A DNA stretch of 64,000 nt, taken from positions 2,604,001 to 2,668,000 of the forward strand of contig NZ_AP017315.1 in the NCBI RefSeq assembly GCF_002355395.1, read 5' to 3'. The translations under genes were made by a program, and so were the position numbers. The notes beneath the pieces are model-generated. The model was not told where the DNA came from. It searched no databases and saw only the letters and a list, made by a program, of their open reading frames with translations. Of the stretch, positions 1 through 64,000 are shown piece after piece. Each line of letters begins with the position of its first letter. The stretch's first letter is position 1. The stretch is from Microcella alkaliphila. Lineage in GTDB: Bacteria; Actinomycetota; Actinomycetes; Actinomycetales; Microbacteriaceae.

Positions 1-242
1 CGGGTACGAAGTGCCGCGCGGATACCGATGACGATCAGCAACAGCACACTGAGGCCGCCGCTAACCGCCATTACATTTAGGGAAGCAAATCCCACTATTG
101 CTGGCCAGTTTGTGTCAGTGTCTGTTCCCGGCCAAAATTCAGTGCCGTTTGCTCGATAGATGCTGGTGAGGCCCGCTACGATGGCGAATGTCAACACCGA
201 CAAACCAAGAATTCCCAAACATCCAACTAGTAGCTTTTTCAT
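1..242 (-). CDS. Small two-helix membrane protein (C-terminus beyond window edge)
   Basis: An ATG at 242 opens a frame that runs off the left edge after 80 codons. Two hydrophobic segments (about residues 3-29 and 47-74) flank a polar loop with the motif RANGTEFWPGTDTD. The gene at 1570-1857 has the same layout and nearly the same loop (RANGMDFWPGTSAD), so the two are paralogs on the same strand, 1.3 kb apart. I recognise no family. The DUF2599 gene ends only 7 bases upstream, so the two may be cotranscribed. Base composition here is AT-richer than in the men genes. Confidence 0.6.
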   Translation of the reverse strand, partial: MKKLLVGCLGILGLSVLTFAIVAGLTSIYRANGTEFWPGTDTDTNWPAIVGFASLNVMAVSGGLSVLLLIVIGIRAALRT

Positions 243-249
243 CTCGTGC

Positions 250-780
250 CTACTTGATTCTGTTGCAGCGGTCCCAGGGGTTTGCGATCGACTGCCATGA
301 AAGCGCTGGTTGCCATGACTCCATGTTGTAGACCCCAGGCGGGAAGTATGCACCCACGACGTGACATACGAATTGTTGCTCAATGTTCCAGTTCCAAAAT
401 CCGATCTTTCCCTGTGAAGTAAGGTGAGCACGCACGTGGTCCACGTGAGGCGAGTGCAGGTTCCAGGCAATCTGCTTGCGGCCGGCCGCCGTAGGATTCG
501 CGTCTACTCTGTACCCACGCGGAAGATTTGTGACGACGTTAACCCAGGAGTACCAAACCGTACTTGCGGCGGCGACCGCATACACAGGGTAAGTCGGTGA
601 CTGACCCGGAGCCACCATCTGGGTGATCGTTGTGCCATCGATGACGATCTCGGTCGCCACTGGGTTGCCTTCTGCATCAGTCGAACCGCCATCGACAACG
701 CCGCCCACAAGCTGGCCGTGTTCACCGGTGAGCAGAACAGTTGTGGTGTCAGTGGCGCCACGAATCGTTGCACCTTGCAC
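250..780 (-). CDS. DUF2599-domain protein, 5' end missing or unclear
   Basis: The C-terminal half matches what I know of DUF2599, a domain of secreted Gram-positive proteins: an AWNLHSP stretch, then QQFVCHVVGA, then YNMESWQPALSW and a terminal DRCN, with two cysteines that could pair. Only the ATG at 780 offers a start, yet the same frame stays open with plausible coding sequence back to a TGA at 1024-1026, and that extra stretch contains no ATG, GTG or TTG. No signal peptide follows the ATG. The true N-terminus, including any export signal, therefore seems to have been lost or frameshifted near 1025. Function unknown. Confidence 0.55.
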   Translation of the reverse strand: MQGATIRGATDTTTVLLTGEHGQLVGGVVDGGSTDAEGNPVATEIVIDGTTITQMVAPGQSPTYPVYAVAAASTVWYSWVNVVTNLPRGYRVDANPTAAGRKQIAWNLHSPHVDHVRAHLTSQGKIGFWNWNIEQQFVCHVVGAYFPPGVYNMESWQPALSWQSIANPWDRCNRIK

Positions 781-1066
781 GTCCTCGGATAGCTCGAGTT
801 CGTAGGTCGCAACATCTCCGTCGAGGAGGGTGGTCGTCGTGAGAAGGGTCGCGCCATCGTCAACGATTTGCGGGTCCGGACTGGGCGCAACGAGGCGAGA
901 AGATTGCGCGTCGGCTGCAAATCGGATAGTGAAGCTTCCGCCCGGGCCGCTCAGGCCCGCGCCTCCACCCTCGATCTCTACGGTCGCTTCCGCCCGTGAA
1001 GCTCCCTCGGGAACAGATGGCGATCATCGGGGGGAGCAGCTGCTGTTAGAGAGCTTGCGGCCACGG

Positions 1067-1573
1067 ATGCGAGGCTGGAACCTTCGCGTTGGCTTCTTGT
1101 CGATCGATTCCGCCCTTGCTGATGGCGAGGAAACCATCGTGATGCTCGCCGCGTTTAGGCCCGTCACGGCCGAGCAACTGACCGTGTCGGTGAATGAACA
1201 GCTCTTGCACTCGGCTCTCCTCGCCTCGCACGCGAGCAGGCGGAAGCTGTCATCGACCGATATCGCCCGTGTCGTGCGATACCGTCAGGCGCTCGGAATC
1301 ACAGGCTCCGGATCAGTGACCGGTCTGTCGGGAACGACATTGGAAGCGGCGAGCGTGGGGTTCGCCATGTCCGGGCTCGGCCTCGGGGTCATCGCCGCTA
1401 CGCTTCCGCTGCTCGGCGTGATCGCAATCGCCATCGCGAGCGCGATCGAGTGGAACGAGGTTGACCTGCTCCGCCGCAGCGATGACCGCGTCTACGTGCG
1501 CAATCAGGTCGCGACGGCCTCGCTTATTGCGTTGCTCGCCGCCATTGGGTGGGCGGCGACGGCGCCGCTCTAG
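1067..1573 (+). CDS. Hypothetical membrane protein, probably 5'-truncated
   Basis: From about 1025 the plus strand encodes a credible protein that ends in a membrane region: a hairpin around GLGLGVIAATLPLLGVIAIA, a charged EWNEVDLLRRSDD loop, and a last hydrophobic helix. The ATG at 1067 is the first usable start, but the frame is open further upstream into sequence antisense to the DUF2599 gene and no ribosome site stands out. The 5' ends of this gene and of the opposing DUF2599 gene both fail near 1025, which suggests a breakpoint between two formerly divergent genes. Its stop overlaps the stop of the convergent gene at 1570. No family recognised. Confidence 0.45.
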   Translation: MRGWNLRVGFLSIDSALADGEETIVMLAAFRPVTAEQLTVSVNEQLLHSALLASHASRRKLSSTDIARVVRYRQALGITGSGSVTGLSGTTLEAASVGFAMSGLGLGVIAATLPLLGVIAIAIASAIEWNEVDLLRRSDDRVYVRNQVATASLIALLAAIGWAATAPL

Positions 1574-1857
1574 CCGCGGCCCGCGGGCGCGCGGTCGTCA
1601 CGGTCCTGGTCGTGCCGATGACGAAGTGCGGCCCGGATGCCGATGCTGATCAGCAGCAGCACGCACAGCGCCGCGGTGAGCGGCATGGCGGCGAGAGACG
1701 CGTATCCCACGGCTGCCGGCCAGTTGTTGTCAGCACTAGTGCCTGGCCAGAAGTCCATGCCGTTCGCCCGGAAAATGCCGGTGACAACCACGACCATCGT
1801 GTAGCCCAAGACCGATAAGCCGAAGAGCACCGCAGTGCCTGCAAGGAGTTTCGTCAT
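1570..1857 (-). CDS. Small two-helix membrane protein (paralog of the one at 1-242)
   Basis: A 95-residue protein starting at the ATG at 1857 (MTKLLAG). An upstream ATG at 1920 would add 21 residues without hydrophobic character, so I prefer the inner start, which matches the paralog's N-terminus. It has a first helix around residues 3-28, the loop RANGMDFWPGTSAD, a second helix around 48-74, then a basic, charged tail (ALRHRHDQDRDDR). It closely resembles the truncated gene at the window's left edge. Function unknown. Confidence 0.65.
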   Translation of the reverse strand: MTKLLAGTAVLFGLSVLGYTMVVVVTGIFRANGMDFWPGTSADNNWPAAVGYASLAAMPLTAALCVLLLISIGIRAALRHRHDQDRDDRAPAGRG

Positions 1858-2013
1858 TGGCCCGCACTTCGAATCGGTATGGACAACTTCATTGATCGTC
1901 TGTCGACTTTCGCTCAGCAAGGAGATTACAGCGTCGTCGGCGACTGCGGGCGGAGCCGGGCTCGCGTCGCGGCTTAGGCAAAGCGGGCTGCGTCGAAGAG
2001 CGTGCTTACGGCC

Positions 2014-3753
2014 TCACTCATCGTCGAAGGGCACCTCGACGACGAGCAGGGGCTCGGGGGCGGTGAGGGCGTCGTCGAGATCGGCGCGGGTGGCGGCCTT
2101 CCGGTAGGCCCAGCCGCCGGCCGCCGCGAGTGCGGCGATGTCGATCGCGTGGGGGGTGCGCATGACGCGCTCGTAGTCGTCGGGGTTCGCGGTCGCGGCC
2201 ACCTCGAGCTGGTCGAAGATCGTGCCGCCGCGGTCGTTGCCGACGAACAGGTGCACGCGTACCCCCTCGGGGAGGGGCACGAGCAGGGCGCCGGCGTCGT
2301 GGATGAGCGCGAGGTCGCCCAGCAGCACGCGGGTCGTGCCGGTCTGGGGCGCGGCGTCGCGGGCGGCGAGGGCGATGCCCGTCGCCGTCGCGATCGTGCC
2401 GTCGATGCCGGCGAGGCCGCGGTTCGCGTGAACGCGAATGTTCTTGCCCGGCACCAGCCGGTCGGCCTCGCGAATGAGGCGCGACGCGGCGATGACGAGG
2501 CGGTCATGCGGCCAGGTGGATGCCCACACGGCTTTCGCGAGCATCCGCCGGTCGACGCGTTGGCGCAGAATCGCGGCCTCCGCCTTCGCGAAGGCGAGGC
2601 GCACGCTCATGTCGGTCGAGGCGGACTGCTCGAGGTCGGGCGCCGGGTCGTCGGGCGCCGTCGACTCGAGCACGGCGCGGCTCATCGCGACCCAGCCGCC
2701 CACCCAGCGGCGCACCGCCTGCGGGTCGGGCTTCCCGATGACCCGCACGTCGTCGACGACGCGGGCGCGGTGGCCGGGGTTGTAGGCGTCGGCGCCGGGT
2801 GCGCGCACGACGATCACCTCGACGTCGTCGCGTTCGAGCAACTGCGGAACCTCGCGGCTCAGCGTCGGGTGGCCGAGCACGACGGCGCGTCCTACCGCCT
2901 CGCCGTGCGGGCCGCGCAACACCTCGCGGTAGGCGACAACGGCGTGCCGGCCGAAGCGGGCACCGCTCGAGACCTCGGCGATGAGCGGGGCGCCGAGCGC
3001 CACGGCGAGCTCCTCGGCGCGGGGGCCGGCGCCGTGCCCGGCGACGACGATGGTCGCGTCGTCGGGTTCGAGATCGACCACCTCGGGGCCGAGGGTGCGC
3101 CGCCAGAGCGGGTGAGCATCCCCGTCGACGTCATCGTCGCCGAGGGTCGCCACAGTCTCGGGGATGCTCGGCTCGCTTCCGCTCAGCGGCTCGCGGTACG
3201 CGAGGTTCAGGTGCACGGGGCCGTCGGCGGCCGCGCGCAGGGCCAGCTCGGCGAGGTCGCGCACCTCGTCGAGTTCTCCGGGGGCACCGGTCGGGGCGGG
3301 AATGTCCCAGTCGGCGGCGACCATGTCGCCGAAGATGCCGACCTGGTTTGTCGTCTGGTTGGCGCCGATGCCGCGCAGCTCGGCCGGCCGGTCGGCCGTC
3401 AGCAGGATGAGGGGCACGCCGGAATGGTGCGCCTCCAGGACGGCGGGGTGCAGGTTCGCGACCGCCGTGCCCGAGGTGCAGATCACGGCGACCGGCCTGC
3501 CGGTCTCGACGGCGAGGCCGAGGGCGGTGAAGCCCGCCACCCGCTCGTCGATGCGCACGTGCACGGTGATGAGCCCGGCGCGATCCAGCGCCGCGGCGGC
3601 GAGCGCGAGCGCCTGAGAGCGCGACCCGGGGCTCACGACCACATGCTCGAGGCCGAGGGCGTGCATCCCGTGAAGGAGCGCCACGGCCGCGTCTGCGGCC
3701 GGGCTGGCGGGGGCCTTAGCTGGCTGTTCCGGCGCGGGGGGTGTCGTCGTCAT
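2014..3753 (-). CDS. menD: MenD, SEPHCHC synthase
   Basis: 2-succinyl-5-enolpyruvyl-6-hydroxy-3-cyclohexene-1-carboxylate synthase is the thiamine-diphosphate enzyme that joins isochorismate and 2-oxoglutarate in menaquinone synthesis. Seen: VVVSPGSRSQALA near the N-terminus, DERVAGFTALG holding the cofactor-activating Glu, TSGTAVANLHPAV, and ADRPAELRGIGANQTTNQ; a second ThDP-fold half follows (GDLALIHDAGALL, FVGNDRGGTIF). About 579 residues, normal for MenD. I start at the ATG at 3753; the frame is open to 3846 but the extra residues are antisense-like. The start lies inside the end of the upstream PLDc_N gene, a 38-base overlap, so translation is probably coupled. menA, menE, menB and menC lie nearby. 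Confidence 0.95.
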   Translation of the reverse strand: MTTTPPAPEQPAKAPASPAADAAVALLHGMHALGLEHVVVSPGSRSQALALAAAALDRAGLITVHVRIDERVAGFTALGLAVETGRPVAVICTSGTAVANLHPAVLEAHHSGVPLILLTADRPAELRGIGANQTTNQVGIFGDMVAADWDIPAPTGAPGELDEVRDLAELALRAAADGPVHLNLAYREPLSGSEPSIPETVATLGDDDVDGDAHPLWRRTLGPEVVDLEPDDATIVVAGHGAGPRAEELAVALGAPLIAEVSSGARFGRHAVVAYREVLRGPHGEAVGRAVVLGHPTLSREVPQLLERDDVEVIVVRAPGADAYNPGHRARVVDDVRVIGKPDPQAVRRWVGGWVAMSRAVLESTAPDDPAPDLEQSASTDMSVRLAFAKAEAAILRQRVDRRMLAKAVWASTWPHDRLVIAASRLIREADRLVPGKNIRVHANRGLAGIDGTIATATGIALAARDAAPQTGTTRVLLGDLALIHDAGALLVPLPEGVRVHLFVGNDRGGTIFDQLEVAATANPDDYERVMRTPHAIDIAALAAAGGWAYRKAATRADLDDALTAPEPLLVVEVPFDDE

Positions 3754-4096
3754 CGTCGTCGTCCTCCGCCTCCAGGTCGGCCAGCTCTTGCTCGAGGCGG
3801 CGCAGACGCTCGTCCTGCTCGGCGCGGCGCTGTATCTCCTCCGCACTGAGCGAGCTCAGGAACGTGGGGTCGTCATCGGGCGCCGTGGGTGGGGCCATGC
3901 GTCGCGGGCCGCGCTTCGCCTTGCCGATCGTGAGCCACAGCACGCCACCGATCACCGGCAGCAACACCGTGATCAGCGCCCACGCGGGCTTCGCCACACC
4001 GCGCACACGCGACCGCTCCGTCATCAGCACATCGACGAGCGCGTAGATAGTGAACGCGACCGCGACCACACCGCCGATGATGATGAACCTGACCAT
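3716..4096 (-). CDS. PLDc_N-domain membrane protein with acidic tail
   Basis: A short protein with two N-terminal transmembrane helices (MVRFIIIGGVVAVAFTIYAL, then WALITVLLPVIGGVLWLTIG) and the basic GKAKRGPRR turn typical of the PLDc_N (cardiolipin-synthase N-terminal-like) family of actinobacteria. The rest is a charged helix (EEIQRRAEQDERLRRLEQEL, likely coiled coil) ending in a run of seven aspartates. I choose the ATG at 4096 over 4129 because a TACACT -10 box ends 7 bases upstream of it, fitting a leaderless transcript. The Asp run is coded by GAT/GAC triplets that overlap the menD start. Precise role unknown. Confidence 0.8.
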   Translation of the reverse strand: MVRFIIIGGVVAVAFTIYALVDVLMTERSRVRGVAKPAWALITVLLPVIGGVLWLTIGKAKRGPRRMAPPTAPDDDPTFLSSLSAEEIQRRAEQDERLRRLEQELADLEAEDDDDDDDTPRAGTAS

Positions 4097-4187
4097 GCTC
4101 TGGAGTGTACGCACGAGCGCTGGATGCATCGTGAGTGCGCCCTCGGCGCCCGGTGGATGCTCGGGGGCGCGTCCGTAGACTAGTCGC

Positions 4188-4514
4188 GTGCGCCCCTGGA
4201 TCGTCTACAGCCTGCTTCGCTTCGGCATCTTCGCCGCCCTGTTCGCGCTCCTCGCGGTCTTCTTGCGGCTGCCCCTGCAATCAATGGGCATTGCCGGGTT
4301 CGCGCACTACATGATTGCCGCGCTCGCGGCCGCGCTCATCTCGCTGGCGACCTCCTACATTTTCTTCGCGAAGCTGCGCGCGGCCGTCGCGAGTGACATC
4401 GCCGAGCGGCGCGCCCGCGCGAACCGAGGTGAGGTCGACGACGACACGGCCAAAGAGGATGCGCTGCTCGACGGTGAGACGCCCGGTGCGGGCCCCGCCG
4501 AAACGCCCCGCTGA
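4188..4514 (+). CDS. DUF4229 membrane protein
   Basis: A 108-residue protein starting at a GTG (4188) six bases after a TAGACT -10 box. Two transmembrane helices (WIVYSLLRFGIFAALFALLA and AHYMIAALAAALISLATSYI) are followed by a charged helix FAKLRAAVASDIAERRARAN and an acidic tail. This is the usual layout of DUF4229, a small actinobacterial family commonly found between menaquinone genes. Function unknown. It is transcribed toward menA and convergent with it; the two stops are 14 bases apart. Confidence 0.85.
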   Translation: MRPWIVYSLLRFGIFAALFALLAVFLRLPLQSMGIAGFAHYMIAALAAALISLATSYIFFAKLRAAVASDIAERRARANRGEVDDDTAKEDALLDGETPGAGPAETPR

Positions 4515-4528
4515 GTGAGCGCTGCGGC

Positions 4529-5512
4529 CTAGAACGCGATCGCCGCGCCGAGTGCTGCCGCGAACACGAGCGCCGCGAGGCTCGTCAACTGCAGGGCGAG
4601 GATCAACTCCCGCGGGGTGCGCGCCGTCACCACGATGAGGCTCACCGGCATCGTGATCAGCAGCGTGAAGAACGCCAGTGGGGCCGCCGGGAACAGGATG
4701 AGGAACCACGCCAGCCCCGCGAAGGGCAGCGCCAGCAGCACGACGAACACGATGCGGGAGCGCACCGACCCGAAACGCACCGCCAACGTGCGCTTGCCGA
4801 CCTGGGCATCCTGGTCGATGTCGCGGATGTTGTTGACGAGCAGAATCGCGGCCGCGAACAGGCCTAGCTGCACGCCGGCGATCCACGACTCGAGCGGGGC
4901 GGTACCGGTCTGGATGAACGTGGTGCCGACAACCGCGACCGGCCCGAAGAACAGGAACGCGACCAGCTCGCCGAGGCCCGCGTAGCCGTACGGGCGCGTC
5001 CCGCCCGTGTAGAACCAGGCGGCGACGATCGCGACGGCACCCACGGCGATCAGCCACCACAGCTGGGTGAGCACGACGATCGCGAGGCCGGCGACCGCCG
5101 CGAGGCCAAAGAACACGAGCGCGACGGTCAGTGCCGTGCGGGGCTTCGCCGCGCCGGATCCGGTGAGCCGGCTCGGGCCGACGCGCACCGCGTCGGTGCC
5201 GCGCACCCCGTCGCTGTAGTCGTTGGCGTAATTCACGCCGACCTGCAAAAACACGGCGACGGCGAGCGCCAGGCCCGCCAACACCGGATCGAAGGCAGAA
5301 AACCAGTGCGCGACCGCCGAGCCCAGGATGACCGGGGCGAGCGCCAGGGTCAGCGTGCGCGGGCGCGCACCGCCGACCCAGTCGCGGGCCGTCGCCGGGC
5401 GCACCGCCGCGGGGTTGCCGCTGCGCGAGGGGTCGGTCTTCCGGCGCGTCGACGCCGCCGAGTTCCGGGAGACTGCCTTCGCCGCGCGCTTCTTCGGGGT
5501 GCTCTTCGCCAC
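4529..5512 (-). CDS. menA: MenA, 1,4-dihydroxy-2-naphthoate polyprenyltransferase
   Basis: Integral-membrane UbiA-family enzyme that attaches the polyprenyl chain to 1,4-dihydroxy-2-naphthoate, giving demethylmenaquinone. The Asp-rich prenyl-diphosphate motif is clear (GVNYANDYSDGVRGTD), and the second motif is NNIRDIDQDAQVGKRTLAV. About eight hydrophobic segments span the rest. The first 40 residues are a basic, unstructured extension (TPKKRAAKAV, TRRKTDPSRS). It starts with a GTG at 5512, with a TAGAAT -10 box six bases upstream that overlaps the end of menE. This gives it its own leaderless promoter inside the men cluster. Confidence 0.95.
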   Translation of the reverse strand: MAKSTPKKRAAKAVSRNSAASTRRKTDPSRSGNPAAVRPATARDWVGGARPRTLTLALAPVILGSAVAHWFSAFDPVLAGLALAVAVFLQVGVNYANDYSDGVRGTDAVRVGPSRLTGSGAAKPRTALTVALVFFGLAAVAGLAIVVLTQLWWLIAVGAVAIVAAWFYTGGTRPYGYAGLGELVAFLFFGPVAVVGTTFIQTGTAPLESWIAGVQLGLFAAAILLVNNIRDIDQDAQVGKRTLAVRFGSVRSRIVFVVLLALPFAGLAWFLILFPAAPLAFFTLLITMPVSLIVVTARTPRELILALQLTSLAALVFAAALGAAIAF

Positions 5513-5521
5513 GGGCCGATT

Positions 5522-6676
5522 CTAGGAGCCGGACGAACCGGCGCCCGCCCCCGCCACGAGGCGCGCCGCCGCCAGCCGGTCGGGCTTGCCGCTCGGCAGC
5601 AGCGGCAGGGCGCCGACCGTGACGATGCGGTCGGGGCGAGCCTCGGGGCCGAGCGCTGCGCCGACGACGCGACGGAGTGCATCCCGATCGGGGCGCGCCG
5701 CCGTGACGACCACCGGCACCTCGCCCCACTCGACGTGGTGACCGGCGACAACGACCGCGTCGGCGAGGCCCGGCTGTTCCCGCACCAGGCGCTCCACCGC
5801 GGCGAGACGCACCTTCACGCCACCGGAGACGATCACGTCGTCGATGCGGCCCGTGACGCGCAGCACGCCGTCGACGACCTCGCCAGCGTCGTCGGTGCGG
5901 TACCAGCGCTGCTGGTCATGTTCAACGAAGGCGTCGGCCGTGCGCTCGGGGTCGCCGAGGTAGTACTCGGCGAGGGTCGGCCCGCCGAGCTCGACCCGGC
6001 CGTCGGCGATGCGCACCTCGGTCTGGCCGATCGGCACTCCGTCGTAGACGACGCCGCCGCAGGTCTCGCTCGAGCCGTACGTGCGCGTGATCGCCCATCC
6101 GTGCGCGCGGGCCCGGTCGATGAGCGCCGCGGGGGTGGCCTGGCCGCCGACCAGGATGCGGTCGAATCCGGCGAGCGCCGCCGCCACCTCGGCGTTCTCG
6201 TCGGCCTCGTCGAGCAGCCGACTGAGCTGCGCGGGAACGAGCGCCGTGTAGCGGTGCTTCTCGGTGAAGCGGCCGATGGCGGTGAGCACGTCAGCCGCGC
6301 CCATTCGGCCCGGCGCGATCGGCACGGGGTCGACCCCGGAGGCCAGCGAGCGGGCGAGCACGTTGCTGCCGGCGATGTAGTGGACGGGGAGGGCGAGCAT
6401 CCACTGACCGGGTTCGCCGAGCGCGCCGGTCGACGCGGCGGCGCTCGCGAGCACGGCGTCGGCGCTGAGCGCGACGCGCTTCGGGCGGCCCGTCGTGCCG
6501 CTCGTCTCAACCACGAGCGCGATGCGCTGTTCGACCTCGAGCGGGGCCGTGTGCACGGGGTTCACCCCGCCGCCGCGGAACAGCACGGCGGGCCCGTCGC
6601 CCGCGAGCGCGTGGCGCAGGGCCGCAAGGCAGGCGAGTGGGTCGGCCGAGTCGACGACGGCGAGCGGGCGAGTCAC
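5522..6676 (-). CDS. menE: MenE, o-succinylbenzoate-CoA ligase
   Basis: Adenylating enzyme (ANL superfamily) that activates o-succinylbenzoate with ATP and CoA. Seen: the P-loop-like TSGTTGRPKRV near residue 60, the GSSET motif in RTYGSSETCGG, YRTDDAGEVVDGVLRVTGR with the ATP-ribose-binding Asp and hinge Arg, and LPLLPSGKPDR carrying the C-terminal catalytic Lys. At 384 residues it is compact, as in other actinobacterial MenE. The GTG start at 6676 follows a TAGCGT box by six bases. It lies between menB and menA on the same strand. Confidence 0.93.
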   Translation of the reverse strand: MTRPLAVVDSADPLACLAALRHALAGDGPAVLFRGGGVNPVHTAPLEVEQRIALVVETSGTTGRPKRVALSADAVLASAAASTGALGEPGQWMLALPVHYIAGSNVLARSLASGVDPVPIAPGRMGAADVLTAIGRFTEKHRYTALVPAQLSRLLDEADENAEVAAALAGFDRILVGGQATPAALIDRARAHGWAITRTYGSSETCGGVVYDGVPIGQTEVRIADGRVELGGPTLAEYYLGDPERTADAFVEHDQQRWYRTDDAGEVVDGVLRVTGRIDDVIVSGGVKVRLAAVERLVREQPGLADAVVVAGHHVEWGEVPVVVTAARPDRDALRRVVGAALGPEARPDRIVTVGALPLLPSGKPDRLAAARLVAGAGAGSSGS

Positions 6677-6733
6677 ACGGTCACGCTAGCGCGCGCCGCT
6701 GGTCGGTCGCTCGCGGGCGGCTGGGGATGCGCG

Positions 6734-7651
6734 TCAGTACTGCCAGGGGAACGGCGACCAGTCAGGCGCTCGCTTCTCAAGGAACGAGTCGCGCCCCTCG
6801 ACCGCCTCGTCGGTGCCGTACGCCAGCCGCGTCGCCTCCCCCGCGAACAGCTGCTGGCCGACGAGCCCGTCGTCGGTGAGGTTCATCGCGTACTTCAGCA
6901 TGCGGATCGCCGTCGGCGACTTGGTGAGGATCGTCTCTGCCCACTCGAGCCCGACGGCCTCCAGCTCGGCGTGCGGCACGACGGCGTTGACGGTGCCCAT
7001 CTCGTACGCCCGCTCGGCGTCGTACTCACGAGCGAGGAAGAAGATCTCGCGCGCCACCTTCTGGCCGACCTGCTTGGCCAGGTACGCGCTGCCGTAGCCG
7101 GCGTCGAAGGATCCGACGTCGGCGTCGGTCTGCTTGAAGCGGGCGTGCTCGCGGCTCGCGATCGTCATGTCGCACACGACGTGCAACGAGTGTCCGCCGC
7201 CGGCGGCCCAGCCGGGGACGAGCGCGATGACGACCTTCGGCATGAAGCGGATCAGCCGCTGCACCTCGAGGATGTGCAGCCTGCTGGCGCGCGCGGTGTC
7301 GACCGTGTCGGCCGTCTCCCCCTCGGCGTACTGATAGCCGGCCCGCCCGCGGATGCGCTGGTCACCACCGGAACAGAAGGCCCACCCGCCGTCCTTCGGG
7401 CTCGGGCCGTTGCCGGTCAGCAGCACGACGCCGATGCGGGGGTTCTGCCGCGCATCGTCGAGTGCCCGGTACAGCTCGTCGACCGTGTGCGGGCGGAAGG
7501 CGTTGCGCACCTCGGGCCGGTCGAACGCGACGCGGGCGATACGTCCGGACGTGTCGTGGTGGTACGTCAGGTCGGTCAGGTCGTCGAAGCCGGGCGCGAC
7601 CACCCAGCGCGACGGGTCGAACGTCTCAGATACCTGCGCAGCGTCGGCCAT
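6734..7651 (-). CDS. menB: MenB, 1,4-dihydroxy-2-naphthoyl-CoA synthase
   Basis: Crotonase-fold enzyme that closes the second ring of the naphthoquinone from o-succinylbenzoyl-CoA. Seen: the oxyanion-hole motif AFCSGGDQRIRG, GWAAGGGHSLHVVCDMTIAS, the MenB signature SFDAGYGSAYLA, and the C-terminal KRAPDWSPFPWQY that closes the active site in this family. The length of 305 residues is usual. The ATG at 7651 follows a TAGGCT box by six bases. It is divergent from menC, with only 42 bases between the two starts, so their promoters sit back to back. Confidence 0.96.
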   Translation of the reverse strand: MADAAQVSETFDPSRWVVAPGFDDLTDLTYHHDTSGRIARVAFDRPEVRNAFRPHTVDELYRALDDARQNPRIGVVLLTGNGPSPKDGGWAFCSGGDQRIRGRAGYQYAEGETADTVDTARASRLHILEVQRLIRFMPKVVIALVPGWAAGGGHSLHVVCDMTIASREHARFKQTDADVGSFDAGYGSAYLAKQVGQKVAREIFFLAREYDAERAYEMGTVNAVVPHAELEAVGLEWAETILTKSPTAIRMLKYAMNLTDDGLVGQQLFAGEATRLAYGTDEAVEGRDSFLEKRAPDWSPFPWQY

Positions 7652-7693
7652 GCCGCAAGCCTACGACCGCCACCCGAGTGCCAGACTGAGCAG

Positions 7694-8716
7694 ATGGACG
7701 CACCGACGCGGGATGACGGGCACGAGCTCCCGACGGTCGACGCCCTTCTCGCCGACGCCCACGTCGTGCGTATCCCGCTCGCGACGCGGTTCCGCGGGCT
7801 CGACCACCGCGAGGCGGTGCTGCTTCGCGGACCTCAGGGCTGGGCCGAGTTCAGCCCCTTCGTCGAGTACGACGACGCGGAGGCCGCCACGTGGCTCGCC
7901 GCCGCGATCGCGACCGGCTGGTCATCGCCGTCGGCCCCCGCTCTGCGCGAGCGGATTCCCGTGAACGCGACCCTGCCTGCGGTACCGCTCGACCGCGTCC
8001 CGGCCGTGCTCAGCCGGTTCGGCGAGTGCCGCACCGTGAAGATCAAGGTTGCCGAGCGCGGGCAGACGCTCGCCGACGACATCGACCGGGTGCGCGAGAC
8101 GCGTCGGCTGCTGGGCCCCGCGGGTCGGATCCGCCTCGACGCGAACGGTGCCTGGAACGTCGACGAGGCCGAGCACGCGATCCGCGAACTGGAGCATTTC
8201 GACCTCGAGTACGTCGAGCAGCCCTGCGCGAGCGTCGCCGAGCTCGCCGAGCTGCGCCGCCGCATCCGCCGCATCGACGTGCCCATCGCCGCCGACGAGA
8301 GCGTGCGCAAGGCGAGCGACCCGATCGCCGTGGCCCGTGCCGAGGCGGTCGACCTCGTCGTGATCAAGGCGGCGCCGCTCGGCGGTATCGACCGCGCCCT
8401 CGCGATCGTGGCCGAGGCGGGGCTGCCGGCCGTCGTCTCGAGCGCCCTCGACACGAGCGTCGGCCTCGCGATGGGCGCCGCCCTGGCGGCCCGCCTACCC
8501 GAGCTGCCGTTCGACTGCGGGCTCGGCACCGCGGCGCTGCTGCTGAGCGACGTCACGCGCACGCCGCTCATTCCGACGGACGGCACGATTCCGGTCGCGC
8601 CCATCGACATCGACGAGGATGCTCTTGCCCGCCTCGCCGCTCCCGACGGCCGCGCCGCATGGTGGCGCGCCCGCATCGCCCGGTGCCGCGAGCTGCTCGC
8701 CGTCGGTGCGACCTAG
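7694..8716 (+). CDS. menC: MenC, o-succinylbenzoate synthase
   Basis: Enolase-superfamily dehydratase making o-succinylbenzoate from SHCHC. Catalytic residues are visible: KIKVAE (Lys pair), RLDANGAWN (first metal Asp), EYVEQPC (Glu), AADES (Asp), and VIKAAPLGG with the second catalytic Lys. I start at the ATG at 7694; the frame is open far upstream only because it is antisense to menB and menE. The protein is 340 residues. It is divergent from menB and its stop overlaps the end of the convergent resC by four bases. Together with menD, E, B and A this leaves only menF/menH-type steps and methylation unaccounted for in the window. Confidence 0.95.
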   Translation: MDAPTRDDGHELPTVDALLADAHVVRIPLATRFRGLDHREAVLLRGPQGWAEFSPFVEYDDAEAATWLAAAIATGWSSPSAPALRERIPVNATLPAVPLDRVPAVLSRFGECRTVKIKVAERGQTLADDIDRVRETRRLLGPAGRIRLDANGAWNVDEAEHAIRELEHFDLEYVEQPCASVAELAELRRRIRRIDVPIAADESVRKASDPIAVARAEAVDLVVIKAAPLGGIDRALAIVAEAGLPAVVSSALDTSVGLAMGAALAARLPELPFDCGLGTAALLLSDVTRTPLIPTDGTIPVAPIDIDEDALARLAAPDGRAAWWRARIARCRELLAVGAT

Positions 8717-9708
8717 AGGCCGCTGTAGCTGTGCAGGCCCTCGAAGTAGAGGTTCACGATCGTGTAGTTGAAGATCACCGAGCTGAAGCCGATGATCGCC
8801 AGCCACGCCGAGCGGTTGCCACGCCAGCCGCGCGTTGCCCGGGCGTGAATGTAGCCCGCGAACAGCACCCAGATGATGAAGGTCCAGACTTCCTTCGTGT
8901 CCCAGCCCCAGTATCGTCCCCACGCACGCTCGGCCCAGATGGCACCGGCGACGAGGGTGAAGGTCCAGAACACGAAGCCGACGACGTTGATGCGGTACGC
9001 GAGCGATTCGAGCGTGGATGCGCCGGGCAGGGTGTCGAGGAACCTCAGGCCCGCGGACTTCCGCACCTCGCGCTGGTGACGCAGCAGCTGCATGACCGAA
9101 AGCCCCGCACCCATCGCGAAGAAGGCAGTCGCCAGCACGGCAACGAGCACGTGGATGACAAGCCAGGCCGACTGGAGTGCCGGGTGTGTCGGTACGACGT
9201 CGACGTAGAAGTTGACGGTGACGATGCCGAGCGAGAGCACGGTGAAGCCGGTCATGTAGGCGCCGAGGTAGCGCACGTCTTTCCACAACTGCACGCCGAG
9301 GAACGTTCCCATGCCGACGACGGTCGCCGTCAGGCCGAACTCGAACATGTTCGCCCACGGCACGCGGTCGGCCGCCAGGCCGCGCGTCAGCGTGGCAGCG
9401 AGGTGGAGAACCCACCCGATGATCGCGAGAGCGAAGGCGACGCGCTGGTAGACGGTGGCCCCGCCGCGCGAGCCGTCCCTCGCCTCGGGGAGCAGAGCAT
9501 CCTCACGATCGAGAACGGCGGTTCCGCCGGAACCCGCGGCGACCGACGAGGTCTGGGTGGCGCGGGCGGCCACGCGGGCGGCAGCCGGCACGGGGGCCTC
9601 GGCCGAGCGCCTCGCGAGGTCGAGCGTGAAGGCGATGAAGGCGAGGGTGTAGACGCCCATGGCCGAATAGACGGCGACGAGCGACAGGCTGGCGAGGTTT
9701 TCCATCAC
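8713..9708 (-). CDS. ccsB: CcsB/ResC cytochrome c synthase subunit
   Basis: Polytopic membrane protein of the system II cytochrome c maturation complex, which handles haem and attaches it to apocytochrome c outside the membrane. The haem-binding WWD-type motif appears as YWGWDTKEVWTF. Conserved histidines are likely in the helices VLHLAATL and WLVIHVLVAV. About eight transmembrane segments with a long, low-complexity loop at residues 35-75. The length (331) suits a CcsA/ResC-type subunit. It is the last gene of the minus-strand operon, 20 bases after resB. The start could be either of two adjacent ATGs. Confidence 0.93.
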   Translation of the reverse strand: MMENLASLSLVAVYSAMGVYTLAFIAFTLDLARRSAEAPVPAAARVAARATQTSSVAAGSGGTAVLDREDALLPEARDGSRGGATVYQRVAFALAIIGWVLHLAATLTRGLAADRVPWANMFEFGLTATVVGMGTFLGVQLWKDVRYLGAYMTGFTVLSLGIVTVNFYVDVVPTHPALQSAWLVIHVLVAVLATAFFAMGAGLSVMQLLRHQREVRKSAGLRFLDTLPGASTLESLAYRINVVGFVFWTFTLVAGAIWAERAWGRYWGWDTKEVWTFIIWVLFAGYIHARATRGWRGNRSAWLAIIGFSSVIFNYTIVNLYFEGLHSYSGL

Positions 9709-9728
9709 GACTCCATGGTAATTCGCGG

Positions 9729-11408
9729 TTACTGGGACGATGCCGGGGCGAGAGCGCGCTCGTCGACGGGGCTGAGTGCTCCGCCGAGACCGCTAAGGTG
9801 CTCGGTGGCGAGGCGGTCGACCGCGTCATCGAGATTCGGGTCGTCCCCGTGCGCGAGCCCGGCGTACCGCAGGCGCACGCCCTGGCCGTCTGCCCCCTGC
9901 TCCGCGGCGATCCACATGCGTCGACGCGGCACGAACAGGCTCACGATGAGTCCGGCGATAGCCAGCACGCTCGAGATGAGCACCCCCGCCTGCGTCGGGT
10001 CATGGTGGAAGTCAATCGAGACGAAGCGCGGCAGCGCGGTGAACTCGACCGTGCCCCAGCCGTTCGGCAGCTCGGCGCTCTGCCCGAGACCCAGGATGAT
10101 CGAGTCGTTGCCCGTCTCGCCGCCCGTCAACTGCTCGAGATCGTCGACATCGAGCGCGTAGGCGTTGCGGGGCACGCCATCGTCGAGGCCGAGGTCGCCG
10201 ACGAACAGGTTCAGGGTGACCACGGGGTTGTCGGGCTGCGGCCAAATGCTCGCCAGGGCTCCGCTGTCGAGCTGGATCGCCGACGGGTAGAAGAAGCCGA
10301 TCATGCCAACCTGGTCGGGCAAACCATCGGGCAGCTTGATGATGCCGAGGCTCGTGAGGTTGCTGTCCTGCGGAAGGAACGCCACCGACTCGTCGAAGAC
10401 GACATCGCCGTCCGCATTGCGCACCGTGATCACCGGGGCGAAGCCGTTGCCGAGCAGGTACGCGCGCACGCCGGCGATGTCGATGGGAGCGTTGACCTTG
10501 ATGTCGCGCTGAACGCTCTCGCCATCCGCCTCGGTGATGGTCACCGACGCGGTGTAGTCGAGCGGCTGCGCGATGAGCGTGCCCCGGGTCTCATCCAGTG
10601 CCGCCTCGAAGACCGCGTCAAACTCGTCCAGTCGCATCGAGAACGGGTCAAGGCGAGCGTCGCTGAAGAAGCGGCTCGCCGAGAACGAGTCGTAGGTGGT
10701 CAACTGGTTGACGAAGGTTTGACCCTCGACGATGACCTTCTGGCCGTTGTACCCGAAACCACCGGCGAGACCCACGGTGCCGAGCACGCCGATCAGCGCG
10801 GCGTGGAACACGAGGTTGCCCGTCTCGCGCAGGTAACCGCGCTCGGCCGACAGCGAGTTTCCGTAGCGCTCGACGCGGAAGCGCTGACGGCGCAGCACCG
10901 CCTCGCCGGCCGCGAGAGCATCCTCGACGGAACCGGGAGCATCCGCCTCGCGATAGCCGACCAGGCGATTGAGGCGCGCCGGCGTCTTCGGCGGGCGCGA
11001 GCGCAGCGCCTTCCAGTGGTGCGCCGTGCGGGGAATGATGCAGCCGATCAGCGAGACGAAGAGCAGCAGGTAGATGGCGCTGAACCACACCGACGTGAAC
11101 GTGTCGAACAGCTGCAGGGCGTCAAGAATCTCGAACAGCTCGGGGTCGTCGCGACGGAACTGCACGACGCCGTTCGGGTTCGACGAGCGCTGCGGAACGA
11201 GCGACCCCGGGATGGCGGCGACCGCGAGCAACAGCAGCAGCACGAGCGCCGTGCGCATGCTGGTGAGCTGACGCCACAGAAAACGGCCCCACCCGACGAC
11301 GCCGAGCCGCGGCTGCGTGGGCCCGTCGCCGCTCGCGCGGTCGGGGCGCTCGGCGGTGCCCGTGGGGGCGCTACCGTCGTCGTAGTCAGAGGGGCGTAAC
11401 GGTTCCAC
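9729..11408 (-). CDS. resB: ResB-family cytochrome c biogenesis protein
   Basis: Partner of CcsB in system II cytochrome c maturation. Three helices lie near the N-terminus (RTALVLLLLLAVAAIPGSLV; FSAIYLLLFVSLIGCIIPRT; LVFHAALIGVLGTVGLAGGF), followed by a large extracytoplasmic domain of roughly 300 residues and a final helix (SVLAIAGLIVSLFVPRRRMW). Before the first helix is a 45-residue polar extension. At 559 residues it is normal for actinobacterial ResB. Its start overlaps the end of ccdA by 23 bases, so the two are translationally coupled. Confidence 0.94.
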   Translation of the reverse strand: MEPLRPSDYDDGSAPTGTAERPDRASGDGPTQPRLGVVGWGRFLWRQLTSMRTALVLLLLLAVAAIPGSLVPQRSSNPNGVVQFRRDDPELFEILDALQLFDTFTSVWFSAIYLLLFVSLIGCIIPRTAHHWKALRSRPPKTPARLNRLVGYREADAPGSVEDALAAGEAVLRRQRFRVERYGNSLSAERGYLRETGNLVFHAALIGVLGTVGLAGGFGYNGQKVIVEGQTFVNQLTTYDSFSASRFFSDARLDPFSMRLDEFDAVFEAALDETRGTLIAQPLDYTASVTITEADGESVQRDIKVNAPIDIAGVRAYLLGNGFAPVITVRNADGDVVFDESVAFLPQDSNLTSLGIIKLPDGLPDQVGMIGFFYPSAIQLDSGALASIWPQPDNPVVTLNLFVGDLGLDDGVPRNAYALDVDDLEQLTGGETGNDSIILGLGQSAELPNGWGTVEFTALPRFVSIDFHHDPTQAGVLISSVLAIAGLIVSLFVPRRRMWIAAEQGADGQGVRLRYAGLAHGDDPNLDDAVDRLATEHLSGLGGALSPVDERALAPASSQ

Positions 11409-12132
11409 CGATCACCGATCCCAGGCTCGAGACGAAGAGGGACCACAGGCCCGTCACCATGGCGACGCCGATGGCGATGAGCAAGCCTCCCCCGATGAGG
11501 TTGATGACGCGCACGTTGCGCTTCAGCCAGTCCGCCGCGCCGGTCGCCCAGCGGAACCCGAAGGCGAGCAGCAGGAACGGCACACCGAGGCCGAGGCAGT
11601 ACAGCAGGCCGATGAGGGCCGCGCGGCCAATGTCGCCCTCGTTGATGACGAGCGCGCTCACGGCAATGAGGGTCGGCCCGATGCAGGGCACCCAGCCGAG
11701 GCCGAAGACGATGCCGAGCACGGGAGCCCCGCCGAGCCCCGCGGCCGCCGTCATTCTTGGCCGCACCGTGCGCTGAAGGAACGACACCTGGCCAATGAAG
11801 ACAAGACCCATGAGGATCACGACGACGCCGGCGATGCGGGTAATCAGGTCGAGGCGCGACTGCAGCAGGAGGCCCGCGGTCGCGAACACGATCGAGAATG
11901 CGACAAAGACGACGCTGAACCCGAGGATGAACAGGCTCACGCCGAGCAGCAGCCGGCTGCGTTCTCGCCGGTTTTCGACGGGGCGCGTGAAGCCCCCGAC
12001 GTAGGCGAGATAGCCGGGCACGAGCGGCAGGACGCACGGGGACGCGAACGCGAGAAAGCCCGCGGCCAGCGCGATCGGCATCGCGAGCAGCAGGTTGCCG
12101 CTCAGCACGATTTCGCCGACAGGATTCACCAC
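11386..12132 (-). CDS. ccdA: CcdA-type thiol-disulfide transporter
   Basis: Moves reducing power from cytoplasmic thioredoxin across the membrane to extracytoplasmic thiol proteins, here probably the ResA-like protein encoded next door. The two redox cysteines are visible in FASPCVLPLVPGYLAYVGG and GLGWVPCIGPTLIA, in the symmetrical positions of the family. Six hydrophobic helices; 248 residues. It lies nine bases downstream of resA and overlaps resB, in a five-gene operon. Confidence 0.93.
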   Translation of the reverse strand: MVNPVGEIVLSGNLLLAMPIALAAGFLAFASPCVLPLVPGYLAYVGGFTRPVENRRERSRLLLGVSLFILGFSVVFVAFSIVFATAGLLLQSRLDLITRIAGVVVILMGLVFIGQVSFLQRTVRPRMTAAAGLGGAPVLGIVFGLGWVPCIGPTLIAVSALVINEGDIGRAALIGLLYCLGLGVPFLLLAFGFRWATGAADWLKRNVRVINLIGGGLLIAIGVAMVTGLWSLFVSSLGSVIGGTVTPL

Positions 12133-12141
12133 GGCCGAGTC

Positions 12142-12780
12142 CTAGCTCTCGGCTTCGGCGAGGGTGTCGCGAATCATGGCCCGCAGTGTCGAGGGCTCGG
12201 TGAGCAGCCCCGAAATGCGAGCGGCCACGCGGCCCTCCTGATCGATGACGAGGGTCGTCGGCACTGCGTTGGGAGCCACCTGGCCGGCGAACGCGAGCCG
12301 CACGGCGGCGTCGTCGCGGTCGAGGATCGAGGGGTAGGTGATGCCGAACTCCTCGGCGAAGGTGATGGCGGTGCCGAGGCCGTCGCGAATGTTCACGCCC
12401 ACGAACTGCACACCCTGCGGCTCGAACTCCTGCCAGATGGCCTCGAGGTCGGGCGCTTCGACGCGGCACGGCGGGCAAGCGGCGTACCAGAAGTTGACGA
12501 CGACGACCTGGCCGAGCAGGTCGTTGCTCGAGATCGTCTCGCCCGACTCGACGACGCCCTCGAAGGTGACGGGCTCGGCGCGGTCGGCTTCGGCGATGAC
12601 GGTGTAGGCGCCGTCACCTGAGATGTAGCCCTGGCCGGTGCCTTCGCGGAACTGGGTGGCGAGGCGGTCGCCGTCTTCTGTCGTGCAGCCGGCGAGCGCG
12701 ACGAGGGCGCCGAGGGCGGCCACGGCGGCAACGGTGCGGAACGGGCGTCGGTGTCGGGGGGTGCGGAGATTGGTGGTCAC
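12142..12780 (-). CDS. resA: ResA/TlpA-like thioredoxin lipoprotein
   Basis: Membrane-anchored thiol-disulfide oxidoreductase that keeps apocytochrome c haem-site cysteines reduced. An N-terminal basic stretch, a hydrophobic helix and the lipobox ALAGC mark it as a lipoprotein. The active site is WYAACPPCRVEAPD, followed by the cis-proline loop NAVPTTLVID, giving a complete thioredoxin fold in 212 residues. Its start overlaps the phosphatase stop by four bases and ccdA follows nine bases later, matching the usual order ResA, CcdA, ResB, CcsB. Confidence 0.93.
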   Translation of the reverse strand: MTTNLRTPRHRRPFRTVAAVAALGALVALAGCTTEDGDRLATQFREGTGQGYISGDGAYTVIAEADRAEPVTFEGVVESGETISSNDLLGQVVVVNFWYAACPPCRVEAPDLEAIWQEFEPQGVQFVGVNIRDGLGTAITFAEEFGITYPSILDRDDAAVRLAFAGQVAPNAVPTTLVIDQEGRVAARISGLLTEPSTLRAMIRDTLAEAES

Positions 12781-13409
12781 ACGGCTCCGAGGTCGATGGG
12801 TGTTTCCCCCAATTCTGCCCCGGGATCCTGATAGCCGATCTCAGTGAAGGCGCCGTCGCGCCAGGCAAAACTTGTGATGCTCGACAGGGCGCAGCGGCGG
12901 GCGCGCGGGTCGTGCGCGAGGCGCGTACCCGAGATGGCCCGGTGGGCCATCCAGATGGGCAGCTGGTGGCTGACCATGACGACTTCGCCACCTTCGGTGC
13001 GTTGGTGGGCGTCGGTCATGGCGGCGAGCATCCGGTCCGCGATGGAGGCGAACGCCTCGCCCCAGCTGGGGCGGGCGGGGTTCACCATCCACGGCCAGTG
13101 CATAGGGTTCAAGAGCGTGGCGCGGTCCATGCGCTTGCCCTCGAAGCGGTTGGCGGGCTCGATGAGGCGCTCGTCGATGTGCGGCTCGAGCCCGAAGGCG
13201 GCGGTCCACGGCGCCGCGGATTCGCGCGCGCGCTGCAGGGGCGAGCTGTACAGCGCGGTGATCGGATGCCCGCCCAGCGCCCGCGCGGCCGCTTCCGCCA
13301 TGCGGTGGCCGAGCTCGCTGAGGCCGTAGCCCTCGAGGCGGCCGTAGAGGATGCGCTTCGGGTTCTCAACTTCGCCGTGGCGCACCAGATGGATGACGTC
13401 GGCGGGCAT
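12777..13409 (-). CDS. Histidine phosphatase (phosphoglycerate-mutase-like)
   Basis: Branch of the histidine phosphatase superfamily. The phospho-accepting motif is LVRHGEV at residues 8-14; SSPLQRARESA supplies the conserved Arg, and MVSHQLPIWM the second catalytic His. The substrate cannot be told from sequence. It heads the cytochrome maturation operon and is commonly found there in actinobacteria, though no direct role in cytochrome assembly is established. A TAGACT box lies six bases before the ATG, so the operon mRNA is probably leaderless. Confidence 0.9.
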   Translation of the reverse strand: MPADVIHLVRHGEVENPKRILYGRLEGYGLSELGHRMAEAAARALGGHPITALYSSPLQRARESAAPWTAAFGLEPHIDERLIEPANRFEGKRMDRATLLNPMHWPWMVNPARPSWGEAFASIADRMLAAMTDAHQRTEGGEVVMVSHQLPIWMAHRAISGTRLAHDPRARRCALSSITSFAWRDGAFTEIGYQDPGAELGETPIDLGAV

Positions 13410-13415
13410 GCAACC

Positions 13416-13458
13416 AGTCTAGGCGGGGCGGATTAGCCCGGTTTCGCGCCGATAGACT
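13416..13458. promoter_or_regulatory. Divergent leaderless promoters (phosphatase operon / aspS)
   Basis: Two TAGACT -10 boxes point away from each other: 13421-13416 on the minus strand, six bases before the phosphatase ATG at 13409, and 13453-13458 on the plus strand, eight bases before the aspS ATG at 13467. No ribosome-binding site is present for either gene. This spacing is the usual sign of leaderless transcripts in actinobacteria. No convincing -35 boxes are seen. Confidence 0.6.
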
Positions 13459-13466
13459 CGGGCGTT

Positions 13467-14807
13467 ATGACCCGCACCCTGATCGCGCACCTGTCCCCGC
13501 TTCCTGACGGCCCCGTGGAGGTCGCCGGATGGGTCGAGACGGTTCGCGACCAGAAGAAAGTGCAGTTCGTCATCCTTCGTGACGAGACCGGTGCCGTGCA
13601 GCTCGTGAACCCGGCGACGCGCGACCTCGGCGAGGACGCGAGCGACGCCGAGCGCGCGGCAGCGGCCCTGACCGAGACGATCGGGGGGCTTGCGCACGGC
13701 ACGATGGTGCGCGTTTCGGGTGACCTGAAGCATGACGAGCGCGTGAAGCTCGGCGGGCTCGAGGTGAAGATCGGCTCGCTGACGGTGGAGAGCGAGGCGC
13801 TGCCCGAGACTCCCATCGCGGAGGACTCGAGCCTCGACAAGCGTCTCGACTGGCGCTTCCTCGACCTGCGTCGCCCCGAGGCGAACCTGATTTTCCGCGT
13901 GCAGACGACATTCGAGCACGCGCTGCGCACGTACTTCGTCGACAACGACTACATCGAGATTCACACCCCGAAGCTGATGGCGAGCGCGTCGGAGAGCCGG
14001 GCGGAACTGTTCGAGCTCGGCTACTTCGAGGGCACCGCGTATCTGGCGCAGAGCCCGCAGTTCTTCAAGCAGATGGCGCAGCCGGCAGGCTTCGGGAAGG
14101 TGTTCGAGATTGCGCCGGCGTTCCGCGCCGACCCGTCGTTCACGTCGCGCCACGCCACGGAGTTCACGTCGATCGACGCCGAGATCAGCTGGGTCGCCTC
14201 GCACGAGGACGTCATGCGGATGCACGAGGAGGCGCTCGCTGCTGCCCTCGGTGCCGTTGTCGCGAAGCACGGGGCGGCGATCGAGGAGGCGTTCGGGGTG
14301 GCGCTTGCGGTTCCGTCGGTGCCGTTCCCGCGCATCCCGCTCGCCGCGGCGCGCCGCATCGTGGCCGAGGGTGGGTATGAGATTCCGCGCGCCGACGGTG
14401 ACCTCGACCCGGAGGCGGAGCGGCGCCTGTCGGCCTGGGTGAAGGCGAACCACGGCAGCGATTTTGTGTTCGTGACCGACTACGACTCGACGATTCGGCC
14501 GTTCTACCACATGCGTCACGAGGGGGATGCGTCGCTCACGAACAGCTACGACCTGCTGTTCAACGGAGTGGAGATTTCGACGGGCGCGCAGCGCGAGCAC
14601 CGCGTCGATGTGCTGATCGAGCAGGCGCGGGAGAAGGGCTTGGAGCCGGAGGAGCTGGAGTTCTACCTCGACTTCTTCCGCTACGGCGTGCCCCCGCACG
14701 GTGGATTCGGCATGGGCCTTGCGCGCGTGCTGATGCTCATGCTGGGGCTCTCGTCGATCCGCGAGACGACGTACCTGTTCCGTGGGCCGACGCGTTTGAC
14801 GCCGTAG
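13467..14807 (+). CDS. aspS: Aspartyl-tRNA synthetase, short archaeal-type (AspRS2)
   Basis: Class II synthetase charging tRNA(Asp), and probably also tRNA(Asn), with aspartate. An N-terminal OB-fold anticodon-binding domain (residues about 1-105, with GWVETVRDQKKVQFVILRD) precedes the catalytic core. Motif 2 is FRADPSFTSRHATEF and motif 3 is GGFGMGLARVLMLMLGL. At 446 residues it lacks the roughly 100-residue GAD insertion of bacterial AspRS, so it belongs to the archaeal/eukaryal-like group. Such enzymes are often non-discriminating and work with GatCAB; that is inference from the family. A (GGCTC)n microsatellite begins six bases after the stop. Confidence 0.93.
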   Translation: MTRTLIAHLSPLPDGPVEVAGWVETVRDQKKVQFVILRDETGAVQLVNPATRDLGEDASDAERAAAALTETIGGLAHGTMVRVSGDLKHDERVKLGGLEVKIGSLTVESEALPETPIAEDSSLDKRLDWRFLDLRRPEANLIFRVQTTFEHALRTYFVDNDYIEIHTPKLMASASESRAELFELGYFEGTAYLAQSPQFFKQMAQPAGFGKVFEIAPAFRADPSFTSRHATEFTSIDAEISWVASHEDVMRMHEEALAAALGAVVAKHGAAIEEAFGVALAVPSVPFPRIPLAAARRIVAEGGYEIPRADGDLDPEAERRLSAWVKANHGSDFVFVTDYDSTIRPFYHMRHEGDASLTNSYDLLFNGVEISTGAQREHRVDVLIEQAREKGLEPEELEFYLDFFRYGVPPHGGFGMGLARVLMLMLGLSSIRETTYLFRGPTRLTP

Positions 14808-14812
14808 GTTCT

Positions 14813-14889
14813 GGCTCGGCTCGGCTCGGCTCGGCTCGGCTCGGCTCGGCTCGGCTCGGCTCGGCTCGGCTCGGCTCGGCTCGGCTCGG
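14813..14889. repeat. GGCTC pentanucleotide microsatellite, about 15 copies
   Basis: An uninterrupted run of the 5-base unit GGCTC (equivalently TCGGC) covers 77 bases, about 15.4 copies, starting six bases after the aspS stop codon. Neighbouring sequence contains no such unit. A pure 15-copy repeat is long for a bacterial chromosome and prone to slippage. It lies outside any gene I accept. Confidence 0.97.
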
Positions 14890-15154
14890 ACCAACCCCTA
14901 CCCCCTCCACCGCCTTCCAAAGACGCGGTAGAACGAATCTCCATCACCATCCCGTAACAGAGACGCCTTCGCATCTCCGCCGTTTCGGAAGCGCGGAATG
15001 AAATGCGTTTCGCGTTCCCGAGATTTTGGAAGGGGTCGGACGGGGAGTCGGTTCAGGTTTCCGCGTCTGTGGAAGGGGCTGGGACGCTGACGCTTCACCG
15101 ACAACGCACGGGGGATCCGCACGTTTCAACGCGCGCGACGGGAGGGCAGACGAC
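14890..15154. other. Intergenic region with imperfect long inverted repeat
   Basis: No credible gene lies between the microsatellite and the minus-strand gene ending at 15155. The segment holds a 16-base arm at 14913-14928 (CCTTCCAAAGACGCGG) whose reverse complement recurs with one mismatch at 15061-15076 (CCGCGTCTGTGGAAGG), 132 bases apart. A weaker third copy of the CCTTCCAAA core occurs on the other strand near 15028-15037. No T-tract follows, so it is not an ordinary terminator. It could be a folded RNA or the ends of a decayed element. Confidence 0.5.
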
Positions 15155-15508
15155 CTAGAGCGCGAAGTCGGGGCGGATCGTCCAGCCCGTGTACTCCTCG
15201 AGCCTCGCCATCAGCGTCAGCGCCTGCAGGGCGGCGTGGTCGTGGCTCACCGTCGAGTAGACATCGATCGCGAGGGGCGGGGGCTCCCCGAACTTCGGAA
15301 TCTCGATCTCGACCCACGCGCCCTCGGCGAGCGGCACGTACGGCCGCATGGTGCGCTGATTCTCCACCGCCGTATCCACGGCGAGGGCAACGATCGACAG
15401 CGCATCCAGCTTCGTGACCGGCGACTGCACAACGATCGTGGCGCAGTACTCAACGAGCTCACGCTTGCGGCGCAGCGCGCCGAACAGGTCGCGGGCGGGC
15501 TGATTCAC
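15155..15508 (-). CDS. Conserved hypothetical protein, 117 aa
   Basis: A soluble, probably cytoplasmic protein. The GTG start at 15508 lies six bases after a TAGCGT -10 box, as in many core genes here, which supports the call. No signal peptide or membrane helix. The N-terminal half looks helical (LFGALRRKRELVEYCATIVV); the second half contains WVEIEIPKFGEPPPLAIDVY, suggesting a beta-rich segment. I recognise no family and no catalytic motif. The neighbours, aspS and a Pr6Pr membrane protein, give no functional hint. Confidence 0.7.
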   Translation of the reverse strand: MNQPARDLFGALRRKRELVEYCATIVVQSPVTKLDALSIVALAVDTAVENQRTMRPYVPLAEGAWVEIEIPKFGEPPPLAIDVYSTVSHDHAALQALTLMARLEEYTGWTIRPDFAL

Positions 15509-15652
15509 ACGGGCACGCTAAGCGTTCAGCCTGAACGGATGCCCGGTTCAGCCTGTGCAGACGACCCGACGCGTGATGGAATGAGACAACCCCCGCACCA
15601 CCCACCCCACCCCATCCCGCGCGATGCAGCCGCGCCACCCCCGAGGACGCCG

Positions 15653-16345
15653 ATGACGACGTTGCCGCCCACCCGACCCACGCCCGCGGGCGCGCTCGTC
15701 GCGATCATCCGACTCGCCCTCGTCGGCCTCACCGTCGCCGCCGTGACCGCGACGTTCCTCGACGCCGCCGAGCGCGGCCCCGTCAACCCCCTCAACTTCT
15801 TCGGCTTCTTCACCATCCAGTCGAACCTCTTCATCGCCGCCGTGTGGGTGTGGGCGGCGGCACGCATCCTCCAGGGCCGCCGACCATCGGCGGGCCGGAC
15901 ACTGCTGCGCGCCATCGCCACCACGTTCATCGTCATCGTCGGCATCGTCTACGTCACACTGCTCGCCCCGCTCGGAGCAGAGGGCGGCGTACCCGTCGGC
16001 TGGGCCAACACGGTCATGCACTACGTCACGCCGATCGCAGGCGCGGCCGACTGGATCCTCTCCTCCGATCGCGTGCGCCTCTCCCTTAAGCGTCTCGGCT
16101 GGGTGCTCGTCTACCCCACCGTCTGGGTCACGGTCGTCCTCGTGCGGGGCGCCACCGACGGATGGGTGCCCTACCCGTTCCTCAACCCCGACACCGGCTA
16201 CGCGAGCGTCTTCTTCTTCGTCGGGATGATCGTGGTTGCCTTCATCACGGTCGGCACGCTCGCCTTCCTGCTCGCGCGCGTGCCCCCCGTGGTGCGCGTC
16301 GTCGCAGACGCGCCCCGAGCATCCACGGTCACGGCGCGCGTCTGA
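15653..16345 (+). CDS. Pr6Pr-family (FAR-17a/AIG1-like) membrane protein
   Basis: About six hydrophobic helices in 230 residues, with family-type stretches NPLNFFGFFTIQSNLF, NTVMHYVTPIAGAADWILSS, and YPFLNPDTGYASVFFFVGM. The conserved Thr in the first loop and His in the third helix correspond to catalytic residues proposed for the eukaryotic AIG1/ADTRP hydrolases; activity in bacteria is not established. The ATG at 15653 is preceded by GAGGACG; an ATG at 15581 would add a proline-rich stretch and is less likely. A terminator hairpin follows the stop. Confidence 0.8.
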   Translation: MTTLPPTRPTPAGALVAIIRLALVGLTVAAVTATFLDAAERGPVNPLNFFGFFTIQSNLFIAAVWVWAAARILQGRRPSAGRTLLRAIATTFIVIVGIVYVTLLAPLGAEGGVPVGWANTVMHYVTPIAGAADWILSSDRVRLSLKRLGWVLVYPTVWVTVVLVRGATDGWVPYPFLNPDTGYASVFFFVGMIVVAFITVGTLAFLLARVPPVVRVVADAPRASTVTARV

Positions 16346-16350
16346 TCGTC

Positions 16351-16373
16351 CGCCGGGAATATCCCGGCGTTTT
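16351..16373 (+). terminator. Rho-independent terminator after the Pr6Pr gene
   Basis: An 8-base perfect stem (CGCCGGGA / TCCCGGCG) with a three-base ATA spacer is followed by TTTT, five bases after the stop codon. Confidence 0.75.
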
Positions 16374-16380
16374 ATGCGTT

Positions 16381-16397
16381 TGCATGGATATCATGCA
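16381..16397. promoter_or_regulatory. Perfect palindrome upstream of the VOC dioxygenase gene
   Basis: TGCATGGATATCATGCA consists of 6-base arms around GATAT and lies 27 bases before the start of the dioxygenase gene. It is well placed as an operator. Homologous operons in Firmicutes (mhq) are controlled by a MarR-type regulator, but no regulator gene lies alongside here. Confidence 0.5.
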
Positions 16398-16424
16398 TCC
16401 CGCAACGAGCGTGAGGAGCGCACC

Positions 16425-17393
16425 ATGACCGCGACAACCGAAGGTCTGCACCACGTCACCGCCATCGCCGGCGACCCGCAGAAGAACATCGACTTCTACA
16501 TCATCGGGCTCGGCCTGCGACTGGTCAAGAAGACGGTGAACTTCGACGACCCCGGCACGTACCACCTCTACTACGGCGACGAGGCGGGCCGCCCCGGCTC
16601 GCTCATGACGTTCTTCCCGTGGCGCGGCGTCCCCGGCGGCCGCATCGGCGCCGGCCAGTCGACCTCGACCGCGTTCAGCGTGCCCGCCGGCAGCCTCGGC
16701 TGGTGGACCGAACACTTCGCGCAGATCGGCGTCGAGGGCCGCATCACGAGCACCTCCTCCGACGAGGAGCGCCTGCTCGTCACCGACCCCGACGGGCTGC
16801 AGATCGAACTCGTCGCCACCCACGCTGACGACCCGCGCGACCCGTGGGACTCGGCGAGCGTGCCCGCCGAGTACGCCATCCGCGGCCAGCACTCGAGCGT
16901 GCTCACCGTGCGCGACAGCACCAAGACGGTCGAGCTCATGGTCAACGACCTCGGGATGCGCGTGGTCGAGGAAGAGGGCAACCGCACGCGGCTCGCGGCC
17001 GGTTCGGGCGCTCCGGGCACCCTCGTGGACGTGATCTCGTCGGGCCTCGCCGCGCAGGGCCTGACCGCCGGCGGCACCGTGCACCACATCGCCTTCCGTG
17101 TGCCCGACCAGCAGACGCAGGAGGCGTGGCGCCAGGAACTCACCGAGCGTGGCCACCAGGTCACCCAGATCATGGACCGCCAGTACTTCACGTCGATCTA
17201 CTTCCGCGAGCCGGGCGGCGTGCTGTTCGAGATCGCGACCGACACCCCCGGATTCGACATTGACGAGCCGCTGCTGGAGCTCGGCCGCTCGCTGAAGCTG
17301 CCGCCGTGGCTCGAGCCCTCGCGCGAGGCGATCGAGAACGCCGTCGCGCCAATCCGCATCCCCGACGAGAACAACCCCGGGGTGGCCGCATGA
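16425..17393 (+). CDS. VOC-family ring-cleaving dioxygenase (MhqO-like)
   Basis: Two vicinal-oxygen-chelate domains in tandem: residues about 6-140 begin LHHVTAIAGDPQKNIDFYI, and residues about 150-290 begin with GQHSSVLTVRDS. Candidate metal ligands are the His of GLHHVTA, the His of TVHHIAFRV and the Glu of GVLFEIATD. The 322 residues and adjacent hydrolase match the MhqO/MhqD-type pair linked to quinone and hydroquinone resistance in other bacteria; the role here is inferred. A GAGGAG ribosome site precedes the ATG. The next gene overlaps by four bases (ATGA). Confidence 0.85.
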   Translation: MTATTEGLHHVTAIAGDPQKNIDFYIIGLGLRLVKKTVNFDDPGTYHLYYGDEAGRPGSLMTFFPWRGVPGGRIGAGQSTSTAFSVPAGSLGWWTEHFAQIGVEGRITSTSSDEERLLVTDPDGLQIELVATHADDPRDPWDSASVPAEYAIRGQHSSVLTVRDSTKTVELMVNDLGMRVVEEEGNRTRLAAGSGAPGTLVDVISSGLAAQGLTAGGTVHHIAFRVPDQQTQEAWRQELTERGHQVTQIMDRQYFTSIYFREPGGVLFEIATDTPGFDIDEPLLELGRSLKLPPWLEPSREAIENAVAPIRIPDENNPGVAA

Positions 17394-18019
17394 GCGCGCA
17401 ACTGATCGACTGGCCGCACCTCGTGCGCGAGCCGAAGGAGGGCGCCTCGCACTACCTGCTGACCCTGCACGGCACGGGCGGGAATGAGACCGAGGTGGCC
17501 ACCCTCGCGCAGCACCTCGACCCGACGGCCGGCGTGATCTCGCCGCGGGGTCGGGTGAGCGAGCACGGCATGACGCGGTGGTTCGCGCGGGTCGCGGAGG
17601 GCGTGTTCGACGTGGACGACGTAATCGCGCGTGCGCAGGAACTGGCCGCGTTCATCCGGGCGGCCCGCGAGCAGTACGGCATCCAGGATGCTCCGATCAC
17701 GGCCGTCGGGTTCTCGAACGGCGCGAACATCGGCACCGCGACCGCCCTGCTTCACCCGGACGCTCTGCAGCGGGTGATCGCGTTCAGCGGCATGTACCCG
17801 TTCGGCGACCGCGACCCGATCGGCGACGCGTCGAGCGTTGAGCTCATGCTGCTGAATGGAGCAGCCGACCCGATGGCGCCGACGGCGAGCGTCGAGCACC
17901 TGGCGCGGGTGGCCGAGTCGCACGGGGCGAGCGTCGAGCGGCACATCCGCGCGGGCGGGCACGGCATCGACATGAGCGACGTGGCGGCGGCGCGGGAGTG
18001 GCTCGCGGCGCGGTCCTGA
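17390..18019 (+). CDS. Alpha/beta-hydrolase, phospholipase/carboxylesterase family (MhqD-like)
   Basis: The nucleophile elbow is GFSNGANIGT, the oxyanion region is LLTLHGTGGNE, and the catalytic Asp and His are likely in GAADPMAP and AGGHGIDM. 209 residues, no signal peptide. The start overlaps the dioxygenase stop, so both are made from one message. By analogy to mhq operons it may hydrolyse a product of ring cleavage; the substrate is unknown. Confidence 0.85.
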   Translation: MSAQLIDWPHLVREPKEGASHYLLTLHGTGGNETEVATLAQHLDPTAGVISPRGRVSEHGMTRWFARVAEGVFDVDDVIARAQELAAFIRAAREQYGIQDAPITAVGFSNGANIGTATALLHPDALQRVIAFSGMYPFGDRDPIGDASSVELMLLNGAADPMAPTASVEHLARVAESHGASVERHIRAGGHGIDMSDVAAAREWLAARS

Positions 18020-18120
18020 CGCGCGGCGGTCGTGTCATCACGGTGGGTGGCGGCGCTGAGCGACTCCCCCGCCGCAACCCGGCATAAGCTTGGCGGCAGG
18101 GGCAAGCAAAGGAGCCACGG

Positions 18121-21078
18121 GTGTCGGACACTCTCTTCGACTACTTCTCGCAGGTTGAGCTACCCACCCCCACCCTCGGGCCCGACGAGGTCACGCGACT
18201 ATTCGCCCAGCACTTTGGTCTCGACGTCGACCTGCAGCCCCTCGGCAGCCAGCAGGACCAGAACTTCCGCGTCTTCCCCCGCGGTGAGTCGACGCCGCTC
18301 GGCGTGCTGAAACTCAGCAACCCCGCCTTCAGCGAGGCCGAGATCACGATGCAGGATGCGGCGGCCGCGCAGGTGGCTGAGCGGCAACCCGCTCTGCGCA
18401 TCCCGAAGCTGGTCGAAGGGCCGCGCGGCGCGATGTCGGCCTGGTGGGAGTCCAGTGAGGGGCGCATTCACGCCCGCGTGATCGAGAACATCGCCGGGTC
18501 GACGCTGACCGGATCGGCCTACCTCGGCCCCGACGTGGTCGCCCGCATGGGCGAACTGTCGGGCCGCGTGAGCGTCGCCCTCGCCGACTACCGGCACCCC
18601 GCCTCCGGGCGCGTGTTGCAGTGGGATCTGCGACACGCCGAACGCGTCATCGACACCCTGCTGCCCCGCGAGCCCGACGAGGAAGTGCGTGCGACCCTGG
18701 CCGCGGCGACCGATCCCGCGCTGGCCGCCCTCGCCCCTGTCGCCGAGCACCTGCCCGTACAAGCCGGGCACTTCGACATCACCGACGACAACATCCTGCG
18801 GCCGGTCGGCGGGCGCCTACCCGACGCCGTCATCGATTTCGGCGACGTCGCCGCCTCGTGGGCGGTCGGCGAGCTCGCCACCACCCTGTCGTCGCTGTTG
18901 CACCACGACGGCGCGACGCCGGCGACGACGCTGCCGGCGATTCGCGCCTTCCACGCGCTGCGCCCGCTGACCGGGCACGAGGTCGACGCGCTGTGGGCGC
19001 TCGTCACCCTGCGCGGCGTCGTGCTGGTGCTGAGCGGCCGTGAGCAGGTGCGGCTCGACGCCTCCAACGACTACGCAAGCGGCGCCCTCGACCGCGAGTA
19101 CCGCGTCTTCGAGGTCGCCTCCTCGGTGCCGCCGACCGTCATGGCCGCGGTCATCCGCCGTGCGCTCGGGATGCCCGTCACGGCCCCCGACGCCGCCGGC
19201 TGGCAGGGCGCCGCGATTCTGTCGCCGTCGTTCCGCGCGCCGAGCGCCATCGACGCGGGTACCGTCTCGTCGCTCAACGACGTGGGCGCCTGGATGCACG
19301 CGTCCGTTCTCGAGAACGCGGCCGCCGCCGCCCTCGCGGCCGGCGCCGACGTCGCGTACGTCCCGGCGTGGCAGCCGATCCTCACCGGTGCCCCGGCGCG
19401 CACGCCGGACGAGCCGGCGACCGTGCCCACGGGCGTCACCGTGTGGCTCGCCGAGCCGGCCGTCCTCACCGGAGACGTCACCGTCGAGGGCGAGTCGCTC
19501 GTCGTGCACGGCGACGGTGAGGCGCTCGTGCTGAGCGGCGAGGGGGTGGCGGCCGGCCTCGCAGCGACTGACGCGGCGAGCGCCACGGACGCCGGGGCAA
19601 GCGCGACGCACGCGACGCTGCCCGCACACACGCGCATCCTGATTCAGCGACGCCCGCAGGGCGCGCCGCCTGCCCCCGCCATGGTGACGGCGTCGCTCGC
19701 CCCGGGGTGGCGGGCCGTGCTGGGCGACCCGGCCGGGGCGCTCGGCCTCGCGGCTGACCTCACGCCGCACGACGACACCGTCGACCCCACCGCCGACTCG
19801 CACGCCGTGCTCGCCCGCCGCGAGCGCGTGCTCGCCGAGGTGCAGGAGCACTACTACTCCGCTCCGCCGCAGATTGAGCGCGGCTGGCGCGAGTACCTCG
19901 TCGACACCGACGGCCGGGTGTACCTCGACATGCTGAACAACGTGACGTCGGTCGGCCACGCGCACCCGCAGGTGGTCGAGGCCGCGCACCGGCAGATGCG
20001 CCTGCTGAACACGAACTCGCGGTTCCACTATGCGGCGATCACCGAGTACGCCGAGCGCATCGCGGCGAAGTTGCCCGAGCACCTCGACACGGTGTTCTTC
20101 GTGAACTCGGGATCCGAGGCGGTCGACCTCGCCATTCGCCTCGCGATGGCCGCGACGGGCCGCCCCGACATCGTCGCGATGCGCGAGGCGTACCACGGCT
20201 GGACCTTCGCGAGCGATGCCGTCTCGACCTCGATCGCCGACAACCCGAACGCGCTCGAGACCCGCCCCGAGTGGGTGCACACGGTCGACGCGGCCAACGC
20301 GTACCGCGGCACGCATCGGGGGGCGGATGCACACCGCTACGCCCCCGAGGCGGTGGCCGTCATCGACGCCCTTGCCGAGAGCGGCCGGCCCCCCGCCGGG
20401 TTCATCTGCGAGCCCTACTTCGGCAACGCGGGCGGTGTCCCCCTGCCGGACGGCTACCTCGAGCAGGTGTACGCCGCGGTGCGCCGCCACGGCGGGGTCG
20501 TCATCGCCGACGAGGTGCAGGTCGGCTACGGCCGGCTCGGCGGCTGGTTCTGGGGCCACGAGCAGCAGGGTGTCGTGCCCGACATCGTCGCCGTCGCGAA
20601 GTCGGTGGGCTCGGGGCACCCGGTCGGCGCCGTCATCACAACGAGGGAGATCGCCGACAAGTACCGCACGGGCGGCTACTTCTTCGCATCGACCGGCGGC
20701 TCACCCGTGTCGTCGGTGATCGGCATGGCCGTGCTCGACGTGATCGAGAACGAGGGCCTGCAGCAGAACGCATGGCGGGTGGGCCAGCACCTGCGCCGCC
20801 GTCTCGAGGCCCTCATGGAGCAGCACCCGATCATCGGCGCCGTGCACGGCTCGGGCCTCTACATGGGTCTTGAGCTGGTGCGCGACCGGTCGACGTTGGA
20901 GCCCGCGACGGAGGAAACCGCGCTGATCTGCGACCGCCTGCGCGAGCTCGGCGTCATCATGCAGCCGACCGGCGACTACCAGAACGTGTTCAAGATCAAG
21001 CCGCCGCTGTGCGTCACGATCGAGTCGGCCGACTACTTCGCCGACCAGGTCGAACGGGTGCTCGCGACCGGGTGGTAG
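18121..21078 (+). CDS. Fusion: APH-type kinase plus class III PLP aminotransferase
   Basis: A 985-residue fusion starting at GTG 18121. The N-terminal third is an aminoglycoside-phosphotransferase-like kinase: GHFDITDDNIL is the Brenner-type catalytic loop and VIDFGDVAASW holds the metal-binding Asp. Residues about 350-560 are an Ala-rich linker with beta character and no motif I can name. From about residue 565 a complete class III aminotransferase follows: YLVDTDGRVYLDM, FFVNSGSEAVDLAIRL, IADEVQVGYGR, and VAVAKSVGSGHPVG with the PLP-binding Lys. Family members act on amino-alcohols or their phosphates; the fusion suggests phosphorylation followed by transamination or phospho-lyase action on one substrate. 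Confidence 0.85.
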   Translation: MSDTLFDYFSQVELPTPTLGPDEVTRLFAQHFGLDVDLQPLGSQQDQNFRVFPRGESTPLGVLKLSNPAFSEAEITMQDAAAAQVAERQPALRIPKLVEGPRGAMSAWWESSEGRIHARVIENIAGSTLTGSAYLGPDVVARMGELSGRVSVALADYRHPASGRVLQWDLRHAERVIDTLLPREPDEEVRATLAAATDPALAALAPVAEHLPVQAGHFDITDDNILRPVGGRLPDAVIDFGDVAASWAVGELATTLSSLLHHDGATPATTLPAIRAFHALRPLTGHEVDALWALVTLRGVVLVLSGREQVRLDASNDYASGALDREYRVFEVASSVPPTVMAAVIRRALGMPVTAPDAAGWQGAAILSPSFRAPSAIDAGTVSSLNDVGAWMHASVLENAAAAALAAGADVAYVPAWQPILTGAPARTPDEPATVPTGVTVWLAEPAVLTGDVTVEGESLVVHGDGEALVLSGEGVAAGLAATDAASATDAGASATHATLPAHTRILIQRRPQGAPPAPAMVTASLAPGWRAVLGDPAGALGLAADLTPHDDTVDPTADSHAVLARRERVLAEVQEHYYSAPPQIERGWREYLVDTDGRVYLDMLNNVTSVGHAHPQVVEAAHRQMRLLNTNSRFHYAAITEYAERIAAKLPEHLDTVFFVNSGSEAVDLAIRLAMAATGRPDIVAMREAYHGWTFASDAVSTSIADNPNALETRPEWVHTVDAANAYRGTHRGADAHRYAPEAVAVIDALAESGRPPAGFICEPYFGNAGGVPLPDGYLEQVYAAVRRHGGVVIADEVQVGYGRLGGWFWGHEQQGVVPDIVAVAKSVGSGHPVGAVITTREIADKYRTGGYFFASTGGSPVSSVIGMAVLDVIENEGLQQNAWRVGQHLRRRLEALMEQHPIIGAVHGSGLYMGLELVRDRSTLEPATEETALICDRLRELGVIMQPTGDYQNVFKIKPPLCVTIESADYFADQVERVLATGW

Positions 21079-21090
21079 CAACACCCCGTT

Positions 21091-21127
21091 ATTCCAACTA
21101 TTTCTGGAATAAACCAACTATAGTTGG
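21091..21127 (+). promoter_or_regulatory. Operator/promoter of the MNT-HEPN pair
   Basis: Two dyads are packed before the ATG at 21131. ATTCCAACTATTTCTGGAAT (21091-21110) has 6-base arms, and CCAACTATAGTTGG (21114-21127) is a perfect 14-base palindrome. The sequence CCAACTAT is also a direct repeat 20 bases apart, two helical turns. The second palindrome contains TATAGT (21119-21124), a good -10 box six bases before the ATG, so the transcript is probably leaderless and a bound repressor would cover the promoter. Confidence 0.7.
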
Positions 21128-21130
21128 CAA

Positions 21131-21736
21131 ATGAAGTTGCAGTCACCGTTCGAAGTCGTCACGCCAACGGCTGACGGGGAAGTTCTCACAGCTCTGGTTC
21201 GCCGGGGCGACTGGATGAGCATCAGCCAAGTCGTCGAGCTTGTCGGCTCGCGCAGCGACGAGGGCGTGCGGCGCGTCATCCGGCGGCTCGTCAACCAGGG
21301 CATTGTGGACGAGTTGCCCGTCGGAGGGCGCTCGGTTTTCCGACTCAACCCGCATCACATACTCGCCCCAGCCATCACGTCGATAGCCCGGGCGCGCGAA
21401 ACGCTGCTCACTCTGCTCACGGGGCGACTCGCGAACTGGAATTCGCCACCGCTATACGCCGCACTTTTCGGGTCCGGTGCACGTGGCACCATGACGTCGA
21501 CGAGTGATCTCGACCTCCTCCTGGTGCAACCCCACGCCACGGACGAGGTGTGGGATGTCGACGTCGCCGAGCTCGTGGTCGATGTACGGTCCTGGACCGG
21601 CAATGACCTGCGCGTTGTGCAGTACACGGAACATGAAGTTGGTCCCACCGATGCGCTTCTTGCTGAGCTCATCAATGACGCGATCCCGCTCCTCGGCGAC
21701 CATAGCTGGTTCAGGCAACAGATCGGACAGAAATGA
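21131..21736 (+). CDS. Winged-helix plus minimal nucleotidyltransferase (MNT) protein
   Basis: Residues about 10-75 form a winged helix (WMSISQVVELVGSRSDEGVR, then a wing ending GGRSVFRLNP). From about residue 110 comes a DNA polymerase beta-type nucleotidyltransferase core, FGSGARGTMTSTSDLDLLLV, with the GS and DxD signature; a third acidic residue is likely in ELVVDV. The next gene encodes a HEPN-like helical protein, overlapping by four bases. This resembles HEPN/MNT toxin-antitoxin pairs, in which the MNT protein modifies the toxin, but here the antitoxin-like protein carries its own DNA-binding domain, fitting the palindromes in the promoter. Confidence 0.75.
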   Translation: MKLQSPFEVVTPTADGEVLTALVRRGDWMSISQVVELVGSRSDEGVRRVIRRLVNQGIVDELPVGGRSVFRLNPHHILAPAITSIARARETLLTLLTGRLANWNSPPLYAALFGSGARGTMTSTSDLDLLLVQPHATDEVWDVDVAELVVDVRSWTGNDLRVVQYTEHEVGPTDALLAELINDAIPLLGDHSWFRQQIGQK

Positions 21737-22110
21737 CCCCAACTCGGCCCGCCGACCGCGCGCTTGCTCGACGACGCCTTGCGAAGGCCGAGGAGTTTTG
21801 GGAAGCGGCCGAAACACTCGCGGGCGATCCAGGGTTCATGAACGCGTACACCGCACAACTGGTCCTCAGCGGAATCGCCGCCGCTGACGTCCTGTGCGCG
21901 GCGAAACTCGGCCTGTACGCTCCGACCGGAGATCACTCAGAAGCGGTGGCTTTGCTCAGGCGAGTCGAGCCCGCCCTTGCGGGTAACCTCAGCAAATTGC
22001 TCGCCGCAAAGACGCGGGCTGAATACTCGGGACAATTCATGAAGACAACCGAGATGACGGGACTCCGACGCGCTGCCGAGGCGTTGCTCAACGCCGCGCG
22101 AATCGCCTAA
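21733..22110 (+). CDS. HEPN-like partner of the MNT protein
   Basis: A 125-residue all-helical protein: AKAEEFWEAAETLA, then AYTAQLVLSGIAAADVLCAA, then SEAVALLRRVEPALAGNLSK, then RAEYSGQFM and a final helix. This pattern resembles the HEPN fold that sits beside MNT proteins. The RNase signature of toxic HEPN proteins (Arg, 4-6 residues, His) is not visible: RAEYSG lies where it would be expected and no His follows. So it could be an inactive or substrate-binding HEPN rather than an RNase. It is translationally coupled to the upstream gene. Confidence 0.65.
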   Translation: MTPTRPADRALARRRLAKAEEFWEAAETLAGDPGFMNAYTAQLVLSGIAAADVLCAAKLGLYAPTGDHSEAVALLRRVEPALAGNLSKLLAAKTRAEYSGQFMKTTEMTGLRRAAEALLNAARIA

Positions 22111-22118
22111 GGGTCGCT

Positions 22119-22757
22119 CTACTTTCGCGACCGCAGCGCGCTCACCACGATCGCGATGCCACCGACGACCACAAGGATCGGCCAGATGACGGCCACGCCA
22201 ATCTCGATGCCGTCGAGCGACAGCGCGATGATCGCGGCGATGATCGCAAGCCCGATGGAGGGGAACCACGCCCAGCGCTGAGCGCGTCCGCCCGGGGCGA
22301 GAGCGAGCACGACGAAGGTGAGGGCCGCGCCCACGAAGAGGGCGACGCCGGCCGCCTGGTCGCCGAGGAGTCGTTCGGCGACGTCCGCCGCCCCCAGCGA
22401 CACGAGCATCCCGGCCGGAATGATCGCCCACCAGCGGCGCCTCGCTGTCGCCGCGACCGCCCAGAATCCGAGACTCGCGATCGCGAAGAACACGAATTCG
22501 CGCCAGTTCAGGATGCTCGTCGACAGCTCGAGAAGCGACCGCACGCCGACCGCCGCGAGCACCGCGCCAGGAATCGCCGCCCACCACGAACCGCGATCGG
22601 TCGCGAACGCGACCCAGAACACGGCGCTCGCGCCGAGCTGTACGCCGATCCACCACAGGCGCAGGTCGGCGCCGTCGGTGAGCAGATCGATCAGGCCAAG
22701 CACCCCCGCGATCGCAAGCGCGATCCCGAGGGTGACGCGAACAGCGACGCTAGACAT
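22119..22757 (-). CDS. Multi-helix membrane protein, function unknown
   Basis: A 212-residue protein starting at the ATG at 22757, set by an AGGAGG ribosome site. The longer frame to 22898 adds a segment without membrane character. About seven hydrophobic helices are arranged in repeated pairs with small charged loops (RLWWIGVQLGASAVFWVAF; WWAAIPGAVLAAVGVRSLL; WWAIIPAGMLVSLGAADV). The repeated WWAxIP motif points to internal duplication. The gene upstream at 22795-23205 shares this motif and layout. I recognise no family with certainty; some LiaF-like membrane regions look similar. Confidence 0.7.
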   Translation of the reverse strand: MSSVAVRVTLGIALAIAGVLGLIDLLTDGADLRLWWIGVQLGASAVFWVAFATDRGSWWAAIPGAVLAAVGVRSLLELSTSILNWREFVFFAIASLGFWAVAATARRRWWAIIPAGMLVSLGAADVAERLLGDQAAGVALFVGAALTFVVLALAPGGRAQRWAWFPSIGLAIIAAIIALSLDGIEIGVAVIWPILVVVGGIAIVVSALRSRK

Positions 22758-22794
22758 GGAGGCCTCCTGACCGTCAGCGTATCCAGTGGAGTAC

Positions 22795-23205
22795 CTAGGC
22801 GGCACGCTCGTGCAGCGACTGGCGCCGCTGGTCGGCGTGGCGATGGCTGGCCCGAACCGGCAGCCTGACGGCGTGGCGACGCAAGCGGCGACGGACAACC
22901 GACGCCGTGGCGCCGATCGCGAGGAGCGCGATCAGGTGCAACGGGGTCCACGCGCCCCGCGCATCCGGAATCGCATCGATCAATGACGCGACCCCCGCCG
23001 CCGCCAACACGGTGGCGGGAAGCGCCGCCCACCAGAAGCTCGCGTGGACCGCGAAGAGGGTCCAGAACACGGCGCTGGTGGCGGCGACGATCGCGATCCA
23101 TGACACGGCGAGTTCGGGCGGTCGGGGAATCTCATTGAGCCCGAGCAGAACACCGGTCAAGGCGACTGCGAGGGCGGGTTCGGGGCGGATCGTGAGTCCG
23201 GACAT
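22795..23205 (-). CDS. Small membrane protein related to its downstream neighbour
   Basis: 136 residues from the ATG at 23205, which has an AGGAGG site. Helices: ALAVALTGVLLGLNEI, SWIAIVAATSAVFWTLFAV, FWWAALPATVLAAAGVASLI, and HLIALLAIGATASVV, then a long basic tail (RRRLRRHAVRLPVRASHRH). The order and the WWAALP motif match the first half of the protein at 22119-22757, so the two are likely duplicates on the same strand, 38 bases apart. Function unknown. Confidence 0.65.
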   Translation of the reverse strand: MSGLTIRPEPALAVALTGVLLGLNEIPRPPELAVSWIAIVAATSAVFWTLFAVHASFWWAALPATVLAAAGVASLIDAIPDARGAWTPLHLIALLAIGATASVVRRRLRRHAVRLPVRASHRHADQRRQSLHERAA

Positions 23206-23364
23206 GCCGGGCCTCCTGTTAGTCGCTCGAGGGGCCGGGTTCGGGTTCCCGGTTCGAGTGGTGCCAGCCTGACACCCGTTCGGGGGGTGCGCACGGGTCA
23301 AAAGTCCCGACGTGAAACAGCAGCGCGTTGCACGATGGACACCGGCGGTGGAGGATGCCGGAAC

Positions 23365-23738
23365 ATGACGCAATGGATTTGGGAGACGTCTGCGGACGGC
23401 ACCGCGCGGTACGTGCTCGGCACAGCGGGCGAGGATCCCCTCGTGTGCGTTGGGGTCAACCCCAGCACGGCCGTGCCGAACAGGCTCGACCGGACGGTGA
23501 CCCGGGTCAGCCGATTCGCCGAGCGGACTGGGCATGACAGCTGGGTGATGCTGAACGTGTACCCGCAGATCTCGACCGACCCTGCGGGGTTGCATCTCGA
23601 ACGCGACCCTCTGCTGACGGAAGACAACCTGCGCCACATTGCGCAGGCGATTGGAGGCCGCCCGCTGACCGTGCTGGCCGCGTGGGGCGTTCTCGTCGAG
23701 TCGCGTCCGTACCTGATGGGCCTCGTGCGCGAACTGGT
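23365..23738 (+). pseudogene. DUF1643 gene, N-terminal part, interrupted by IS256
   Basis: Recognisable DUF1643: VCVGVNPSTAVPNRLDRTV, then DSWVMLNVYPQIST, then LTVLAAWGVLVESRPYLMG. The start is the ATG at 23365 behind GGAGG. Coding sequence is cut after CGCGAACTGGT by an IS256-type element; the gene resumes at 26430 in the same frame after a repeat of the sequence ACTGGT. Joining the halves restores an uninterrupted protein through ELVALPALAAASWVS. The function of the domain is unknown. Confidence 0.85.
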
Positions 23739-23795
23739 GAGGGTGTCAGATGGTGTGTGTAAGGGGTGTCGGCTTCTTACGAAAGGACGACACTG

Positions 23796-24345
23796 ATGAC
23801 CATGATCGACAGGGAAGCCCGCGAGCAGCGGCGGCGTGAGCAGGCGGGGGGCGCGAGGCGTCTTCGAGACTCGGGTGTGCTTGATGACTTGTTCGCGAAG
23901 ATCGATTCCGGTGAGGTGCAACTCGATGGCCGGGACGGGCTGATCCAACAGCTGATCAAGACCGGCCTGGAGCGTGGCTTGCAGGCGGAGCTGACTGAGC
24001 ACGTCGGCTACGAGCGGGGCGATGCGGAGGCTCCGTTCCACGACAACTCGCGCAACGGGTCGTTTCCTAAGACCGTGGCGACCATTGCCGGCAATGTTGA
24101 GCTTGCTGTCCCGCGCGACCGTAACGGGAGCTTCACCCCTCGTCTGGTGCCCACCGGTCAGCGGCGTCTGGGCGGGTTGGACGAGATGATCGTCTCGCTC
24201 TACGCCGGCGGGATGACGGTGCGCGATATCGAGCACCATCTGGCGTCCACGATCGGCACCGACATCTCGCGGGAGACGATCTCGAAGATCGTCGACGAGA
24301 TCTCCGACGAGGTCCTGGCGTGGCAGTCCAGGCCGTTGGAAGCGT
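23796..24345 (+). pseudogene. IS256 transposase, N-terminal part
   Basis: Mutator/IS256-type transposase starting at ATG 23796 with an AAAGGA site. Seen: LIQQLIKTGLERGLQAELTE, HDNSRNGSFPKTV, VPRDRNGSFTPRLVP, and ETISKIVDEISDEVLAWQSR. The frame is cut after LEA by the IS30-type insertion at 24346 and resumes at 25579 (FYPVIYLDAIVVKVRD), where the first catalytic Asp lies. Confidence 0.9.
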
Positions 24346-25575
24346 GGCAGTTTCTACCGATCGTTGCGAATCGGTTGTCGAATCCATCGTCTCATGAGTT
24401 GCGCGGGTGACCGGTCGCCGAGGATTAGACGGGGTCGATTGTTGAGTTCCTCGCTGACTTCTCGGAGCCGCTGATCGGTGAACTGGTCCAGGTCGATGCC
24501 CTTCGGAAAATACTGCCTGAGCAACCCATTCGTGTTTTCGTTCGTCCCGCGTTGCCAGGGCGAGTGGGGGTCGGCGAAGTAGATCTTCACGCCGCTGTCG
24601 CGTTCGATCCGTTCGTGGTGGAACATCTCGTTTCCTTGATCCCATGTCAGGGTGCGGCGCAGCCGCGGCGGGAGGCTCTCCAGGGCATCGATGAGGGCGT
24701 CACCGACGATCTGCGCAGATCGCCCGCCTCGGATCGGAACGAGGAGTGTGCTGCGACTCTTGCGTTCCACAAGCGTCGCGATCGCCGATCTCTGCCCCGC
24801 ACCGATGATGAGGTCGCCCTCCCAATGCCCCGCCTGCAGTCGCTCCTCGACGATGGCCGGCCGGTCGTGAATGGAGCGCATGTTGGTGGACTGCTTCATC
24901 GCTCCTTCACGGTTGCGACCGCGGCCACGCTTGTGACGATACTTGCGCCCGGTCCGGAGCGCCTCCTGATCGGTGACGACGATCAGGCCCCGATAGACGG
25001 CTTCATAGATCGTCTCCGCGCAGACATGCCATCCCAAGCGCCCAGGCCATCGGCGGCGGAGCCAGCGGCTGATCTGCTGAGGTGACCATCGCTTGCCCAG
25101 CTTGGCTGCAACCACCGTCCGAAGCTCCGGATCGCTGCTGAACCGATGCGGCTTCGGGCGCCGCCGCGCGACATGCGCCTGCCCGTGCGCGTACCAAGGC
25201 TGATATCGACCATCGGGCTTCTTGTTGCGAGCGATCTCCCGATACACGCTCTGAAAGCTCTTCCCGATACGTGCGGCAATGAGCTTCACTGACTCGCCAG
25301 CGTCAAGCCCGTCGGCGATCTCGATCCGGTCGTCCTGGGTCAGATACCTCTCACTGATCGGGGTGTCGATGAACTTCACGCTGCCAGCATCGATGAACCA
25401 CAGCGATCCGCAGCTGAACGACACTCCCACCTCTTCCGACGCAGTCGAACCGCTCAGCCCCTGCCGGACAAGCTCGAAATAGCGCCTCTTCACGCCCGCT
25501 TGCGACTTGTTCCACGCCCAACGCACCATCTGAATCCCTCTTCCTCAGGATTCGCAACGATGACTAGAAACTGCC
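24346..25575 (-). mobile_element. IS30-family element nested in the IS256 element
   Basis: The 27-base terminal repeats are nearly perfect: the left end reads GGCAGTTTCTACCGATCG from 24346 and the right end, read inward from 25575, GGCAGTTTCTAGTCATCG, both continuing TTGCGAATC. A 3-base duplication, CGT, flanks it (24343-24345 and 25576-25578). The 1230-base length and short duplication are typical of IS30. Removing it restores the codons for LEAFYPVIY of the host transposase. Confidence 0.93.
24354..25529 (-). CDS. IS30-family transposase
   Basis: 391 residues with an N-terminal HTH region (LTQDDRIEIADGLDAGESVK, IAARIGKSFQSVYREIARNK) and a C-terminal DDE domain: GHWEGDLIIGAG has the first Asp, LTWDQGNEM the second, and SPWQRGTNENTNGLLRQYFP the Glu. 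The N-terminal extra segment SFSCGSLWFIDAGSVKFID is typical of one IS30 subgroup. The frame is intact and may be functional. Confidence 0.93.
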   Translation of the reverse strand: MVRWAWNKSQAGVKRRYFELVRQGLSGSTASEEVGVSFSCGSLWFIDAGSVKFIDTPISERYLTQDDRIEIADGLDAGESVKLIAARIGKSFQSVYREIARNKKPDGRYQPWYAHGQAHVARRRPKPHRFSSDPELRTVVAAKLGKRWSPQQISRWLRRRWPGRLGWHVCAETIYEAVYRGLIVVTDQEALRTGRKYRHKRGRGRNREGAMKQSTNMRSIHDRPAIVEERLQAGHWEGDLIIGAGQRSAIATLVERKSRSTLLVPIRGGRSAQIVGDALIDALESLPPRLRRTLTWDQGNEMFHHERIERDSGVKIYFADPHSPWQRGTNENTNGLLRQYFPKGIDLDQFTDQRLREVSEELNNRPRLILGDRSPAQLMRRWIRQPIRNDR

Positions 25576-25578
25576 CGT

Positions 25579-26384
25579 TCTACCCGGTGATCTACTTGGA
25601 CGCGATCGTGGTGAAGGTCCGAGACGGCGGGCACGTCGGCAACAAGGCCGCTCACATCGCCGTCGGCGTCGACATGGAGGGCATCAAGCACGTCCTGGGC
25701 ATTTGGGTGCAGCAAACCGAGGGAGCGAAGTTCTGGGCATCCGTTTGCGCGGAGCTCGCCAACCGTGGCGTGCGTGACGTGCTGATCGTGTGCTGCGACG
25801 GCCTCACCGGCTTCCCCGAAGCGATCGAGGCGACCTGGCCCGACTCGCTCGTGCAGACCTGCGTGGTGCACCTGATCCGCACCGCGATGCGGTTCGTGTC
25901 CTACGGGCAACGCAAAGCCGTCGCCGCCGCGCTGAAGCCGATCTATCAAGCCCCCGACGCGGACGCCGCCAAAGCCGAGTTGGCGGCGTTGGCGGCCTCG
26001 GAGCTGGGCAAGGCGAACCCGCACACGATCGCGGCGTTTCAGAACGCGTGGGAGCGCTTCATCCCGTTCTTGGCGTTCCCGCCCGAGGTTCGGCGAGTGA
26101 TCTATACGACCAACGCGATCGAGTCGCTGAACTACCAACTGAGGAAGGTCACCAAGAACCGCGGCCACTTCCCCAACGACGCCGCGGTCGTGAAGCTGCT
26201 CTGGCTGGCGATCTGCAACATCGAGGACAAACGCGCACTGGAGAGGGAGAAAGAGCGCGGCAAGCCCTCACGCGAGCGAAAAGCGCCACCGCGGCTGATC
26301 GAGGGTGCCGTCACGACCAGCTGGAAGAAGGCCCTGGCCCAACTCGCGATCGCGTTCCCCGACCGAATCCGCCCCTACCTCTGA
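25579..26384 (+). pseudogene. IS256 transposase, C-terminal part
   Basis: Continuation of the frame that begins at 23796. Seen: FYPVIYLDAIVVKVRD (first catalytic Asp), VLIVCCDGLTGFPEAIEATW (second Asp), CVVHLIRTAMRFV, and the IYTTNAIESLNYQLRKVTKN signature with the Glu. It reaches a normal C-terminus (FPDRIRPYL). With the IS30 removed the two parts join in frame. Confidence 0.9.
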
Positions 26385-26429
26385 CCAACCCCAGACGATG
26401 CCCATTTACACAAACAACTTGACAGGCTC

Positions 26430-26637
26430 ACTGGTGGCGCTGCCCGCGCTGGCCGCCGCCTCATGGGTGTCGCTCGGCGCCACCACGAAGGCCGGCCACC
26501 CGAGACACCCGCTGTACGTGGCAGGCACAACGCCCCTCGAGCCGTTCGACGTGGCCGCATACGCGGTCGCCCAAGAACGAGAAAACCCCCGGCTGACCGG
26601 GGATTTTCGTGGCGGGCTTCTTGCGAAACTCGAATAG
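26430..26637 (+). pseudogene. DUF1643 gene, C-terminal part
   Basis: In frame with the N-terminal part at 23365-23738. It encodes LVALPALAAASWVSLGATTK and then AGHPRHPLYVAGTTPLEPFD, the usual C-terminal end of DUF1643 (a W..LG.T..GHPRHPLY pattern). The last 20 codons run through a terminator hairpin, so the original stop is either here or was displaced. Confidence 0.8.
26582..26607. terminator. Bidirectional terminator hairpin
   Basis: AAAACCCCCGG and CCGGGGATTTT form a stem around CTGA, giving a T-tract on either strand. It overlaps the 3' end of the DUF1643 remnant. Confidence 0.7.
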
Positions 26638-26975
26638 AGCTAGCAAAACAGGGGCCCAGCGAACCAACCACGAAACACATCCTCCCGTGAGGCGCGGATA
26701 ATCCTCCGCCACAGCGCTGCTCCTTCAGAGGCCACATCGCGGAAGACAGCGAGGCATTACCGGCACCCTTCGCGCATCACGCTTCGCAACGGAATGCCAG
26801 GCCTCAAGTGAGTCACCTCCCCGACGAGCACGCGCGTTGCGGACTCGGAACATCGCTGAGCGGAGCCGCTCGCGCGTAACCGGCGCGTGCAAACCGCGAC
26901 GGACCGCTACATCGCCAAGCCAAGCGGCATGTCCGCGATGTCCTCCAGTCGCTTGCCGCGTCGCACGCCGGAGAG
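26638..26975. other. No gene seen
   Basis: Short frames exist on both strands, but none has a family match, a ribosome site or a consistent codon pattern. The region is AT-richer than the flanking core genes and lies between the DUF1643/IS256 debris and two hypothetical genes. Confidence 0.5.
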
Positions 26976-27338
26976 CTACGCCTGTTCGGCCGTGGCCTCG
27001 TCGCCCAAACGGATGGCCCCGACCGTCCAATACTTCAGAGCGATTTGGGTCTCAATCCCCATCCGCGACCACTCAGCCAGGCGCTCTTCCGAGTTGGCGT
27101 AGCTGCCCTCAGGCACCAAGTCATCAGGCGTAGCAAAGCGGTCCCACACCTCGTCTCCGATTCGACGAGGCACCGAAAGAGTCACCCGGAAGAGACCCCT
27201 CGGACTACGGCTGACGTCGCCCCGAAACTCAGCTGACAAGGTGCCGTTATCCTGCCACACCCTCCGCGGCTCAAACTCCGACAACAGCCCTACGTCAAAG
27301 GAACGTTCCACGAACGGAACCCAATTGATGTCAGCCAT
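26976..27338 (-). CDS. Hypothetical protein, 120 aa
   Basis: Starts at ATG 27338 (MADINWVPFVERSFDVGLLS); the ATG at 27359 would lie in the preceding gene. A soluble protein with alternating charged and hydrophobic residues (WDRFATPDDLVPEGSYANSE, then LAEWSRMGIETQIALKYWTV). The stop of the upstream gene lies 10 bases before this start, so the two form a transcription unit. No family recognised. The composition fits an immunity-like or regulatory partner, but nothing proves that. Confidence 0.55.
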   Translation of the reverse strand: MADINWVPFVERSFDVGLLSEFEPRRVWQDNGTLSAEFRGDVSRSPRGLFRVTLSVPRRIGDEVWDRFATPDDLVPEGSYANSEERLAEWSRMGIETQIALKYWTVGAIRLGDEATAEQA

Positions 27339-27348
27339 CGCTCGCCCG

Positions 27349-28071
27349 CTACCCTGCAACCTCGCGCACCCAGTTCGGACAAACCTTGGTCCCGCTGATC
27401 TCGCAATACGTCGTGATCATTCCACGCGGCTGACCGTCGCTAAGCATGCGGTCTTCGTGCACGACGCGAACCATTACGGACTTATCTATCCGACAGACAG
27501 TGAGCCAGCACACGTAAGTGTTCGCGGGGGTTCGGTACGTCGTGGACGTCCCCGAGACAGTCCGGAACCGCGGAAACTTCGTCGTCTTCTGGATCATCGC
27601 CATGCTCACATTGTGCTTTTGCACATGCGCCCAACCCCATGTTGAGCTACCCGCCCTGACCGCATTGCGCGCATTCCTGCCATCTCGCCACGTCGAGACG
27701 ATTCTGTATGCGGGACTTGTGGAACTGCTCACCACACCCTGACCTGCAACGCCCACCAAAGGAGCCACAGGATGAGCAGCCAGCCCGAAGCCGGCCAGCC
27801 GCTCGACTCCGACGTCCAGCAGGGGCAAAGAAGCCGCGATGTCCTGATCAAGCTCGCTCGCAGCCTCAACCAACTCGGCTACAGGAATCGTTTCCCCCGC
27901 CTCCAATCCCAAGTCGCCGATCACCGTCACAGTCGTGGGCTGCACGACCACAAGGTCGCTTCCTTCAAACTGCTCGTCGCCCGGAACGATGCCACCACCA
28001 ATCAGCGCCGACACCGCGGCCAACGCAGAAACGCCACAAGAATCCTCACAGCAATAGGCCTTTCTGTTCAC
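27349..28071 (-). CDS. Hypothetical protein, possibly secreted, with Cys-containing C-terminal domain
   Basis: 240 residues. A weak N-terminal hydrophobic stretch (VSALAAVSALIGGGIVPG) could be an export signal. The C-terminal domain looks conserved: RIVSTWRDGRNARNAVRAGS, then STWGWAHVQKHNVSM, then TYVCWLTVCRIDKSVMVRVV, ITTYCEISGTKVCPNWV, with four cysteines that could pair. I recall similar uncharacterised secreted actinobacterial proteins but cannot name a family. The downstream gene is 10 bases away. The N-terminal CCEDSC is odd for a signal peptide, so the start may lie elsewhere. Confidence 0.55.
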   Translation of the reverse strand: MNRKAYCCEDSCGVSALAAVSALIGGGIVPGDEQFEGSDLVVVQPTTVTVIGDLGLEAGETIPVAELVEAASELDQDIAASLPLLDVGVERLAGFGLAAHPVAPLVGVAGQGVVSSSTSPAYRIVSTWRDGRNARNAVRAGSSTWGWAHVQKHNVSMAMIQKTTKFPRFRTVSGTSTTYRTPANTYVCWLTVCRIDKSVMVRVVHEDRMLSDGQPRGMITTYCEISGTKVCPNWVREVAG

Positions 28072-28134
28072 CCTCCTGGTGAAGCTACTGGGCGACAGCC
28101 CCCGCGCGCAATACCTCCATCGCCATCGAGCTAG

Positions 28135-28160
28135 TGAATCGCCCCGGGTTTGATGGAGGG
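28135..28160. repeat. Terminal repeat of a decayed IS3-family element
   Basis: TGAATCGCCCCGGG followed by TTTGATGGAGG. The same 14-base core occurs twice, face to face, at 39403-39416 and 39439-39452. If the IS256 copy at 28169-29545 is removed, this end runs directly into the degenerate orfA at 29587, so it is the left end of that IS3 element. Confidence 0.7.
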
Positions 28161-28168
28161 CTTGATTG

Positions 28169-29545
28169 GGAGTGTCCGTTAAACGGTGTGTGAGGTCCGG
28201 CGGTTTTCAGTGATTGGTTCTGTCGAACCGTCCGGCGAAGGTGATCGCGAACGCGTTGAGCGCGGGCTTCCACCTGATCGCCCAGCGTGCCCTGCCGCCC
28301 CCGGTGGGGTCAAGTGACCGGGTCACAAGGTAGAGACACTTCAGCGCCGCGGCCTCGTTCGGGAAGTGTCCGCGGGCGCGGACCGCTCGCCGGTAGCGGG
28401 CATTGATCGACTCGATCGCGTTGGTCGTGCAGATCACCTTTCGGATCTCGACGTCGTACTCGAGGAACGGCACGAACTCGGCCCACGCGTTCTCCCATAG
28501 CTGCACGATCGCCGGATACCTGCCGCCCCACTCGGCCGCGAACTCGGCGAACCGGTCCCGGGCCGCAGCCTCGGACGGGGCTGTGTAGACGGGTCGGAGT
28601 CCCTTCACGATCGCGTCACGGTGCTGGCGGCCGGCGTAGCGGAAGCTGTTGCGGATCAGGTGCACGATGCACTGCTGCACGACCGTCCGCTCCCAGGTGG
28701 TATTGATCGCTTCGGGGAGTCCCTTCAGCCCGTCGCAGACGGCGATGAACACGTCCTCGACGCCACGGTTCTTCAGCTCGGTGAACACCTGCAGCCAGAA
28801 CCTCGCGCCTTCTGCGCCGTCGCCGGCCCAGATCCCGAGGATGTCGCGTTCCCCGTGCACGGTGACGCCCATGACGACGTAGAACGGGGTGTTGCGGACC
28901 TGCCCGTCACGGACCTTGACGACGATCGCGTCGACGAAGATCACCGGGTAGATCGGGTCCAACGGTCGGGAGGACCATTCCGCGAGCTCACCGGCCACCT
29001 TCTCCGTGATCCGGCTGATGGTGTCTTTGGAGACCTTCGCGTCGTAGACCTCGTCGAAGTGCGCGGCGATCTCCCCGGTCGTGAGTCCGCGGGCGCTGAG
29101 CGACAGCACGATCTGATCGATCCCGTCCAGGCGACGCTTCCGCTTGGGGACGATCACCGGTTCGAACGACCCGTCGCGATCCCGGGGGACCTCGATCTCC
29201 ACGGGGCCGATCTCGGTGAGAACCGTCTTCGTCCGTGTCCCGTTGCGCATGTTCGACCCGGCAGGCGTCCCGCCATGCTGGTGCCCGAGATGCTCGGTCA
29301 GCTCCGCGTTCAACGCCGTCTCGAGGACGTTCTTCGTGAGCTGGTTCAGCAGCCCTCCCGGGCCGACCAGGCTCACGCCCTGCTCCTTCGCCTGCGCGAG
29401 CAACCGCTCGGCAAGGTCCTTCTGATCGATAATCTCTCCCGTCACGGGATCGATCATCGCGTCTTCCAACAACTCGGTCGTGTCAGCCACGGCCGTCTCC
29501 TTTCGGATCAGGCCGGACCCCACACACCGTTATTCAGACAGTCCC
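28169..29545 (-). mobile_element. IS256-family element, apparently intact
   Basis: Ends read inward: GGGAGTGTCCGTTAAACGGTG on the left (from 28169) and GGGACTGTCTGAATAACGGTG on the right (from 29545). An exact 8-base duplication, GCTTGATT, flanks it (28161-28168 and 29546-29553), the size typical of IS256. It carries one full transposase gene and interrupts the leader of an already decayed IS3-family element. Confidence 0.95.
28207..29490 (-). CDS. IS256-family transposase
   Basis: 427 residues from a GTG at 29490 behind AAAGGAG; the frame is open to 29523. Seen: LLNQLTKNVLETALNAELTE, MRNGTRTKTVL, VPRDRDGSFEPVIVP, IYPVIFVDAIVVKVRDGQ (Asp), VFIAVCDGLKGLPEAI (Asp), and VICTTNAIESINARYRRAV (Glu). 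The catalytic set and the length are complete. It differs clearly from the other two IS256 transposases in the window. Confidence 0.95.
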   Translation of the reverse strand: MADTTELLEDAMIDPVTGEIIDQKDLAERLLAQAKEQGVSLVGPGGLLNQLTKNVLETALNAELTEHLGHQHGGTPAGSNMRNGTRTKTVLTEIGPVEIEVPRDRDGSFEPVIVPKRKRRLDGIDQIVLSLSARGLTTGEIAAHFDEVYDAKVSKDTISRITEKVAGELAEWSSRPLDPIYPVIFVDAIVVKVRDGQVRNTPFYVVMGVTVHGERDILGIWAGDGAEGARFWLQVFTELKNRGVEDVFIAVCDGLKGLPEAINTTWERTVVQQCIVHLIRNSFRYAGRQHRDAIVKGLRPVYTAPSEAAARDRFAEFAAEWGGRYPAIVQLWENAWAEFVPFLEYDVEIRKVICTTNAIESINARYRRAVRARGHFPNEAAALKCLYLVTRSLDPTGGGRARWAIRWKPALNAFAITFAGRFDRTNH

Positions 29546-29586
29546 GCTTGATTCCCCGAGAGGATCAAGTCGTACCAGCGTTAAGG

Positions 29587-29838
29587 AAGTATCCGCTGGA
29601 GTTGCGGGAATGAGCCGTCAGGCTCGTGCAGGAAGCCCGTCGTGAGGATCCGGAGTTGTCGCTGAACGCGGCGGTGATCCGGATCGGCCAGCGCACCGGC
29701 GTTAATGCTGACACCCTTCGGGGGTGGGCGAAGTAGGCCGAGATCGATGCCGGGCAGCGGCCCGGGACAACCACGAGTGAGGCCAAGCGCATCAAGTAGC
29801 TCGAGGCTGAAGTTCGCGAGCTCAAGCGTGCACCGTCC
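29587..29838 (+). pseudogene. Degenerate IS3-family OrfA
   Basis: Reads as a HTH OrfA with stop codons in frame: KYPLELRE then TGA at 29611, AVRLVQEARREDPELSLNAA, TGVNADTLRGWAK then TAG, AEIDAGQRPGTTTSEAKRIK then TAG, LEAEVRELKRA. The similarity ends where a second IS3 end begins (CCCCGGTTTGATG near 29842). Three stops show long decay. Confidence 0.8.
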
Positions 29839-29885
29839 CCGGTTTGATGCCGTTTCCTTTCGGGTCTGGAAGGACAATGTTCATC

Positions 29886-30142
29886 ATGCCCAAGAAGATC
29901 CCGGAGGAGACCAGGCAGCGCGCAGTGCGTCTGGTGCTTGACCATCTCGATCAGTATCCGAACCTCACCACGGCCTGTTAGACGGTCGCTTCCCGGCTCG
30001 GTTTCGGCGCCGAGTCCCTTCGCCGCTGGGTGCGGCAGGCGCAGGTTGATGCCGGCGGCCGCGACGGTGCGACTACCAGCGAGTGGGAGAGGATCCGCAA
30101 GTTGGAGCGGGAGAATCGTGAGCTGCGTGAGGCGAACGCGAT
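29886..30142 (+). pseudogene. IS3-family OrfA with premature stop, cut by an IS30 element
   Basis: Starts MPKKIPEETRQRAVRLVLDH and has a TAG at codon 32 (29979-29981); the same frame continues SRLGFGAESLRRWVRQAQV and IRKLERENRELREANA. It is then interrupted by the IS30 element whose left end starts near 30143. The stop may be a mutation or a nonsense remnant; a -1 frameshift site would lie further downstream. Confidence 0.8.
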
Positions 30143-31596
30143 GGCGGATTCAATCGGTCGTCGCAACACCTCGTGATCATGGAGGTGTCAGATGGTTCGT
30201 CGTCAACAGGCAGCGGATCGGGCGATCCGACCGAAGCTCCGGTCGCCCGGGCATCCGAAGTTTCAACGGCATGTCGAGGTAGCGTTCTGGGCCGAGATCG
30301 CCAAGGGGCTGCTGCCCATCGAGGCCGCTGCCGTGGTCGGCGTGGCGCAAGCGGTCGGTCAGCGATGGTTCCGCAACGCTGGCGGCATGCCGCCGTTCGA
30401 TCTGCAGTTCAAGCCAACAGGGCGCTACCTGTCGTTCGCTGAGCGTGAGGAGATCGCGCTGCTGCGTGCTCAGGAAAAGGGGGTGCGTGAGATCGCTCGA
30501 ACTATTGGCCGCGATCCGGGAACGATCTCCCGAGAGCTGCGCCGAAACGCGGCCGTCCGCTACGGAAGTCGCGGGTATCGAGCATCGGTCGCGCAATGGA
30601 AGGCCGACATGGCCGCGAAACGCCCGAAGGCCGCGAAGCTGGTCATGAACGTCCGGTTGCATGCCTACGTCCACGAGAGACTGTCGGGCCAGATCACAAC
30701 GTCCAACGGCAAGGTGATCGTCGGTCCAGAGCCTCCGCGATTCACGGGGATCAACAAGCCGCACCGCAAGCACCGCGGGTGGTCCACGGCGTGGAGCCCG
30801 GAGCAGATCAGCAGCCGGCTGAAGGTCGACTTCCCAGATGATGAGTCCATGCGCATTAGCCACGAGGCGATCTACCAATCGCTCTACATTCAGGGCCGAG
30901 GCGCGCTCAAGCGTGAACTGGTCTGGTGTCTACGCACCGGCCGAGCGCTACGTGCGCCGCGGGAACGATCGCGGCGCAAGACGTGGGCGCACGTCACTCC
31001 CGGAACGCTGATCAGCGAACGTCCTGCAGAAGCCGAGGACCGCGCTGTTCCCGGCCACTGGGAGGGGGATCTGCTGATCGGGCTGGAGCGCTCCGCAATT
31101 GGCACCGTCGTCGACCGCACGACGAGGTTCACAATGCTGGTGCACCTGCCGCGGGAGGAGGGTTACCGGCACAAGGAGACACCCAAGAACGGCCCCGCAC
31201 TGGCCGGCTACGGCGCGATCACGATGAAGAACGCGTTGGCGAGCACGATGTCGACACTGCCGGCCCAACTGGCGAGGTCGTTGACCTGGGATCGCGGCAA
31301 AGAGATGTCCGCGCACGCCAGGTTCACTGTCGAAACAGGCTTCCCGGTCTTCTTCGCTGATCCGCAGTCGCCCTGGCAGCGCGGCACGAATGAGAACACC
31401 AATGGGCTGCTGCGTCAGTACTTCCCCAAGGGCACCGACCTGTCCTGCTGGTCGGCCGAGGAGATCGAAGCCGTCGCTCACGCGCTCAACACCAGGCCCC
31501 GCAAGACGCTCGGTTGGAAGACACCCGCCGAGGCCTTCAACGAGCAGCTACTGTTGCTCCAACAAGCCGGTGTTGCATCGACCGGTTGAGTCTGGA
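30143..31596 (+). mobile_element. IS30-family element inserted in IS3 debris
   Basis: Imperfect ends: GGCGGATTCAATCGGTCG at 30143 and, read inward from the right, TCCAGACTCAACCGGTCG at 31596. The GATTCAACCGGT core is the same as in the IS30 copy at 53916-55150. No clear target duplication is left; the right flank resumes deep inside OrfB, so sequence was deleted on that side after or during insertion. The exact ends are uncertain by a few bases. Confidence 0.75.
30192..31589 (+). CDS. IS30-family transposase
   Basis: 465 residues: longer than the other two IS30 transposases, with a mid-region insertion (residues about 135-215, MAAKRPKAAKLVMNVRLHAY). HTH: FAEREEIALLRAQEKGVREI then IARTIGRDPGTISRELRRN. 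DDE: PGHWEGDLLIGLERSAIGTV (Asp), LTWDRGKEMSAHA (Asp), SPWQRGTNENTNGLLRQYFP (Glu). The frame is intact. Confidence 0.92.
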   Translation: MVRRQQAADRAIRPKLRSPGHPKFQRHVEVAFWAEIAKGLLPIEAAAVVGVAQAVGQRWFRNAGGMPPFDLQFKPTGRYLSFAEREEIALLRAQEKGVREIARTIGRDPGTISRELRRNAAVRYGSRGYRASVAQWKADMAAKRPKAAKLVMNVRLHAYVHERLSGQITTSNGKVIVGPEPPRFTGINKPHRKHRGWSTAWSPEQISSRLKVDFPDDESMRISHEAIYQSLYIQGRGALKRELVWCLRTGRALRAPRERSRRKTWAHVTPGTLISERPAEAEDRAVPGHWEGDLLIGLERSAIGTVVDRTTRFTMLVHLPREEGYRHKETPKNGPALAGYGAITMKNALASTMSTLPAQLARSLTWDRGKEMSAHARFTVETGFPVFFADPQSPWQRGTNENTNGLLRQYFPKGTDLSCWSAEEIEAVAHALNTRPRKTLGWKTPAEAFNEQLLLLQQAGVASTG

Positions 31597-31887
31597 CAAT
31601 TTCGTTCCAGGCGGTTCCAGGCAGAACTGGACCGTCACGGGCTCGTCGGCTCGATGGGCCGAGTCGGGTCGGCTGGCGACAACGCAGCCGTGGAGTCGTT
31701 CTTCGCGCTACTGCAGAAGAACGTGCTCAACAGTCGCAATTGGGCAACGCGGGCAGACCTGCGCCTGGCGATCGTGACCTGGATCGAGCGGACCTACCAC
31801 CGGCGTCGACGGCGGCGAGCACTGGGCCGCTTGACCCCGGTCGAGTTCGAAACAATCATGACCACACGGGCTGCGTCCGCGGTCTAA
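31597..31887 (+). pseudogene. IS3-family OrfB, C-terminal fragment
   Basis: Only the end of the integrase core remains: FQAELDRHGLVGSMGRVGSA, GDNAAVESFFALLQKNVLNS (catalytic Glu), TWIERTYHRRRRRRALGRLT, PVEFETIM. The N-terminal two thirds of OrfB are missing, deleted next to the IS30 right end. Confidence 0.85.
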
Positions 31888-32113
31888 GAAGATGAGTCAC
31901 CAGGACGTTCAACAGTCCCGTTCGCGTCCCTAGGCGCTCGAGTGAGTGCGCCACTTCATGAGGTCTGCGAGGACAAGATGAAGGGTGACGAGAAAACTGT
32001 CGTACGAGTCCTGGGCAGTCGCCAGACACCATCGCATCCGCGAAGAGGAAAGAGAGACGTCACATCCTTGAACCGGGTCCGCTCCCGGCTCGACGTCGCC
32101 GGACGGGATCGCG
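31888..32113. other. No gene seen
   Basis: Short gap between IS3 debris and the end of the aldehyde dehydrogenase gene. No family match or clear hairpin; AT-richer than the core genome. Confidence 0.45.
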
Positions 32114-33559
32114 CTAACGATCGTGGCGCACCATTATGTGCTTCGTTGAGGTGTACTGCTCGAGGTTGTATCGAGACATGCTGTGCCCGTAGCCCGACAT
32201 CTTGTGTCCGCTGTGGGGCAGTTCGGAGACGAGGGGGAGGTGCTCGTTCACCCATACTGTTCCGAAATCCAGCTCGTTGCTTACTCGGGTTGCCACCCCC
32301 ACGTTCTGGGTCCACACAGAAGCCGACAGGCCCTGCCGAACCCCGTTGGCGAGCATGATGGCTTCTTCCTCCGACTCGAACGATTGCACCGTCATCAGCG
32401 GTCCGAAGACCTCTTCCTGCACGATGGGGTCCTCCTGGCGCACTTTGTCAACAATGGTGGGCTGATAGAAGTAGCCGGGGCCATCGACCTTGCGCCCGCC
32501 GGTGACGACACGAGACCCGGCCGCGACGGCATTCCGGACGAAGTAGTCGACCCGCTCGCGTTGCACCTCAGTGGCGAGCGGGCCCATTTCAACGTCGCCG
32601 TTGCCCTCGGCGAGGGGGTCCCCGTACACGATGCTCTCGGTCATGGCCGTTGCGGCAGTGAGGAATTTGTCGTACACGCTGGCGTGGACGAGAAGCCGTG
32701 TGGCGGCCGTGCAGTCCTGGCCTGCGTTGTAGAAAGTGCCCATCCGCAGCGTTTCGATGAGGAGGGGCAGTTCCGCGTCCGAAAAGACTACGACCGGTGC
32801 GTTGCCGCCGAGCTCCAGGTCGACGTGTTTGAGATTCCGCGCGGCGCGTTCGGCAACCGCTACTCCGGTGCGCTCTGATCCGGTGACGGAGATACCGGCA
32901 ATGCCGGGGTGCTCAGCCATTGCCGCACCGACAACTCCGTCCCCCAGTACGAGGTTGAGCACTCCGGGCGGAAGGCAATCCGCGGCGATCTCGGCCAGTA
33001 GTAGTGCCGACAGTGGCGTGCCTTCGGAAGGCTTCAATACGAGAGTGTTTCCCGCCGCAAGAACCGGCCCGATTTTCCACGCTGCGATTTCGGCGGGGTA
33101 GTTCCACGGAACGATCCCAGCGATGACACCCAGGGGCTCTCGACGCAGGCTGCTGGTGCGCCCCGCTTGGTAGTCTGCGGAGGCGATCCCATCCAGGTGT
33201 CGGGCGGCCCCCGCGAAGAACTTTAGGCCGTCGATCACGAAGTCTTCGATCTCCCATCTCGCTCCGAAGAGAGGCTTGCCACCGTTGAGGGCCTCCTGCT
33301 GGATGAGCTCTTCCTTTCGTGATTCAACTCGTGCGGCGAACTCTTCAAGAGCGAGTGACCGCTCGCGTGGGGTGGTCTTCCTCCACGCACGGAACGCGCG
33401 CTGCGCCGCATCAACCGCTCTGTCTACATCACTGGGCGACCCCTCGGCGACGACCGCGATGGCCTCGCCGGTTGCGGGATTGATGATCGTGCGCGTTCCG
33501 CCATCGAGCGGGGCGACCCACTCGCCGTCAATGAAGTGTGCGGGTTGCTGATGGGACAT
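32114..33559 (-). CDS. NAD-dependent aldehyde dehydrogenase (aminobutyraldehyde/betaine-aldehyde type)
   Basis: 481 residues. Cofactor region IVPWNYPAEIAAWKIGPVLA and GISVTGSERTGVAVAE; catalytic Glu in VDLELGGNAPVVV; catalytic Cys in YNAGQDCTAATRLLV; C-terminal PHSGHKMSGYGHSMSRYNLE. The GQDCTAATR version of the Cys motif and SGYGHSMSRYNLEQYT are like gamma-aminobutyraldehyde dehydrogenases, so an amino- or trimethylamino-aldehyde is a fair guess. It diverges from the TetR gene, and its promoter shares an 11-base element with that of the cupin gene, implying that it acts with the importer encoded beyond. Confidence 0.88.
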   Translation of the reverse strand: MSHQQPAHFIDGEWVAPLDGGTRTIINPATGEAIAVVAEGSPSDVDRAVDAAQRAFRAWRKTTPRERSLALEEFAARVESRKEELIQQEALNGGKPLFGARWEIEDFVIDGLKFFAGAARHLDGIASADYQAGRTSSLRREPLGVIAGIVPWNYPAEIAAWKIGPVLAAGNTLVLKPSEGTPLSALLLAEIAADCLPPGVLNLVLGDGVVGAAMAEHPGIAGISVTGSERTGVAVAERAARNLKHVDLELGGNAPVVVFSDAELPLLIETLRMGTFYNAGQDCTAATRLLVHASVYDKFLTAATAMTESIVYGDPLAEGNGDVEMGPLATEVQRERVDYFVRNAVAAGSRVVTGGRKVDGPGYFYQPTIVDKVRQEDPIVQEEVFGPLMTVQSFESEEEAIMLANGVRQGLSASVWTQNVGVATRVSNELDFGTVWVNEHLPLVSELPHSGHKMSGYGHSMSRYNLEQYTSTKHIMVRHDR

Positions 33560-33645
33560 GGTTTCCTCCGGGATGACATGGTCGCTCGCGGGAGGCCCCG
33601 CGCTCGACGTTGAGAGATCAAGCGCGCTCCAGCCTTCTCGCCACG

Positions 33646-33730
33646 TGACCGCTGGTCAGCCACGAGGCACTTTTCCCGACGCGTTGAGTGGATGCTAATG
33701 TTGGTCGTGCGTCCAAGTCAAGCGTCCAAG
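33646..33730 (-). promoter_or_regulatory. Promoter and candidate operators of the aldehyde dehydrogenase gene
   Basis: On the minus strand: TTGACT (33721-33716), an 18-base spacer, TAGCAT (33697-33692). The -35 is covered by GGACGCTTGAC (33727-33717), identical to the element over the cupin -35. Two direct copies of GCGTCCAAG lie at 33709-33717 and 33722-33730. In the leader a small palindrome, TGACCGCTGGTCA (33646-33658), resembles the larger one downstream of the cupin promoter. Confidence 0.6.
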
Positions 33731-33844
33731 ACGGATGACCAGGTGCGTGGGGATCGAGGCCCACCCTGGCGTACGGTCGCTAGGCTGGCAGGGGCGCGGC
33801 CTGTTGCAGGTCGCGCATAGCAGCGCGAGAGGATCAAAAGTCAC

Positions 33845-34447
33845 ATGGCCAGTTCCAGAGTCTCGCTTGACGATCGGCGTCATCAACTGATCGAGGCGAC
33901 GATCGGGGAAATGCGGGCAAATGGTGTTCAATCCATCACGCTGCGCAGTGTTGCGAAACGGGCCCAAGCCTCGTTGGCGACCGTGCACTACTGTTTCGAG
34001 AACAAGGAAGCACTCATCCAGGCGGCCGTCCTCCGTTGGCTATCAAATATGGTCGAGTACGCGGCGCACATTCCCGCAGGCCAGGGCTTCAGCGCCACTG
34101 TAAACACCTTCGCCGAGATGTTCTGGGCCGACCTGGAGCGCACGCCTGAAGACGTACTGGCGCAAATCGAACTGGTCCTCTGGGCTAAGCGCCACGAGGA
34201 TTCGACCGCCATCAGTTCGCTGATTTACACCGGCTATGAAGACGAGCTCGCCGATCTTTTCAGCGCGTCTTTCTCCAACGAGTATCCGGACAAGTCGCTC
34301 GATGCGCCGAGGTTCGTTCGGCTGTTACTCGCGATCTTCGACGGATGCAGCCTTCAATTCATCCTCCAACCCGAGCTCCCGGTTCACCGGGAGAACTTTT
34401 TCCATCTCGTTCACAACATGATCGCCTCGGCGCCTCAGGGAAGATGA
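33845..34447 (+). CDS. TetR-family regulator
   Basis: 200 residues. N-terminal HTH: HQLIEATIGEMRANGVQSIT, then LRSVAKRAQASLATVHYCFE and NKEALIQAAV, the classic TetR recognition region. The C-terminal ligand domain is helical (FAEMFWADLERTPEDVLAQI). Placed between the divergent dehydrogenase gene and the cupin/transporter genes, it is the obvious candidate to read the shared promoter elements. The ligand is unknown; the transported substrate or its aldehyde is likely. Confidence 0.9.
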   Translation: MASSRVSLDDRRHQLIEATIGEMRANGVQSITLRSVAKRAQASLATVHYCFENKEALIQAAVLRWLSNMVEYAAHIPAGQGFSATVNTFAEMFWADLERTPEDVLAQIELVLWAKRHEDSTAISSLIYTGYEDELADLFSASFSNEYPDKSLDAPRFVRLLLAIFDGCSLQFILQPELPVHRENFFHLVHNMIASAPQGR

Positions 34448-34486
34448 AGGGGCGACCCTGAGCGGGCGACCTGAGCGACGCCAACA

Positions 34487-34560
34487 CGGACAGCTGTCTG
34501 GGACGCTTGACATAGACAGTTGTCCGCGATAGCTTCTGTGCCGTGACCAGCTGTTGGTCA
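34487..34560 (+). promoter_or_regulatory. Promoter and operators of the cupin-importer operon
   Basis: TTGACA (34506-34511), a 17-base spacer and TAGCTT (34529-34534) make a strong promoter. The -35 sits between the arms GGACAGCTGTCT (34487-34498) and AGACAGTTGTCC (34513-34524), inverted repeats with one mismatch. GGACGCTTGAC (34500-34510) also occurs over the dehydrogenase -35. At the expected start site lies GTGACCAGCTGTTGGTCAC (34542-34560), a dyad with 7-base arms. Confidence 0.65.
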
Positions 34561-34581
34561 CGACAGCGAGGGAGGACAAAG

Positions 34582-34965
34582 ATGTCTCAAGGTGATGCCC
34601 AAATCGATTTCTATCCGGCGACCCAGGCGCCCATCTTCCGCGAGAACTGGCCACGGATGCGCAGCCATGCGATCGTCCCAAGGTCGAAAGAGGGTTGGAT
34701 CGACCCGGTGATCTCCGAGTGGTCGCTGGAGGGTGCCGCTTGGGAAGACTTCCACCCGCATGCGGAGTACAACTACGTGCTTGAGGGCGAGCTGCACATT
34801 TCTGTGGATGGCGAGGAAGTGGTGTTGCAGGTCGGGGACTCCGCGACGGTACCGGCCGGCAAGCTGGGTCGATACTGGGCCCCGAAGTTCGCCCGCATGC
34901 TCACTGTCTACGGGCCGAATCCGGACGGCGAGGAATCGACCGACTTCAAGTACGAAGAGCTTTGA
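34582..34965 (+). CDS. Cupin-domain protein
   Basis: A 127-residue single cupin: DFHPHAEYNYVLEGELHISV is motif 1 (His, His, Glu) and GDSATVPAGKLGRYWAP resembles motif 2, where the last metal-binding His seems replaced. So it could bind metal weakly or be a small-molecule-binding or isomerising protein. It has a GGAGG site and is the first gene behind the promoter described at 34487-34560, 72 bases before the binding-protein gene. The substrate is probably that of the importer. Confidence 0.8.
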   Translation: MSQGDAQIDFYPATQAPIFRENWPRMRSHAIVPRSKEGWIDPVISEWSLEGAAWEDFHPHAEYNYVLEGELHISVDGEEVVLQVGDSATVPAGKLGRYWAPKFARMLTVYGPNPDGEESTDFKYEEL

Positions 34966-35037
34966 ATCCCATCACGTACAACCCATAGCAAGCCTCTCGA
35001 TCAACATCTCGCAGCTGCAAATTCAAAGGAGAATTTC

Positions 35038-36261
35038 ATGCGCACATCTAGTCGACCATTTGCACTCTCGGCCACGTTTCTGGCCGCGGCTTTCGTGTTT
35101 ACGGGATGCACCACTGCCACCGGTGGTGCCACCGACCGCGGCGAGCAGCCCGCGCCCTTGCCTGCAGTAGAGGAAGTCAACGGGCTCTTCGCTGACCCGA
35201 CCTTGAACAGTGGCGAGTCGCTAATTGCGGCGGTCACGGCCGACGACTGGGCAATGCCAGTGGAGGTCATTGACTGCAATGAGCCGGGGTGCACTGGAGC
35301 GCGCACTCCGAGCGTCTACACGCCACTCGCGACGTCCGAGATCACTGAGCAGTGGGACCTGTGCGCAGTGATTCCCCACCTCAAGGATTCTTACTGGCTT
35401 GGCATCAACGCAAGCCTGGTGGCCGAGGCAGAGCGAACGGGTGTGTCGCTGCAGATCTACGAGGCTGGCGGCTACACCGAGATCGCGAAGCAACTCGATC
35501 AGCTGTCCAATTGTGTCGCGAACGGTGCCGACGCCGTCATCGTGAGTGCGGTCTCCAACGAGGCGCTCAACTCGAAGATCGAAGAAATTGTGGCCAGCGG
35601 TATTCCGGTCATTGATTCGGTAAACGGTGTGACGTCGACTGCGGTCAACGGCCGCGCGCTCTTCGACTACTGCACGCTGGGCGGCAACCTCGGTCGACAC
35701 CTGGCAGCGACCGGTGACGACGTGAAGGCTGTTTGGTTCCCTGGGCCGGCGGGCGTCGGTTCGCTCGAGCAGCTGATGTCGTGCTTTGAGGCGCAAACGG
35801 AGGGCAGCAACGTCGAAGTGCTCGGTGTCTCATACGGCGACACCGGTAAGGACGTCCAGTTGAACCTGGTGGAGAACGCGCTTTCGGCGTACCCGGACAT
35901 GAACTACATCATCGGTAGCGCGACGACCGTCGACGCCGCAGTCGGTCCGCTGACTGAGCGCGGCATGACAGGCGCGGTCCAGACCGCGTCTTATTACTTC
36001 ACTCCCGAAGTATTCGCGCTTCTGGAGTCGGGAACGGCGACCTGCTCGAGCGCAGGGAACGACCTAATTCTTGGCCGCATCGTCGTCGACATGGCTCTGC
36101 GTGTGCTTGAGGGTCAGCCGTTCAATGGGGGCGAGCACCTCGCCATGGCGGCCAACGTCATTTGCGGTCCCGCCGCCGGAGCCGAGAATAACCTCGATAG
36201 CCTCGTCAAGGAACTCAACTTGGCGCCCGAGGGATTCCAGCCGACCTTCTCGGTGAATTAG
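35038..36261 (+). CDS. Substrate-binding lipoprotein, TorT/RbsB-like
   Basis: 407 residues. Signal peptide with lipobox FVFTGC at residues 19-24. The type I periplasmic-binding fold is seen in LCAVIPHLKDSYWLGINASL, GGYTEIAKQLDQLSNCVANG, ADAVIVSAVSNEALNSKIEE and MNYIIGSATTVDAAVGPLTE. It carries the TorT-like N-terminal extension of about 80 residues and several Cys. The following genes encode the ATPase (9 bases later) and permease, so this is the receptor of an RbsABC-type importer. The ligand is not predictable. Confidence 0.87.
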   Translation: MRTSSRPFALSATFLAAAFVFTGCTTATGGATDRGEQPAPLPAVEEVNGLFADPTLNSGESLIAAVTADDWAMPVEVIDCNEPGCTGARTPSVYTPLATSEITEQWDLCAVIPHLKDSYWLGINASLVAEAERTGVSLQIYEAGGYTEIAKQLDQLSNCVANGADAVIVSAVSNEALNSKIEEIVASGIPVIDSVNGVTSTAVNGRALFDYCTLGGNLGRHLAATGDDVKAVWFPGPAGVGSLEQLMSCFEAQTEGSNVEVLGVSYGDTGKDVQLNLVENALSAYPDMNYIIGSATTVDAAVGPLTERGMTGAVQTASYYFTPEVFALLESGTATCSSAGNDLILGRIVVDMALRVLEGQPFNGGEHLAMAANVICGPAAGAENNLDSLVKELNLAPEGFQPTFSVN

Positions 36262-36270
36262 GAGCCCCAG

Positions 36271-37785
36271 ATGAGTCGTCGACTTGACTCCGTACCCGTT
36301 GTGTCGGTGCGCAACATCACGAAGAGCTTCCAGGCAGTAGTCGCTCTCGAAAATGTCAGCATTGACTTCCACCCCGGCGAGGTCCACGTCCTCTTCGGGG
36401 AGAACGGAGCGGGCAAGTCGACGCTGATAAATGTCCTCGCAGGCGTGCACAAGCCGACTGAGGGCACCGTCGAACTCAACGGCCTGGGGGCTGACCTGGT
36501 CAGCCCCCAGAGGGCGCGTGAGCTAGGAATCTCTGCGGTATTCCAGGAACCCGCGCTCGTCGGCACCCTCTCCGTTGCAGAGAACCTCACTCTTGGCAGG
36601 GAGCAGCTCCGGGCAGGATTCTTGAATCGCCGTGAGAATCGCAAGGCCGCCGTGGCTGCGTTCGCGCAGGCTGGATCACGTATTTCACTCGACACGATGG
36701 CGCGAGAGTTGAGTCGGGCTGATCAGCAAGTGGTCGAGATCGCTCGAGCGTTGCAAGATTCGGCTCGGCTCCTGATTCTCGATGAGCCGACCGCCTCGCT
36801 CACCGCGGAGGAGACCGACAGGCTCTTCGAAATCGTCCGTCGGTTGAAGGCCGAAGGGCTCGCGATCATTTACATCACGCACCGTCTTGGTGAGATCCGG
36901 GAGATCGGGGACACCGTGACGGTGATGCGCGATGGCATGATCATCGATACCCTCCCAATCGACGAGGTCACCGATGATGAGCTCGTGACCCTAATGGTCG
37001 GACGGAAGGTCGAGGCTCTATTCCCCGATATTCCCCACAAGCCCCGGGACGGCGGCCTCGAACTTAGGGACGTCAGCACCTCACAGCTCCGCGGCGCCTC
37101 ACTCACTGTCCGCCGGGGCGAGGTGGTCGGAGTGACAGGACTCGTCGGATCGGGAAAGGGCGATGTAGGACGTGCGGTATTCGGCCTTGCCGCTCTTCAG
37201 AGAGGGGCGATCTTCGTCGACGCGCAAGTCCTGCCTGCCGGAACACCTCGGTCACGTATTGGCCAAAAGGTCATCTACTACCCAGCGGACCGCAAAAGGG
37301 ACGGGCTTGTACCGACGTTGGCCGCGTTCGAAAATGTCACCCTCTCGGCGATCGACTCATGGACGCGGCTCGGGTTCGTTGATCGGAAGGCCGAGCGGCT
37401 GGCCGCCAACCGAGTGCTCTCCCAGATGTCGCTGCGGCCGAATCACCCCGAGAGCCTGCCGGGAACGTTCTCGGGTGGTAACCAGCAGAAGATCGTACTG
37501 GCCCGCGGTTTCACACAGGACTACGCGATCCACGTCTTTGATGAGCCCACCGCGGGTGTGGATGTCGGGGCCCGGGCCGAAATTTACGCAGCCATCAAGG
37601 CCCTGGCAGAGACAGGTGCGGCAGTTCTCGTAATCTCGTCGGACCTTCCGGAGATCGTCGGCCTCGTGCATCGCGCCTACGTGATTGCCGATGGAGCTGT
37701 CGTCGGTGAGTTCACCGGCGACCAATTGACCCAAGACAACGTACTGCCCTACTTCTTCATGGAAAGCAAGGAAGCCGCATCATGA
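36271..37785 (+). CDS. Sugar-type ABC transporter ATPase (RbsA/MglA-like), two nucleotide-binding domains
   Basis: 504 residues with two ABC cassettes. First: Walker A FGENGAGKSTLINVL, the signature region ELSRADQQVVEIARAL and Walker B LLILDEPTASL. Second: degenerate Walker A GLVGSGKGDVGRAV, signature TFSGGNQQKIVLARGF, and Walker B IHVFDEPTAGVDVGARAEIY. This asymmetry is normal for the family. The permease gene overlaps its end by four bases. Confidence 0.93.
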   Translation: MSRRLDSVPVVSVRNITKSFQAVVALENVSIDFHPGEVHVLFGENGAGKSTLINVLAGVHKPTEGTVELNGLGADLVSPQRARELGISAVFQEPALVGTLSVAENLTLGREQLRAGFLNRRENRKAAVAAFAQAGSRISLDTMARELSRADQQVVEIARALQDSARLLILDEPTASLTAEETDRLFEIVRRLKAEGLAIIYITHRLGEIREIGDTVTVMRDGMIIDTLPIDEVTDDELVTLMVGRKVEALFPDIPHKPRDGGLELRDVSTSQLRGASLTVRRGEVVGVTGLVGSGKGDVGRAVFGLAALQRGAIFVDAQVLPAGTPRSRIGQKVIYYPADRKRDGLVPTLAAFENVTLSAIDSWTRLGFVDRKAERLAANRVLSQMSLRPNHPESLPGTFSGGNQQKIVLARGFTQDYAIHVFDEPTAGVDVGARAEIYAAIKALAETGAAVLVISSDLPEIVGLVHRAYVIADGAVVGEFTGDQLTQDNVLPYFFMESKEAAS

Positions 37786-38879
37786 GCAATCAGAAGGTGA
37801 CCGAGTCGGAGCGCGCTCCCGAGGTGGCACCCCGCAATGCCGACACGGGTGAAGGCTTTGTGCGACGGTTCCTGAGGAGCCAGTTCGTCAACTATGGGAT
37901 CCTGCCGATTCTCTTGGTGGTGCTCATCGTTGCCTTCGCTGTCACGGAGCCACGCTTCGTATCGCCCGAAAACATCATCAACGTTGTGCGCCAGGTCAGC
38001 TTCATCGGCATCGTTGTCATTGGGCAGATGTTCTACCTGATCACCGGCAACTACGATCTCTCCAACGGCGGCACCGTTGCACTTTCCTCCGTCGTATGTG
38101 CATCCGTGATGGTTTCGGCCACCGGGTCAGGAGCCAGCGTCCCACAGGCGATCCTGGTAGGTGTCATCGCAGGGCTCATGATCGGGCTCACCGTAGGCAT
38201 CATCAATGGCGTCCTGATCGGCTACTTCAAGATCTCGTCATTCATGGTCACGCTGGGCATGGGTTCGGCCGCGGTCGGCGTCGCGCTTCTTGTCGCCGGC
38301 GGCATTCCCGTCGTTGGGTTGCCTAGCGAGTTCACGACGTACTTCGGCACGTCGTCCGTGGCCGGAATCCCGTTTCCAACGCTCGTCTACATCTTCATAA
38401 TTGTCTTCGCCTACGTGCTCCTCAACTGGACTCGCCTTGGCCGTCGGGCCTATGCGGTCGGTGGAAACGCGAGTGCGGCGTTCCAGTCGGGCGTGAACGT
38501 GGGTCGCACGATTCTTTCCATGATGATCTTGGGAAGCCTGTTCGCCGGGCTGGTCGGCGTCATGCTCACCGCTCGTGTCTCTACGGGCGAGGCCAATATC
38601 GGCATTCAGTATCCCTTGCAGTCCATCATCGCCGCCGTGATCGGAGGCATCGCTCTGTCCGGCGGGGAAGGTCGCGTCTCCGGTGCCGTCATGGGCGCCC
38701 TTTTTATCATCCTGTTAAGCAATGGCATGGACCTCATTCGTGTCCAGGGCTATGTCCAAGACATTCTGCTGGGCGTGTTGCTCATCGTGGCACTTCTCGT
38801 GGACCGCCTGCGTGTGCGGTTCCGCGTGCCGAAGCTGCCCGCGCGGTCCGCGCGCGGTCCGCTGTCGTCGTCTACGTGA
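37782..38879 (+). CDS. Sugar-type ABC transporter permease (RbsC-like)
   Basis: 365 residues, about nine transmembrane helices. Family stretches: VIGQMFYLITGNYDLSNGGT, the ATPase-contacting GRRAYAVGGNASAAFQSGV, and IIAAVIGGIALSGGEGRVSG. It has a 35-residue polar N-terminus. Last gene of the cupin-SBP-ATPase-permease operon; the following 360 bases hold no gene before IS debris, so the operon may once have been longer. Confidence 0.93.
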   Translation: MSNQKVTESERAPEVAPRNADTGEGFVRRFLRSQFVNYGILPILLVVLIVAFAVTEPRFVSPENIINVVRQVSFIGIVVIGQMFYLITGNYDLSNGGTVALSSVVCASVMVSATGSGASVPQAILVGVIAGLMIGLTVGIINGVLIGYFKISSFMVTLGMGSAAVGVALLVAGGIPVVGLPSEFTTYFGTSSVAGIPFPTLVYIFIIVFAYVLLNWTRLGRRAYAVGGNASAAFQSGVNVGRTILSMMILGSLFAGLVGVMLTARVSTGEANIGIQYPLQSIIAAVIGGIALSGGEGRVSGAVMGALFIILLSNGMDLIRVQGYVQDILLGVLLIVALLVDRLRVRFRVPKLPARSARGPLSSST

Positions 38880-39242
38880 CCCACGCGGCAGTGGCACCTG
38901 CAGCCCCATGCGTTGAATAGGCTGTTGCGCTCGATGCATCCGCTACAGTCCCGCTTGCCTTGACGAATGGAATTGGTGTCGCTGTCGACAGTGCGATTTA
39001 GCCAGCGGCTGCGGTCCGAGGGACTACTGAAGACTCAGGTGACTGCCGATCTCGGGTCCGTAAGTCGGCGCCGCAAGGAGGAGGACCACGCGAGATCCCT
39101 AACCGATCGAGTGCACCTCGTTGATGCGGCTGCGTATCCCAGGGGATTTTTTGCGCGGGCCCAGAGGATGAATTCGGTAGGTGGTTCGCAGTCCCCCTGA
39201 TATGCCGGGCTCTGTCGAGTTTCGCAAGGAGCCCGCCATGTC
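38880..39242. other. No gene seen; short repeat shared with 26.6 kb
   Basis: No credible frame. The segment 39215-39238, read on the minus strand, is TGGCGGGCTCCTTGCGAAAC plus TCGA; the same 24 bases with one mismatch occur at 26610-26633. It ends against the IS481 remnant at 39243. Its origin is unclear; it is outside the IS proper. Confidence 0.5.
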
Positions 39243-39402
39243 CTGTCTCAGGACATAGGAAACCCTCGAACCTCTTGGTTCGGGGGTTTTCTGCGTTTTC
39301 TGTGTTCTTGGGGGCCTTTGGGTCGCCCGGTTGGTTGATAGTCGCGGCTGGTGTCGATGGTGAGTTCTCGGAGTAGTTCGCCGGTGGCGGCGTTGATGAT
39401 GG
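39231..39402 (-). mobile_element. Right-end fragment of an IS481-family element
   Basis: Read on the minus strand this piece matches the end of the IS481 copy at 55889-58617: the codons INAATGELLRELTIDTSRDY and QPTGRPKGP, the terminator hairpin, and the terminal repeat ending TGTCCTGAGACAGGACA. Only about 160 bases survive. Its inner side is joined to the 50-base IS3-type inverted repeat at 39403. Confidence 0.85.
39261..39288. terminator. Hairpin terminator at the IS481 end
   Basis: AACCCTCGAACC and GGTTCGGGGGTT pair around TCTT, followed by TTT. The same hairpin occurs at the right end of the IS481 copy at 58568-58595. Confidence 0.7.
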
Positions 39403-40790
39403 TGAATCGCCCCGGGACACATCAGGCCCTCCACGAGACCCGGGGCGATTCAATCGACGCAGACAATGCCGAGTCGCGCGCTGCGGTTGCTCGGGACGAA
39501 AACGCCAAGACGGAGTGGTTGGAGACGCTCGGGAAGGATCCCTCGTCTCTCGTGCGCGCAGCCGTGGCGGGCAACTCCAACACTGCTCCCGCTTTGATTG
39601 CGTCTCTTGCGGCGGACCCACACCCCGATGTCACGCGTGCAATCGCGGAGGCCGTCGCGCGCGGCACGTTATCCCTGGCTGCGCTTGAGGCTGTCGCCTC
39701 CTCACCCCACGTTCAGATTCGTGCCTCTGTCGCGAGCAAGCCTGGCTTAAGTCGCGGAGTCCTACGCATGCTTGTCGCGGACCCCGACGAGTCAGTGCGT
39801 CTAGCCGCCGCGCGCAACGGTTACACCCCCGGGGCCGCAATGTTGGATGCATTGGGAATGGGAGAGTTCAACCAGACTCATAATGTCGGGCAGGGCAGCG
39901 TTGTCAGTCTTTGCGATTTGGCTGCAGACACTACCCTTGGGTCGAAAGCGCTTCATGCGCTGGCGCAGTCGCCGTTTGGGCAGGTGCGTGAATCGGTCGC
40001 GAAGAACTCCTCTACGTCGGCGGCTACCCTTGCGAATCTGGCGCGTGACAAGAGCTCTCAGGTCCGAGAAGCAGTCGCATCTCATCCAGCAACTCCGATG
40101 GGTGTTCTGACAACCCTTGCGTCGGACGGGGTAGCGACGGTGCGTGGAGCCGTGGCGTCGAATCCAGCCACGCCCACTGAAGCGCTGATCCTGCTCGAGC
40201 GGGAACCAGACGAGGAAGTTGCACTCGCAGTCGCATTGCATCCGAACATACCGACGAGTTCGCTCGGCGCACTCGTCGAAGTTCCCACAAAGGCGAGACT
40301 CAGTACTCCTGGCACACGTGCCCGCTCACGGTTGGGCCCCGAAGGCGCCTGGCCCATCATCTATACGCCAGAGCAGCGCAAACTGATCGATCAGCTTGAT
40401 CGCAGCGACAATCGCTGGCATCAGGGTGTTCGGCAAGCGGTGGCCTCACACCCGCCCGTATCGGCCGAGGTGTTGCTCCGTCTTTCGCAGCAGCCGGATA
40501 CCGTCGTCTTTGTCGCCCGCAATCCCCGCACCCCGAGCGTTGTCCTGTCGCAGTTGGCTCGTCACAATGACCCGCTTGTCCGCGGGGCCTTGGCCGCTCA
40601 TTCGCAGACGCCGGAAACCGACCTAGCGAGTCTCGCGCTGGATGACTCCGAAGGCGTGCGAGGAATCGTCGCTGCGAATCTGCGCACGCCAACCCACTCA
40701 TTGGAGATCCTCGCAAGTGACTTCTCTCCGCGGGTGAGGGAAGTATCGCAGGCCACGCTGTCCTTGAGGGGTGACTCGTCAGCGGATTGA
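39351..40790 (+). CDS. LRV/HEAT-like helical repeat protein with IS-derived N-terminus
   Basis: From about residue 35 the protein is built of roughly 24-residue helical repeats of the leucine-rich-variant type, with recurrent units such as VREAVASHPATPMGVLTTLA, VRGAVASNPATPTEALILLE and VRGALAAHSQTPETDLASLA. About 15 units to residue 479. Upstream of 39453 the frame runs through the IS3-type inverted repeat and, antisense, through the IS481 remnant; the only starts (ATG 39351, GTG 39402) are in this debris and the next ATG lies well inside the repeats. So the native 5' end has been replaced. It may be silent or express a chimeric protein. LRV proteins are thought to bind protein or nucleic acid partners. 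Confidence 0.6.
   Translation: MSMVSSRSSSPVAALMMVNRPGTHQALHETRGDSIDADNAESRAAVARDENAKTEWLETLGKDPSSLVRAAVAGNSNTAPALIASLAADPHPDVTRAIAEAVARGTLSLAALEAVASSPHVQIRASVASKPGLSRGVLRMLVADPDESVRLAAARNGYTPGAAMLDALGMGEFNQTHNVGQGSVVSLCDLAADTTLGSKALHALAQSPFGQVRESVAKNSSTSAATLANLARDKSSQVREAVASHPATPMGVLTTLASDGVATVRGAVASNPATPTEALILLEREPDEEVALAVALHPNIPTSSLGALVEVPTKARLSTPGTRARSRLGPEGAWPIIYTPEQRKLIDQLDRSDNRWHQGVRQAVASHPPVSAEVLLRLSQQPDTVVFVARNPRTPSVVLSQLARHNDPLVRGALAAHSQTPETDLASLALDDSEGVRGIVAANLRTPTHSLEILASDFSPRVREVSQATLSLRGDSSAD
39403..39452. repeat. Perfect 14-base inverted repeat, IS3 ends with no interior
   Basis: TGAATCGCCCCGGG (39403-39416) and its exact complement (39439-39452) enclose 22 bases. The right arm continues inward as TCTCGTGGAGG, like the IS3 end at 28135 (TTTGATGGAGG). 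Both ends point inward, so this is what remains of an IS3-type element after loss of its whole interior. Confidence 0.75.
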
Positions 40791-40973
40791 GGCACTGTCT
40801 CAACGCTCAATTGGGGCTGCCGCTTCGCCTGCGTTGCTCTGTCCGCGCTCCATATCCGCATTGCGGTTCCGAAAGATTCGGAGTCGGGGCTACGAGTCAC
40901 ACCGGGATGTTCAGGGACATGAATCTTTGGACGGAGCTGTGTCGTTGCACGTCCCTGCAGCAGTCCCCCGTCC

Positions 40974-41405
40974 ATGACGGCGGCGTTGAATCGCTTGTTT
41001 GGCGCTACGCGTTGGGTTCACAACGAGTACATCGCCAGAGCTCGTGCCTCCTACGAGGCCGGTCACGGTCACCTCTCCGGGTACACAGGTCAGAGACTTG
41101 TCGTAACCGACGGCCGCGCAAATCCCGAAACCGCGTGGCTGAAGGAGTTTCCTTCCGGCGTGTTTCGCGGGTCGGTTACTCGCGCGGCCACCGGTCACCA
41201 GTCGTTCATTGCCTCGACTAGTGGTCGCCGCAACGGCCCTCGGTTGGGGCGCCCGCGGAGCAAGAAAAAGACAGCACGGCAAAGCGCCGAGTTCCCCCGT
41301 GCCGCGTTCTCAATCCGCGGCGGGTGGGAGAACACCCGCGCTCACGGAGTCGGACAGCTGAAGCTGTCAAAGATCGGTCCCGTCGACAGTCACGATCACG
41401 CGTGA
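40974..41405 (+). pseudogene. TnpB (IS605/IS1341-type) N-terminal fragment
   Basis: ALNRLFGATRWVHNEYIARA, then YEAGHGHLSGYTGQRLVV, NPETAWLKEFPSGVFRGSVT and LGRPRSKKKTARQSAEFPRA are the N-terminal region of TnpB-type RNA-guided nucleases. The first 20 or so residues of the family are missing, and the frame ends before the RuvC core and zinc ribbon. Sequence after 41405 contains VTITREADGT in another frame, also TnpB-like. I see no catalytic residues left, so it cannot be a nuclease. Confidence 0.75.
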
Positions 41406-41794
41406 GGCGGACGGCACCTCAGGAACCCGCCGGAGCGGCAGCGCCTCCTCGGCGCTGTAGTCAGACGGACGTAAGCCTGCAATTGGCCTACGGGGACAAT
41501 GACGGTGATCCGCCGCAGCATTGGGGTCCAGCGGGTTGCCGGAATCGCTCAACCGGGGACGGTTTGCTCCGTGAGGCTCCTCGACGTGAAAAAAATAGGA
41601 GGTGGCCATCTCGGAAGTAAGTGCGGAATTATCGCCAGGAGCTGATCCTGCACGGTGTTGAAGAACTCACCGCTCAGCGAGACGTCAGCTTTCGGGGGCA
41701 CCGCGGCCTCTCTGAAACGATCCGACGAGAGTTTGCACTCTTGACACGCGGGCGAACTCCTGAAATCGATTTATCCGGGCTAGAGTCCTGTTCC
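41406..41794. other. Decayed IS sequence and lacI leader
   Basis: No intact gene. 41406 to about 41635 is probably the shuffled tail of the TnpB element. 41639-41693 resembles the right end of the IS256 copy at 56145-57549: AGCTGATCCTGCACGGTGTT here against AGCTGATCCCGCACGTTGTT there, ending in GACGTCA in both. The lacI control region follows. Confidence 0.5.
41741..41786 (+). promoter_or_regulatory. lacI control region with operator
   Basis: GAAATCGATTT (41762-41772) is the same palindrome that covers the promoter of the downstream binding-protein gene. TTGACA lies at 41741-41746, though it has no -10 at the proper spacing. TAGAGT (41781-41786) ends eight bases before the ATG at 41795 and would give a leaderless lacI message. 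Binding of LacI here would be autoregulatory. Confidence 0.6.
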
Positions 41795-42790
41795 ATGGCA
41801 ACCATCTACGAGGTCGCGACGCTGGCTGGCGTCTCCCCAGCCACGGTGTCGCGGGTGCTCAATGGCGCAGCGGTCTCGCCCGAGAAGGCCCGTCTGGTTC
41901 GTGAGGCGGCGGCCCAACTGCAGTACACGCCGAACCGCACAGCTCGACGACTGCGCAATCAGAGTTCTGAACTCATCGCCTTGCTCATACCCGATATCGA
42001 GAATCCTTTCTTCACTGCACTCGCCCGGGGCGTCGAGGACAAAGCGCAAGCAGCCGGTTACTCAGTAGTGCTGTGCAACACCGACGATGATCCGGAGAAG
42101 GAGACGCGCTACTTGGATATCGCGAACTCAGAGGACATGGCGGGCGTGATCCTGGCTCCCGCATCCGAAGATGGTGATATTCGACACGCGACCGATCGCG
42201 GACGCCCCGTGGTCGCAGTGGACCGCAACACCGGACTCAATATTGATTCGGTCATGGTCGACAACCGACCAGCGGGAGCCGACGCCACGACGATACTCCT
42301 CACAGCGGGTTTCGAACGGGTTGCGTGCATCGCAGGACCCCTCGGAACAGAGGCCACGGAAGAGAGAAGTCTCGGCTGGCGACAGGCACTTGAGAAGGCT
42401 GGCAAGAGAGATCTCGTTGCTCGCTACCTCCGACACGCAAACTACCGAGTCGACGGAGGGCGGGAAGCGATGACCGCACTCTTGAACCTTCCCGATCCAC
42501 CCGACTCGGTCGTGACGACCAACAACCTGATGGGAGTCGGCGCCCTGCAGGCGCTCTCCGAAGCAGGTGTCTCACCCGACGAATTCGGTGTCGCCATCGT
42601 CGGCGACCTGCCCTTCTCGACGTTGCGCGCAGACGCCATAACGCAGGTACACCTTCCCGCTCGCCATCTCGGCACGACGGCCGCCACGATGCTTCTCGAG
42701 CGGATCGCCGGCGACGAACAGCCCGCAAGAACCGTTGTTCTACGGGCTGAGATCACGCGGGGGGCGGCACATCCGCCCCAAGACTTGTGA
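41795..42790 (+). CDS. LacI-family transcriptional regulator
   Basis: 331 residues from ATG 41795; the frame is open upstream but the HTH begins here (MATIYEVATLAGVSPATVSR, then VLNGAAVSPEKARLV). The effector domain follows: LIALLIPDIENPFFTALARG, VVLCNTDDDPEKETRYLDIA, DSVVTTNNLMGVGALQALSE. It lies 134 bases upstream of the sugar-binding-protein gene, and the palindrome GAAATCGATTT(C) precedes both, so it most likely represses the operon until the sugar or a catabolite binds. Confidence 0.92.
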   Translation: MATIYEVATLAGVSPATVSRVLNGAAVSPEKARLVREAAAQLQYTPNRTARRLRNQSSELIALLIPDIENPFFTALARGVEDKAQAAGYSVVLCNTDDDPEKETRYLDIANSEDMAGVILAPASEDGDIRHATDRGRPVVAVDRNTGLNIDSVMVDNRPAGADATTILLTAGFERVACIAGPLGTEATEERSLGWRQALEKAGKRDLVARYLRHANYRVDGGREAMTALLNLPDPPDSVVTTNNLMGVGALQALSEAGVSPDEFGVAIVGDLPFSTLRADAITQVHLPARHLGTTAATMLLERIAGDEQPARTVVLRAEITRGAAHPPQDL

Positions 42791-42859
42791 AGCTCTGCAA
42801 TCGGTTTCTGAGCCTCTAGCCAGCAAAACACTGGGCGCGAGCTCCGGAAGAGATGCACT

Positions 42860-42890
42860 TGACGAAATCGATTTCTTCCGTTCTACTGGA
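42860..42890 (+). promoter_or_regulatory. Promoter and LacI operator of the sugar operon
   Basis: TTGACG (42860-42865) overlaps the perfect 12-base palindrome GAAATCGATTTC (42865-42876), a typical LacI-family operator with a central CG. A -10 of type TCTACT (42883-42888) follows at 17 bases. The operator lies in the spacer, so a bound repressor would block polymerase. Confidence 0.7.
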
Positions 42891-42924
42891 GACAGCCGAT
42901 TCTCAACGGAGAGGACTCCCCACC

Positions 42925-44241
42925 ATGAAACACAGCAAGCGAACACGTGCCGTTCTCGCAGTGACTGCGGCGCTCTCCATGACGGCGCTCGCGGCCTGCG
43001 CTCCAGTGGCGGAGCCCGAGGGTCAAGAGCAAACCCTCAACATCGCATACTGGAACTACGGTCCGCCCGCCGAAGCCGGCAACGAAGCGATCGCGAACGG
43101 CTTCATGGAGGCGAACCCCGATGTCAAGGTGACGTTGACCCCTATCGCTGGCGACAACTGGGGCAGCTACTACGCGAACCTTGCTACCCTTATCGCGAGC
43201 GGCGAGCGGCCTGACCTCGCGTTCACGGCATCTGAGGGCATCAAGTTCCTCTCGGAGAACGGCCTAGTCGTCCCGATCAACGAGTACCTGGAGTCGGACC
43301 CGGATGCCGCCGCCATCCAAGACGACATCGCCTCCGAGCTGCTGGACTCCTTTGCCGTCGAAGGCAACATCACGGCGCTACCTAACGGCTGGAACAACAT
43401 GGTCGTCTACTACAACACCGCGGTCTTCGACGCTGCCGGGCTTCCGTATCCGGAGAGCGACTGGACGTGGGAGGAGTTCCGCGAGACGGCGGCCGCCTTG
43501 TCTGCCGACACCAACGGCGACGGAGTCAACGACCAGTTCGGTTTCACCTGGGCCTCGAACGAAATTTTCCCCGGAATTCTGCCCTGGGTTGCCAACGCTG
43601 GTGGCAATCTCGTCAACGACGACGTCACGGAAGCGACCGCCAACAGCGCTCCGGTCGTCGAGGCGGTGAGCTTCCTCAAGGGACTCATCGACGATGGCAT
43701 CGCACCGGCACCGAGCCCGATGGGAGACATCTTCACGGCCTTCCAGAATGGGAACGTGGCGATGTTCGGCGCAGGACGCTGGCCGAGCGCGACCTTCCTG
43801 CCGGCAGGCTTCACCGATTGGGACATCCAGATCTACCCGACCGGAGCGACCTACCAGACCGTCGCGGGAGCTAATGGGTACGCAATCCTGACTTCGGCTG
43901 CCAACCCTGACCTTGCCTGGGAGCTCCAGAAGTACACGGCAAGCGCAGAGATCCAAGATTCGCTGATCGGAACTCCCGAGGCTCCGCGCGACGCGATTCC
44001 GACGACCCGTTCGACGGCGCAGAAGACCGTGGACGCAGGAATCCCGCCGCAGAACGGAGCGCTCTTCTACGGTTCGGTCGACGACTACCCAGTGCTCTCG
44101 CCCTTCCCGGCACCCGCGCAGTATTCGGAGTACGAGGCCACGGTTCTGCGTTTCGTGCAGCTGATCTTTGCTGGCGAAGTTGCAGTCGAAGACGGGCTAG
44201 ATCAGCTGCAGGCAGAGCTGACCGCTCTAATCAGCGGCTAA
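42925..44241 (+). CDS. Sugar ABC transporter substrate-binding lipoprotein
   Basis: 438 residues from ATG 42925. Lipobox LAAC near residue 25. Family 1 extracellular binding-protein features: YWNYGPPAEAGNEAIANGFM, LPNGWNNMVVYYNTAVFDAA, WTWEEFRETAAALSADTNGD, VAMFGAGRWPSATFL. It is the first gene of the LacI-controlled operon. Two hairpins separate it from the permease genes, a usual way to let the receptor be made in excess. The sugar is unknown; downstream enzymes suggest a 6-deoxyhexose-like compound. Confidence 0.92.
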   Translation: MKHSKRTRAVLAVTAALSMTALAACAPVAEPEGQEQTLNIAYWNYGPPAEAGNEAIANGFMEANPDVKVTLTPIAGDNWGSYYANLATLIASGERPDLAFTASEGIKFLSENGLVVPINEYLESDPDAAAIQDDIASELLDSFAVEGNITALPNGWNNMVVYYNTAVFDAAGLPYPESDWTWEEFRETAAALSADTNGDGVNDQFGFTWASNEIFPGILPWVANAGGNLVNDDVTEATANSAPVVEAVSFLKGLIDDGIAPAPSPMGDIFTAFQNGNVAMFGAGRWPSATFLPAGFTDWDIQIYPTGATYQTVAGANGYAILTSAANPDLAWELQKYTASAEIQDSLIGTPEAPRDAIPTTRSTAQKTVDAGIPPQNGALFYGSVDDYPVLSPFPAPAQYSEYEATVLRFVQLIFAGEVAVEDGLDQLQAELTALISG

Positions 44242-44260
44242 CAGCTACACATCCGAATCC

Positions 44261-44326
44261 GAGCCGATGTTTCGGCTCCTTGATCGAGGGTGGCAGGCAG
44301 GCGGCAAGCCCCTGCCAGCCACCCTC
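44261..44326 (+). promoter_or_regulatory. Intercistronic hairpins between binding protein and permease
   Basis: GAGCCGA/TCGGCTC (44261-44278, TGTT loop) is a perfect 7-base stem followed by CTT. A second, larger stem, CGAGGGTGGC with GCCACCCTCG, spans 44285-44326. They probably stabilise or partly terminate the message after the binding-protein gene. Confidence 0.6.
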
Positions 44327-44343
44327 GCGACGGTGAGGCTCTC

Positions 44344-45222
44344 ATGACTCGACAACGCGACGGCCTCGCGGCGGCAGCATTCCTTGCCCCGTCTGCCGCC
44401 AGCTTCCTGATCTTCGTTCTGGCTCCGACTATCGGAGTCATCGCCCTCAGCTTCTTCAGCTGGAACCTTCTGAGCGACGGGCGGTTCATCGGCACCGAGA
44501 ACTTCGAACGGATATTCACCGACAGACGACTGGCGGATGTCTATCGATCAACCACGTTCATGGCTTTGTCGATTCTGGCCGTCAACATCATCGTTGGCCT
44601 GCTTCTCGCCGTGCTGCTCGAGACGCGAATGCCTCGATGGCTCCGAGGGTTCTTTCGGCTCTCGTTTCTCTTCCCCTTCGTCGTCTCCTCATCGGCCGTC
44701 GCGCTCATATGGCGCTTCCTGTTCAACAAAGACTTAGGCCTCATCAACTACTGGCTTGGGCTCGTCGGACTCGACAGAGTCGACTGGCTCGGCTCCAGCG
44801 CGTGGGCGCCGATCGCTGTGATCATCGTGAGCTCGTGGAAGACCCTAGGGTTCTCGATCCTTGTGTACATCGCAGGCCTTCAGTCAATCCCCGCATCCCT
44901 GAAGGAAGCCGCAATCGTCGATGGCGCCAATGCCTGGCAGCGCTTTTGGCGGATCACCTTGCCACTGCTATCCCCGACCGTGTTTTTCCTTGTCGTGATC
45001 AACACCATCAACGCGTTCCAGATATTCGCCGAGCCCCGTGTGCTCACGCAGGGAGGCCCGGGAGACTCCAGTCGCACCGTCGTTCAGTACATCTACGACA
45101 CGGCGTTCCAGAGCTTTGATCTCGGCTACGCCTCCACGATCAGCATCACGCTGATGCTGATCCTTATCCTGCTCACGCTGATTCAGTTCCGCGTCTCCCG
45201 GAGATGGACACACTACGAATGA
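44344..45222 (+). CDS. Sugar ABC transporter permease, MalF-like
   Basis: 292 residues, six transmembrane helices, starting MTRQRDGLAAAAFLAPSAAS. The EAA loop that docks the ATPase is KEAAIVDGANAWQRFWRITL. The next permease gene overlaps its end by four bases. No ATPase gene is encoded in this operon; such CUT1 systems in actinobacteria often share an MsiK-type ATPase encoded elsewhere. Confidence 0.93.
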   Translation: MTRQRDGLAAAAFLAPSAASFLIFVLAPTIGVIALSFFSWNLLSDGRFIGTENFERIFTDRRLADVYRSTTFMALSILAVNIIVGLLLAVLLETRMPRWLRGFFRLSFLFPFVVSSSAVALIWRFLFNKDLGLINYWLGLVGLDRVDWLGSSAWAPIAVIIVSSWKTLGFSILVYIAGLQSIPASLKEAAIVDGANAWQRFWRITLPLLSPTVFFLVVINTINAFQIFAEPRVLTQGGPGDSSRTVVQYIYDTAFQSFDLGYASTISITLMLILILLTLIQFRVSRRWTHYE

Positions 45223-46070
45223 CGTCACCACTTTCCGCACGGGTTACCGGCGTCGGATCACGCATCCTCACCTTCGGCACCTTGACCATCGCTGCGATCG
45301 CGATCGCAGCTCCGTTCTTGTGGATCTTCCGGGCGGCGCTCTCCCCGAGTGACGCCGAGTTGTATCGACTACCGCCGACGCTCCTGCCGAGCGATCAGAC
45401 GCTCGCGAACTTCGGCAAGGTGTTCGAGCAGGTTCCGTTCACCAACTTCGTGCTGAACTCACTGATCGTCGCCACGTCGATTACGGCCGCTCAACTCATC
45501 ACCTGTTCGACAGCCGGCTACGCATTCGCCCGGCTCAACTTCCGGGGTAGAGGGGTGCTGTTCGCCATCGTCATCGGATCCCTGATGATTCCGATCCAAA
45601 TCACGATCGTGCCGCTGTTCCTCGTGATGTCACGACTCGACCTGACCAACACCCTGTGGGCGCTGATCCTGCCACCCATCTTCAGCGCGTTCGGGATCTT
45701 CCTGATGCGACAACACTTCCTCAGCCTGCCGTACGAACTCGAAGAAGCAGCGCGAATCGACGGAGCCGGACACGCACGCATCTTCTTCCAGGTGATGTTG
45801 CCGCTGTCGGGACCCGCCCTTGCCACTCTCGGGATCATCACCTTTACGTACTGGTGGAACGACCTGCTTCTCCCGTTGGTCATGATCAACGACACCGCGA
45901 CGCAGACACTCCCGGTCGGCCTCGTCCTTCTCGCTGGGCGTTTCTCGACGGGATCCCTCGGGACCATCGCAGCTGGGATCACCTTGGCAATCATCCCGGT
46001 ACTTATCGTCTTCGTGATCGCCCAGAAGTGGATTGTCCAATCCATCGCGTCGAGCGGACTGAAGCTGTGA
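45219..46070 (+). CDS. Sugar ABC transporter permease, MalG-like
   Basis: 283 residues, six helices; start at ATG 45219 within the previous stop. EAA loop: LEEAARIDGAGHARIFFQVM followed by LPLSGPALATLGI. The extracytoplasmic loop after helix 1 (PSDAELYRLPPTLLPSDQTL) is typical of MalG-type proteins. It forms the membrane channel with the preceding permease; the next gene overlaps its stop by one base. Confidence 0.93.
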   Translation: MTSPLSARVTGVGSRILTFGTLTIAAIAIAAPFLWIFRAALSPSDAELYRLPPTLLPSDQTLANFGKVFEQVPFTNFVLNSLIVATSITAAQLITCSTAGYAFARLNFRGRGVLFAIVIGSLMIPIQITIVPLFLVMSRLDLTNTLWALILPPIFSAFGIFLMRQHFLSLPYELEEAARIDGAGHARIFFQVMLPLSGPALATLGIITFTYWWNDLLLPLVMINDTATQTLPVGLVLLAGRFSTGSLGTIAAGITLAIIPVLIVFVIAQKWIVQSIASSGLKL

Positions 46071-46726
46071 TGAGCCTTTCCGCCGCCCACCGCACCGATG
46101 GTGGCATCCATCGGCTCATCGCCACGAGCCGCCAGGTGTGGCGGGAGCTTCCCGCCGCCTTGGCGATAGGCGTGATCACAATCGCGGGCACCATGCCGGT
46201 GGTCGGCTCAGTATTCGCAGGAGCACCCGCCTGGGTTCTCGGAGTCAGTACCCTCCCGTTCTTCCTGGTGTCGACCGGCATCGCGCACGTCGGTGTTCGA
46301 GTGAGCAGAGGGGAGCGCCCACGCGTCGAAAGCCTTGCCCAAGGCGACGTCGGTGTCGCGCTCATCCTCTCGGGCGCGATGACACTTTCGGCAGCCCTGA
46401 TTCAGATCGACGGTGTGGCTCGCGGTGCGGGATTCGCACTCACCGCTCTGACCCTGTTCACCGCACCGATCATCGTCGGGTACGGGGCTATTCGAGACCG
46501 GCGGGGAATCTCGGCAATTCGAGGAGGACTCATTCTCACGGCGGCGAAGCCCCTTGAGGCGGTGACGCTGCTCTCCGTTGGGATACTCGTCAGTTTCGCC
46601 CTGATCGCCAGCGCCGGAGTGCTCGGCCTGGTCGCCCCCGTCTTCCTGGCGACCTTCATCGCTCACACAGTCGCAGGCATGCTGACGGAGCTCGACATCT
46701 ATCCGACATCAGAGTCCGTGTCATGA
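46070..46726 (+). CDS. DUF624/YesL-like membrane protein
   Basis: 218 residues with about five hydrophobic helices (LAIGVITIAGTMPVVGSVFA; VLGVSTLPFFLVSTGIAHVG; LLSVGILVSFALIASAGVLG). Size, layout and position right after the two sugar permease genes fit the YesL/DUF624 group found in many carbohydrate operons. Its molecular role is unknown. Starts overlap on both sides (A of the ATG with the preceding stop; ATGA with the next gene), so it is firmly part of the operon. The sequence match is loose. Confidence 0.65.
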   Translation: MSLSAAHRTDGGIHRLIATSRQVWRELPAALAIGVITIAGTMPVVGSVFAGAPAWVLGVSTLPFFLVSTGIAHVGVRVSRGERPRVESLAQGDVGVALILSGAMTLSAALIQIDGVARGAGFALTALTLFTAPIIVGYGAIRDRRGISAIRGGLILTAAKPLEAVTLLSVGILVSFALIASAGVLGLVAPVFLATFIAHTVAGMLTELDIYPTSESVS

Positions 46727-49050
46727 CCACGAAACAGACCCTCGGGGCACCGTCGCCCGCCGCAGAAAAATCGGCTCAGTCGGTGGGCACGGTGTCTCGA
46801 GATCTCAACGCCACCAGTCCTCATCAAGAAAGATGCCCCTCCATCGTGACAATCCCGCTCCCGCCCGTGACCGGCCCTGATACCGCGTGGTGGACCACGT
46901 CTCGTCGTCGAATCTTCCTTGATTCACACACTCCGGATTGGACTGACCCCCATCAGCGTGGCAACATCGGCGACCCGCACGTGACTCTCCTCTCAGGAGT
47001 TCAACCGGAACAGGACCTGGAGACTCTCGCGACCGCAGGCGTCGACTCGGTCGTGCTCTTCGCGAAATGTCAGTACGGCAACTCGTACTACCCCACCGCC
47101 GTCGGTCGAACACATGGTGCGCTCAACGGCCGCGATCTTTTCGGCGAACAGATCCAGGCAGCACACCGGCGCGGGATCCGGGTGATCGCGTACTTCTCCA
47201 ACATGTGGGATACCGCTGCCGCGGGGGCGAACCCCGACTGGAGACTGGTGCCCTCGCCAGCACGGGGAAGCACGGGCCGCTGGCCGGCGTTGTGTCTCCT
47301 CAGTCCCTACCGAAGCCACGCACTGCGGCACGTGGCAGAAATCGCTGAACGCTACCCCATCGACGGCCTGTGGAGCGACATCCTTACGGCCGGCCCCTGC
47401 GTCTGCGAACGCTGCGAGAGCCTATTCCGTGACCGCTTCGGTCGCGCCATGCCGACGGATCGGCGCGATCCGAACTGGGCTGACCTCATTCACTTCACAC
47501 AAGACATCATCAAGGGCTACTTGGCAGAGCAGCGCGACGTGTTGCGCAGCATCCGACCCCAGTGCGCCCTGATTCCGAACTTCTACGCGACAACGTTCGT
47601 CGATGCCGTCACCGGGTTGTCGACGAGTCACCTCGAGCTTGCCGATATCGGGTCGAGCGAGGGGTACACCGATTGGCACGGCCTCGGGTTCCCCAGTTTC
47701 GCCGCGCGATACATCTCCGCGGGCGTTAACGGTCGACCCAGTGAAGTGCTCGTGAGCCGCTTCGTGCACACCTGGGACTTCACCATGCGGTCAGAGGCAC
47801 AGCTTCGCTTCGAGGCCTTCACCGTGGCCGCTCACGGCGTGACGGTTTCCGTCGACGATCAGCCATATGCAACCGGGGCCATCGAGTCCGAGGTCTACCG
47901 GCGCTTGACCACGGTGTTCCAGACCATCACGGAACGGGCGCCCTGGCTTGAGCAGGCCACCCCGGAACGCTACGTCGCTCTCTATGCCAGCCAGCGAGCG
48001 CGCGAGCTGGAGAGCATCCTCGGCGATGACGAGCGCCCACCCCTCGGAGAGCAATCGGCACAGTTTCCCCCGAGCGAACCGCGCACCGCCGCCAGCGATC
48101 TGGTCGCGGCCGTCACGGGAACGTATCGCTCTCTCGTCGAGGCGCATTTTCCCGTGGCCATCATGGATGAGCGCGCCGAGGCCCTGTCAAACCTGAAGGA
48201 TTTCGCGGTGCTCGTCCTTCCCGACGTGCTCTCTCTCTCGCATTCCGAGATCACCGCGATCGACGCCTTCGTCCGCGCGGGCGGCGGCCTCGTGGTCACC
48301 GGAGAAGCAGGAACCCGTGACGCGCGGGGCCAGCAACAGGAGATGCATCCGACGCTGACGGAACTGCTCGGAGTTCGATTCGGCCCAGCGCTCGATGACC
48401 CGTACCCGTACATCCGACTGGAAGGGGAATGGGCGGAGAAACTCGGTTCGTGGCCGATTCCGCACTACGGCCGAATCCCTCAGTTGATCGATGTCGCACC
48501 AGATGTGACGACTCTCGCAACAAGAATCCGATCGGTGCTGACCACAGACGAGTCGACTTACTGGCACAACAACCAGCCGGCGCCGGGGGTCACCACACTC
48601 GAACCGATCATCGTCGAACGGTCGGTCGGCGCAGGGAAGGTCATCGTTTCCGCAGCACGTCTTGGCAACAACAAGGCGCGACAAGGCCACGGAACGTATC
48701 GAGAGCTGATCACCAGCCTTGTCCAGCGAGTGGCACCGAACCCTCCGACCATGGAGGTCGTCGGGGCCTTCCCCAACACGGAGGTCGTTGTCGCCCGTCA
48801 GCAAGATCGCCTGATCGTTCATCTCGTCACCGGGCACCCCGTCGTCGCGTTGGACGTCGCCGGGGCGGCACAGCCCGCCGCCATCGAAGAAGTCGCCCGC
48901 CTGTCGGAGTTCACGCTCCGTGTCGCTGGAGCGCTGTCAGCGGCCCGAGTCGTCGCGGGAGCGGAGCACAACCTACCCATCGACGACGGCCGTGTGACCC
49001 TCACGAATCTCACCGATTGGGAGACGCTCGTCTTCCGACTCAACAGCTAG
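46723..49050 (+). CDS. Putative glycoside hydrolase (Hyp-GH6-like barrel plus beta-galactosidase trimerisation-type domain)
   Basis: 775 residues, no signal peptide, so it acts in the cytoplasm. Residues about 75-390 look like a TIM barrel: AGVDSVVLFAKCQYGNSYYP, RGIRVIAYFSNMWD, YPIDGLWSDILTAGPCVCER and FVHTWDFTMRSEAQ. CERCESLFRDRFG after a DGLWSD strand is the pattern of the hypothetical glycosyl hydrolase 6 group, related to fucosidase and beta-galactosidase barrels. Residues about 420-650 resemble the trimerisation domain (DFAVLVLPDVLSLSHSEITA; FVRAGGGLVVTGEAGTRD). The Asp of WSDI is a candidate catalytic residue. Between transporter and isomerase genes, it probably splits an imported glycoside. 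Confidence 0.75.
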   Translation: MTTKQTLGAPSPAAEKSAQSVGTVSRDLNATSPHQERCPSIVTIPLPPVTGPDTAWWTTSRRRIFLDSHTPDWTDPHQRGNIGDPHVTLLSGVQPEQDLETLATAGVDSVVLFAKCQYGNSYYPTAVGRTHGALNGRDLFGEQIQAAHRRGIRVIAYFSNMWDTAAAGANPDWRLVPSPARGSTGRWPALCLLSPYRSHALRHVAEIAERYPIDGLWSDILTAGPCVCERCESLFRDRFGRAMPTDRRDPNWADLIHFTQDIIKGYLAEQRDVLRSIRPQCALIPNFYATTFVDAVTGLSTSHLELADIGSSEGYTDWHGLGFPSFAARYISAGVNGRPSEVLVSRFVHTWDFTMRSEAQLRFEAFTVAAHGVTVSVDDQPYATGAIESEVYRRLTTVFQTITERAPWLEQATPERYVALYASQRARELESILGDDERPPLGEQSAQFPPSEPRTAASDLVAAVTGTYRSLVEAHFPVAIMDERAEALSNLKDFAVLVLPDVLSLSHSEITAIDAFVRAGGGLVVTGEAGTRDARGQQQEMHPTLTELLGVRFGPALDDPYPYIRLEGEWAEKLGSWPIPHYGRIPQLIDVAPDVTTLATRIRSVLTTDESTYWHNNQPAPGVTTLEPIIVERSVGAGKVIVSAARLGNNKARQGHGTYRELITSLVQRVAPNPPTMEVVGAFPNTEVVVARQQDRLIVHLVTGHPVVALDVAGAAQPAAIEEVARLSEFTLRVAGALSAARVVAGAEHNLPIDDGRVTLTNLTDWETLVFRLNS

Positions 49051-49058
49051 GAATACCG

Positions 49059-50702
49059 ATGCCGAACTACACCCTGCCTTCCGCGCCAGCACGTCCGAAA
49101 CTCGAGCCCACGACCGCGTGGCTAGTTGCTAGCGGTGACCTCCGCGAGGCGCCGAACAAAGCCGGTTGGCCGATCCAGGCCGCGATGGAGGCCGAGCTGG
49201 CCCGCGTGTTCGCGGATTTGGGGTGGACCATCAAGCGAGCACACCCCGTCGATGCCGAGACCGGGCACGGCTTCATTTCCAGTCAACGCATGGGCCTCGA
49301 GGTGTTCCGGAACATCCCAGTCGATGCCCCCCTCGTCGTCGCGGAATCCGTCTGGCAGTACAGTCATCACCTTCTGGCGGGCCTCCGCACCCATCGAGGG
49401 CCGATCTTGACGGTGGCCAACTTTGAAGGCAGTGCGCCCGGTTTGGTTGGTCTTCTCGGGTTGAACGGTGGCTTGACGAAGATGGGCACCCCTTACTCAA
49501 CGATTTGGAGTGTGGACTTCCGGGATCAGTGGTTCATCGAGGGAATCCGAAGCTGGATCGAGAGCGGCACGATCGAACACGACCAACGTCACGTCCGCGC
49601 ACTCGACGCCCTTCCGGAGAACCACGAGGTCGCGCTCGGGCGGGCCCTCGCCGCGCAGTTGCAGGCAGACAAGGCCATCTTCGGCGTCTTCGACGAGGGT
49701 TGCATGGGTATGTACAACGCGATCATCGACGACGAACTGATGAATCCCCTCGGCATCTACAAGGAGCGACTGTCGCAATCTGCACTCTGGGCCGAGATGC
49801 TGACCGTCGATGAAGTCGAAGCGCGGGCGGTACTCGAGTGGCTACTGTCACGGGGCATGACCTTCCAGTTCGGCCGGGACGAGCACTCAGAACTGACAGA
49901 GCACCAGGTTCTCATGCAGGCGCGGATGTACATCTCGCTCTTGCGCATCGCTGATGATTTCGGGCTCGATGCCATCGGCATCCAGTACCAGCAGGGCCTC
50001 AAGGACATCTGCCCAGCATCCGACCTCGCGGAAGGTCTCATCAACAATGGCGACCGGCCCCCGGTGACCAGCCGCGACGGGTCTCGGGTGCTGTGGGAAG
50101 GCCTCCCGGTGCCTCTCGCGAATGAGGCCGACGAAGGGGTCGCGATCGACGCCCTCGTCACGCATCGAATCTGGCAAGCAATGGGTCTGGATTCTGCCAA
50201 CACACTCCACGACGTACGGTGGGGCGAAGATTACGAGGGCCAATTCGTCTGGGTTTTCGAGATCTCCGGTTCGGTTCCCCCGTCGCACTTTGCTGATGGC
50301 TACGCAGGGGCAACGGGATGGCGCCAGAACCCGATGTACTTCCCGCTTGGCGGCTCAACGATCAAGGGCGTCTCCAAGGCCGGTGAGATCGTATGGTCCC
50401 GCGTCTATATCAAGGGTGGCAGCCTTCACGTCGACATCGGCCGCGGGTCCGCGATCGACCTCCCCGCCGAGGAGACGGAGCGGCGGTGGCAGGCAACGAA
50501 TCCGGAATGGCCCATCATGCACGCCGTCCTGCACGGTGTCAGCCGCAACCAGTTCATGGCGCGCCACAAGGCGAACCACGTCCAGGTCGCCTACGCACCA
50601 TCGGCCGAGGTTGCCGACAGGGCACTGGCCGCCAAGGCGGCAATGTTCGATGCTCTCGGAGTGGCCGTGCACCTGATTGGTGACGCTCAGATCGTGCGAT
50701 GA
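49059..50702 (+). CDS. L-fucose isomerase-like protein
   Basis: 547 residues from ATG 49059. Overall pattern of the fucose/arabinose isomerase family: GPILTVANFEGSAPGLVGLL, FGVFDEGCMGMYNAIIDDEL (candidate metal-binding Glu/Asp), LDAIGIQYQQGLKDICPASD, and the C-terminal SRNQFMARHKANHVQVAYA, typical of FucI. Other members convert an aldose to a ketose with Mn2+. It lies before an FGGY kinase and a FucU-like mutarotase, the classic fucose-type set. The exact sugar is not given by sequence. Confidence 0.85.
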   Translation: MPNYTLPSAPARPKLEPTTAWLVASGDLREAPNKAGWPIQAAMEAELARVFADLGWTIKRAHPVDAETGHGFISSQRMGLEVFRNIPVDAPLVVAESVWQYSHHLLAGLRTHRGPILTVANFEGSAPGLVGLLGLNGGLTKMGTPYSTIWSVDFRDQWFIEGIRSWIESGTIEHDQRHVRALDALPENHEVALGRALAAQLQADKAIFGVFDEGCMGMYNAIIDDELMNPLGIYKERLSQSALWAEMLTVDEVEARAVLEWLLSRGMTFQFGRDEHSELTEHQVLMQARMYISLLRIADDFGLDAIGIQYQQGLKDICPASDLAEGLINNGDRPPVTSRDGSRVLWEGLPVPLANEADEGVAIDALVTHRIWQAMGLDSANTLHDVRWGEDYEGQFVWVFEISGSVPPSHFADGYAGATGWRQNPMYFPLGGSTIKGVSKAGEIVWSRVYIKGGSLHVDIGRGSAIDLPAEETERRWQATNPEWPIMHAVLHGVSRNQFMARHKANHVQVAYAPSAEVADRALAAKAAMFDALGVAVHLIGDAQIVR

Positions 50703-52177
50703 GCGTCTTCCTCGGTGTCGATATCGGCACGTCGTCAACCAAGGGCGTGCTGGTTCACGCGGACGGCACGATCATCGGGCAGGCCGTTCGCCACCATCGA
50801 CCAACGCGGCCGCATCCGGGCCATGTAGAGATGGCCATGGAGCTGTGGTGGGAGGAGTTCATTTCCCTCGCACGCGAGTTGGGGGATGGCCACTCGGTCA
50901 GCGCTGTGGGTGTGAGCGGAATGGGTCCATGCGTCGGCCTCGCTGATCACGATGGCATCCCGACACGACCCGCGATCCTCTACGGGGTCGATACCCGGTC
51001 TACCCCTCAGGTTGATCGGCTGACCGGCGAACTGGGTGCTGACGCTCTCCTTGCACGGTGTGGATCAGTCCTCTCCAGTCAAGCGGCTGGCCCGAAGATC
51101 CAGTGGGTTGCGGAGAACGAACCGGACGTGTTTGCCCGCTCCACACGGTTCTTCATGCCCGCGTCTTGGCTGGCCTGGAATCTGACGGGTGCGTACGTAC
51201 TCGATCACCAATCGGCCAGTCAGTGCACACCGCTGTACGACATAGAGAGCCACGAGTGGTTCGATTCGTGGGCCTTGCCCATTACTCGACACCTTGAACT
51301 TCCACATCTAGTGTGGGCACACTCCGTGATCGGAGCAGTGACGGAGGACGCCGCGCTCGCGACAGGACTGCCTGCGGGCATTCCCGTCATCGCCGGCACG
51401 ATCGATGCGTGGACCGAAGCGGTCAGTGTCAACGGGCACGGCATCGGCGACCTCATGCTCATGTACGGAACAACGATGTTCCTCATCAACACGGTGCCGC
51501 AGCCCGTGCGGGTTCCGACCCTCTGGGGCACCGTCGGAGCATTCCCTGGCACCCACTGTCTCGCGGGAGGAATGGCAACCTCTGGTGCCGTCATGGAGTG
51601 GGTTCGCGAGGTGACTGGCGGGAGCAACCACGAAACCCTCATGCGAGAAGCCGGGACCTCGGGGCATGGCGCTCGCGGCCTGCTCATGCTTCCCTACTTC
51701 GCCGGTGAACGAACCCCCATCTCCGACCCGGATGCACGAGGAGTCATCATCGGTCTCACGACAGAGCACTCTCCGGCTGATCTCTATCGAGCAGGCCTGG
51801 AGGCCACGGCATTCGGAGTCCGACACAACATCGACACCATGCGGGCGGCCGGCGGCGACATTCGGCGGCTTGTCGCGGTGGGCGGAGGAACTCAGGGGGA
51901 CCTCTGGATGCAGATCGTCTCTGACGTGACCGGCCTGCGGCAAGATGTTCCCGCAGTGACGGTTGGTGCCAGCTTCGGCGCCGCCTACCTCGCAGCGCGC
52001 GCTGTCACGAGCGTCAGCATCGACGAGTGGAACCCCGTGCTCCGAACCGTCGAGCCCGACAGTTCGACGCGAGACTTCTACGACCAGCGATTCGCTCTCT
52101 ACCGAGAGCTCTACTCCGCCACGGCACCGATCGTGCACGCTCTCGCTCAATCTCCACGGAGGGAGCCGAAAACGTGA
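50699..52177 (+). CDS. FGGY-family carbohydrate kinase
   Basis: 492 residues. N-terminal ATPase motif LGVDIGTSSTKGVLVHADGT, substrate region GVSGMGPCVGLADHDG, FGGY second signature VGGGTQGDLWMQIVSDVTGL with the catalytic Asp in an upstream GTIDAWTEAV context. It overlaps the isomerase gene (ATGA) and the mutarotase gene. In a fucose-like route it would phosphorylate the ketose made by the isomerase; xylulose-type specificity is also possible. Confidence 0.92.
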   Translation: MSVFLGVDIGTSSTKGVLVHADGTIIGQAVRHHRPTRPHPGHVEMAMELWWEEFISLARELGDGHSVSAVGVSGMGPCVGLADHDGIPTRPAILYGVDTRSTPQVDRLTGELGADALLARCGSVLSSQAAGPKIQWVAENEPDVFARSTRFFMPASWLAWNLTGAYVLDHQSASQCTPLYDIESHEWFDSWALPITRHLELPHLVWAHSVIGAVTEDAALATGLPAGIPVIAGTIDAWTEAVSVNGHGIGDLMLMYGTTMFLINTVPQPVRVPTLWGTVGAFPGTHCLAGGMATSGAVMEWVREVTGGSNHETLMREAGTSGHGARGLLMLPYFAGERTPISDPDARGVIIGLTTEHSPADLYRAGLEATAFGVRHNIDTMRAAGGDIRRLVAVGGGTQGDLWMQIVSDVTGLRQDVPAVTVGASFGAAYLAARAVTSVSIDEWNPVLRTVEPDSSTRDFYDQRFALYRELYSATAPIVHALAQSPRREPKT

Positions 52178-52599
52178 CTCTCAAGAACGTCCACCCGCTG
52201 TTGTCAGGGGAACTCCTGCTGGCGTTGGATCATCTCGGCCACGGTGACGCCCTGGTGGTCGTTGACCGGAACTACCCGGCCTACACGAGCGGCGCCCCTG
52301 TCGTGAGACTCGATTCCCATTCACGCGAGGCGGCAGAAGCGATCTTGAGCGTTTTCCCTCTCGACGCGACCGGAGTCCCGATGCTCGTGATGGAGGCACC
52401 ATCACAACCGGATCGAAGTGCCCCCACCATGCGTGACGTCGGAGCGATCGCTCGCCGGATCGAGGGACGGGACATCGAAATCGTGCAACTCGAGCGTCAC
52501 GCGTTCTACGACCGCGCACAGTCCGCTCGGCTCGTCATCCTGACGCGGGAATCCGAACCTTACAGCGACCTGATCTGGATCAAGGGGGTTGTCGCCTGA
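52174..52599 (+). CDS. RbsD/FucU-family mutarotase
   Basis: 141 residues from GTG 52174 (GGAGGGA site), overlapping the kinase stop. Seen: LKNVHPLLSGELLLALDHLG with the catalytic His, HGDALVVVDRNYPAYTSG, and FYDRAQSARLVILTRESEPY near the end, which matches FucU (Tyr and Arg of the active site). It interconverts sugar anomers for the isomerase. Last gene of the operon; an IS3-family element starts 270 bases on, and no aldolase gene is found. Confidence 0.9.
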   Translation: MTLKNVHPLLSGELLLALDHLGHGDALVVVDRNYPAYTSGAPVVRLDSHSREAAEAILSVFPLDATGVPMLVMEAPSQPDRSAPTMRDVGAIARRIEGRDIEIVQLERHAFYDRAQSARLVILTRESEPYSDLIWIKGVVA

Positions 52600-52642
52600 C
52601 GCGACCACGCCGGAGCTGATTGAAAAATGGCAGAAACGCGCG

Positions 52643-52831
52643 TCACTGGGCACCGCGGTTCTGGCGGCGCACCGGTTTGGGCGCGCGGCGGCCGAGGAAC
52701 GACCTCCGCGGGCCGATCACGAAACCCTGTCGCAGCGCCTGACGGCCGATGAGCATCCGGAAGACCATCGCATCGCGGTTGCTGAGCGTCATCTCGGCCG
52801 TGATGGTGCGGCCGATTAGGGTGGCCTCCAT
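52643..52831 (-). CDS. Possible small protein, 62 aa
   Basis: Frame from ATG 52831 (MEATLIGRTITAEMTLSNRD) to 52643, with high GC in third codon positions and a very basic C-terminus (GPRRSFLGRRAPKPVRRQNR). No family, and only a poor ribosome site. It lies between the sugar operon and an IS3 element on the opposite strand and may be a chance frame or a remnant. Confidence 0.3.
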   Translation of the reverse strand: MEATLIGRTITAEMTLSNRDAMVFRMLIGRQALRQGFVIGPRRSFLGRRAPKPVRRQNRGAQ

Positions 52832-52896
52832 AAGCACGCCTTTGCGCTCCTCTGCGTGACTCGACAAGCTGAACCGTACTCGGTTCTTTGCCGCTC

Positions 52897-53861
52897 CTAT
52901 GCGGGCGTCAACACCGGGTGGTGCGACGCGTCGAGGTCAGCGTAGTAGTCGGCCTCGAACTCTTCAGGGGGCACGTTGCCGAGGGTCGAGTGCAGGCGCC
53001 TCGCGTTGAACCACTCGACCCATGCCGCGGTCGTCCATTCGACATCATCGATCGTGCGCAGCGGTCCGGTTCGGAACGGTGATCCGTCACGGATGGCCTC
53101 GTTCTTGAACAGCCCGATCGCGGACTCAGCCAGCGCATTGTCGTAGGCGTCGCCGACGGAGCCGATTGAGGCGGCGATGCCTTCCAGGCCCCAAGTTTCG
53201 GCGAAGGAGACACTGGTGAATTGCGATCCGGCGTCGCTGTGATGCACCAGCCCGTCGCCAACGTGGTGCCCGGCGCGGTCGCGTCGCCACAACGCCATCC
53301 GCAACGCGGTGGTCACCAGCGGCGTCGTCTTGGTGGTCGCGGCATGCCAGCCCACGATTGCGCGGGAGAAGCAGTCGACAACGAACGCGACATATACAAA
53401 CCCTGCCCACGTGCGCACATAGGTGAAGTCCGCAAACCACCGCGTATTCGGGGCAGAGGCGGTGAAGTCGCGATCCAGCAAGTCCGGAGCGCGGGTCGCC
53501 GCGGGATCCGGCACCGTTGTCCGCACGCCCCTGCCGCGCACCAGCCCTCTGATGCCCAACTTGCGCATCACCCGATCGACGCGCCTGCTGGAGGCGGCGA
53601 TCCCTCGTCGGCGCAGCAGCGCGGTCATCTTCCGCCGCCCATAAAGCGACTCCGGCGTCGCCTCACCCTTGTCGTCCACGCGGGCGGCGCGGATTGCCTC
53701 GATCAGGTGGGCGTCGTCGATATCTCGCTGACTGGGCTGGGCACGCTTCCAGCCCCGATAGGTGCGCTCGGCGACCGGCACGCCCTGCTCACGCAGAACC
53801 TTGCAGATCGACCCGACCGAGCGGCCAAGACTGCGCTGCTCCTCGATGAAGGCGAGGATCA
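52897..53861 (-). CDS. IS3-family OrfB (integrase domain)
   Basis: From ATG 53781 the frame reads VPVAERTYRGWKRAQPSQRD, LYGRRKMTALLRRRG, NTRWFADFTYVRTWAGFVYV (first Asp), HHSDAGSQFTSVSFAETWGL (second Asp) and DNALAESAIGLFKNEAI (Glu), ending VLTPA. Conserved residues before the ATG (LAFIEEQRSLGRSVGSICKV) show that the natural product begins upstream by a -1 frameshift from orfA, so I extend the feature to where orfA ends. The catalytic triad is intact, but orfA is split by IS30, so the fused transposase cannot be made. Confidence 0.88.
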
Positions 53862-53915
53862 GCGGCGTCGGGGGTCGAGTTCCCCGGCGAAGAAAACCGC
53901 TGCATCGCGAAGGAT
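53859..53915 (-). pseudogene. IS3 OrfA, 3' fragment
   Basis: Encodes the last 18 residues of OrfA (ILRDAAVFFAGELDPRRR) and its stop. It is separated from the main orfA part at 55151-55437 by the IS30 insertion; joining them across one copy of the ATC duplication restores RRANEILRDAAVFF. Confidence 0.9.
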
Positions 53916-55150
53916 CGGCGGATTCAACCGGTCAGCGCAATGAGTGCTGTGAGATGAAGCAGACGCTGATCTCGGGAGGCATTCGTTGCAGGGCAAGCAT
54001 GGTCATCTCAGTCGTGAGCAGAAGCAGCTCGCGCTCCGTCTCCACTCGAAGGGGTGGCGGCTCATCGATATCGCCCGCGAGATCGGCTGCACGGCCCCGA
54101 TGGTCGGCCGCATGGCGCGGGAAGGGCGTCACCTCGACGGGAAGCCGTTCGGCTGGGAGCCGCGCGAGGGGCATCTGACGGTCTTCGATCGTGAGGAGAT
54201 CCTGGTTGGTCTCGCGCGCGGTGACACGTTGACCGCGATCGCGCTCGCCCTGGGACGGGCGGTGTCGACGGTCAGCCGCGAGGTCAAGCGCGGCGGCGGG
54301 CGGGAGGGGTACTCGGCGTGGCGGGCGCATGAGGACGCGCGAGAGCAGGCCCGCCGACCGAAGCCGTTCAAGCTTGACGGTGGACGGCTGCTCGAGGTTG
54401 TCGCGACGCAGCTGGAGCAACTGTGGTCTCCGCAGGAGATCGCCGCCCGCCTACGGTTGGAGCATCCCGACGACCCGGAGATGCACGTGAGTCACGAGAC
54501 GATCTACCAGTCCCTGTTCGTGCAGGGACGCGGGCAGTTGCGCCGCGAGCTTGCCCGCTGCCTGCGGTCAGGGCGTGCGGCACGGAAGTCGCGGACCGCG
54601 ACGGACCGGCGAGGCCGGCTGCCAGGGATGGTGATGATCAGCGAGCGCCCCGCGGAGGTCGAAGACCGCGCCGTGCCGGGGCATTGGGAAGGCGACTTGA
54701 TCCTCGGTGAGAACAGTCGCAGCGCCGTGGGAACCCTCGTTGAACGCAGCACCCGCCTCACACTTCTGCTGCACCTGCCCGACGGGAAGAGCGCCGACAA
54801 GGTGGAGGCCGCAATGCGCGAGGCGATCACCGCGTTGCCGGCGTCGCTGGCGCGGACGATCACCTGGGATCAGGGCGCCGAGATGGCCAAGCATTCCGAG
54901 TTCACGACAGCGACCGGCATCCCGATCTACTTCTGCGACCCGCACTCCCCGTGGCAGCGCGGAAGCAACGAGAACACCAACGGACTGCTACGCCAGTACC
55001 TGCCGAAGAGCACCGATCTGAGCATCGTCACCCGCGCTGAGCTGACCGCGATCCAGGACTCGCTCAACGGACGACCACGCAAAACGCTCGGCTATCTGAC
55101 ACCATCGGAGAAGTTCACAGAACTCGTTGCGACCACCGGTTGAATCCGCC
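53916..55150 (+). mobile_element. IS30-family element nested in IS3 orfA
   Basis: Perfect 16-base terminal repeats GGCGGATTCAACCGGT at both ends (53916-53931 and the complement at 55135-55150), and a 3-base duplication ATC on either side (53913-53915 and 55151-55153). 1235 bases. Its target is the 3' part of OrfA, at the same codon region as the IS30 copy at 30143. Confidence 0.95.
53986..55143 (+). CDS. IS30-family transposase
   Basis: 385 residues from TTG 53986. HTH part: LSREQKQLALRLHSKGWRLI, DIAREIGCTAPMVGRMARE; second HTH: GDTLTAIALALGRAVSTVSR. DDE part: VPGHWEGDLILGENSRSAVG (Asp), ITWDQGAEMAKHSEF (Asp), SPWQRGSNENTNGLLRQYLP (Glu). Intact and probably functional. The stop lies inside the right terminal repeat. 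Confidence 0.93.
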   Translation: MQGKHGHLSREQKQLALRLHSKGWRLIDIAREIGCTAPMVGRMAREGRHLDGKPFGWEPREGHLTVFDREEILVGLARGDTLTAIALALGRAVSTVSREVKRGGGREGYSAWRAHEDAREQARRPKPFKLDGGRLLEVVATQLEQLWSPQEIAARLRLEHPDDPEMHVSHETIYQSLFVQGRGQLRRELARCLRSGRAARKSRTATDRRGRLPGMVMISERPAEVEDRAVPGHWEGDLILGENSRSAVGTLVERSTRLTLLLHLPDGKSADKVEAAMREAITALPASLARTITWDQGAEMAKHSEFTTATGIPIYFCDPHSPWQRGSNENTNGLLRQYLPKSTDLSIVTRAELTAIQDSLNGRPRKTLGYLTPSEKFTELVATTG

Positions 55151-55437
55151 ATCTCGTTCGCACGCCGCAACTCGCGGACTTCCTGCTCAAGCTCCCGCAC
55201 TCGTCGGGCGTCGGTGGTGCTCACCCCGGCGACGTGGCCGTCGTCGATGTCGGCCTGCTTGACCCACGTGCGCACGGACTCGACTCCGTACCCGAGCTGC
55301 GACGCGACTCTCTGCACCGTCCCATGCTCGGTCCCCAACTCGGTCCGCAAAGTCCGCACCATCCGGACCGCTGCCGCCTTCTCTTCCGGCGAATACCGAC
55401 GTGCAGTCGGCTTCCCAGCTCCCTGATTCGACACCAT
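55151..55437 (-). pseudogene. IS3 OrfA, 5' part
   Basis: Starts at ATG 55437 (MVSNQGAGKPTARRYSPEEK). It has the HTH VASQLGYGVESVRTWVKQAD and the leucine-zipper-like VRELEQEVRELRRANE; coding then runs into the IS30 end. The rest of the gene is at 53859-53915. Confidence 0.9.
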
Positions 55438-55491
55438 GACTCCATCCTCGTTTCCAAGGTCAGGAGTCTCCAACAAACTCAGGGCGCTTCA

Positions 55492-55839
55492 TACGGCCTC
55501 TCACCCAGCCGCGTCAGCCGCATCATGGCCCGCTGGCGGCGCGACGGCGAAGCCGGACTCGAACCGCGATCGCGCCGCCCGAAAACATCCCCGAACGCCA
55601 CCCCGACCTCAACGATCGAGCTGATCACGAACCTACGGGCGAACCTACACACCCAAGGCCTCGACCACGGCCCAACCACGATCGCCTGGCACCTGCAACA
55701 CCACAACAACATCACCGTCTCCCGCGCCACCATCGCCCGCAACCTCAAACGGGAGGGCCTGGTGATCCGCGAACTAGTCATCGACCTCGAACGGAACTAC
55801 CAGCCCCACAGAAATGCAAAAAGCCGAACCCAAAAATAG
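55492..55839 (+). pseudogene. IS481-type transposase with N-terminal and internal deletion
   Basis: Encodes the second HTH and linker of an IS481-type protein (SPSRVSRIMARWRRDGEAGL, ITNLRANLHTQGLDHGPTTI, RATIARNLKREGLVI), then jumps directly to the extreme C-terminus (RELVIDLERNYQP). The catalytic core is missing. The left part was removed by the IS3 element ending at 55491. A hairpin and an IS481-like end follow. Confidence 0.8.
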
Positions 55840-55847
55840 GTTCGGCT
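55822..55847. terminator. Hairpin at the end of the deleted IS481-type element
   Basis: AGCCGAACC and GGTTCGGCT pair perfectly over nine bases around CAAAAATA. No long T-tract, so termination is likely but not certain. Confidence 0.5.
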
Positions 55848-55872
55848 GTTGCAGATGTCGTGAGACATCACA

Positions 55873-55888
55873 ATGGCGGTGACGGTGG
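55873..55888. repeat. 16-base target duplication, copy of the tRNA-Ser 3' end
   Basis: ATGGCGGTGACGGTGG here equals 58618-58633 exactly; the latter includes the CCA end and acceptor stem of tRNA-Ser. The two copies flank the IS481 element directly. The deleted IS481-type element to the left also ends against this copy. Confidence 0.9.
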
Positions 55889-55956
55889 TGTCTAGTTTCA
55901 GGACATAGGAAACCCGTGTCTCACGACATAGGAAACTTCCCGGCACGCTCAAACAC

Positions 55957-56144
55957 GTGTCGAAGGCCCGCCTGATCATCACCGCCGTCACCATCCAGGG
56001 CCTGTCGCAGGCCGAGGCAGCACGCCGCTACAACGCCTCACCCGGATGGGTCTCCAAACTCATCGCCCGCTGGCGCACCGAAGGAGACAAAGCGCTCGAG
56101 CCCCGATCCCGGAAACCCCGCACCACCCCGAATGCGATCGACCC
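55957..56144 (+). pseudogene. IS481 transposase, N-terminal part
   Basis: GTG start at 55957. HTH: LSQAEAARRYNASPGWVSKL then IARWRTEGDKALEPRSRKPR. The frame stops at the IS256 insertion after NAID and resumes in frame at 57558. Confidence 0.9.
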
Positions 56145-57549
56145 GGTGGCGTCCCCTGTGGTGGTGTAGTTTCCCGGCTCGAGTGTCACGTTGAGAACGT
56201 GGTGAGCCATCGTGCGATGGTCAGTGAGTACCGATCAAAGTCACTCACAGGAAGACACAAACGCACGATGGCTCTTAACCAGTCTGCCCTCCTCGAGCTC
56301 CTCGGGGAACTGAAACTCACCGATGTCACCGACCGGATCCGGGTCGCGACCGAGACGCTCTACCAGGAGCTGATCGACGCCGAGGCTGCCGCGTTCATCG
56401 GCGCTGCCCCCTACGAACGTTCGGAGGGTCGGGTCGCGGTCCGCAACGGGACCCGACCCCGCACCCTTTCGACCACGGCCGGGGATCTCGATCTGCGGAT
56501 CCCGAAGCTGCGCGCGGGGTCGTTCTTCCCGTCGCTGCTGGAACGCCGCCGCCGGGTCGACCAAGCCCTGTTTGCGGTCGTGATGGAGGCGTACGTCCAC
56601 GGTGTCTCGACTCGCAAGGTCGACGACCTCGTCAAAGCGCTCGGCGCCGACACCGGGATCTCCAAGTCCGAGGTGTCGCGGATCTGCGCCAACCTGGACG
56701 AGGATGTCGCCGCGTTCCGAGACCGCCCGCTCGCCGACACCACGTACCCGTACGTGTTCCTCGACGCGACCTACTGCAAAGCGAGGGTCGGCCGGCGTGT
56801 CGTCTCTCAAGCCGTCGTCGTCGCCATCGGCGTCGCCGCGGACGGGCGCAGGGAAGTGCTGGGCTTCGAGGTCGGCGACACCGAGTCGCAGCCGTTCTGG
56901 ACGACGTTTCTCCGCTCCCTCAAGGCCCGCGGCCTCGACGGGGTCAAGCTGGTCATCAGCGACGCCCATACCGGACTGATCGCTGCGATTGAGACGGTGT
57001 TCCAAGGCTCCGGCTGGCAGAGATGCAGGGTGCATTTCATGCGGAACGTGCTCTCCCAGGTCCCGAAGACCGCCGGCCCGATGGTCGCGTCGATCATCCG
57101 CACCATCTTCGCCCAACCCGACACAGAGCACGTCTTCGCGCAGTTCCACGAAGTCACCCGGATGCTCACCCGCTCGCACCCGAAGATCGCGGACATGCTC
57201 GAAGAGGCGAAGAACGACATCCTCGCGTTCTGCGGATTCCCGCAGCAGCACTGGCGGCAGATCTGGTCCACGAACCCGCTCGAGCGGGTGAACAAGGAGA
57301 TCAAGCGCCGCACCGATGTCGTCGGCACGTTCCCGAACCCGGCGGCGCTGCTGCGCCTCGCCGGACACGTCCTCATCGAGCAACACGACGAATGGGACGG
57401 GGCCGACCGCCGTTACTTCAGCGAGCACTCCATGAAGCTCCTCAACGTCGAAAAAGAGGAGGTCGCGATCCCCGAACTCGCTGCGGCATAATCACAGAAG
57501 CTGATCCCGCACGTTGTTGAGAAACTCCACCACTCAAAGGGACGTCACC
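56145..57549 (+). mobile_element. IS256-family element nested in the IS481 element
   Basis: Ends read inward: GGTGGCGTCCCCTGTGGTGG from 56145 and GGTGACGTCCCTTTGAGTGG from 57549. An exact 8-base duplication ATCGACCC flanks it (56137-56144 and 57550-57557). 1405 bases with one intact transposase. Confidence 0.95.
56268..57491 (+). CDS. IS256-family transposase
   Basis: 407 residues from ATG 56268. Seen: LYQELIDAEAAAFIGAAPYE, VRNGTRPRTLSTTAGDLDLR, IPKLRAGSFFPSLLERRRRV, YPYVFLDATYCKARVGRRVV (Asp), GVKLVISDAHTGLIAAIETV (Asp), RCRVHFMRNVLSQVP, and IWSTNPLERVNKEIKRRTDV (Glu). It belongs to a different subgroup from the other two IS256 transposases, with STNPLERVNKEI in place of TTNAIES. Intact. 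Confidence 0.95.
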   Translation: MALNQSALLELLGELKLTDVTDRIRVATETLYQELIDAEAAAFIGAAPYERSEGRVAVRNGTRPRTLSTTAGDLDLRIPKLRAGSFFPSLLERRRRVDQALFAVVMEAYVHGVSTRKVDDLVKALGADTGISKSEVSRICANLDEDVAAFRDRPLADTTYPYVFLDATYCKARVGRRVVSQAVVVAIGVAADGRREVLGFEVGDTESQPFWTTFLRSLKARGLDGVKLVISDAHTGLIAAIETVFQGSGWQRCRVHFMRNVLSQVPKTAGPMVASIIRTIFAQPDTEHVFAQFHEVTRMLTRSHPKIADMLEEAKNDILAFCGFPQQHWRQIWSTNPLERVNKEIKRRTDVVGTFPNPAALLRLAGHVLIEQHDEWDGADRRYFSEHSMKLLNVEKEEVAIPELAAA

Positions 57550-57557
57550 ATCGACCC

Positions 57558-58584
57558 TGCCACGGTCGAGCTGATCGTGCGACTGCGCCGCGAGCTGACC
57601 GCACGCGGCCTCGATGCCGGCGCCCACACCATCCGCTGGCACCTCGAACACCACCACGGCCTCACCGTGTCACCGGCGACGATCTGGCGCACCCTGAACC
57701 GCGAAGGACTCATCACCCCCGAACCGAAGAAACGCCCGAAGTCCTCCTACATCCGCTTTGAAGCATCCCTACCCAACGAGTGCTGGCAGTCCGACTTCAC
57801 CCACTACCGCCTCGCAGACGGATCCGACGCGCAAATCCTGAGCTGGCTGGACGACTGCACCCGCTACGCGATCTCTCTCACCGCCCACGTCGCGGTCACC
57901 ACCCCGATCGTCGTCACCACCTTCCGCCACGCATGCCAAAAACATGGAGAACCCGCCTCAACACTGACCGATAACGGCATGGTCTTCACCGTCAAACACT
58001 CCGGATGGGGACGCCGCGGCGGCCGCAACGCCTTCGAAACAGAACTCCGCACCCGCAACATCGTGCAAAAGAACGGCTCCCCCTCTCACCCGCAAACCCA
58101 AGGCAAGGTCGAACGGTTCCAGCAGACGATGAAGAACTGGCTCCGCGCGAAACAGACACAACCCGAAACAACCGAGGAACTGCAGCAGCTACTCGACGAG
58201 TTCGCCACCGAATACAACCAGCACCGCCCCCACCGATCCCTGCCACACCACGCAACCCCCGCCGCCCGCTACCAAGCACTGCCCAAAGCCACCCCCACCG
58301 TCGGCAGCAGAGAACGCGACAACCACACCCGAATCCGGCACGACAAAGTCGACAAAACCGGCTGCATCACCCTGCGCATCGCAAGCCGCATGCACCACAT
58401 CGGAATCAGCCGAACCCACGCAGGAACCCACGTCCTGGTGCTCGTCAACGACCTCGACGTCACCATCATCAACGCCGCCACCGGCGAACTGCTCCGAGAA
58501 CTCACCATCGACACCAGCCGCGACTATCAACCCACCGGCCGACCCAAAGGCCCCCAGAAACGCAGAAAACCCCCGAACCAATAG
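57558..58584 (+). pseudogene. IS481 transposase, C-terminal part
   Basis: Integrase core: NECWQSDFTHYRLADGSDAQ (Asp), PASTLTDNGMVFT (Asp), SPSHPQTQGKVERFQQTMKN (Glu). A C-terminal beta domain follows (ITLRIASRMHHIGISRTHAG; LVNDLDVTIINAATGELLRE). Joined to 55957-56144 across the 8-base duplication it gives a continuous protein of about 404 residues. Confidence 0.9.
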
Positions 58585-58595
58585 GTTCGAGGGTT
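58568..58595. terminator. Hairpin terminator at the IS481 right end
   Basis: AACCCCCGAACC and GGTTCGAGGGTT pair around AATA. The same structure occurs in the IS481 fragment at 39261-39288. Confidence 0.7.
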
Positions 58596-58618
58596 TCCTA
58601 TGTCCTGAGACAGGACAA

Positions 58619-58709
58619 TGGCGGTGACGGTGGGATTTGAACCCACGGTAGGGGGTTACCCTACACAACTTTTCGAGAGTTGCACCTTCGGCCGCTCGGA
58701 CACGTCACC
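58619..58709 (-). tRNA. tRNA-Ser (anticodon CGA)
   Basis: Read on the minus strand: acceptor stem GGTGACG with CGTCACC, discriminator G and encoded CCA. The anticodon stem GCAACT/AGTTGT holds the loop CTCGAAA, so the anticodon is CGA (codon UCG). The variable arm is long (GTAGGGTAACCCCCTAC), as in class II serine tRNAs, and the T loop GGTTCAAATC is standard. 91 bases. IS481-type elements have inserted immediately 3' of it. Confidence 0.95.
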
Positions 58710-58774
58710 GCGCACGAGTGTAGTACAGCCGCGCGGCCCGGTCGAAACGGGGCGACGCGGCTACGATTCCGAGC

Positions 58775-59455
58775 GTGACCTGGAGCCCGCGCACCCCGTT
58801 CGTGCGCCGTCGCCTCGATGAGTGGCGCCGGCGGGCCGACGAGGCGGGCGAGCTGCTCTACGTCGCGCTTGGCGACTCGGCCGCCCTGGGCGTGGGAGTG
58901 CGCGACCTCGACGCCAGCTACGTCGGGCTCGCCGCCCACCGGCTGCAGCGCCTGTCGTTCCGAACGGTCCGCGTCGTGAACCTCGCCCGCTACGGCGCTC
59001 GCGCCGACGACGTGCTTGACCGGCAACTCGACGCGCTCAGCGACGTCGAACGCGTGGCCGGCCGCCCCGCCGACATGGTCACGCTCGATGTCGGCGGCAA
59101 CGACGCGGGCCGCACGCCCGCCGACGAGGCGGATGCGCGCATCCATGAGATCGTTCGCCGACTGCCCGCGCACGCGATCGTCGCCGACGTTCCCTGCTTC
59201 CATTTCGGCGAGCGCGAATGGGATGCCCGTCGCCTGTCGCGCACGATCACCGACGCCGCTCACGCGGCCGGCCTCGCGCTCGCGCCGCTGCATCGCGTGA
59301 CCGAGCTGCGGCGCGGCTGGGGCTCGTTTCCCGACTTCGCGTGGGACCAGTTCCATCCGAGCCGCCGCGGCTACCGCGTGTGGGATTCGGCCTTCGCCGG
59401 AGCGGTGGGGCGTCGCGCGCGCGAGCTTCGCGCCGATGTCGGCGGTTCCGCTTAG
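58775..59455 (+). CDS. SGNH/GDSL hydrolase
   Basis: 226 residues from GTG 58775, seven bases after a TACGAT box. Block I: YVALGDSAALGVG (nucleophile Ser); block III: LDVGGNDAGRT (Gly, Asn); block V: WDQFHPSRRGYRVW (Asp and His). Block II Gly is probably in ARYGARADDV. No signal peptide, so an intracellular esterase or lipase-like enzyme. Substrate unknown. It lies upstream of radA on the same strand; the two have separate leaderless promoters. Confidence 0.88.
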   Translation: MTWSPRTPFVRRRLDEWRRRADEAGELLYVALGDSAALGVGVRDLDASYVGLAAHRLQRLSFRTVRVVNLARYGARADDVLDRQLDALSDVERVAGRPADMVTLDVGGNDAGRTPADEADARIHEIVRRLPAHAIVADVPCFHFGEREWDARRLSRTITDAAHAAGLALAPLHRVTELRRGWGSFPDFAWDQFHPSRRGYRVWDSAFAGAVGRRARELRADVGGSA

Positions 59456-59465
59456 CCTTATCGCC

Positions 59466-60812
59466 ATGGCCCGCACGACCGCGAACTTCCGCTGCATCGA
59501 GTGCGGGTGGACGACCCTCAAGTGGGCCGGCCGCTGCGGCGAGTGCCAACAGTGGGGCACCGTCGTCGAGGCGGATGCCCCCTCCCGGCAGACAGCGCCC
59601 GCCCGCGTTCCCGAGGCGCGCGCCGCCCGCCCCATCACCGAGGTCGAACAGGGCGAGCAGAGCCACACGCCCACGACGATCGGCGAGTTCGACCGCGTGC
59701 TCGGCGGCGGCGTCGTGCCGGGGGCCGCCATCCTGCTGTCGGGCGAGCCGGGCGTGGGCAAGTCGACGCTGCTGCTCGAGGTTGCCGCCCGCGCGGCGCG
59801 CTCGGGCCAGCGGGTGCTCTACGTCAGCGCCGAAGAGTCGGTCGCCCAGGTGCGCCTGCGCGCCGGTCGCACCGGTGCGCTCAGCGACAACCTGTACCTC
59901 GCGAGTGAGACCGACCTCGCCACAATCCTCGGCCAACTCGACGAGGTGCGGCCGAGCCTGCTCATCGTCGACTCCGTGCAGACCGTCGCCTCATCGCTGA
60001 TCGACGGGCTGGCCGGCGGGGTCGCGCAGGTGCGCGAGGTCGCGGCCACGCTCATCCGTATCGCGAAAGAGCGCGCGCTACCGGTACTGCTCGTCGGGCA
60101 CGTCACGAAAGACGGCACGATCGCCGGCCCTCGCATGTTGGAGCACCTCGTCGACGTCGTCTGCCAGTTCGAGGGCGACCGGCAGACATCCCTGCGTTTC
60201 GTGCGGGCGCTGAAGAACCGCTTCGGCCCCACCGACGAGGTCGGCTGCTTCGAGATGACCGGCGACGGCATCGCCGAGGTCGCCGACCCGAGCGAGTTGT
60301 TCCGCTCGCACGCGACTACCCCGGTCAGCGGAACCTGCGTCGCGATCGCGCTCGAGGGCCGCCGTGCGCTGCCCGTCGAAGTGCAGGCGCTCGTCGTCGC
60401 GAGCTCGGCGCCGCAGCCGCGGCGCGTCGTCAACGGCGTCGACTCCTCACGTGTCGCGATGCTGCTCGCCGTGCTCGAGCGGCGCTGCGGCATCGCGTTG
60501 TCGAGCTACGACGTGTACGTGTCCACGGTCGGCGGCATCCGCCTCACCGAGCCCGGCGCCGACCTCGCCATCGCGCTCGCGATCGCCAGTGCTCGGCGCG
60601 ACAAGGCCCTCGACTCGCGCCTCGCCGCCGTCGGCGAGATCAGCCTCGCCGGCGAGATCCGCGGCGTCACGTCAGCCCCGCAGCGCGCCGCCGAAGCGAA
60701 GCGCCTCGGCTACACGACCCTCATCGACTCGGGCGCCGTGCACCTGCGCGAGGCGGTCCGGGCCGCGTTCGCGACGGCCCGCGACGAGAAGGTCGACATC
60801 CCCGAGTTCTAG
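59466..60812 (+). CDS. radA: RadA, DNA repair ATPase
   Basis: 448 residues from ATG 59466, seven bases after a TAGCCT box. Four-Cys zinc motif: RCIECGWTTLKWAGRCGECQ. RecA-like core: Walker A GEPGVGKSTLLLEV, Walker B LLIVDSVQTV; the RadA-specific ALKNRFGPTDEVGCFEM (KNRFG motif). C-terminal Lon-protease-like domain without catalytic residues (DVYVSTVGGIRLTEPGADLA). It acts in branch migration during recombinational repair. Confidence 0.96.
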   Translation: MARTTANFRCIECGWTTLKWAGRCGECQQWGTVVEADAPSRQTAPARVPEARAARPITEVEQGEQSHTPTTIGEFDRVLGGGVVPGAAILLSGEPGVGKSTLLLEVAARAARSGQRVLYVSAEESVAQVRLRAGRTGALSDNLYLASETDLATILGQLDEVRPSLLIVDSVQTVASSLIDGLAGGVAQVREVAATLIRIAKERALPVLLVGHVTKDGTIAGPRMLEHLVDVVCQFEGDRQTSLRFVRALKNRFGPTDEVGCFEMTGDGIAEVADPSELFRSHATTPVSGTCVAIALEGRRALPVEVQALVVASSAPQPRRVVNGVDSSRVAMLLAVLERRCGIALSSYDVYVSTVGGIRLTEPGADLAIALAIASARRDKALDSRLAAVGEISLAGEIRGVTSAPQRAAEAKRLGYTTLIDSGAVHLREAVRAAFATARDEKVDIPEF

Positions 60813-60822
60813 GCGTTGCTGC

Positions 60823-61293
60823 CTAGACCTCGAGTTGAAGCGCCGCGAGCACCTCGCGCGGGTCGGCCTGCATCGAGTGGGGGCCCGCCACGTCGAACAC
60901 GACCGCCTCGAGGTTGTCAACGTTCTGCTCGAGGAAGTCGCGCAGCGTCGGGCCGTCGTACGCCAAAAAACGGTGCGACGGCTCCTGCGGCACCATGTCG
61001 ACGTAGCGCTCCGGGCTCGAAAACAGCAGCAGCATGAACTTCTCGGCGTCCTCCGCACGGAAGACGCGAATCTGCTCGGGCCCACTGCCGGGCAAGAGCG
61101 GCACGATGCAGTAGTCGTTGCGCAGGGCGAACGCCACGGCAGCCGTGTCTTGCCGCTCGAGCGCCGCGGCCAACTGCTGGTCTTCGGCCACCCTGTGCGG
61201 CGGCATGCCGCGCTTCATCTTCGGCGCCGACACGCCCCCCGGGCGGCCGCTCGGCCGCCCGCCCGACTTCTTGCTCGACTTCTTCTTCGGCAT
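60823..61293 (-). CDS. Conserved hypothetical protein with basic N-terminus (SseB-like domain possible)
   Basis: 156 residues from ATG 61293, seven bases after a TAGGCT box. The first 35 residues are basic and Gly/Pro-rich (MPKKKSSKKSGGRPSGRPGG). Then comes a folded part: LAAALERQDTAAVAFALRN, CIVPLLPGSGPEQIRVFRAE, FMLLLFSSPERYVDM, TLRDFLEQNVDNLEAVVFDV. It resembles SseB N-terminal-like domains of actinobacteria, though I am not sure. Convergent with radA, 10 bases apart. Confidence 0.75.
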   Translation of the reverse strand: MPKKKSSKKSGGRPSGRPGGVSAPKMKRGMPPHRVAEDQQLAAALERQDTAAVAFALRNDYCIVPLLPGSGPEQIRVFRAEDAEKFMLLLFSSPERYVDMVPQEPSHRFLAYDGPTLRDFLEQNVDNLEAVVFDVAGPHSMQADPREVLAALQLEV

Positions 61294-61348
61294 CGCCTCA
61301 AGCCTACGCGGGAGACGCCACAGCCCGCCCCGATCGGGATGCTCGGGC

Positions 61349-62017
61349 TCAGTTCAGCAGGAACGGCCGGTCTCCGTCGCCCGCGAACTCGCCCACCGAC
61401 ACGCTCAGCCGGTACGTCGCCCCACCCCCGGGAACGGGCGTGCGCTGCACGTCGCACACTCCGGGCTCGCTGCGGGTACGGTTCCACGGAATCGCCGGAG
61501 TCGATCGCTCCTCACCCGGCTCGAGCACGACCGTGGCGGCGACGGGGTCGACCTGGCAGTCACGCGACGACCAGATGCGGTCGGGCCCCGAGGTGATCAA
61601 GAGTTCTTGAACGTCACTGCCAACCTCCATGACGCAGGGCCGCGACCCGAGGTTGGTCAGGCTCAGTGACAACTGCGGCTGCGATTCGGGCCCGTAGCTC
61701 TCGGCGTCGGTGATGGGCGTCACCTGCACCTGCTCGCTCGTGCAGGCCTGCGGTGCGCCGCCACCCTCTGCGGCGGCGTCCTCAGCCGCGGCGTCGAGGT
61801 CGCTCTGCTCGTCGTCGGCCTCAGACCCGTCGACCTCGGCGCTGTCGCTCGCCGTCGGCGCGGGCTCGCCCGACCCGGTCGGCTCGGCCGTTCCCGGTCG
61901 CACCACGATGAGGATGATGACGACGATGACCGCGATGAGGCCGAGCCCGACCACCGCGCGCCGCCGCCAGTAGACGCTGGGCGGCTGCGGTCCGACGGGG
62001 TGTCGCAGGCTCGACAT
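61349..62017 (-). CDS. Membrane-anchored extracytoplasmic protein, beta-sandwich type
   Basis: 222 residues. I choose ATG 62017 because a TACTCT box lies six bases upstream; the frame opens at 62041. One transmembrane helix (VVGLGLIAVIVVIILIVV, residues about 22-39), an acidic Ser/Ala-rich linker (EVDGSEADDEQSDLDAAAED), then a domain with four Cys: QACTSEQVQVTPITDAESYG, LSLSLTNLGSRPCVMEVGSD, RIWSSRDCQVDP, PGVCDVQRTPVP. It resembles DUF4232-like extracytoplasmic domains. Function unknown. Confidence 0.75.
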   Translation of the reverse strand: MSSLRHPVGPQPPSVYWRRRAVVGLGLIAVIVVIILIVVRPGTAEPTGSGEPAPTASDSAEVDGSEADDEQSDLDAAAEDAAAEGGGAPQACTSEQVQVTPITDAESYGPESQPQLSLSLTNLGSRPCVMEVGSDVQELLITSGPDRIWSSRDCQVDPVAATVVLEPGEERSTPAIPWNRTRSEPGVCDVQRTPVPGGGATYRLSVSVGEFAGDGDRPFLLN

Positions 62018-62097
62018 GGGGCGAGAGTAACCCCGCACCACCGCGACAGGGCGTCACACGCGCCGCGAACGCCGTGACTCTCAGCGGCGAAGCGCCT

Positions 62098-62610
62098 CTA
62101 CAGCGCCTTCAGCATGCGCGTGTTGCCGAGGGTGTTGGGCTTCACCCGCGACAGGTCGAGGAACTCAGCGACACCCTCGTCGGGCGAGCGCAGCAGCTCG
62201 ATGTACACCTCGGGGTCGACGACGAGCTGCTCGTCGATGGGCGCAAACCCGTGCCGCTCGAAGAATGCCACCTCAAACGTGAGGCAGAACAGCCGGTGCA
62301 GCCCGAGCGCCCGCGCCTCACCCTCGAGGTAGTTGAGCATGGCGTGGCCGACGCCACGCCCCAGCCAGTCCGACCGCACGGCAAGCGTGCGCACCTCGCC
62401 CAGGTCTTCCCACATGACGTGCAGGGCACCGCAGCCGATCACCTCGCCGGCGTCGTCGACGGCGACGGCGAACTCCTGCAGCGACTCGAACAACACGACG
62501 AGTTCCTTGCCGAGCAGGATCCGCTGCTGCACGAGCGGTTCGACGAGTTCCTTGATCGCCCGCACGTCACCCGTGCGCGCCCGCCGCACCTCAAACCCCT
62601 GCCCCGTCAT
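62098..62610 (-). CDS. GNAT amino-acid N-acetyltransferase (ArgA-like)
   Basis: 170 residues from ATG 62610, seven bases after a TAGGCT box; the frame extends to 62670. GNAT fold: VRRARTGDVRAIKELVEPLV, VIGCGALHVMWEDLGEVRTL, AVRSDWLGRGVGHAMLNYLE (acetyl-CoA pyrophosphate loop), LFCLTFEVAFFERHGFAPID. Length and the LTFEVAFFERHGF motif match the stand-alone N-acetylglutamate synthases of actinobacteria, which start arginine synthesis. It lies 98 bases downstream of clpC. Confidence 0.85.
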   Translation of the reverse strand: MTGQGFEVRRARTGDVRAIKELVEPLVQQRILLGKELVVLFESLQEFAVAVDDAGEVIGCGALHVMWEDLGEVRTLAVRSDWLGRGVGHAMLNYLEGEARALGLHRLFCLTFEVAFFERHGFAPIDEQLVVDPEVYIELLRSPDEGVAEFLDLSRVKPNTLGNTRMLKAL

Positions 62611-62708
62611 GGAAACCAGCCTAGGGGCGTGGGCGCACCGCAACGAAAACCGGCCCCGTGCATCCCCCATTCGGATGCGCGGGGCCGGTAATCGTGGGCC
62701 CGGTCGCG

Positions 62709-64000
62709 TCAGTCGGCGGCCGGCAGCTCGGGGGCTGCGGCGGCGGGGCCGGCCTCAACGGCGGCCAGCTCGCGCTGGGTCGTCGTGATGACGAACTCGC
62801 CGCCGACGTAGTCGACCGCCACGTGGTCGCCCGCGGTGAGGCGACCGTGCAAGATCTCTTCCGACAGCTTGTCTTCGACCTCGGCCTGCACGGCGCGGCG
62901 CAGGGGGCGGGCTCCGAGGGTCGGGTCCCAGCCCACCTTGATGAGCTGCTCCTTCGCGGCCTGCGACACCTCGATCGTCATGTCGCGGTCCATGAGGCGC
63001 TCACGCAGACGCTTGATGAACAGGTCAACGATCTGCAGCAGCTCCTCCTGGTTCAGCTGCGGGAAGACGATCGTGTCGTCGACGCGGTTCAGGAACTCGG
63101 GCTTGAAGTGCTTCTTCAGCTCTTCGACGACCTTGGCGCGCATGGCGGTGTAGGTCGCCTCGGTGTTGCCCTCGATCGTGAAGCCGACGGGGCCGCCGGT
63201 GATGTCCTTCGTGCCGAGGTTCGTCGTCATGATGATGACCGTGTTCTTGAAGTCGACGACGCGGCCCTGACCGTCGGTCAGGCGACCCTCTTCCAGCACC
63301 TGCAGCAGCGAGTTGAAGATGTCGGGGTGCGCCTTCTCGATCTCGTCGAACAGCACGACGCTGAACGGCTTGCGGCGCACCTTCTCGGTGAGCTGGCCGC
63401 CCTCTTCGAAGCCGACGAAGCCGGGAGGGGCTCCGAACAGGCGCGACACGGTGTGCTTCTCGCCGTACTCGCTCATGTCGAGCGAGATCAGCGCGTCCTC
63501 GTCGTCGAACAGGAACTCGGCGAGCGCCTTGGCGAGCTCGGTCTTTCCGACGCCGGTGGGGCCGGCGAAGATGAACGAGCCGCTGGGGCGCTTCGGGTCT
63601 TTCAGGCCCGCGCGGGTGCGGCGGATCGTCTTCGCGAGCGCCGAGATGGCCTCGTTCTGGCCGATGACGCGCTGGTGCAGGGCCTGCTCCATGAAGATGA
63701 GCCGGCTCGACTCCTCCTCGGTGAGCTTGAACACGGGGATTCCCGTGGCCTGCGCGAGCACCTCGGCGATGACGCCCTCGTCGACGGTTCCGCCCGCGGC
63801 GACCTCGCCGGCGCGCCACTGCTTCTCGAGACGCAGCCGCTCGCCGAGCAGCTTCTTCTCTTCGTCGCGCAGGGATGCGGCCTTCTCGAAGTCTTGGCCC
63901 TCGATGGCCTCCTCCTTCTGCGTGCGCACGGCGGCGATCTTCTCGTCGAACGCGCGCAGCTCGGGCGGGGCCGACAGGATCGACAGGCGCAGGCGTGCGC
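62709..64000 (-). CDS. clpC: ClpC, Clp protease ATPase (N-terminal part beyond window edge)
   Basis: AAA+ unfoldase feeding ClpP. Visible from the right edge: the end of the middle domain with a UVR-type motif (EAIEGQDFEKAASLRDEEKK), then the second AAA+ module: Walker A FAGPTGVGKTELAKALAEFL, Walker B VVLFDEIEKAHPD, sensor 1 VIIMTTNLGT, sensor 2 DPTLGARPLRRAVQ, and an Ala/Pro-rich tail ending ELPAAD. About 430 residues are present. The frame is open to 64000, so the start lies beyond the window. Confidence 0.95.
   Translation of the reverse strand, partial: ARLRLSILSAPPELRAFDEKIAAVRTQKEEAIEGQDFEKAASLRDEEKKLLGERLRLEKQWRAGEVAAGGTVDEGVIAEVLAQATGIPVFKLTEEESSRLIFMEQALHQRVIGQNEAISALAKTIRRTRAGLKDPKRPSGSFIFAGPTGVGKTELAKALAEFLFDDEDALISLDMSEYGEKHTVSRLFGAPPGFVGFEEGGQLTEKVRRKPFSVVLFDEIEKAHPDIFNSLLQVLEEGRLTDGQGRVVDFKNTVIIMTTNLGTKDITGGPVGFTIEGNTEATYTAMRAKVVEELKKHFKPEFLNRVDDTIVFPQLNQEELLQIVDLFIKRLRERLMDRDMTIEVSQAAKEQLIKVGWDPTLGARPLRRAVQAEVEDKLSEEILHGRLTAGDHVAVDYVGGEFVITTTQRELAAVEAGPAAAAPELPAAD

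Follow-up and report, generated by a model that had tools for sequence, protein, structure and literature searches.

We identified a nine-gene operon in Microcella alkaliphila that, with a probability we put at roughly 70%, is a complete D-arabinoside utilization unit leading from D-arabinose via D-ribulose to D-ribulose 5-phosphate. D-Arabinose is a rare sugar that is best known from mycobacterial cell walls. In the proposed pathway, of which the substrate, its ring form and linkage, and every enzyme activity are predicted, a LacI regulator orthologous to that of D-arabinan clusters would control the unit via GAAATCGATTTC operators, and an ABC importer, with an ATPase presumably encoded elsewhere, would take up a small D-arabinoside. 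A cytoplasmic GH151-like hydrolase would free D-arabinose, a FucU-like protein would accelerate anomer exchange, a FucI-like isomerase would convert D-arabinose to D-ribulose, and a XylB-type kinase would yield D-ribulose 5-phosphate, which would enter the pentose phosphate pathway and render an aldolase superfluous.

The nine genes are all on the + strand at positions 41795 to 52599 of the window (i.e., the whole 64,000-nucleotide stretch analyzed), where the original prediction had placed them. Domains were assigned at Pfam gathering scores, and NCBIfam models were also run. The first gene encodes a LacI-family regulator (41795 to 42790; 331 aa; Pfam LacI and Peripla_BP). It is followed by genes for the sugar-binding protein of an ABC importer (42925 to 44241; SBP_bac_1, 102.6 bits; lipobox identified by eye) and its two permeases (44344 to 45222 and 45204 to 46070; BPD_transp_1 in both). 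The open frame of permease 1 begins with GTG at 44290, the Pfam query was translated from 44335, and the start codon was checked as ATG 44344. The remaining genes encode a 218-aa membrane protein with no family assigned (46070 to 46726), a GHL6/GH42M hydrolase that is a candidate D-arabinosidase (46723 to 49050), a FucI-like aldose isomerase predicted to act on D-arabinose (49059 to 50702), an FGGY kinase predicted to be a D-ribulose 5-kinase (50699 to 52177), and a FucU-like mutarotase (52174 to 52599; Pfam RbsD_FucU). From permease 1 to the mutarotase, adjacent genes overlap or lie at most 10 bp apart. Coordinates and Pfam assignments agree with the earlier description of the hydrolase, isomerase, kinase, and mutarotase as one overlapping unit and of two permeases and a binding protein without an ATPase gene; an aldolase gene is likewise absent from the unit. 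The "YesL-like" label given to the membrane protein found no Pfam support, because neither this protein (also encoded in most orthologous operons, at 33 to 42% identity) nor three of its orthologs had a match even at an E value of ≤1.

Microbacterium arabinogalactanolyticum also belongs to the Microbacteriaceae. Its D-arabinan locus encodes an ABC importer, intracellular exo-hydrolases, and a putative isomerase and kinase, with D-ribulose 5-phosphate as the exit (PMC10509167). The window operon resembles this locus in its importer, isomerase, kinase, and predicted exit, orthology having been computed against four GH183/GH172/GH116 clusters of the family. It differs in that the GH151-like hydrolase replaces the exo-enzyme and a FucU-like mutarotase is added. 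Furthermore, the M. alkaliphila genome has no match to GH183 (PF13810) or GH116 (PF04685), and GH172 (PF11175) was not found in a search in which the control also gave no match. Given these results, the host probably cannot break D-arabinan itself.

The four family clusters carry GH183, GH172, and GH116 genes, which constitute the D-arabinan set. Their LacI regulators and FucI-like isomerases are 60 to 62% and 64 to 68% identical, respectively, to those of the window, and a window-type kinase is encoded in three of the four (58 to 62% identity); these orthologous genes occur with a common operator. In the FucI tree, the window belongs to a group of 27 rows; one group of D-arabinan clusters falls within it and another outside it. 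Among 299 family genomes, 40 had a FucI-like gene. GH183 matches were present in 8 genomes, and all 4 with strong ones (E < 1e-65) have a FucI-like gene within 15 kb; GH116 matches were present in 17, and each of the five strongest (E < 1e-40) is no more than 10 kb away from a FucI-like gene. The FucI-like gene was absent from the 4 genomes with weak GH183 matches and from 12 with only weaker GH116 matches.

The LacI-type operators of the window are on the + strand. The site GAAATCGATTTA (41762 to 41773) has its first base 33 bp 5' of the lacI start, and a pair of sites consists of GCAATCGGTTTC (42797 to 42808) and, 67 bp further, the perfect palindrome GAAATCGATTTC (42864 to 42875). An operator also lies 31 to 33 bp 5' of lacI in L009, L010, L013, L014, L015, and L017 (32 bp in L017). 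Site pairs spaced by 67 to 69 bp occur 5' of the importer in eight of the nine GHL6 loci, and the same pair (approximately 68 bp) was found 5' of the GH183 gene in L092 and L093. With up to two mismatches allowed, sites matching GAAATCGATTTC numbered 33 (3.4 expected) in the nine GHL6 loci, 30 (1.0 expected) in five GH116/GH183 loci, and 37 (7.2 expected) in 18 FucI cassettes, compared with 13 (10.4 expected) and 4 (4.0 expected) in two control groups; the excess is partly due to selection because the operator was chosen from the loci counted. Three isomerase cassettes had no operator site.

The hydrolase family had been described as having no assigned activity, which does not hold: GHL6-domain enzymes include characterized alpha-L-fucosidases, now classified as GH151. 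The window hydrolase contains GHL6 (82.8 bits) and Glyco_hydro_42M domains and resembles a characterized GH151 member over its full length, in both sequence and fold. It is a distant full-length relative of a GH151 alpha-L-fucosidase, the closest solved one being 6tvk (ALfuk2/iso2 of Paenibacillus thiaminolyticus; approximately 20 to 22% identity), from which it differs in predicted substrate. The putative nucleophile, D219, is invariant across 53 aligned sequences and is located at the end of strand 215-219 in the model. It aligns with chain residue 183 of 6tvk, which, by a 29-residue numbering offset, would be D154, the GH151 nucleophile Asp at the end of strand 4. Regarding the GH151 acid/base (E235, end of strand 6), the putative counterpart is E313, with which strand 310-313 ends in the model, whereas in the sequence alignment the E235 column is occupied by D308; both residues are conserved in at least 90% of the sequences. 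H615 (also conserved in at least 90%) is one column off GH151 His503, which completes the active site of the neighboring subunit, in the profile alignment. No signal peptide was seen by eye in the hydrolase, whose predicted location is cytoplasmic.

Among named Actinomycetota genomes, the hydrolase was found in eight; all of these also had a FucI-like gene, and seven had the kinase, which is lacking throughout the genome of Salinibacterium soli (L009). For 15 remoter hydrolase relatives from other phyla (27 to 42% identity), no FucI-like gene was present in the loci retrieved. In L010, the GHL6 hydrolase gene is directly followed by a GH116 gene whose product is an ortholog of ExoMA2, an exo-beta-D-arabinofuranosidase with a solved structure, and matches it from end to end (E = 6.9e-303). 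The suggestion that the operon could reveal the substrate of the hydrolase is supported by its D-arabinan-cluster regulator, operator, isomerase, and kinase; judging from these sequences, the enzyme probably cuts D-arabinosides and not fucosides. beta-D-Arabinopyranosides have the same ring configuration as alpha-L-fucosides. We tentatively propose, at slightly less than even odds, that the Microbacteriaceae GHL6 enzymes are new intracellular D-arabinosidases that share a GH151-type scaffold and have D-arabinofuranosides or beta-D-arabinopyranosides as substrates, and that D-arabinosides are perhaps natural substrates of some GH151-filed enzymes too. The latter would explain low activity on many natural fucosides. 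Few families of D-arabinose-releasing enzymes are known (GH183, GH172, and GH116), and the hydrolase, linked by its regulon and confidently modeled, is a candidate for a new one.

A D-arabinosidase role, if true, would bear on whether GH151 enzymes are genuine fucosidases. Doubt on this point has been expressed in one report (PMC8395109), and another describes Mfuc3 as active on pNP-fucoside, with 0 to 2% activity on 2'- and 3-fucosyllactose (PMC4723247). This doubt is countered by the action of GH151 enzymes on fucosyl disaccharides (PMC10154630) and of Blon_0346 on Fuc-alpha-1,2-Gal. The cleavage of some natural fucosyl disaccharides by GH151 enzymes counts against the D-arabinoside reading, as does the fact that the nearest solved relative of the hydrolase is a fucosidase.

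The kinase has FGGY_N and FGGY_C domains at Pfam gathering scores and is of the xylulokinase type, scoring 292.5 bits against the XylB model (below the cutoff of 380.25). Against the fuculokinase model TIGR02628, it scored only 86 bits (cutoff, 470.9), and its identity to E. coli FucK is 25%. The product of such a kinase should be a pentulose 5-phosphate, phosphorylation being predicted at position 5, so that an aldolase would be unneeded. The E. coli fuc operon likewise combines a FucI-like fold, an FGGY kinase, and FucU within one unit. In contrast to that operon, however, the window isomerase is only a remote relative, the kinase belongs to another subgroup, an ABC importer takes the place of FucP, and FucA and FucO are missing from the unit. 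Glycoside import, intracellular hydrolysis, isomerization, and phosphorylation, as originally predicted, are supported, while the "fucose-type" designation is not, given the xylulokinase-like kinase and the resemblance to D-arabinan clusters.

A true fucoside operon would employ a GH151 alpha-L-fucosidase and proceed from L-fucose via L-fuculose to L-fuculose 1-phosphate, with the aldolase encoded elsewhere (i.e., a rhamnulose-1-phosphate aldolase fusion or a nearby class II aldolase). The relationship of the hydrolase to GH151 and the presence of FucU-like and FucI-like proteins favor this explanation, as do two of the three Aldolase_II genes of the host, which encode a RhaD-dehydrogenase fusion (TIGR02632, 1,003 bits; cutoff, 568) and another class II aldolase that scored weakly as FucA. 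The third encodes AraD (PRK06557, 372 bits; cutoff, 251), which was also the best TIGR01086 match (66 bits); there is no canonical FucA in the host genome. None of 40 genomes exceeded the TIGR01086 cutoff (400 bits), which is strict, so this result is weak evidence against FucA. Together with the XylB-like kinase and the regulator, operator, isomerase, and kinase matching those of D-arabinan clusters, the lack of a canonical FucA makes a fucoside operon unlikely.

The isomerase had a weak Fucose_iso_C match alone in Pfam (31.7 bits; cutoff, 29.3) and did not match the curated L-fucose isomerase models of NCBIfam; we therefore named it FucI-like rather than FucI. Its model has the L-fucose/D-arabinose isomerase fold. 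The metal ligands of E. coli FucI are presumably Glu337, Asp361, and His528. E356 and H507 of the window isomerase, which are invariant among 43 aligned sequences, were paired with E337 and H528 by hhalign (E = 0.028; probability, 1.7%), and D385 was paired by eye. Many actinobacterial proteins called "fucose isomerase" merit reexamination. Outside the family, FucI-like relatives adjoin DHDPS, RraA, or ribokinase genes, which is another point against the D-arabinoside reading.

The substrate might instead be a different sugar that shares the C2-C4 arrangement (L-galactose or D-altrose) or a different pentose, from which the kinase would give a different ketose phosphate. A sequence search of the PDB gave no significant match for the isomerase, and in other phyla its FucI-like relatives are accompanied by genes for DHDPS, RraA, ribokinase, or SDR proteins (of 22 plasmid records with matches, 5 were examined). 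Nevertheless, the operator and orthology common to clusters with three D-arabinan-linked hydrolase families leave such a substrate with a rather small chance.

D-Ribulose 5-phosphate as the predicted end product fits the best supported of three options offered previously for the missing aldolase (loss to an insertion sequence [IS], a gene elsewhere, or a pathway that ends differently), given the xylulokinase-type kinase and the aldolase-free orthologous operons. Of seven orthologous loci, six (L009 and L011 to L015) showed neither a class II nor an FBA-type aldolase in the vicinity of the unit. The seventh, L010, has a FucA/AraD-like aldolase 7.3 kb 3' of the hydrolase, on the same strand and in an importer operon; in L010 as well as in L062, the locus is adjoined by an ABC operon that encodes a further FGGY kinase along with a FucA/AraD-like aldolase, which counts against the D-arabinoside reading. 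The recommended check of what follows fucU in orthologs revealed that in Salinibacterium soli, too, the mutarotase gene is the last of the unit and an Ada/AlkA gene comes next. Destruction of an aldolase gene once located after fucU by IS insertion, to which the L010 aldolase and an IS3-type transposase open reading frame approximately 300 bp 3' of the mutarotase (confirming the IS3 reported there) might point, is very improbable because the orthologous operons are aldolase free as well. The IS3-type element lies outside the operon on the - strand (52897 to 55476; orfB, 52897 to 53781; part of orfA, approximately 55151 to 55476) and is split by an IS30-type element (53917 to 55150) with 36-bp inverted repeats that are 86% complementary.

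The nine plus-strand genes at 41795-52599 form one unit, in which adjacent genes overlap or lie ≤10 bp apart from the first permease onward. Pfam identified a LacI regulator, an extracellular sugar-binding protein, two permeases, a GHL6 and Glyco_hydro_42M hydrolase, an FGGY kinase, and an RbsD/FucU protein, while the isomerase matched Fucose_iso_C weakly and the small membrane protein had no Pfam match. With this reservation for the isomerase, the domain assignments and gene positions bore out the original prediction that importer parts, hydrolase, isomerase, kinase, and mutarotase belong to a single unit. Regarding NCBIfam, the kinase scored 292 bits against the xylulokinase model versus 86 bits against the fuculokinase model; neither the hydrolase nor the isomerase had a match. 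The predicted structure of the isomerase was most like those of L-fucose and D-arabinose isomerases.

Among 299 Microbacteriaceae genomes, 40 carried a FucI-like gene and 23 of these 40 also carried a window-type kinase (E ≤ 1e-90). In 22 of these genomes, at most 2.7 kb separated the kinase from the isomerase (at most 1 kb in 19); in the remaining one, G054, the two genes were on different contigs. GH183 matches were present in 8 of the 299 genomes: a FucI-like gene occurred within 15 kb in all four genomes with strong matches and was absent from all four with weak ones. Similarly, 17 genomes had GH116 catalytic-domain matches, of which the five strongest had a FucI-like gene within 10 kb and the remaining 12 genomes had none. 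Given the frequency of 40/299 and ignoring kinship, for which none of these genome counts is corrected, the chance probabilities are 0.0003 (GH183, 4/4) and 0.00003 (GH116, 5/5). GH183, GH172, and GH116 occurred together in four D-arabinan clusters (L089/L090, L091, L092, and L093), whose LacI proteins and isomerases were 60 to 62% and 64 to 68% identical to those of the window; in three of the four, the kinase was 58 to 62% identical. A tree of 35 isomerase rows, one of them a duplicate, placed one D-arabinan-type cluster group outside and another inside the window's 27-row group, the branch of which had support of 88/98, with several weak inner forks. The isomerase-kinase pair points to D-arabinose as the sugar. 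In another Microcella genome (L081:8065-19900), the isomerase occurred with an oxidoreductase, GH36, a DUF5703 protein, and a GH116 relative (50% identical to the GH116 of hydrolase locus L010), and no window-type kinase was present alongside it.

We gathered 23 relatives of the hydrolase from named genomes, eight of them from Actinomycetota (seven readable loci, L009 to L015, and L017, truncated at a contig end). A FucI-like gene was present in all eight Actinomycetota genomes, which are not independent (two are Leifsonia), and in 3/3 hydrolase-bearing genomes of a 199-genome sample, one of which overlaps the eight. The kinase was present in seven of the eight, the exception being Salinibacterium soli. 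No FucI-like gene was found within the loci examined for the 15 remoter relatives from other phyla. In L010, a GH116 gene lies directly 3' of the hydrolase gene; its product matched the solved exo-beta-D-arabinofuranosidase ExoMA2 (8ic6) end to end (E, 6.9e-303), compared with 3.5e-21 to 1.6e-15 for other GH116 structures. In five Anaerolineae/Chloroflexi loci (L016, L018, L019, L020, and L022), where the hydrolase is approximately 41% identical to that of the window, the genes directly following it are orthologous to those for the binding protein and the two permeases.

A perfect palindrome, GAAATCGATTTC, was located upstream of the window importer; another copy lies 67 bp farther upstream, and lacI is preceded by a third at a distance of 33 bp. 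Allowing ≤2 mismatches, we compared such putative operator sites with a first-order Markov expectation (five draws per locus). Sites numbered 33 (3.4 expected) in nine GHL6 hydrolase loci, 30 (1.0) in five GH116/GH183 loci, and 37 (7.2) in 18 isomerase cassettes, versus 13 (10.4) in 13 control loci (host ara and rha regions, Escherichia coli fuc, and distant hydrolase relatives) and 4 (4.0) in five loci from other phyla. Part of this excess reflects selection because the motif was chosen from 21 of the loci tested; the control groups played no part in the choice. Loci L065, L072, and L075 had no sites at this threshold, and L081 had only one, with two mismatches. A site lay 31 to 33 bp before lacI in seven of the nine hydrolase loci (exceptions, L011 and L012), and a pair spaced 67 to 69 bp apart lay upstream of the importer in eight of nine; L014 had a single perfect copy instead. 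The same pair (68 bp) sits 47 and 66 bp before the GH183 ORF start in the D-arabinan clusters L092 and L093, respectively, and that of L092 is letter-identical to the pairs of L009, L010, and L017. These shared putative operator sites tie the window operon to the family's D-arabinan clusters.

D-Arabinopyranose has the same ring configuration as L-fucose and L-galactose. D-Arabinopyranose could therefore be accommodated by a scaffold of the GH151 type and by a FucI fold. We infer the functions of all the operon genes as follows: a D-arabinoside would be imported, hydrolyzed in the cytoplasm, and mutarotated, and D-arabinose would be converted to D-ribulose and then to D-ribulose 5-phosphate, which would enter the pentose phosphate pathway. 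Given that neither GH183 nor GH116 had a match in the host genome, we expect its substrate to be a small D-arabinoside produced or freed by other organisms. In the published D-arabinan locus of Microbacterium arabinogalactanolyticum, D-arabinose induces the genes for GH183, GH116, and the binding protein, and the exo-enzymes act inside the cell (PMC10509167). The pathway drawn there includes a putative isomerase and a putative kinase and exits via D-ribulose 5-phosphate, as does the one proposed here.

The operon had originally been read as fucose type, its aldolase possibly lost to an IS3-type element (52897-55476; itself interrupted by an IS30-type element, whose 36-bp terminal inverted repeats lie at 53917-53952 and 55115-55150). 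Orthologous operons did not support this loss. Gene order 3' of the hydrolase differs among the Actinomycetota loci: isomerase and mutarotase (L009), GH116 (L010), second LacI, isomerase, and kinase (L011 and L012), kinase, oxidoreductase, and isomerase (L013), kinase and isomerase, with an importer of a different kind (L014), or mutarotase (L015). BLAST with the host's own AraD, RhaD, class II, and FBA-type aldolases, together with Pfam on selected ORFs, detected no aldolase near the unit in six of the seven readable loci. The exception was L010, where a separate same-strand importer operon begins approximately 230 bp past GH116 and holds another FGGY kinase, an FBA-type gene, and a FucA/AraD-like aldolase 7.3 kb downstream of the hydrolase. 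A related operon (importer, L010-type second FGGY kinase, and aldolase) adjoins the isomerase-kinase pair in L062; the two importer operons span L010:14972-21214 and L062:918-6162. The host genome (2.70 Mb; single contig; completeness, 100) contains three Aldolase_II genes, namely, AraD adjoining the L-arabinose isomerase gene, a RhaD-dehydrogenase fusion adjoining a rhamnulokinase-like gene, and a class II aldolase with weak scores; the top FucA-model match was AraD. Loss of an aldolase from the operon is thus unlikely.

The operon may be located on an acquired island. The G+C content is 0.60 to 0.65 from approximately 24 to 58 kb (region 24000-58700), compared with 0.66 to 0.74 on both flanks (except for the first 2 kb of the window, 0.61). 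This stretch contains IS elements, and a tRNA-Ser gene (58619-58709) lies close to its right edge. Of the five additional Microcella genomes sampled, one had the isomerase. Upstream of the operon are a 479-aa protein of leucine-rich repeat variant (LRV) repeats (39351-40790) and, beside it, an ORF (40974-41405) that, judged by eye, resembles a transposase fragment.

FucI-like relatives outside Microbacteriaceae have different gene neighbors, and specificity for D-arabinose therefore does not extend to the entire isomerase family. In four loci from other phyla (L099 to L102), the FucI-like gene occurs with FGGY kinases and DHDPS, RraA, ribokinase, or SDR genes, which suggests additional undescribed pathways. 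One of these loci is a Klebsiella plasmid segment in which the FucI-like gene is flanked by two transposase genes.
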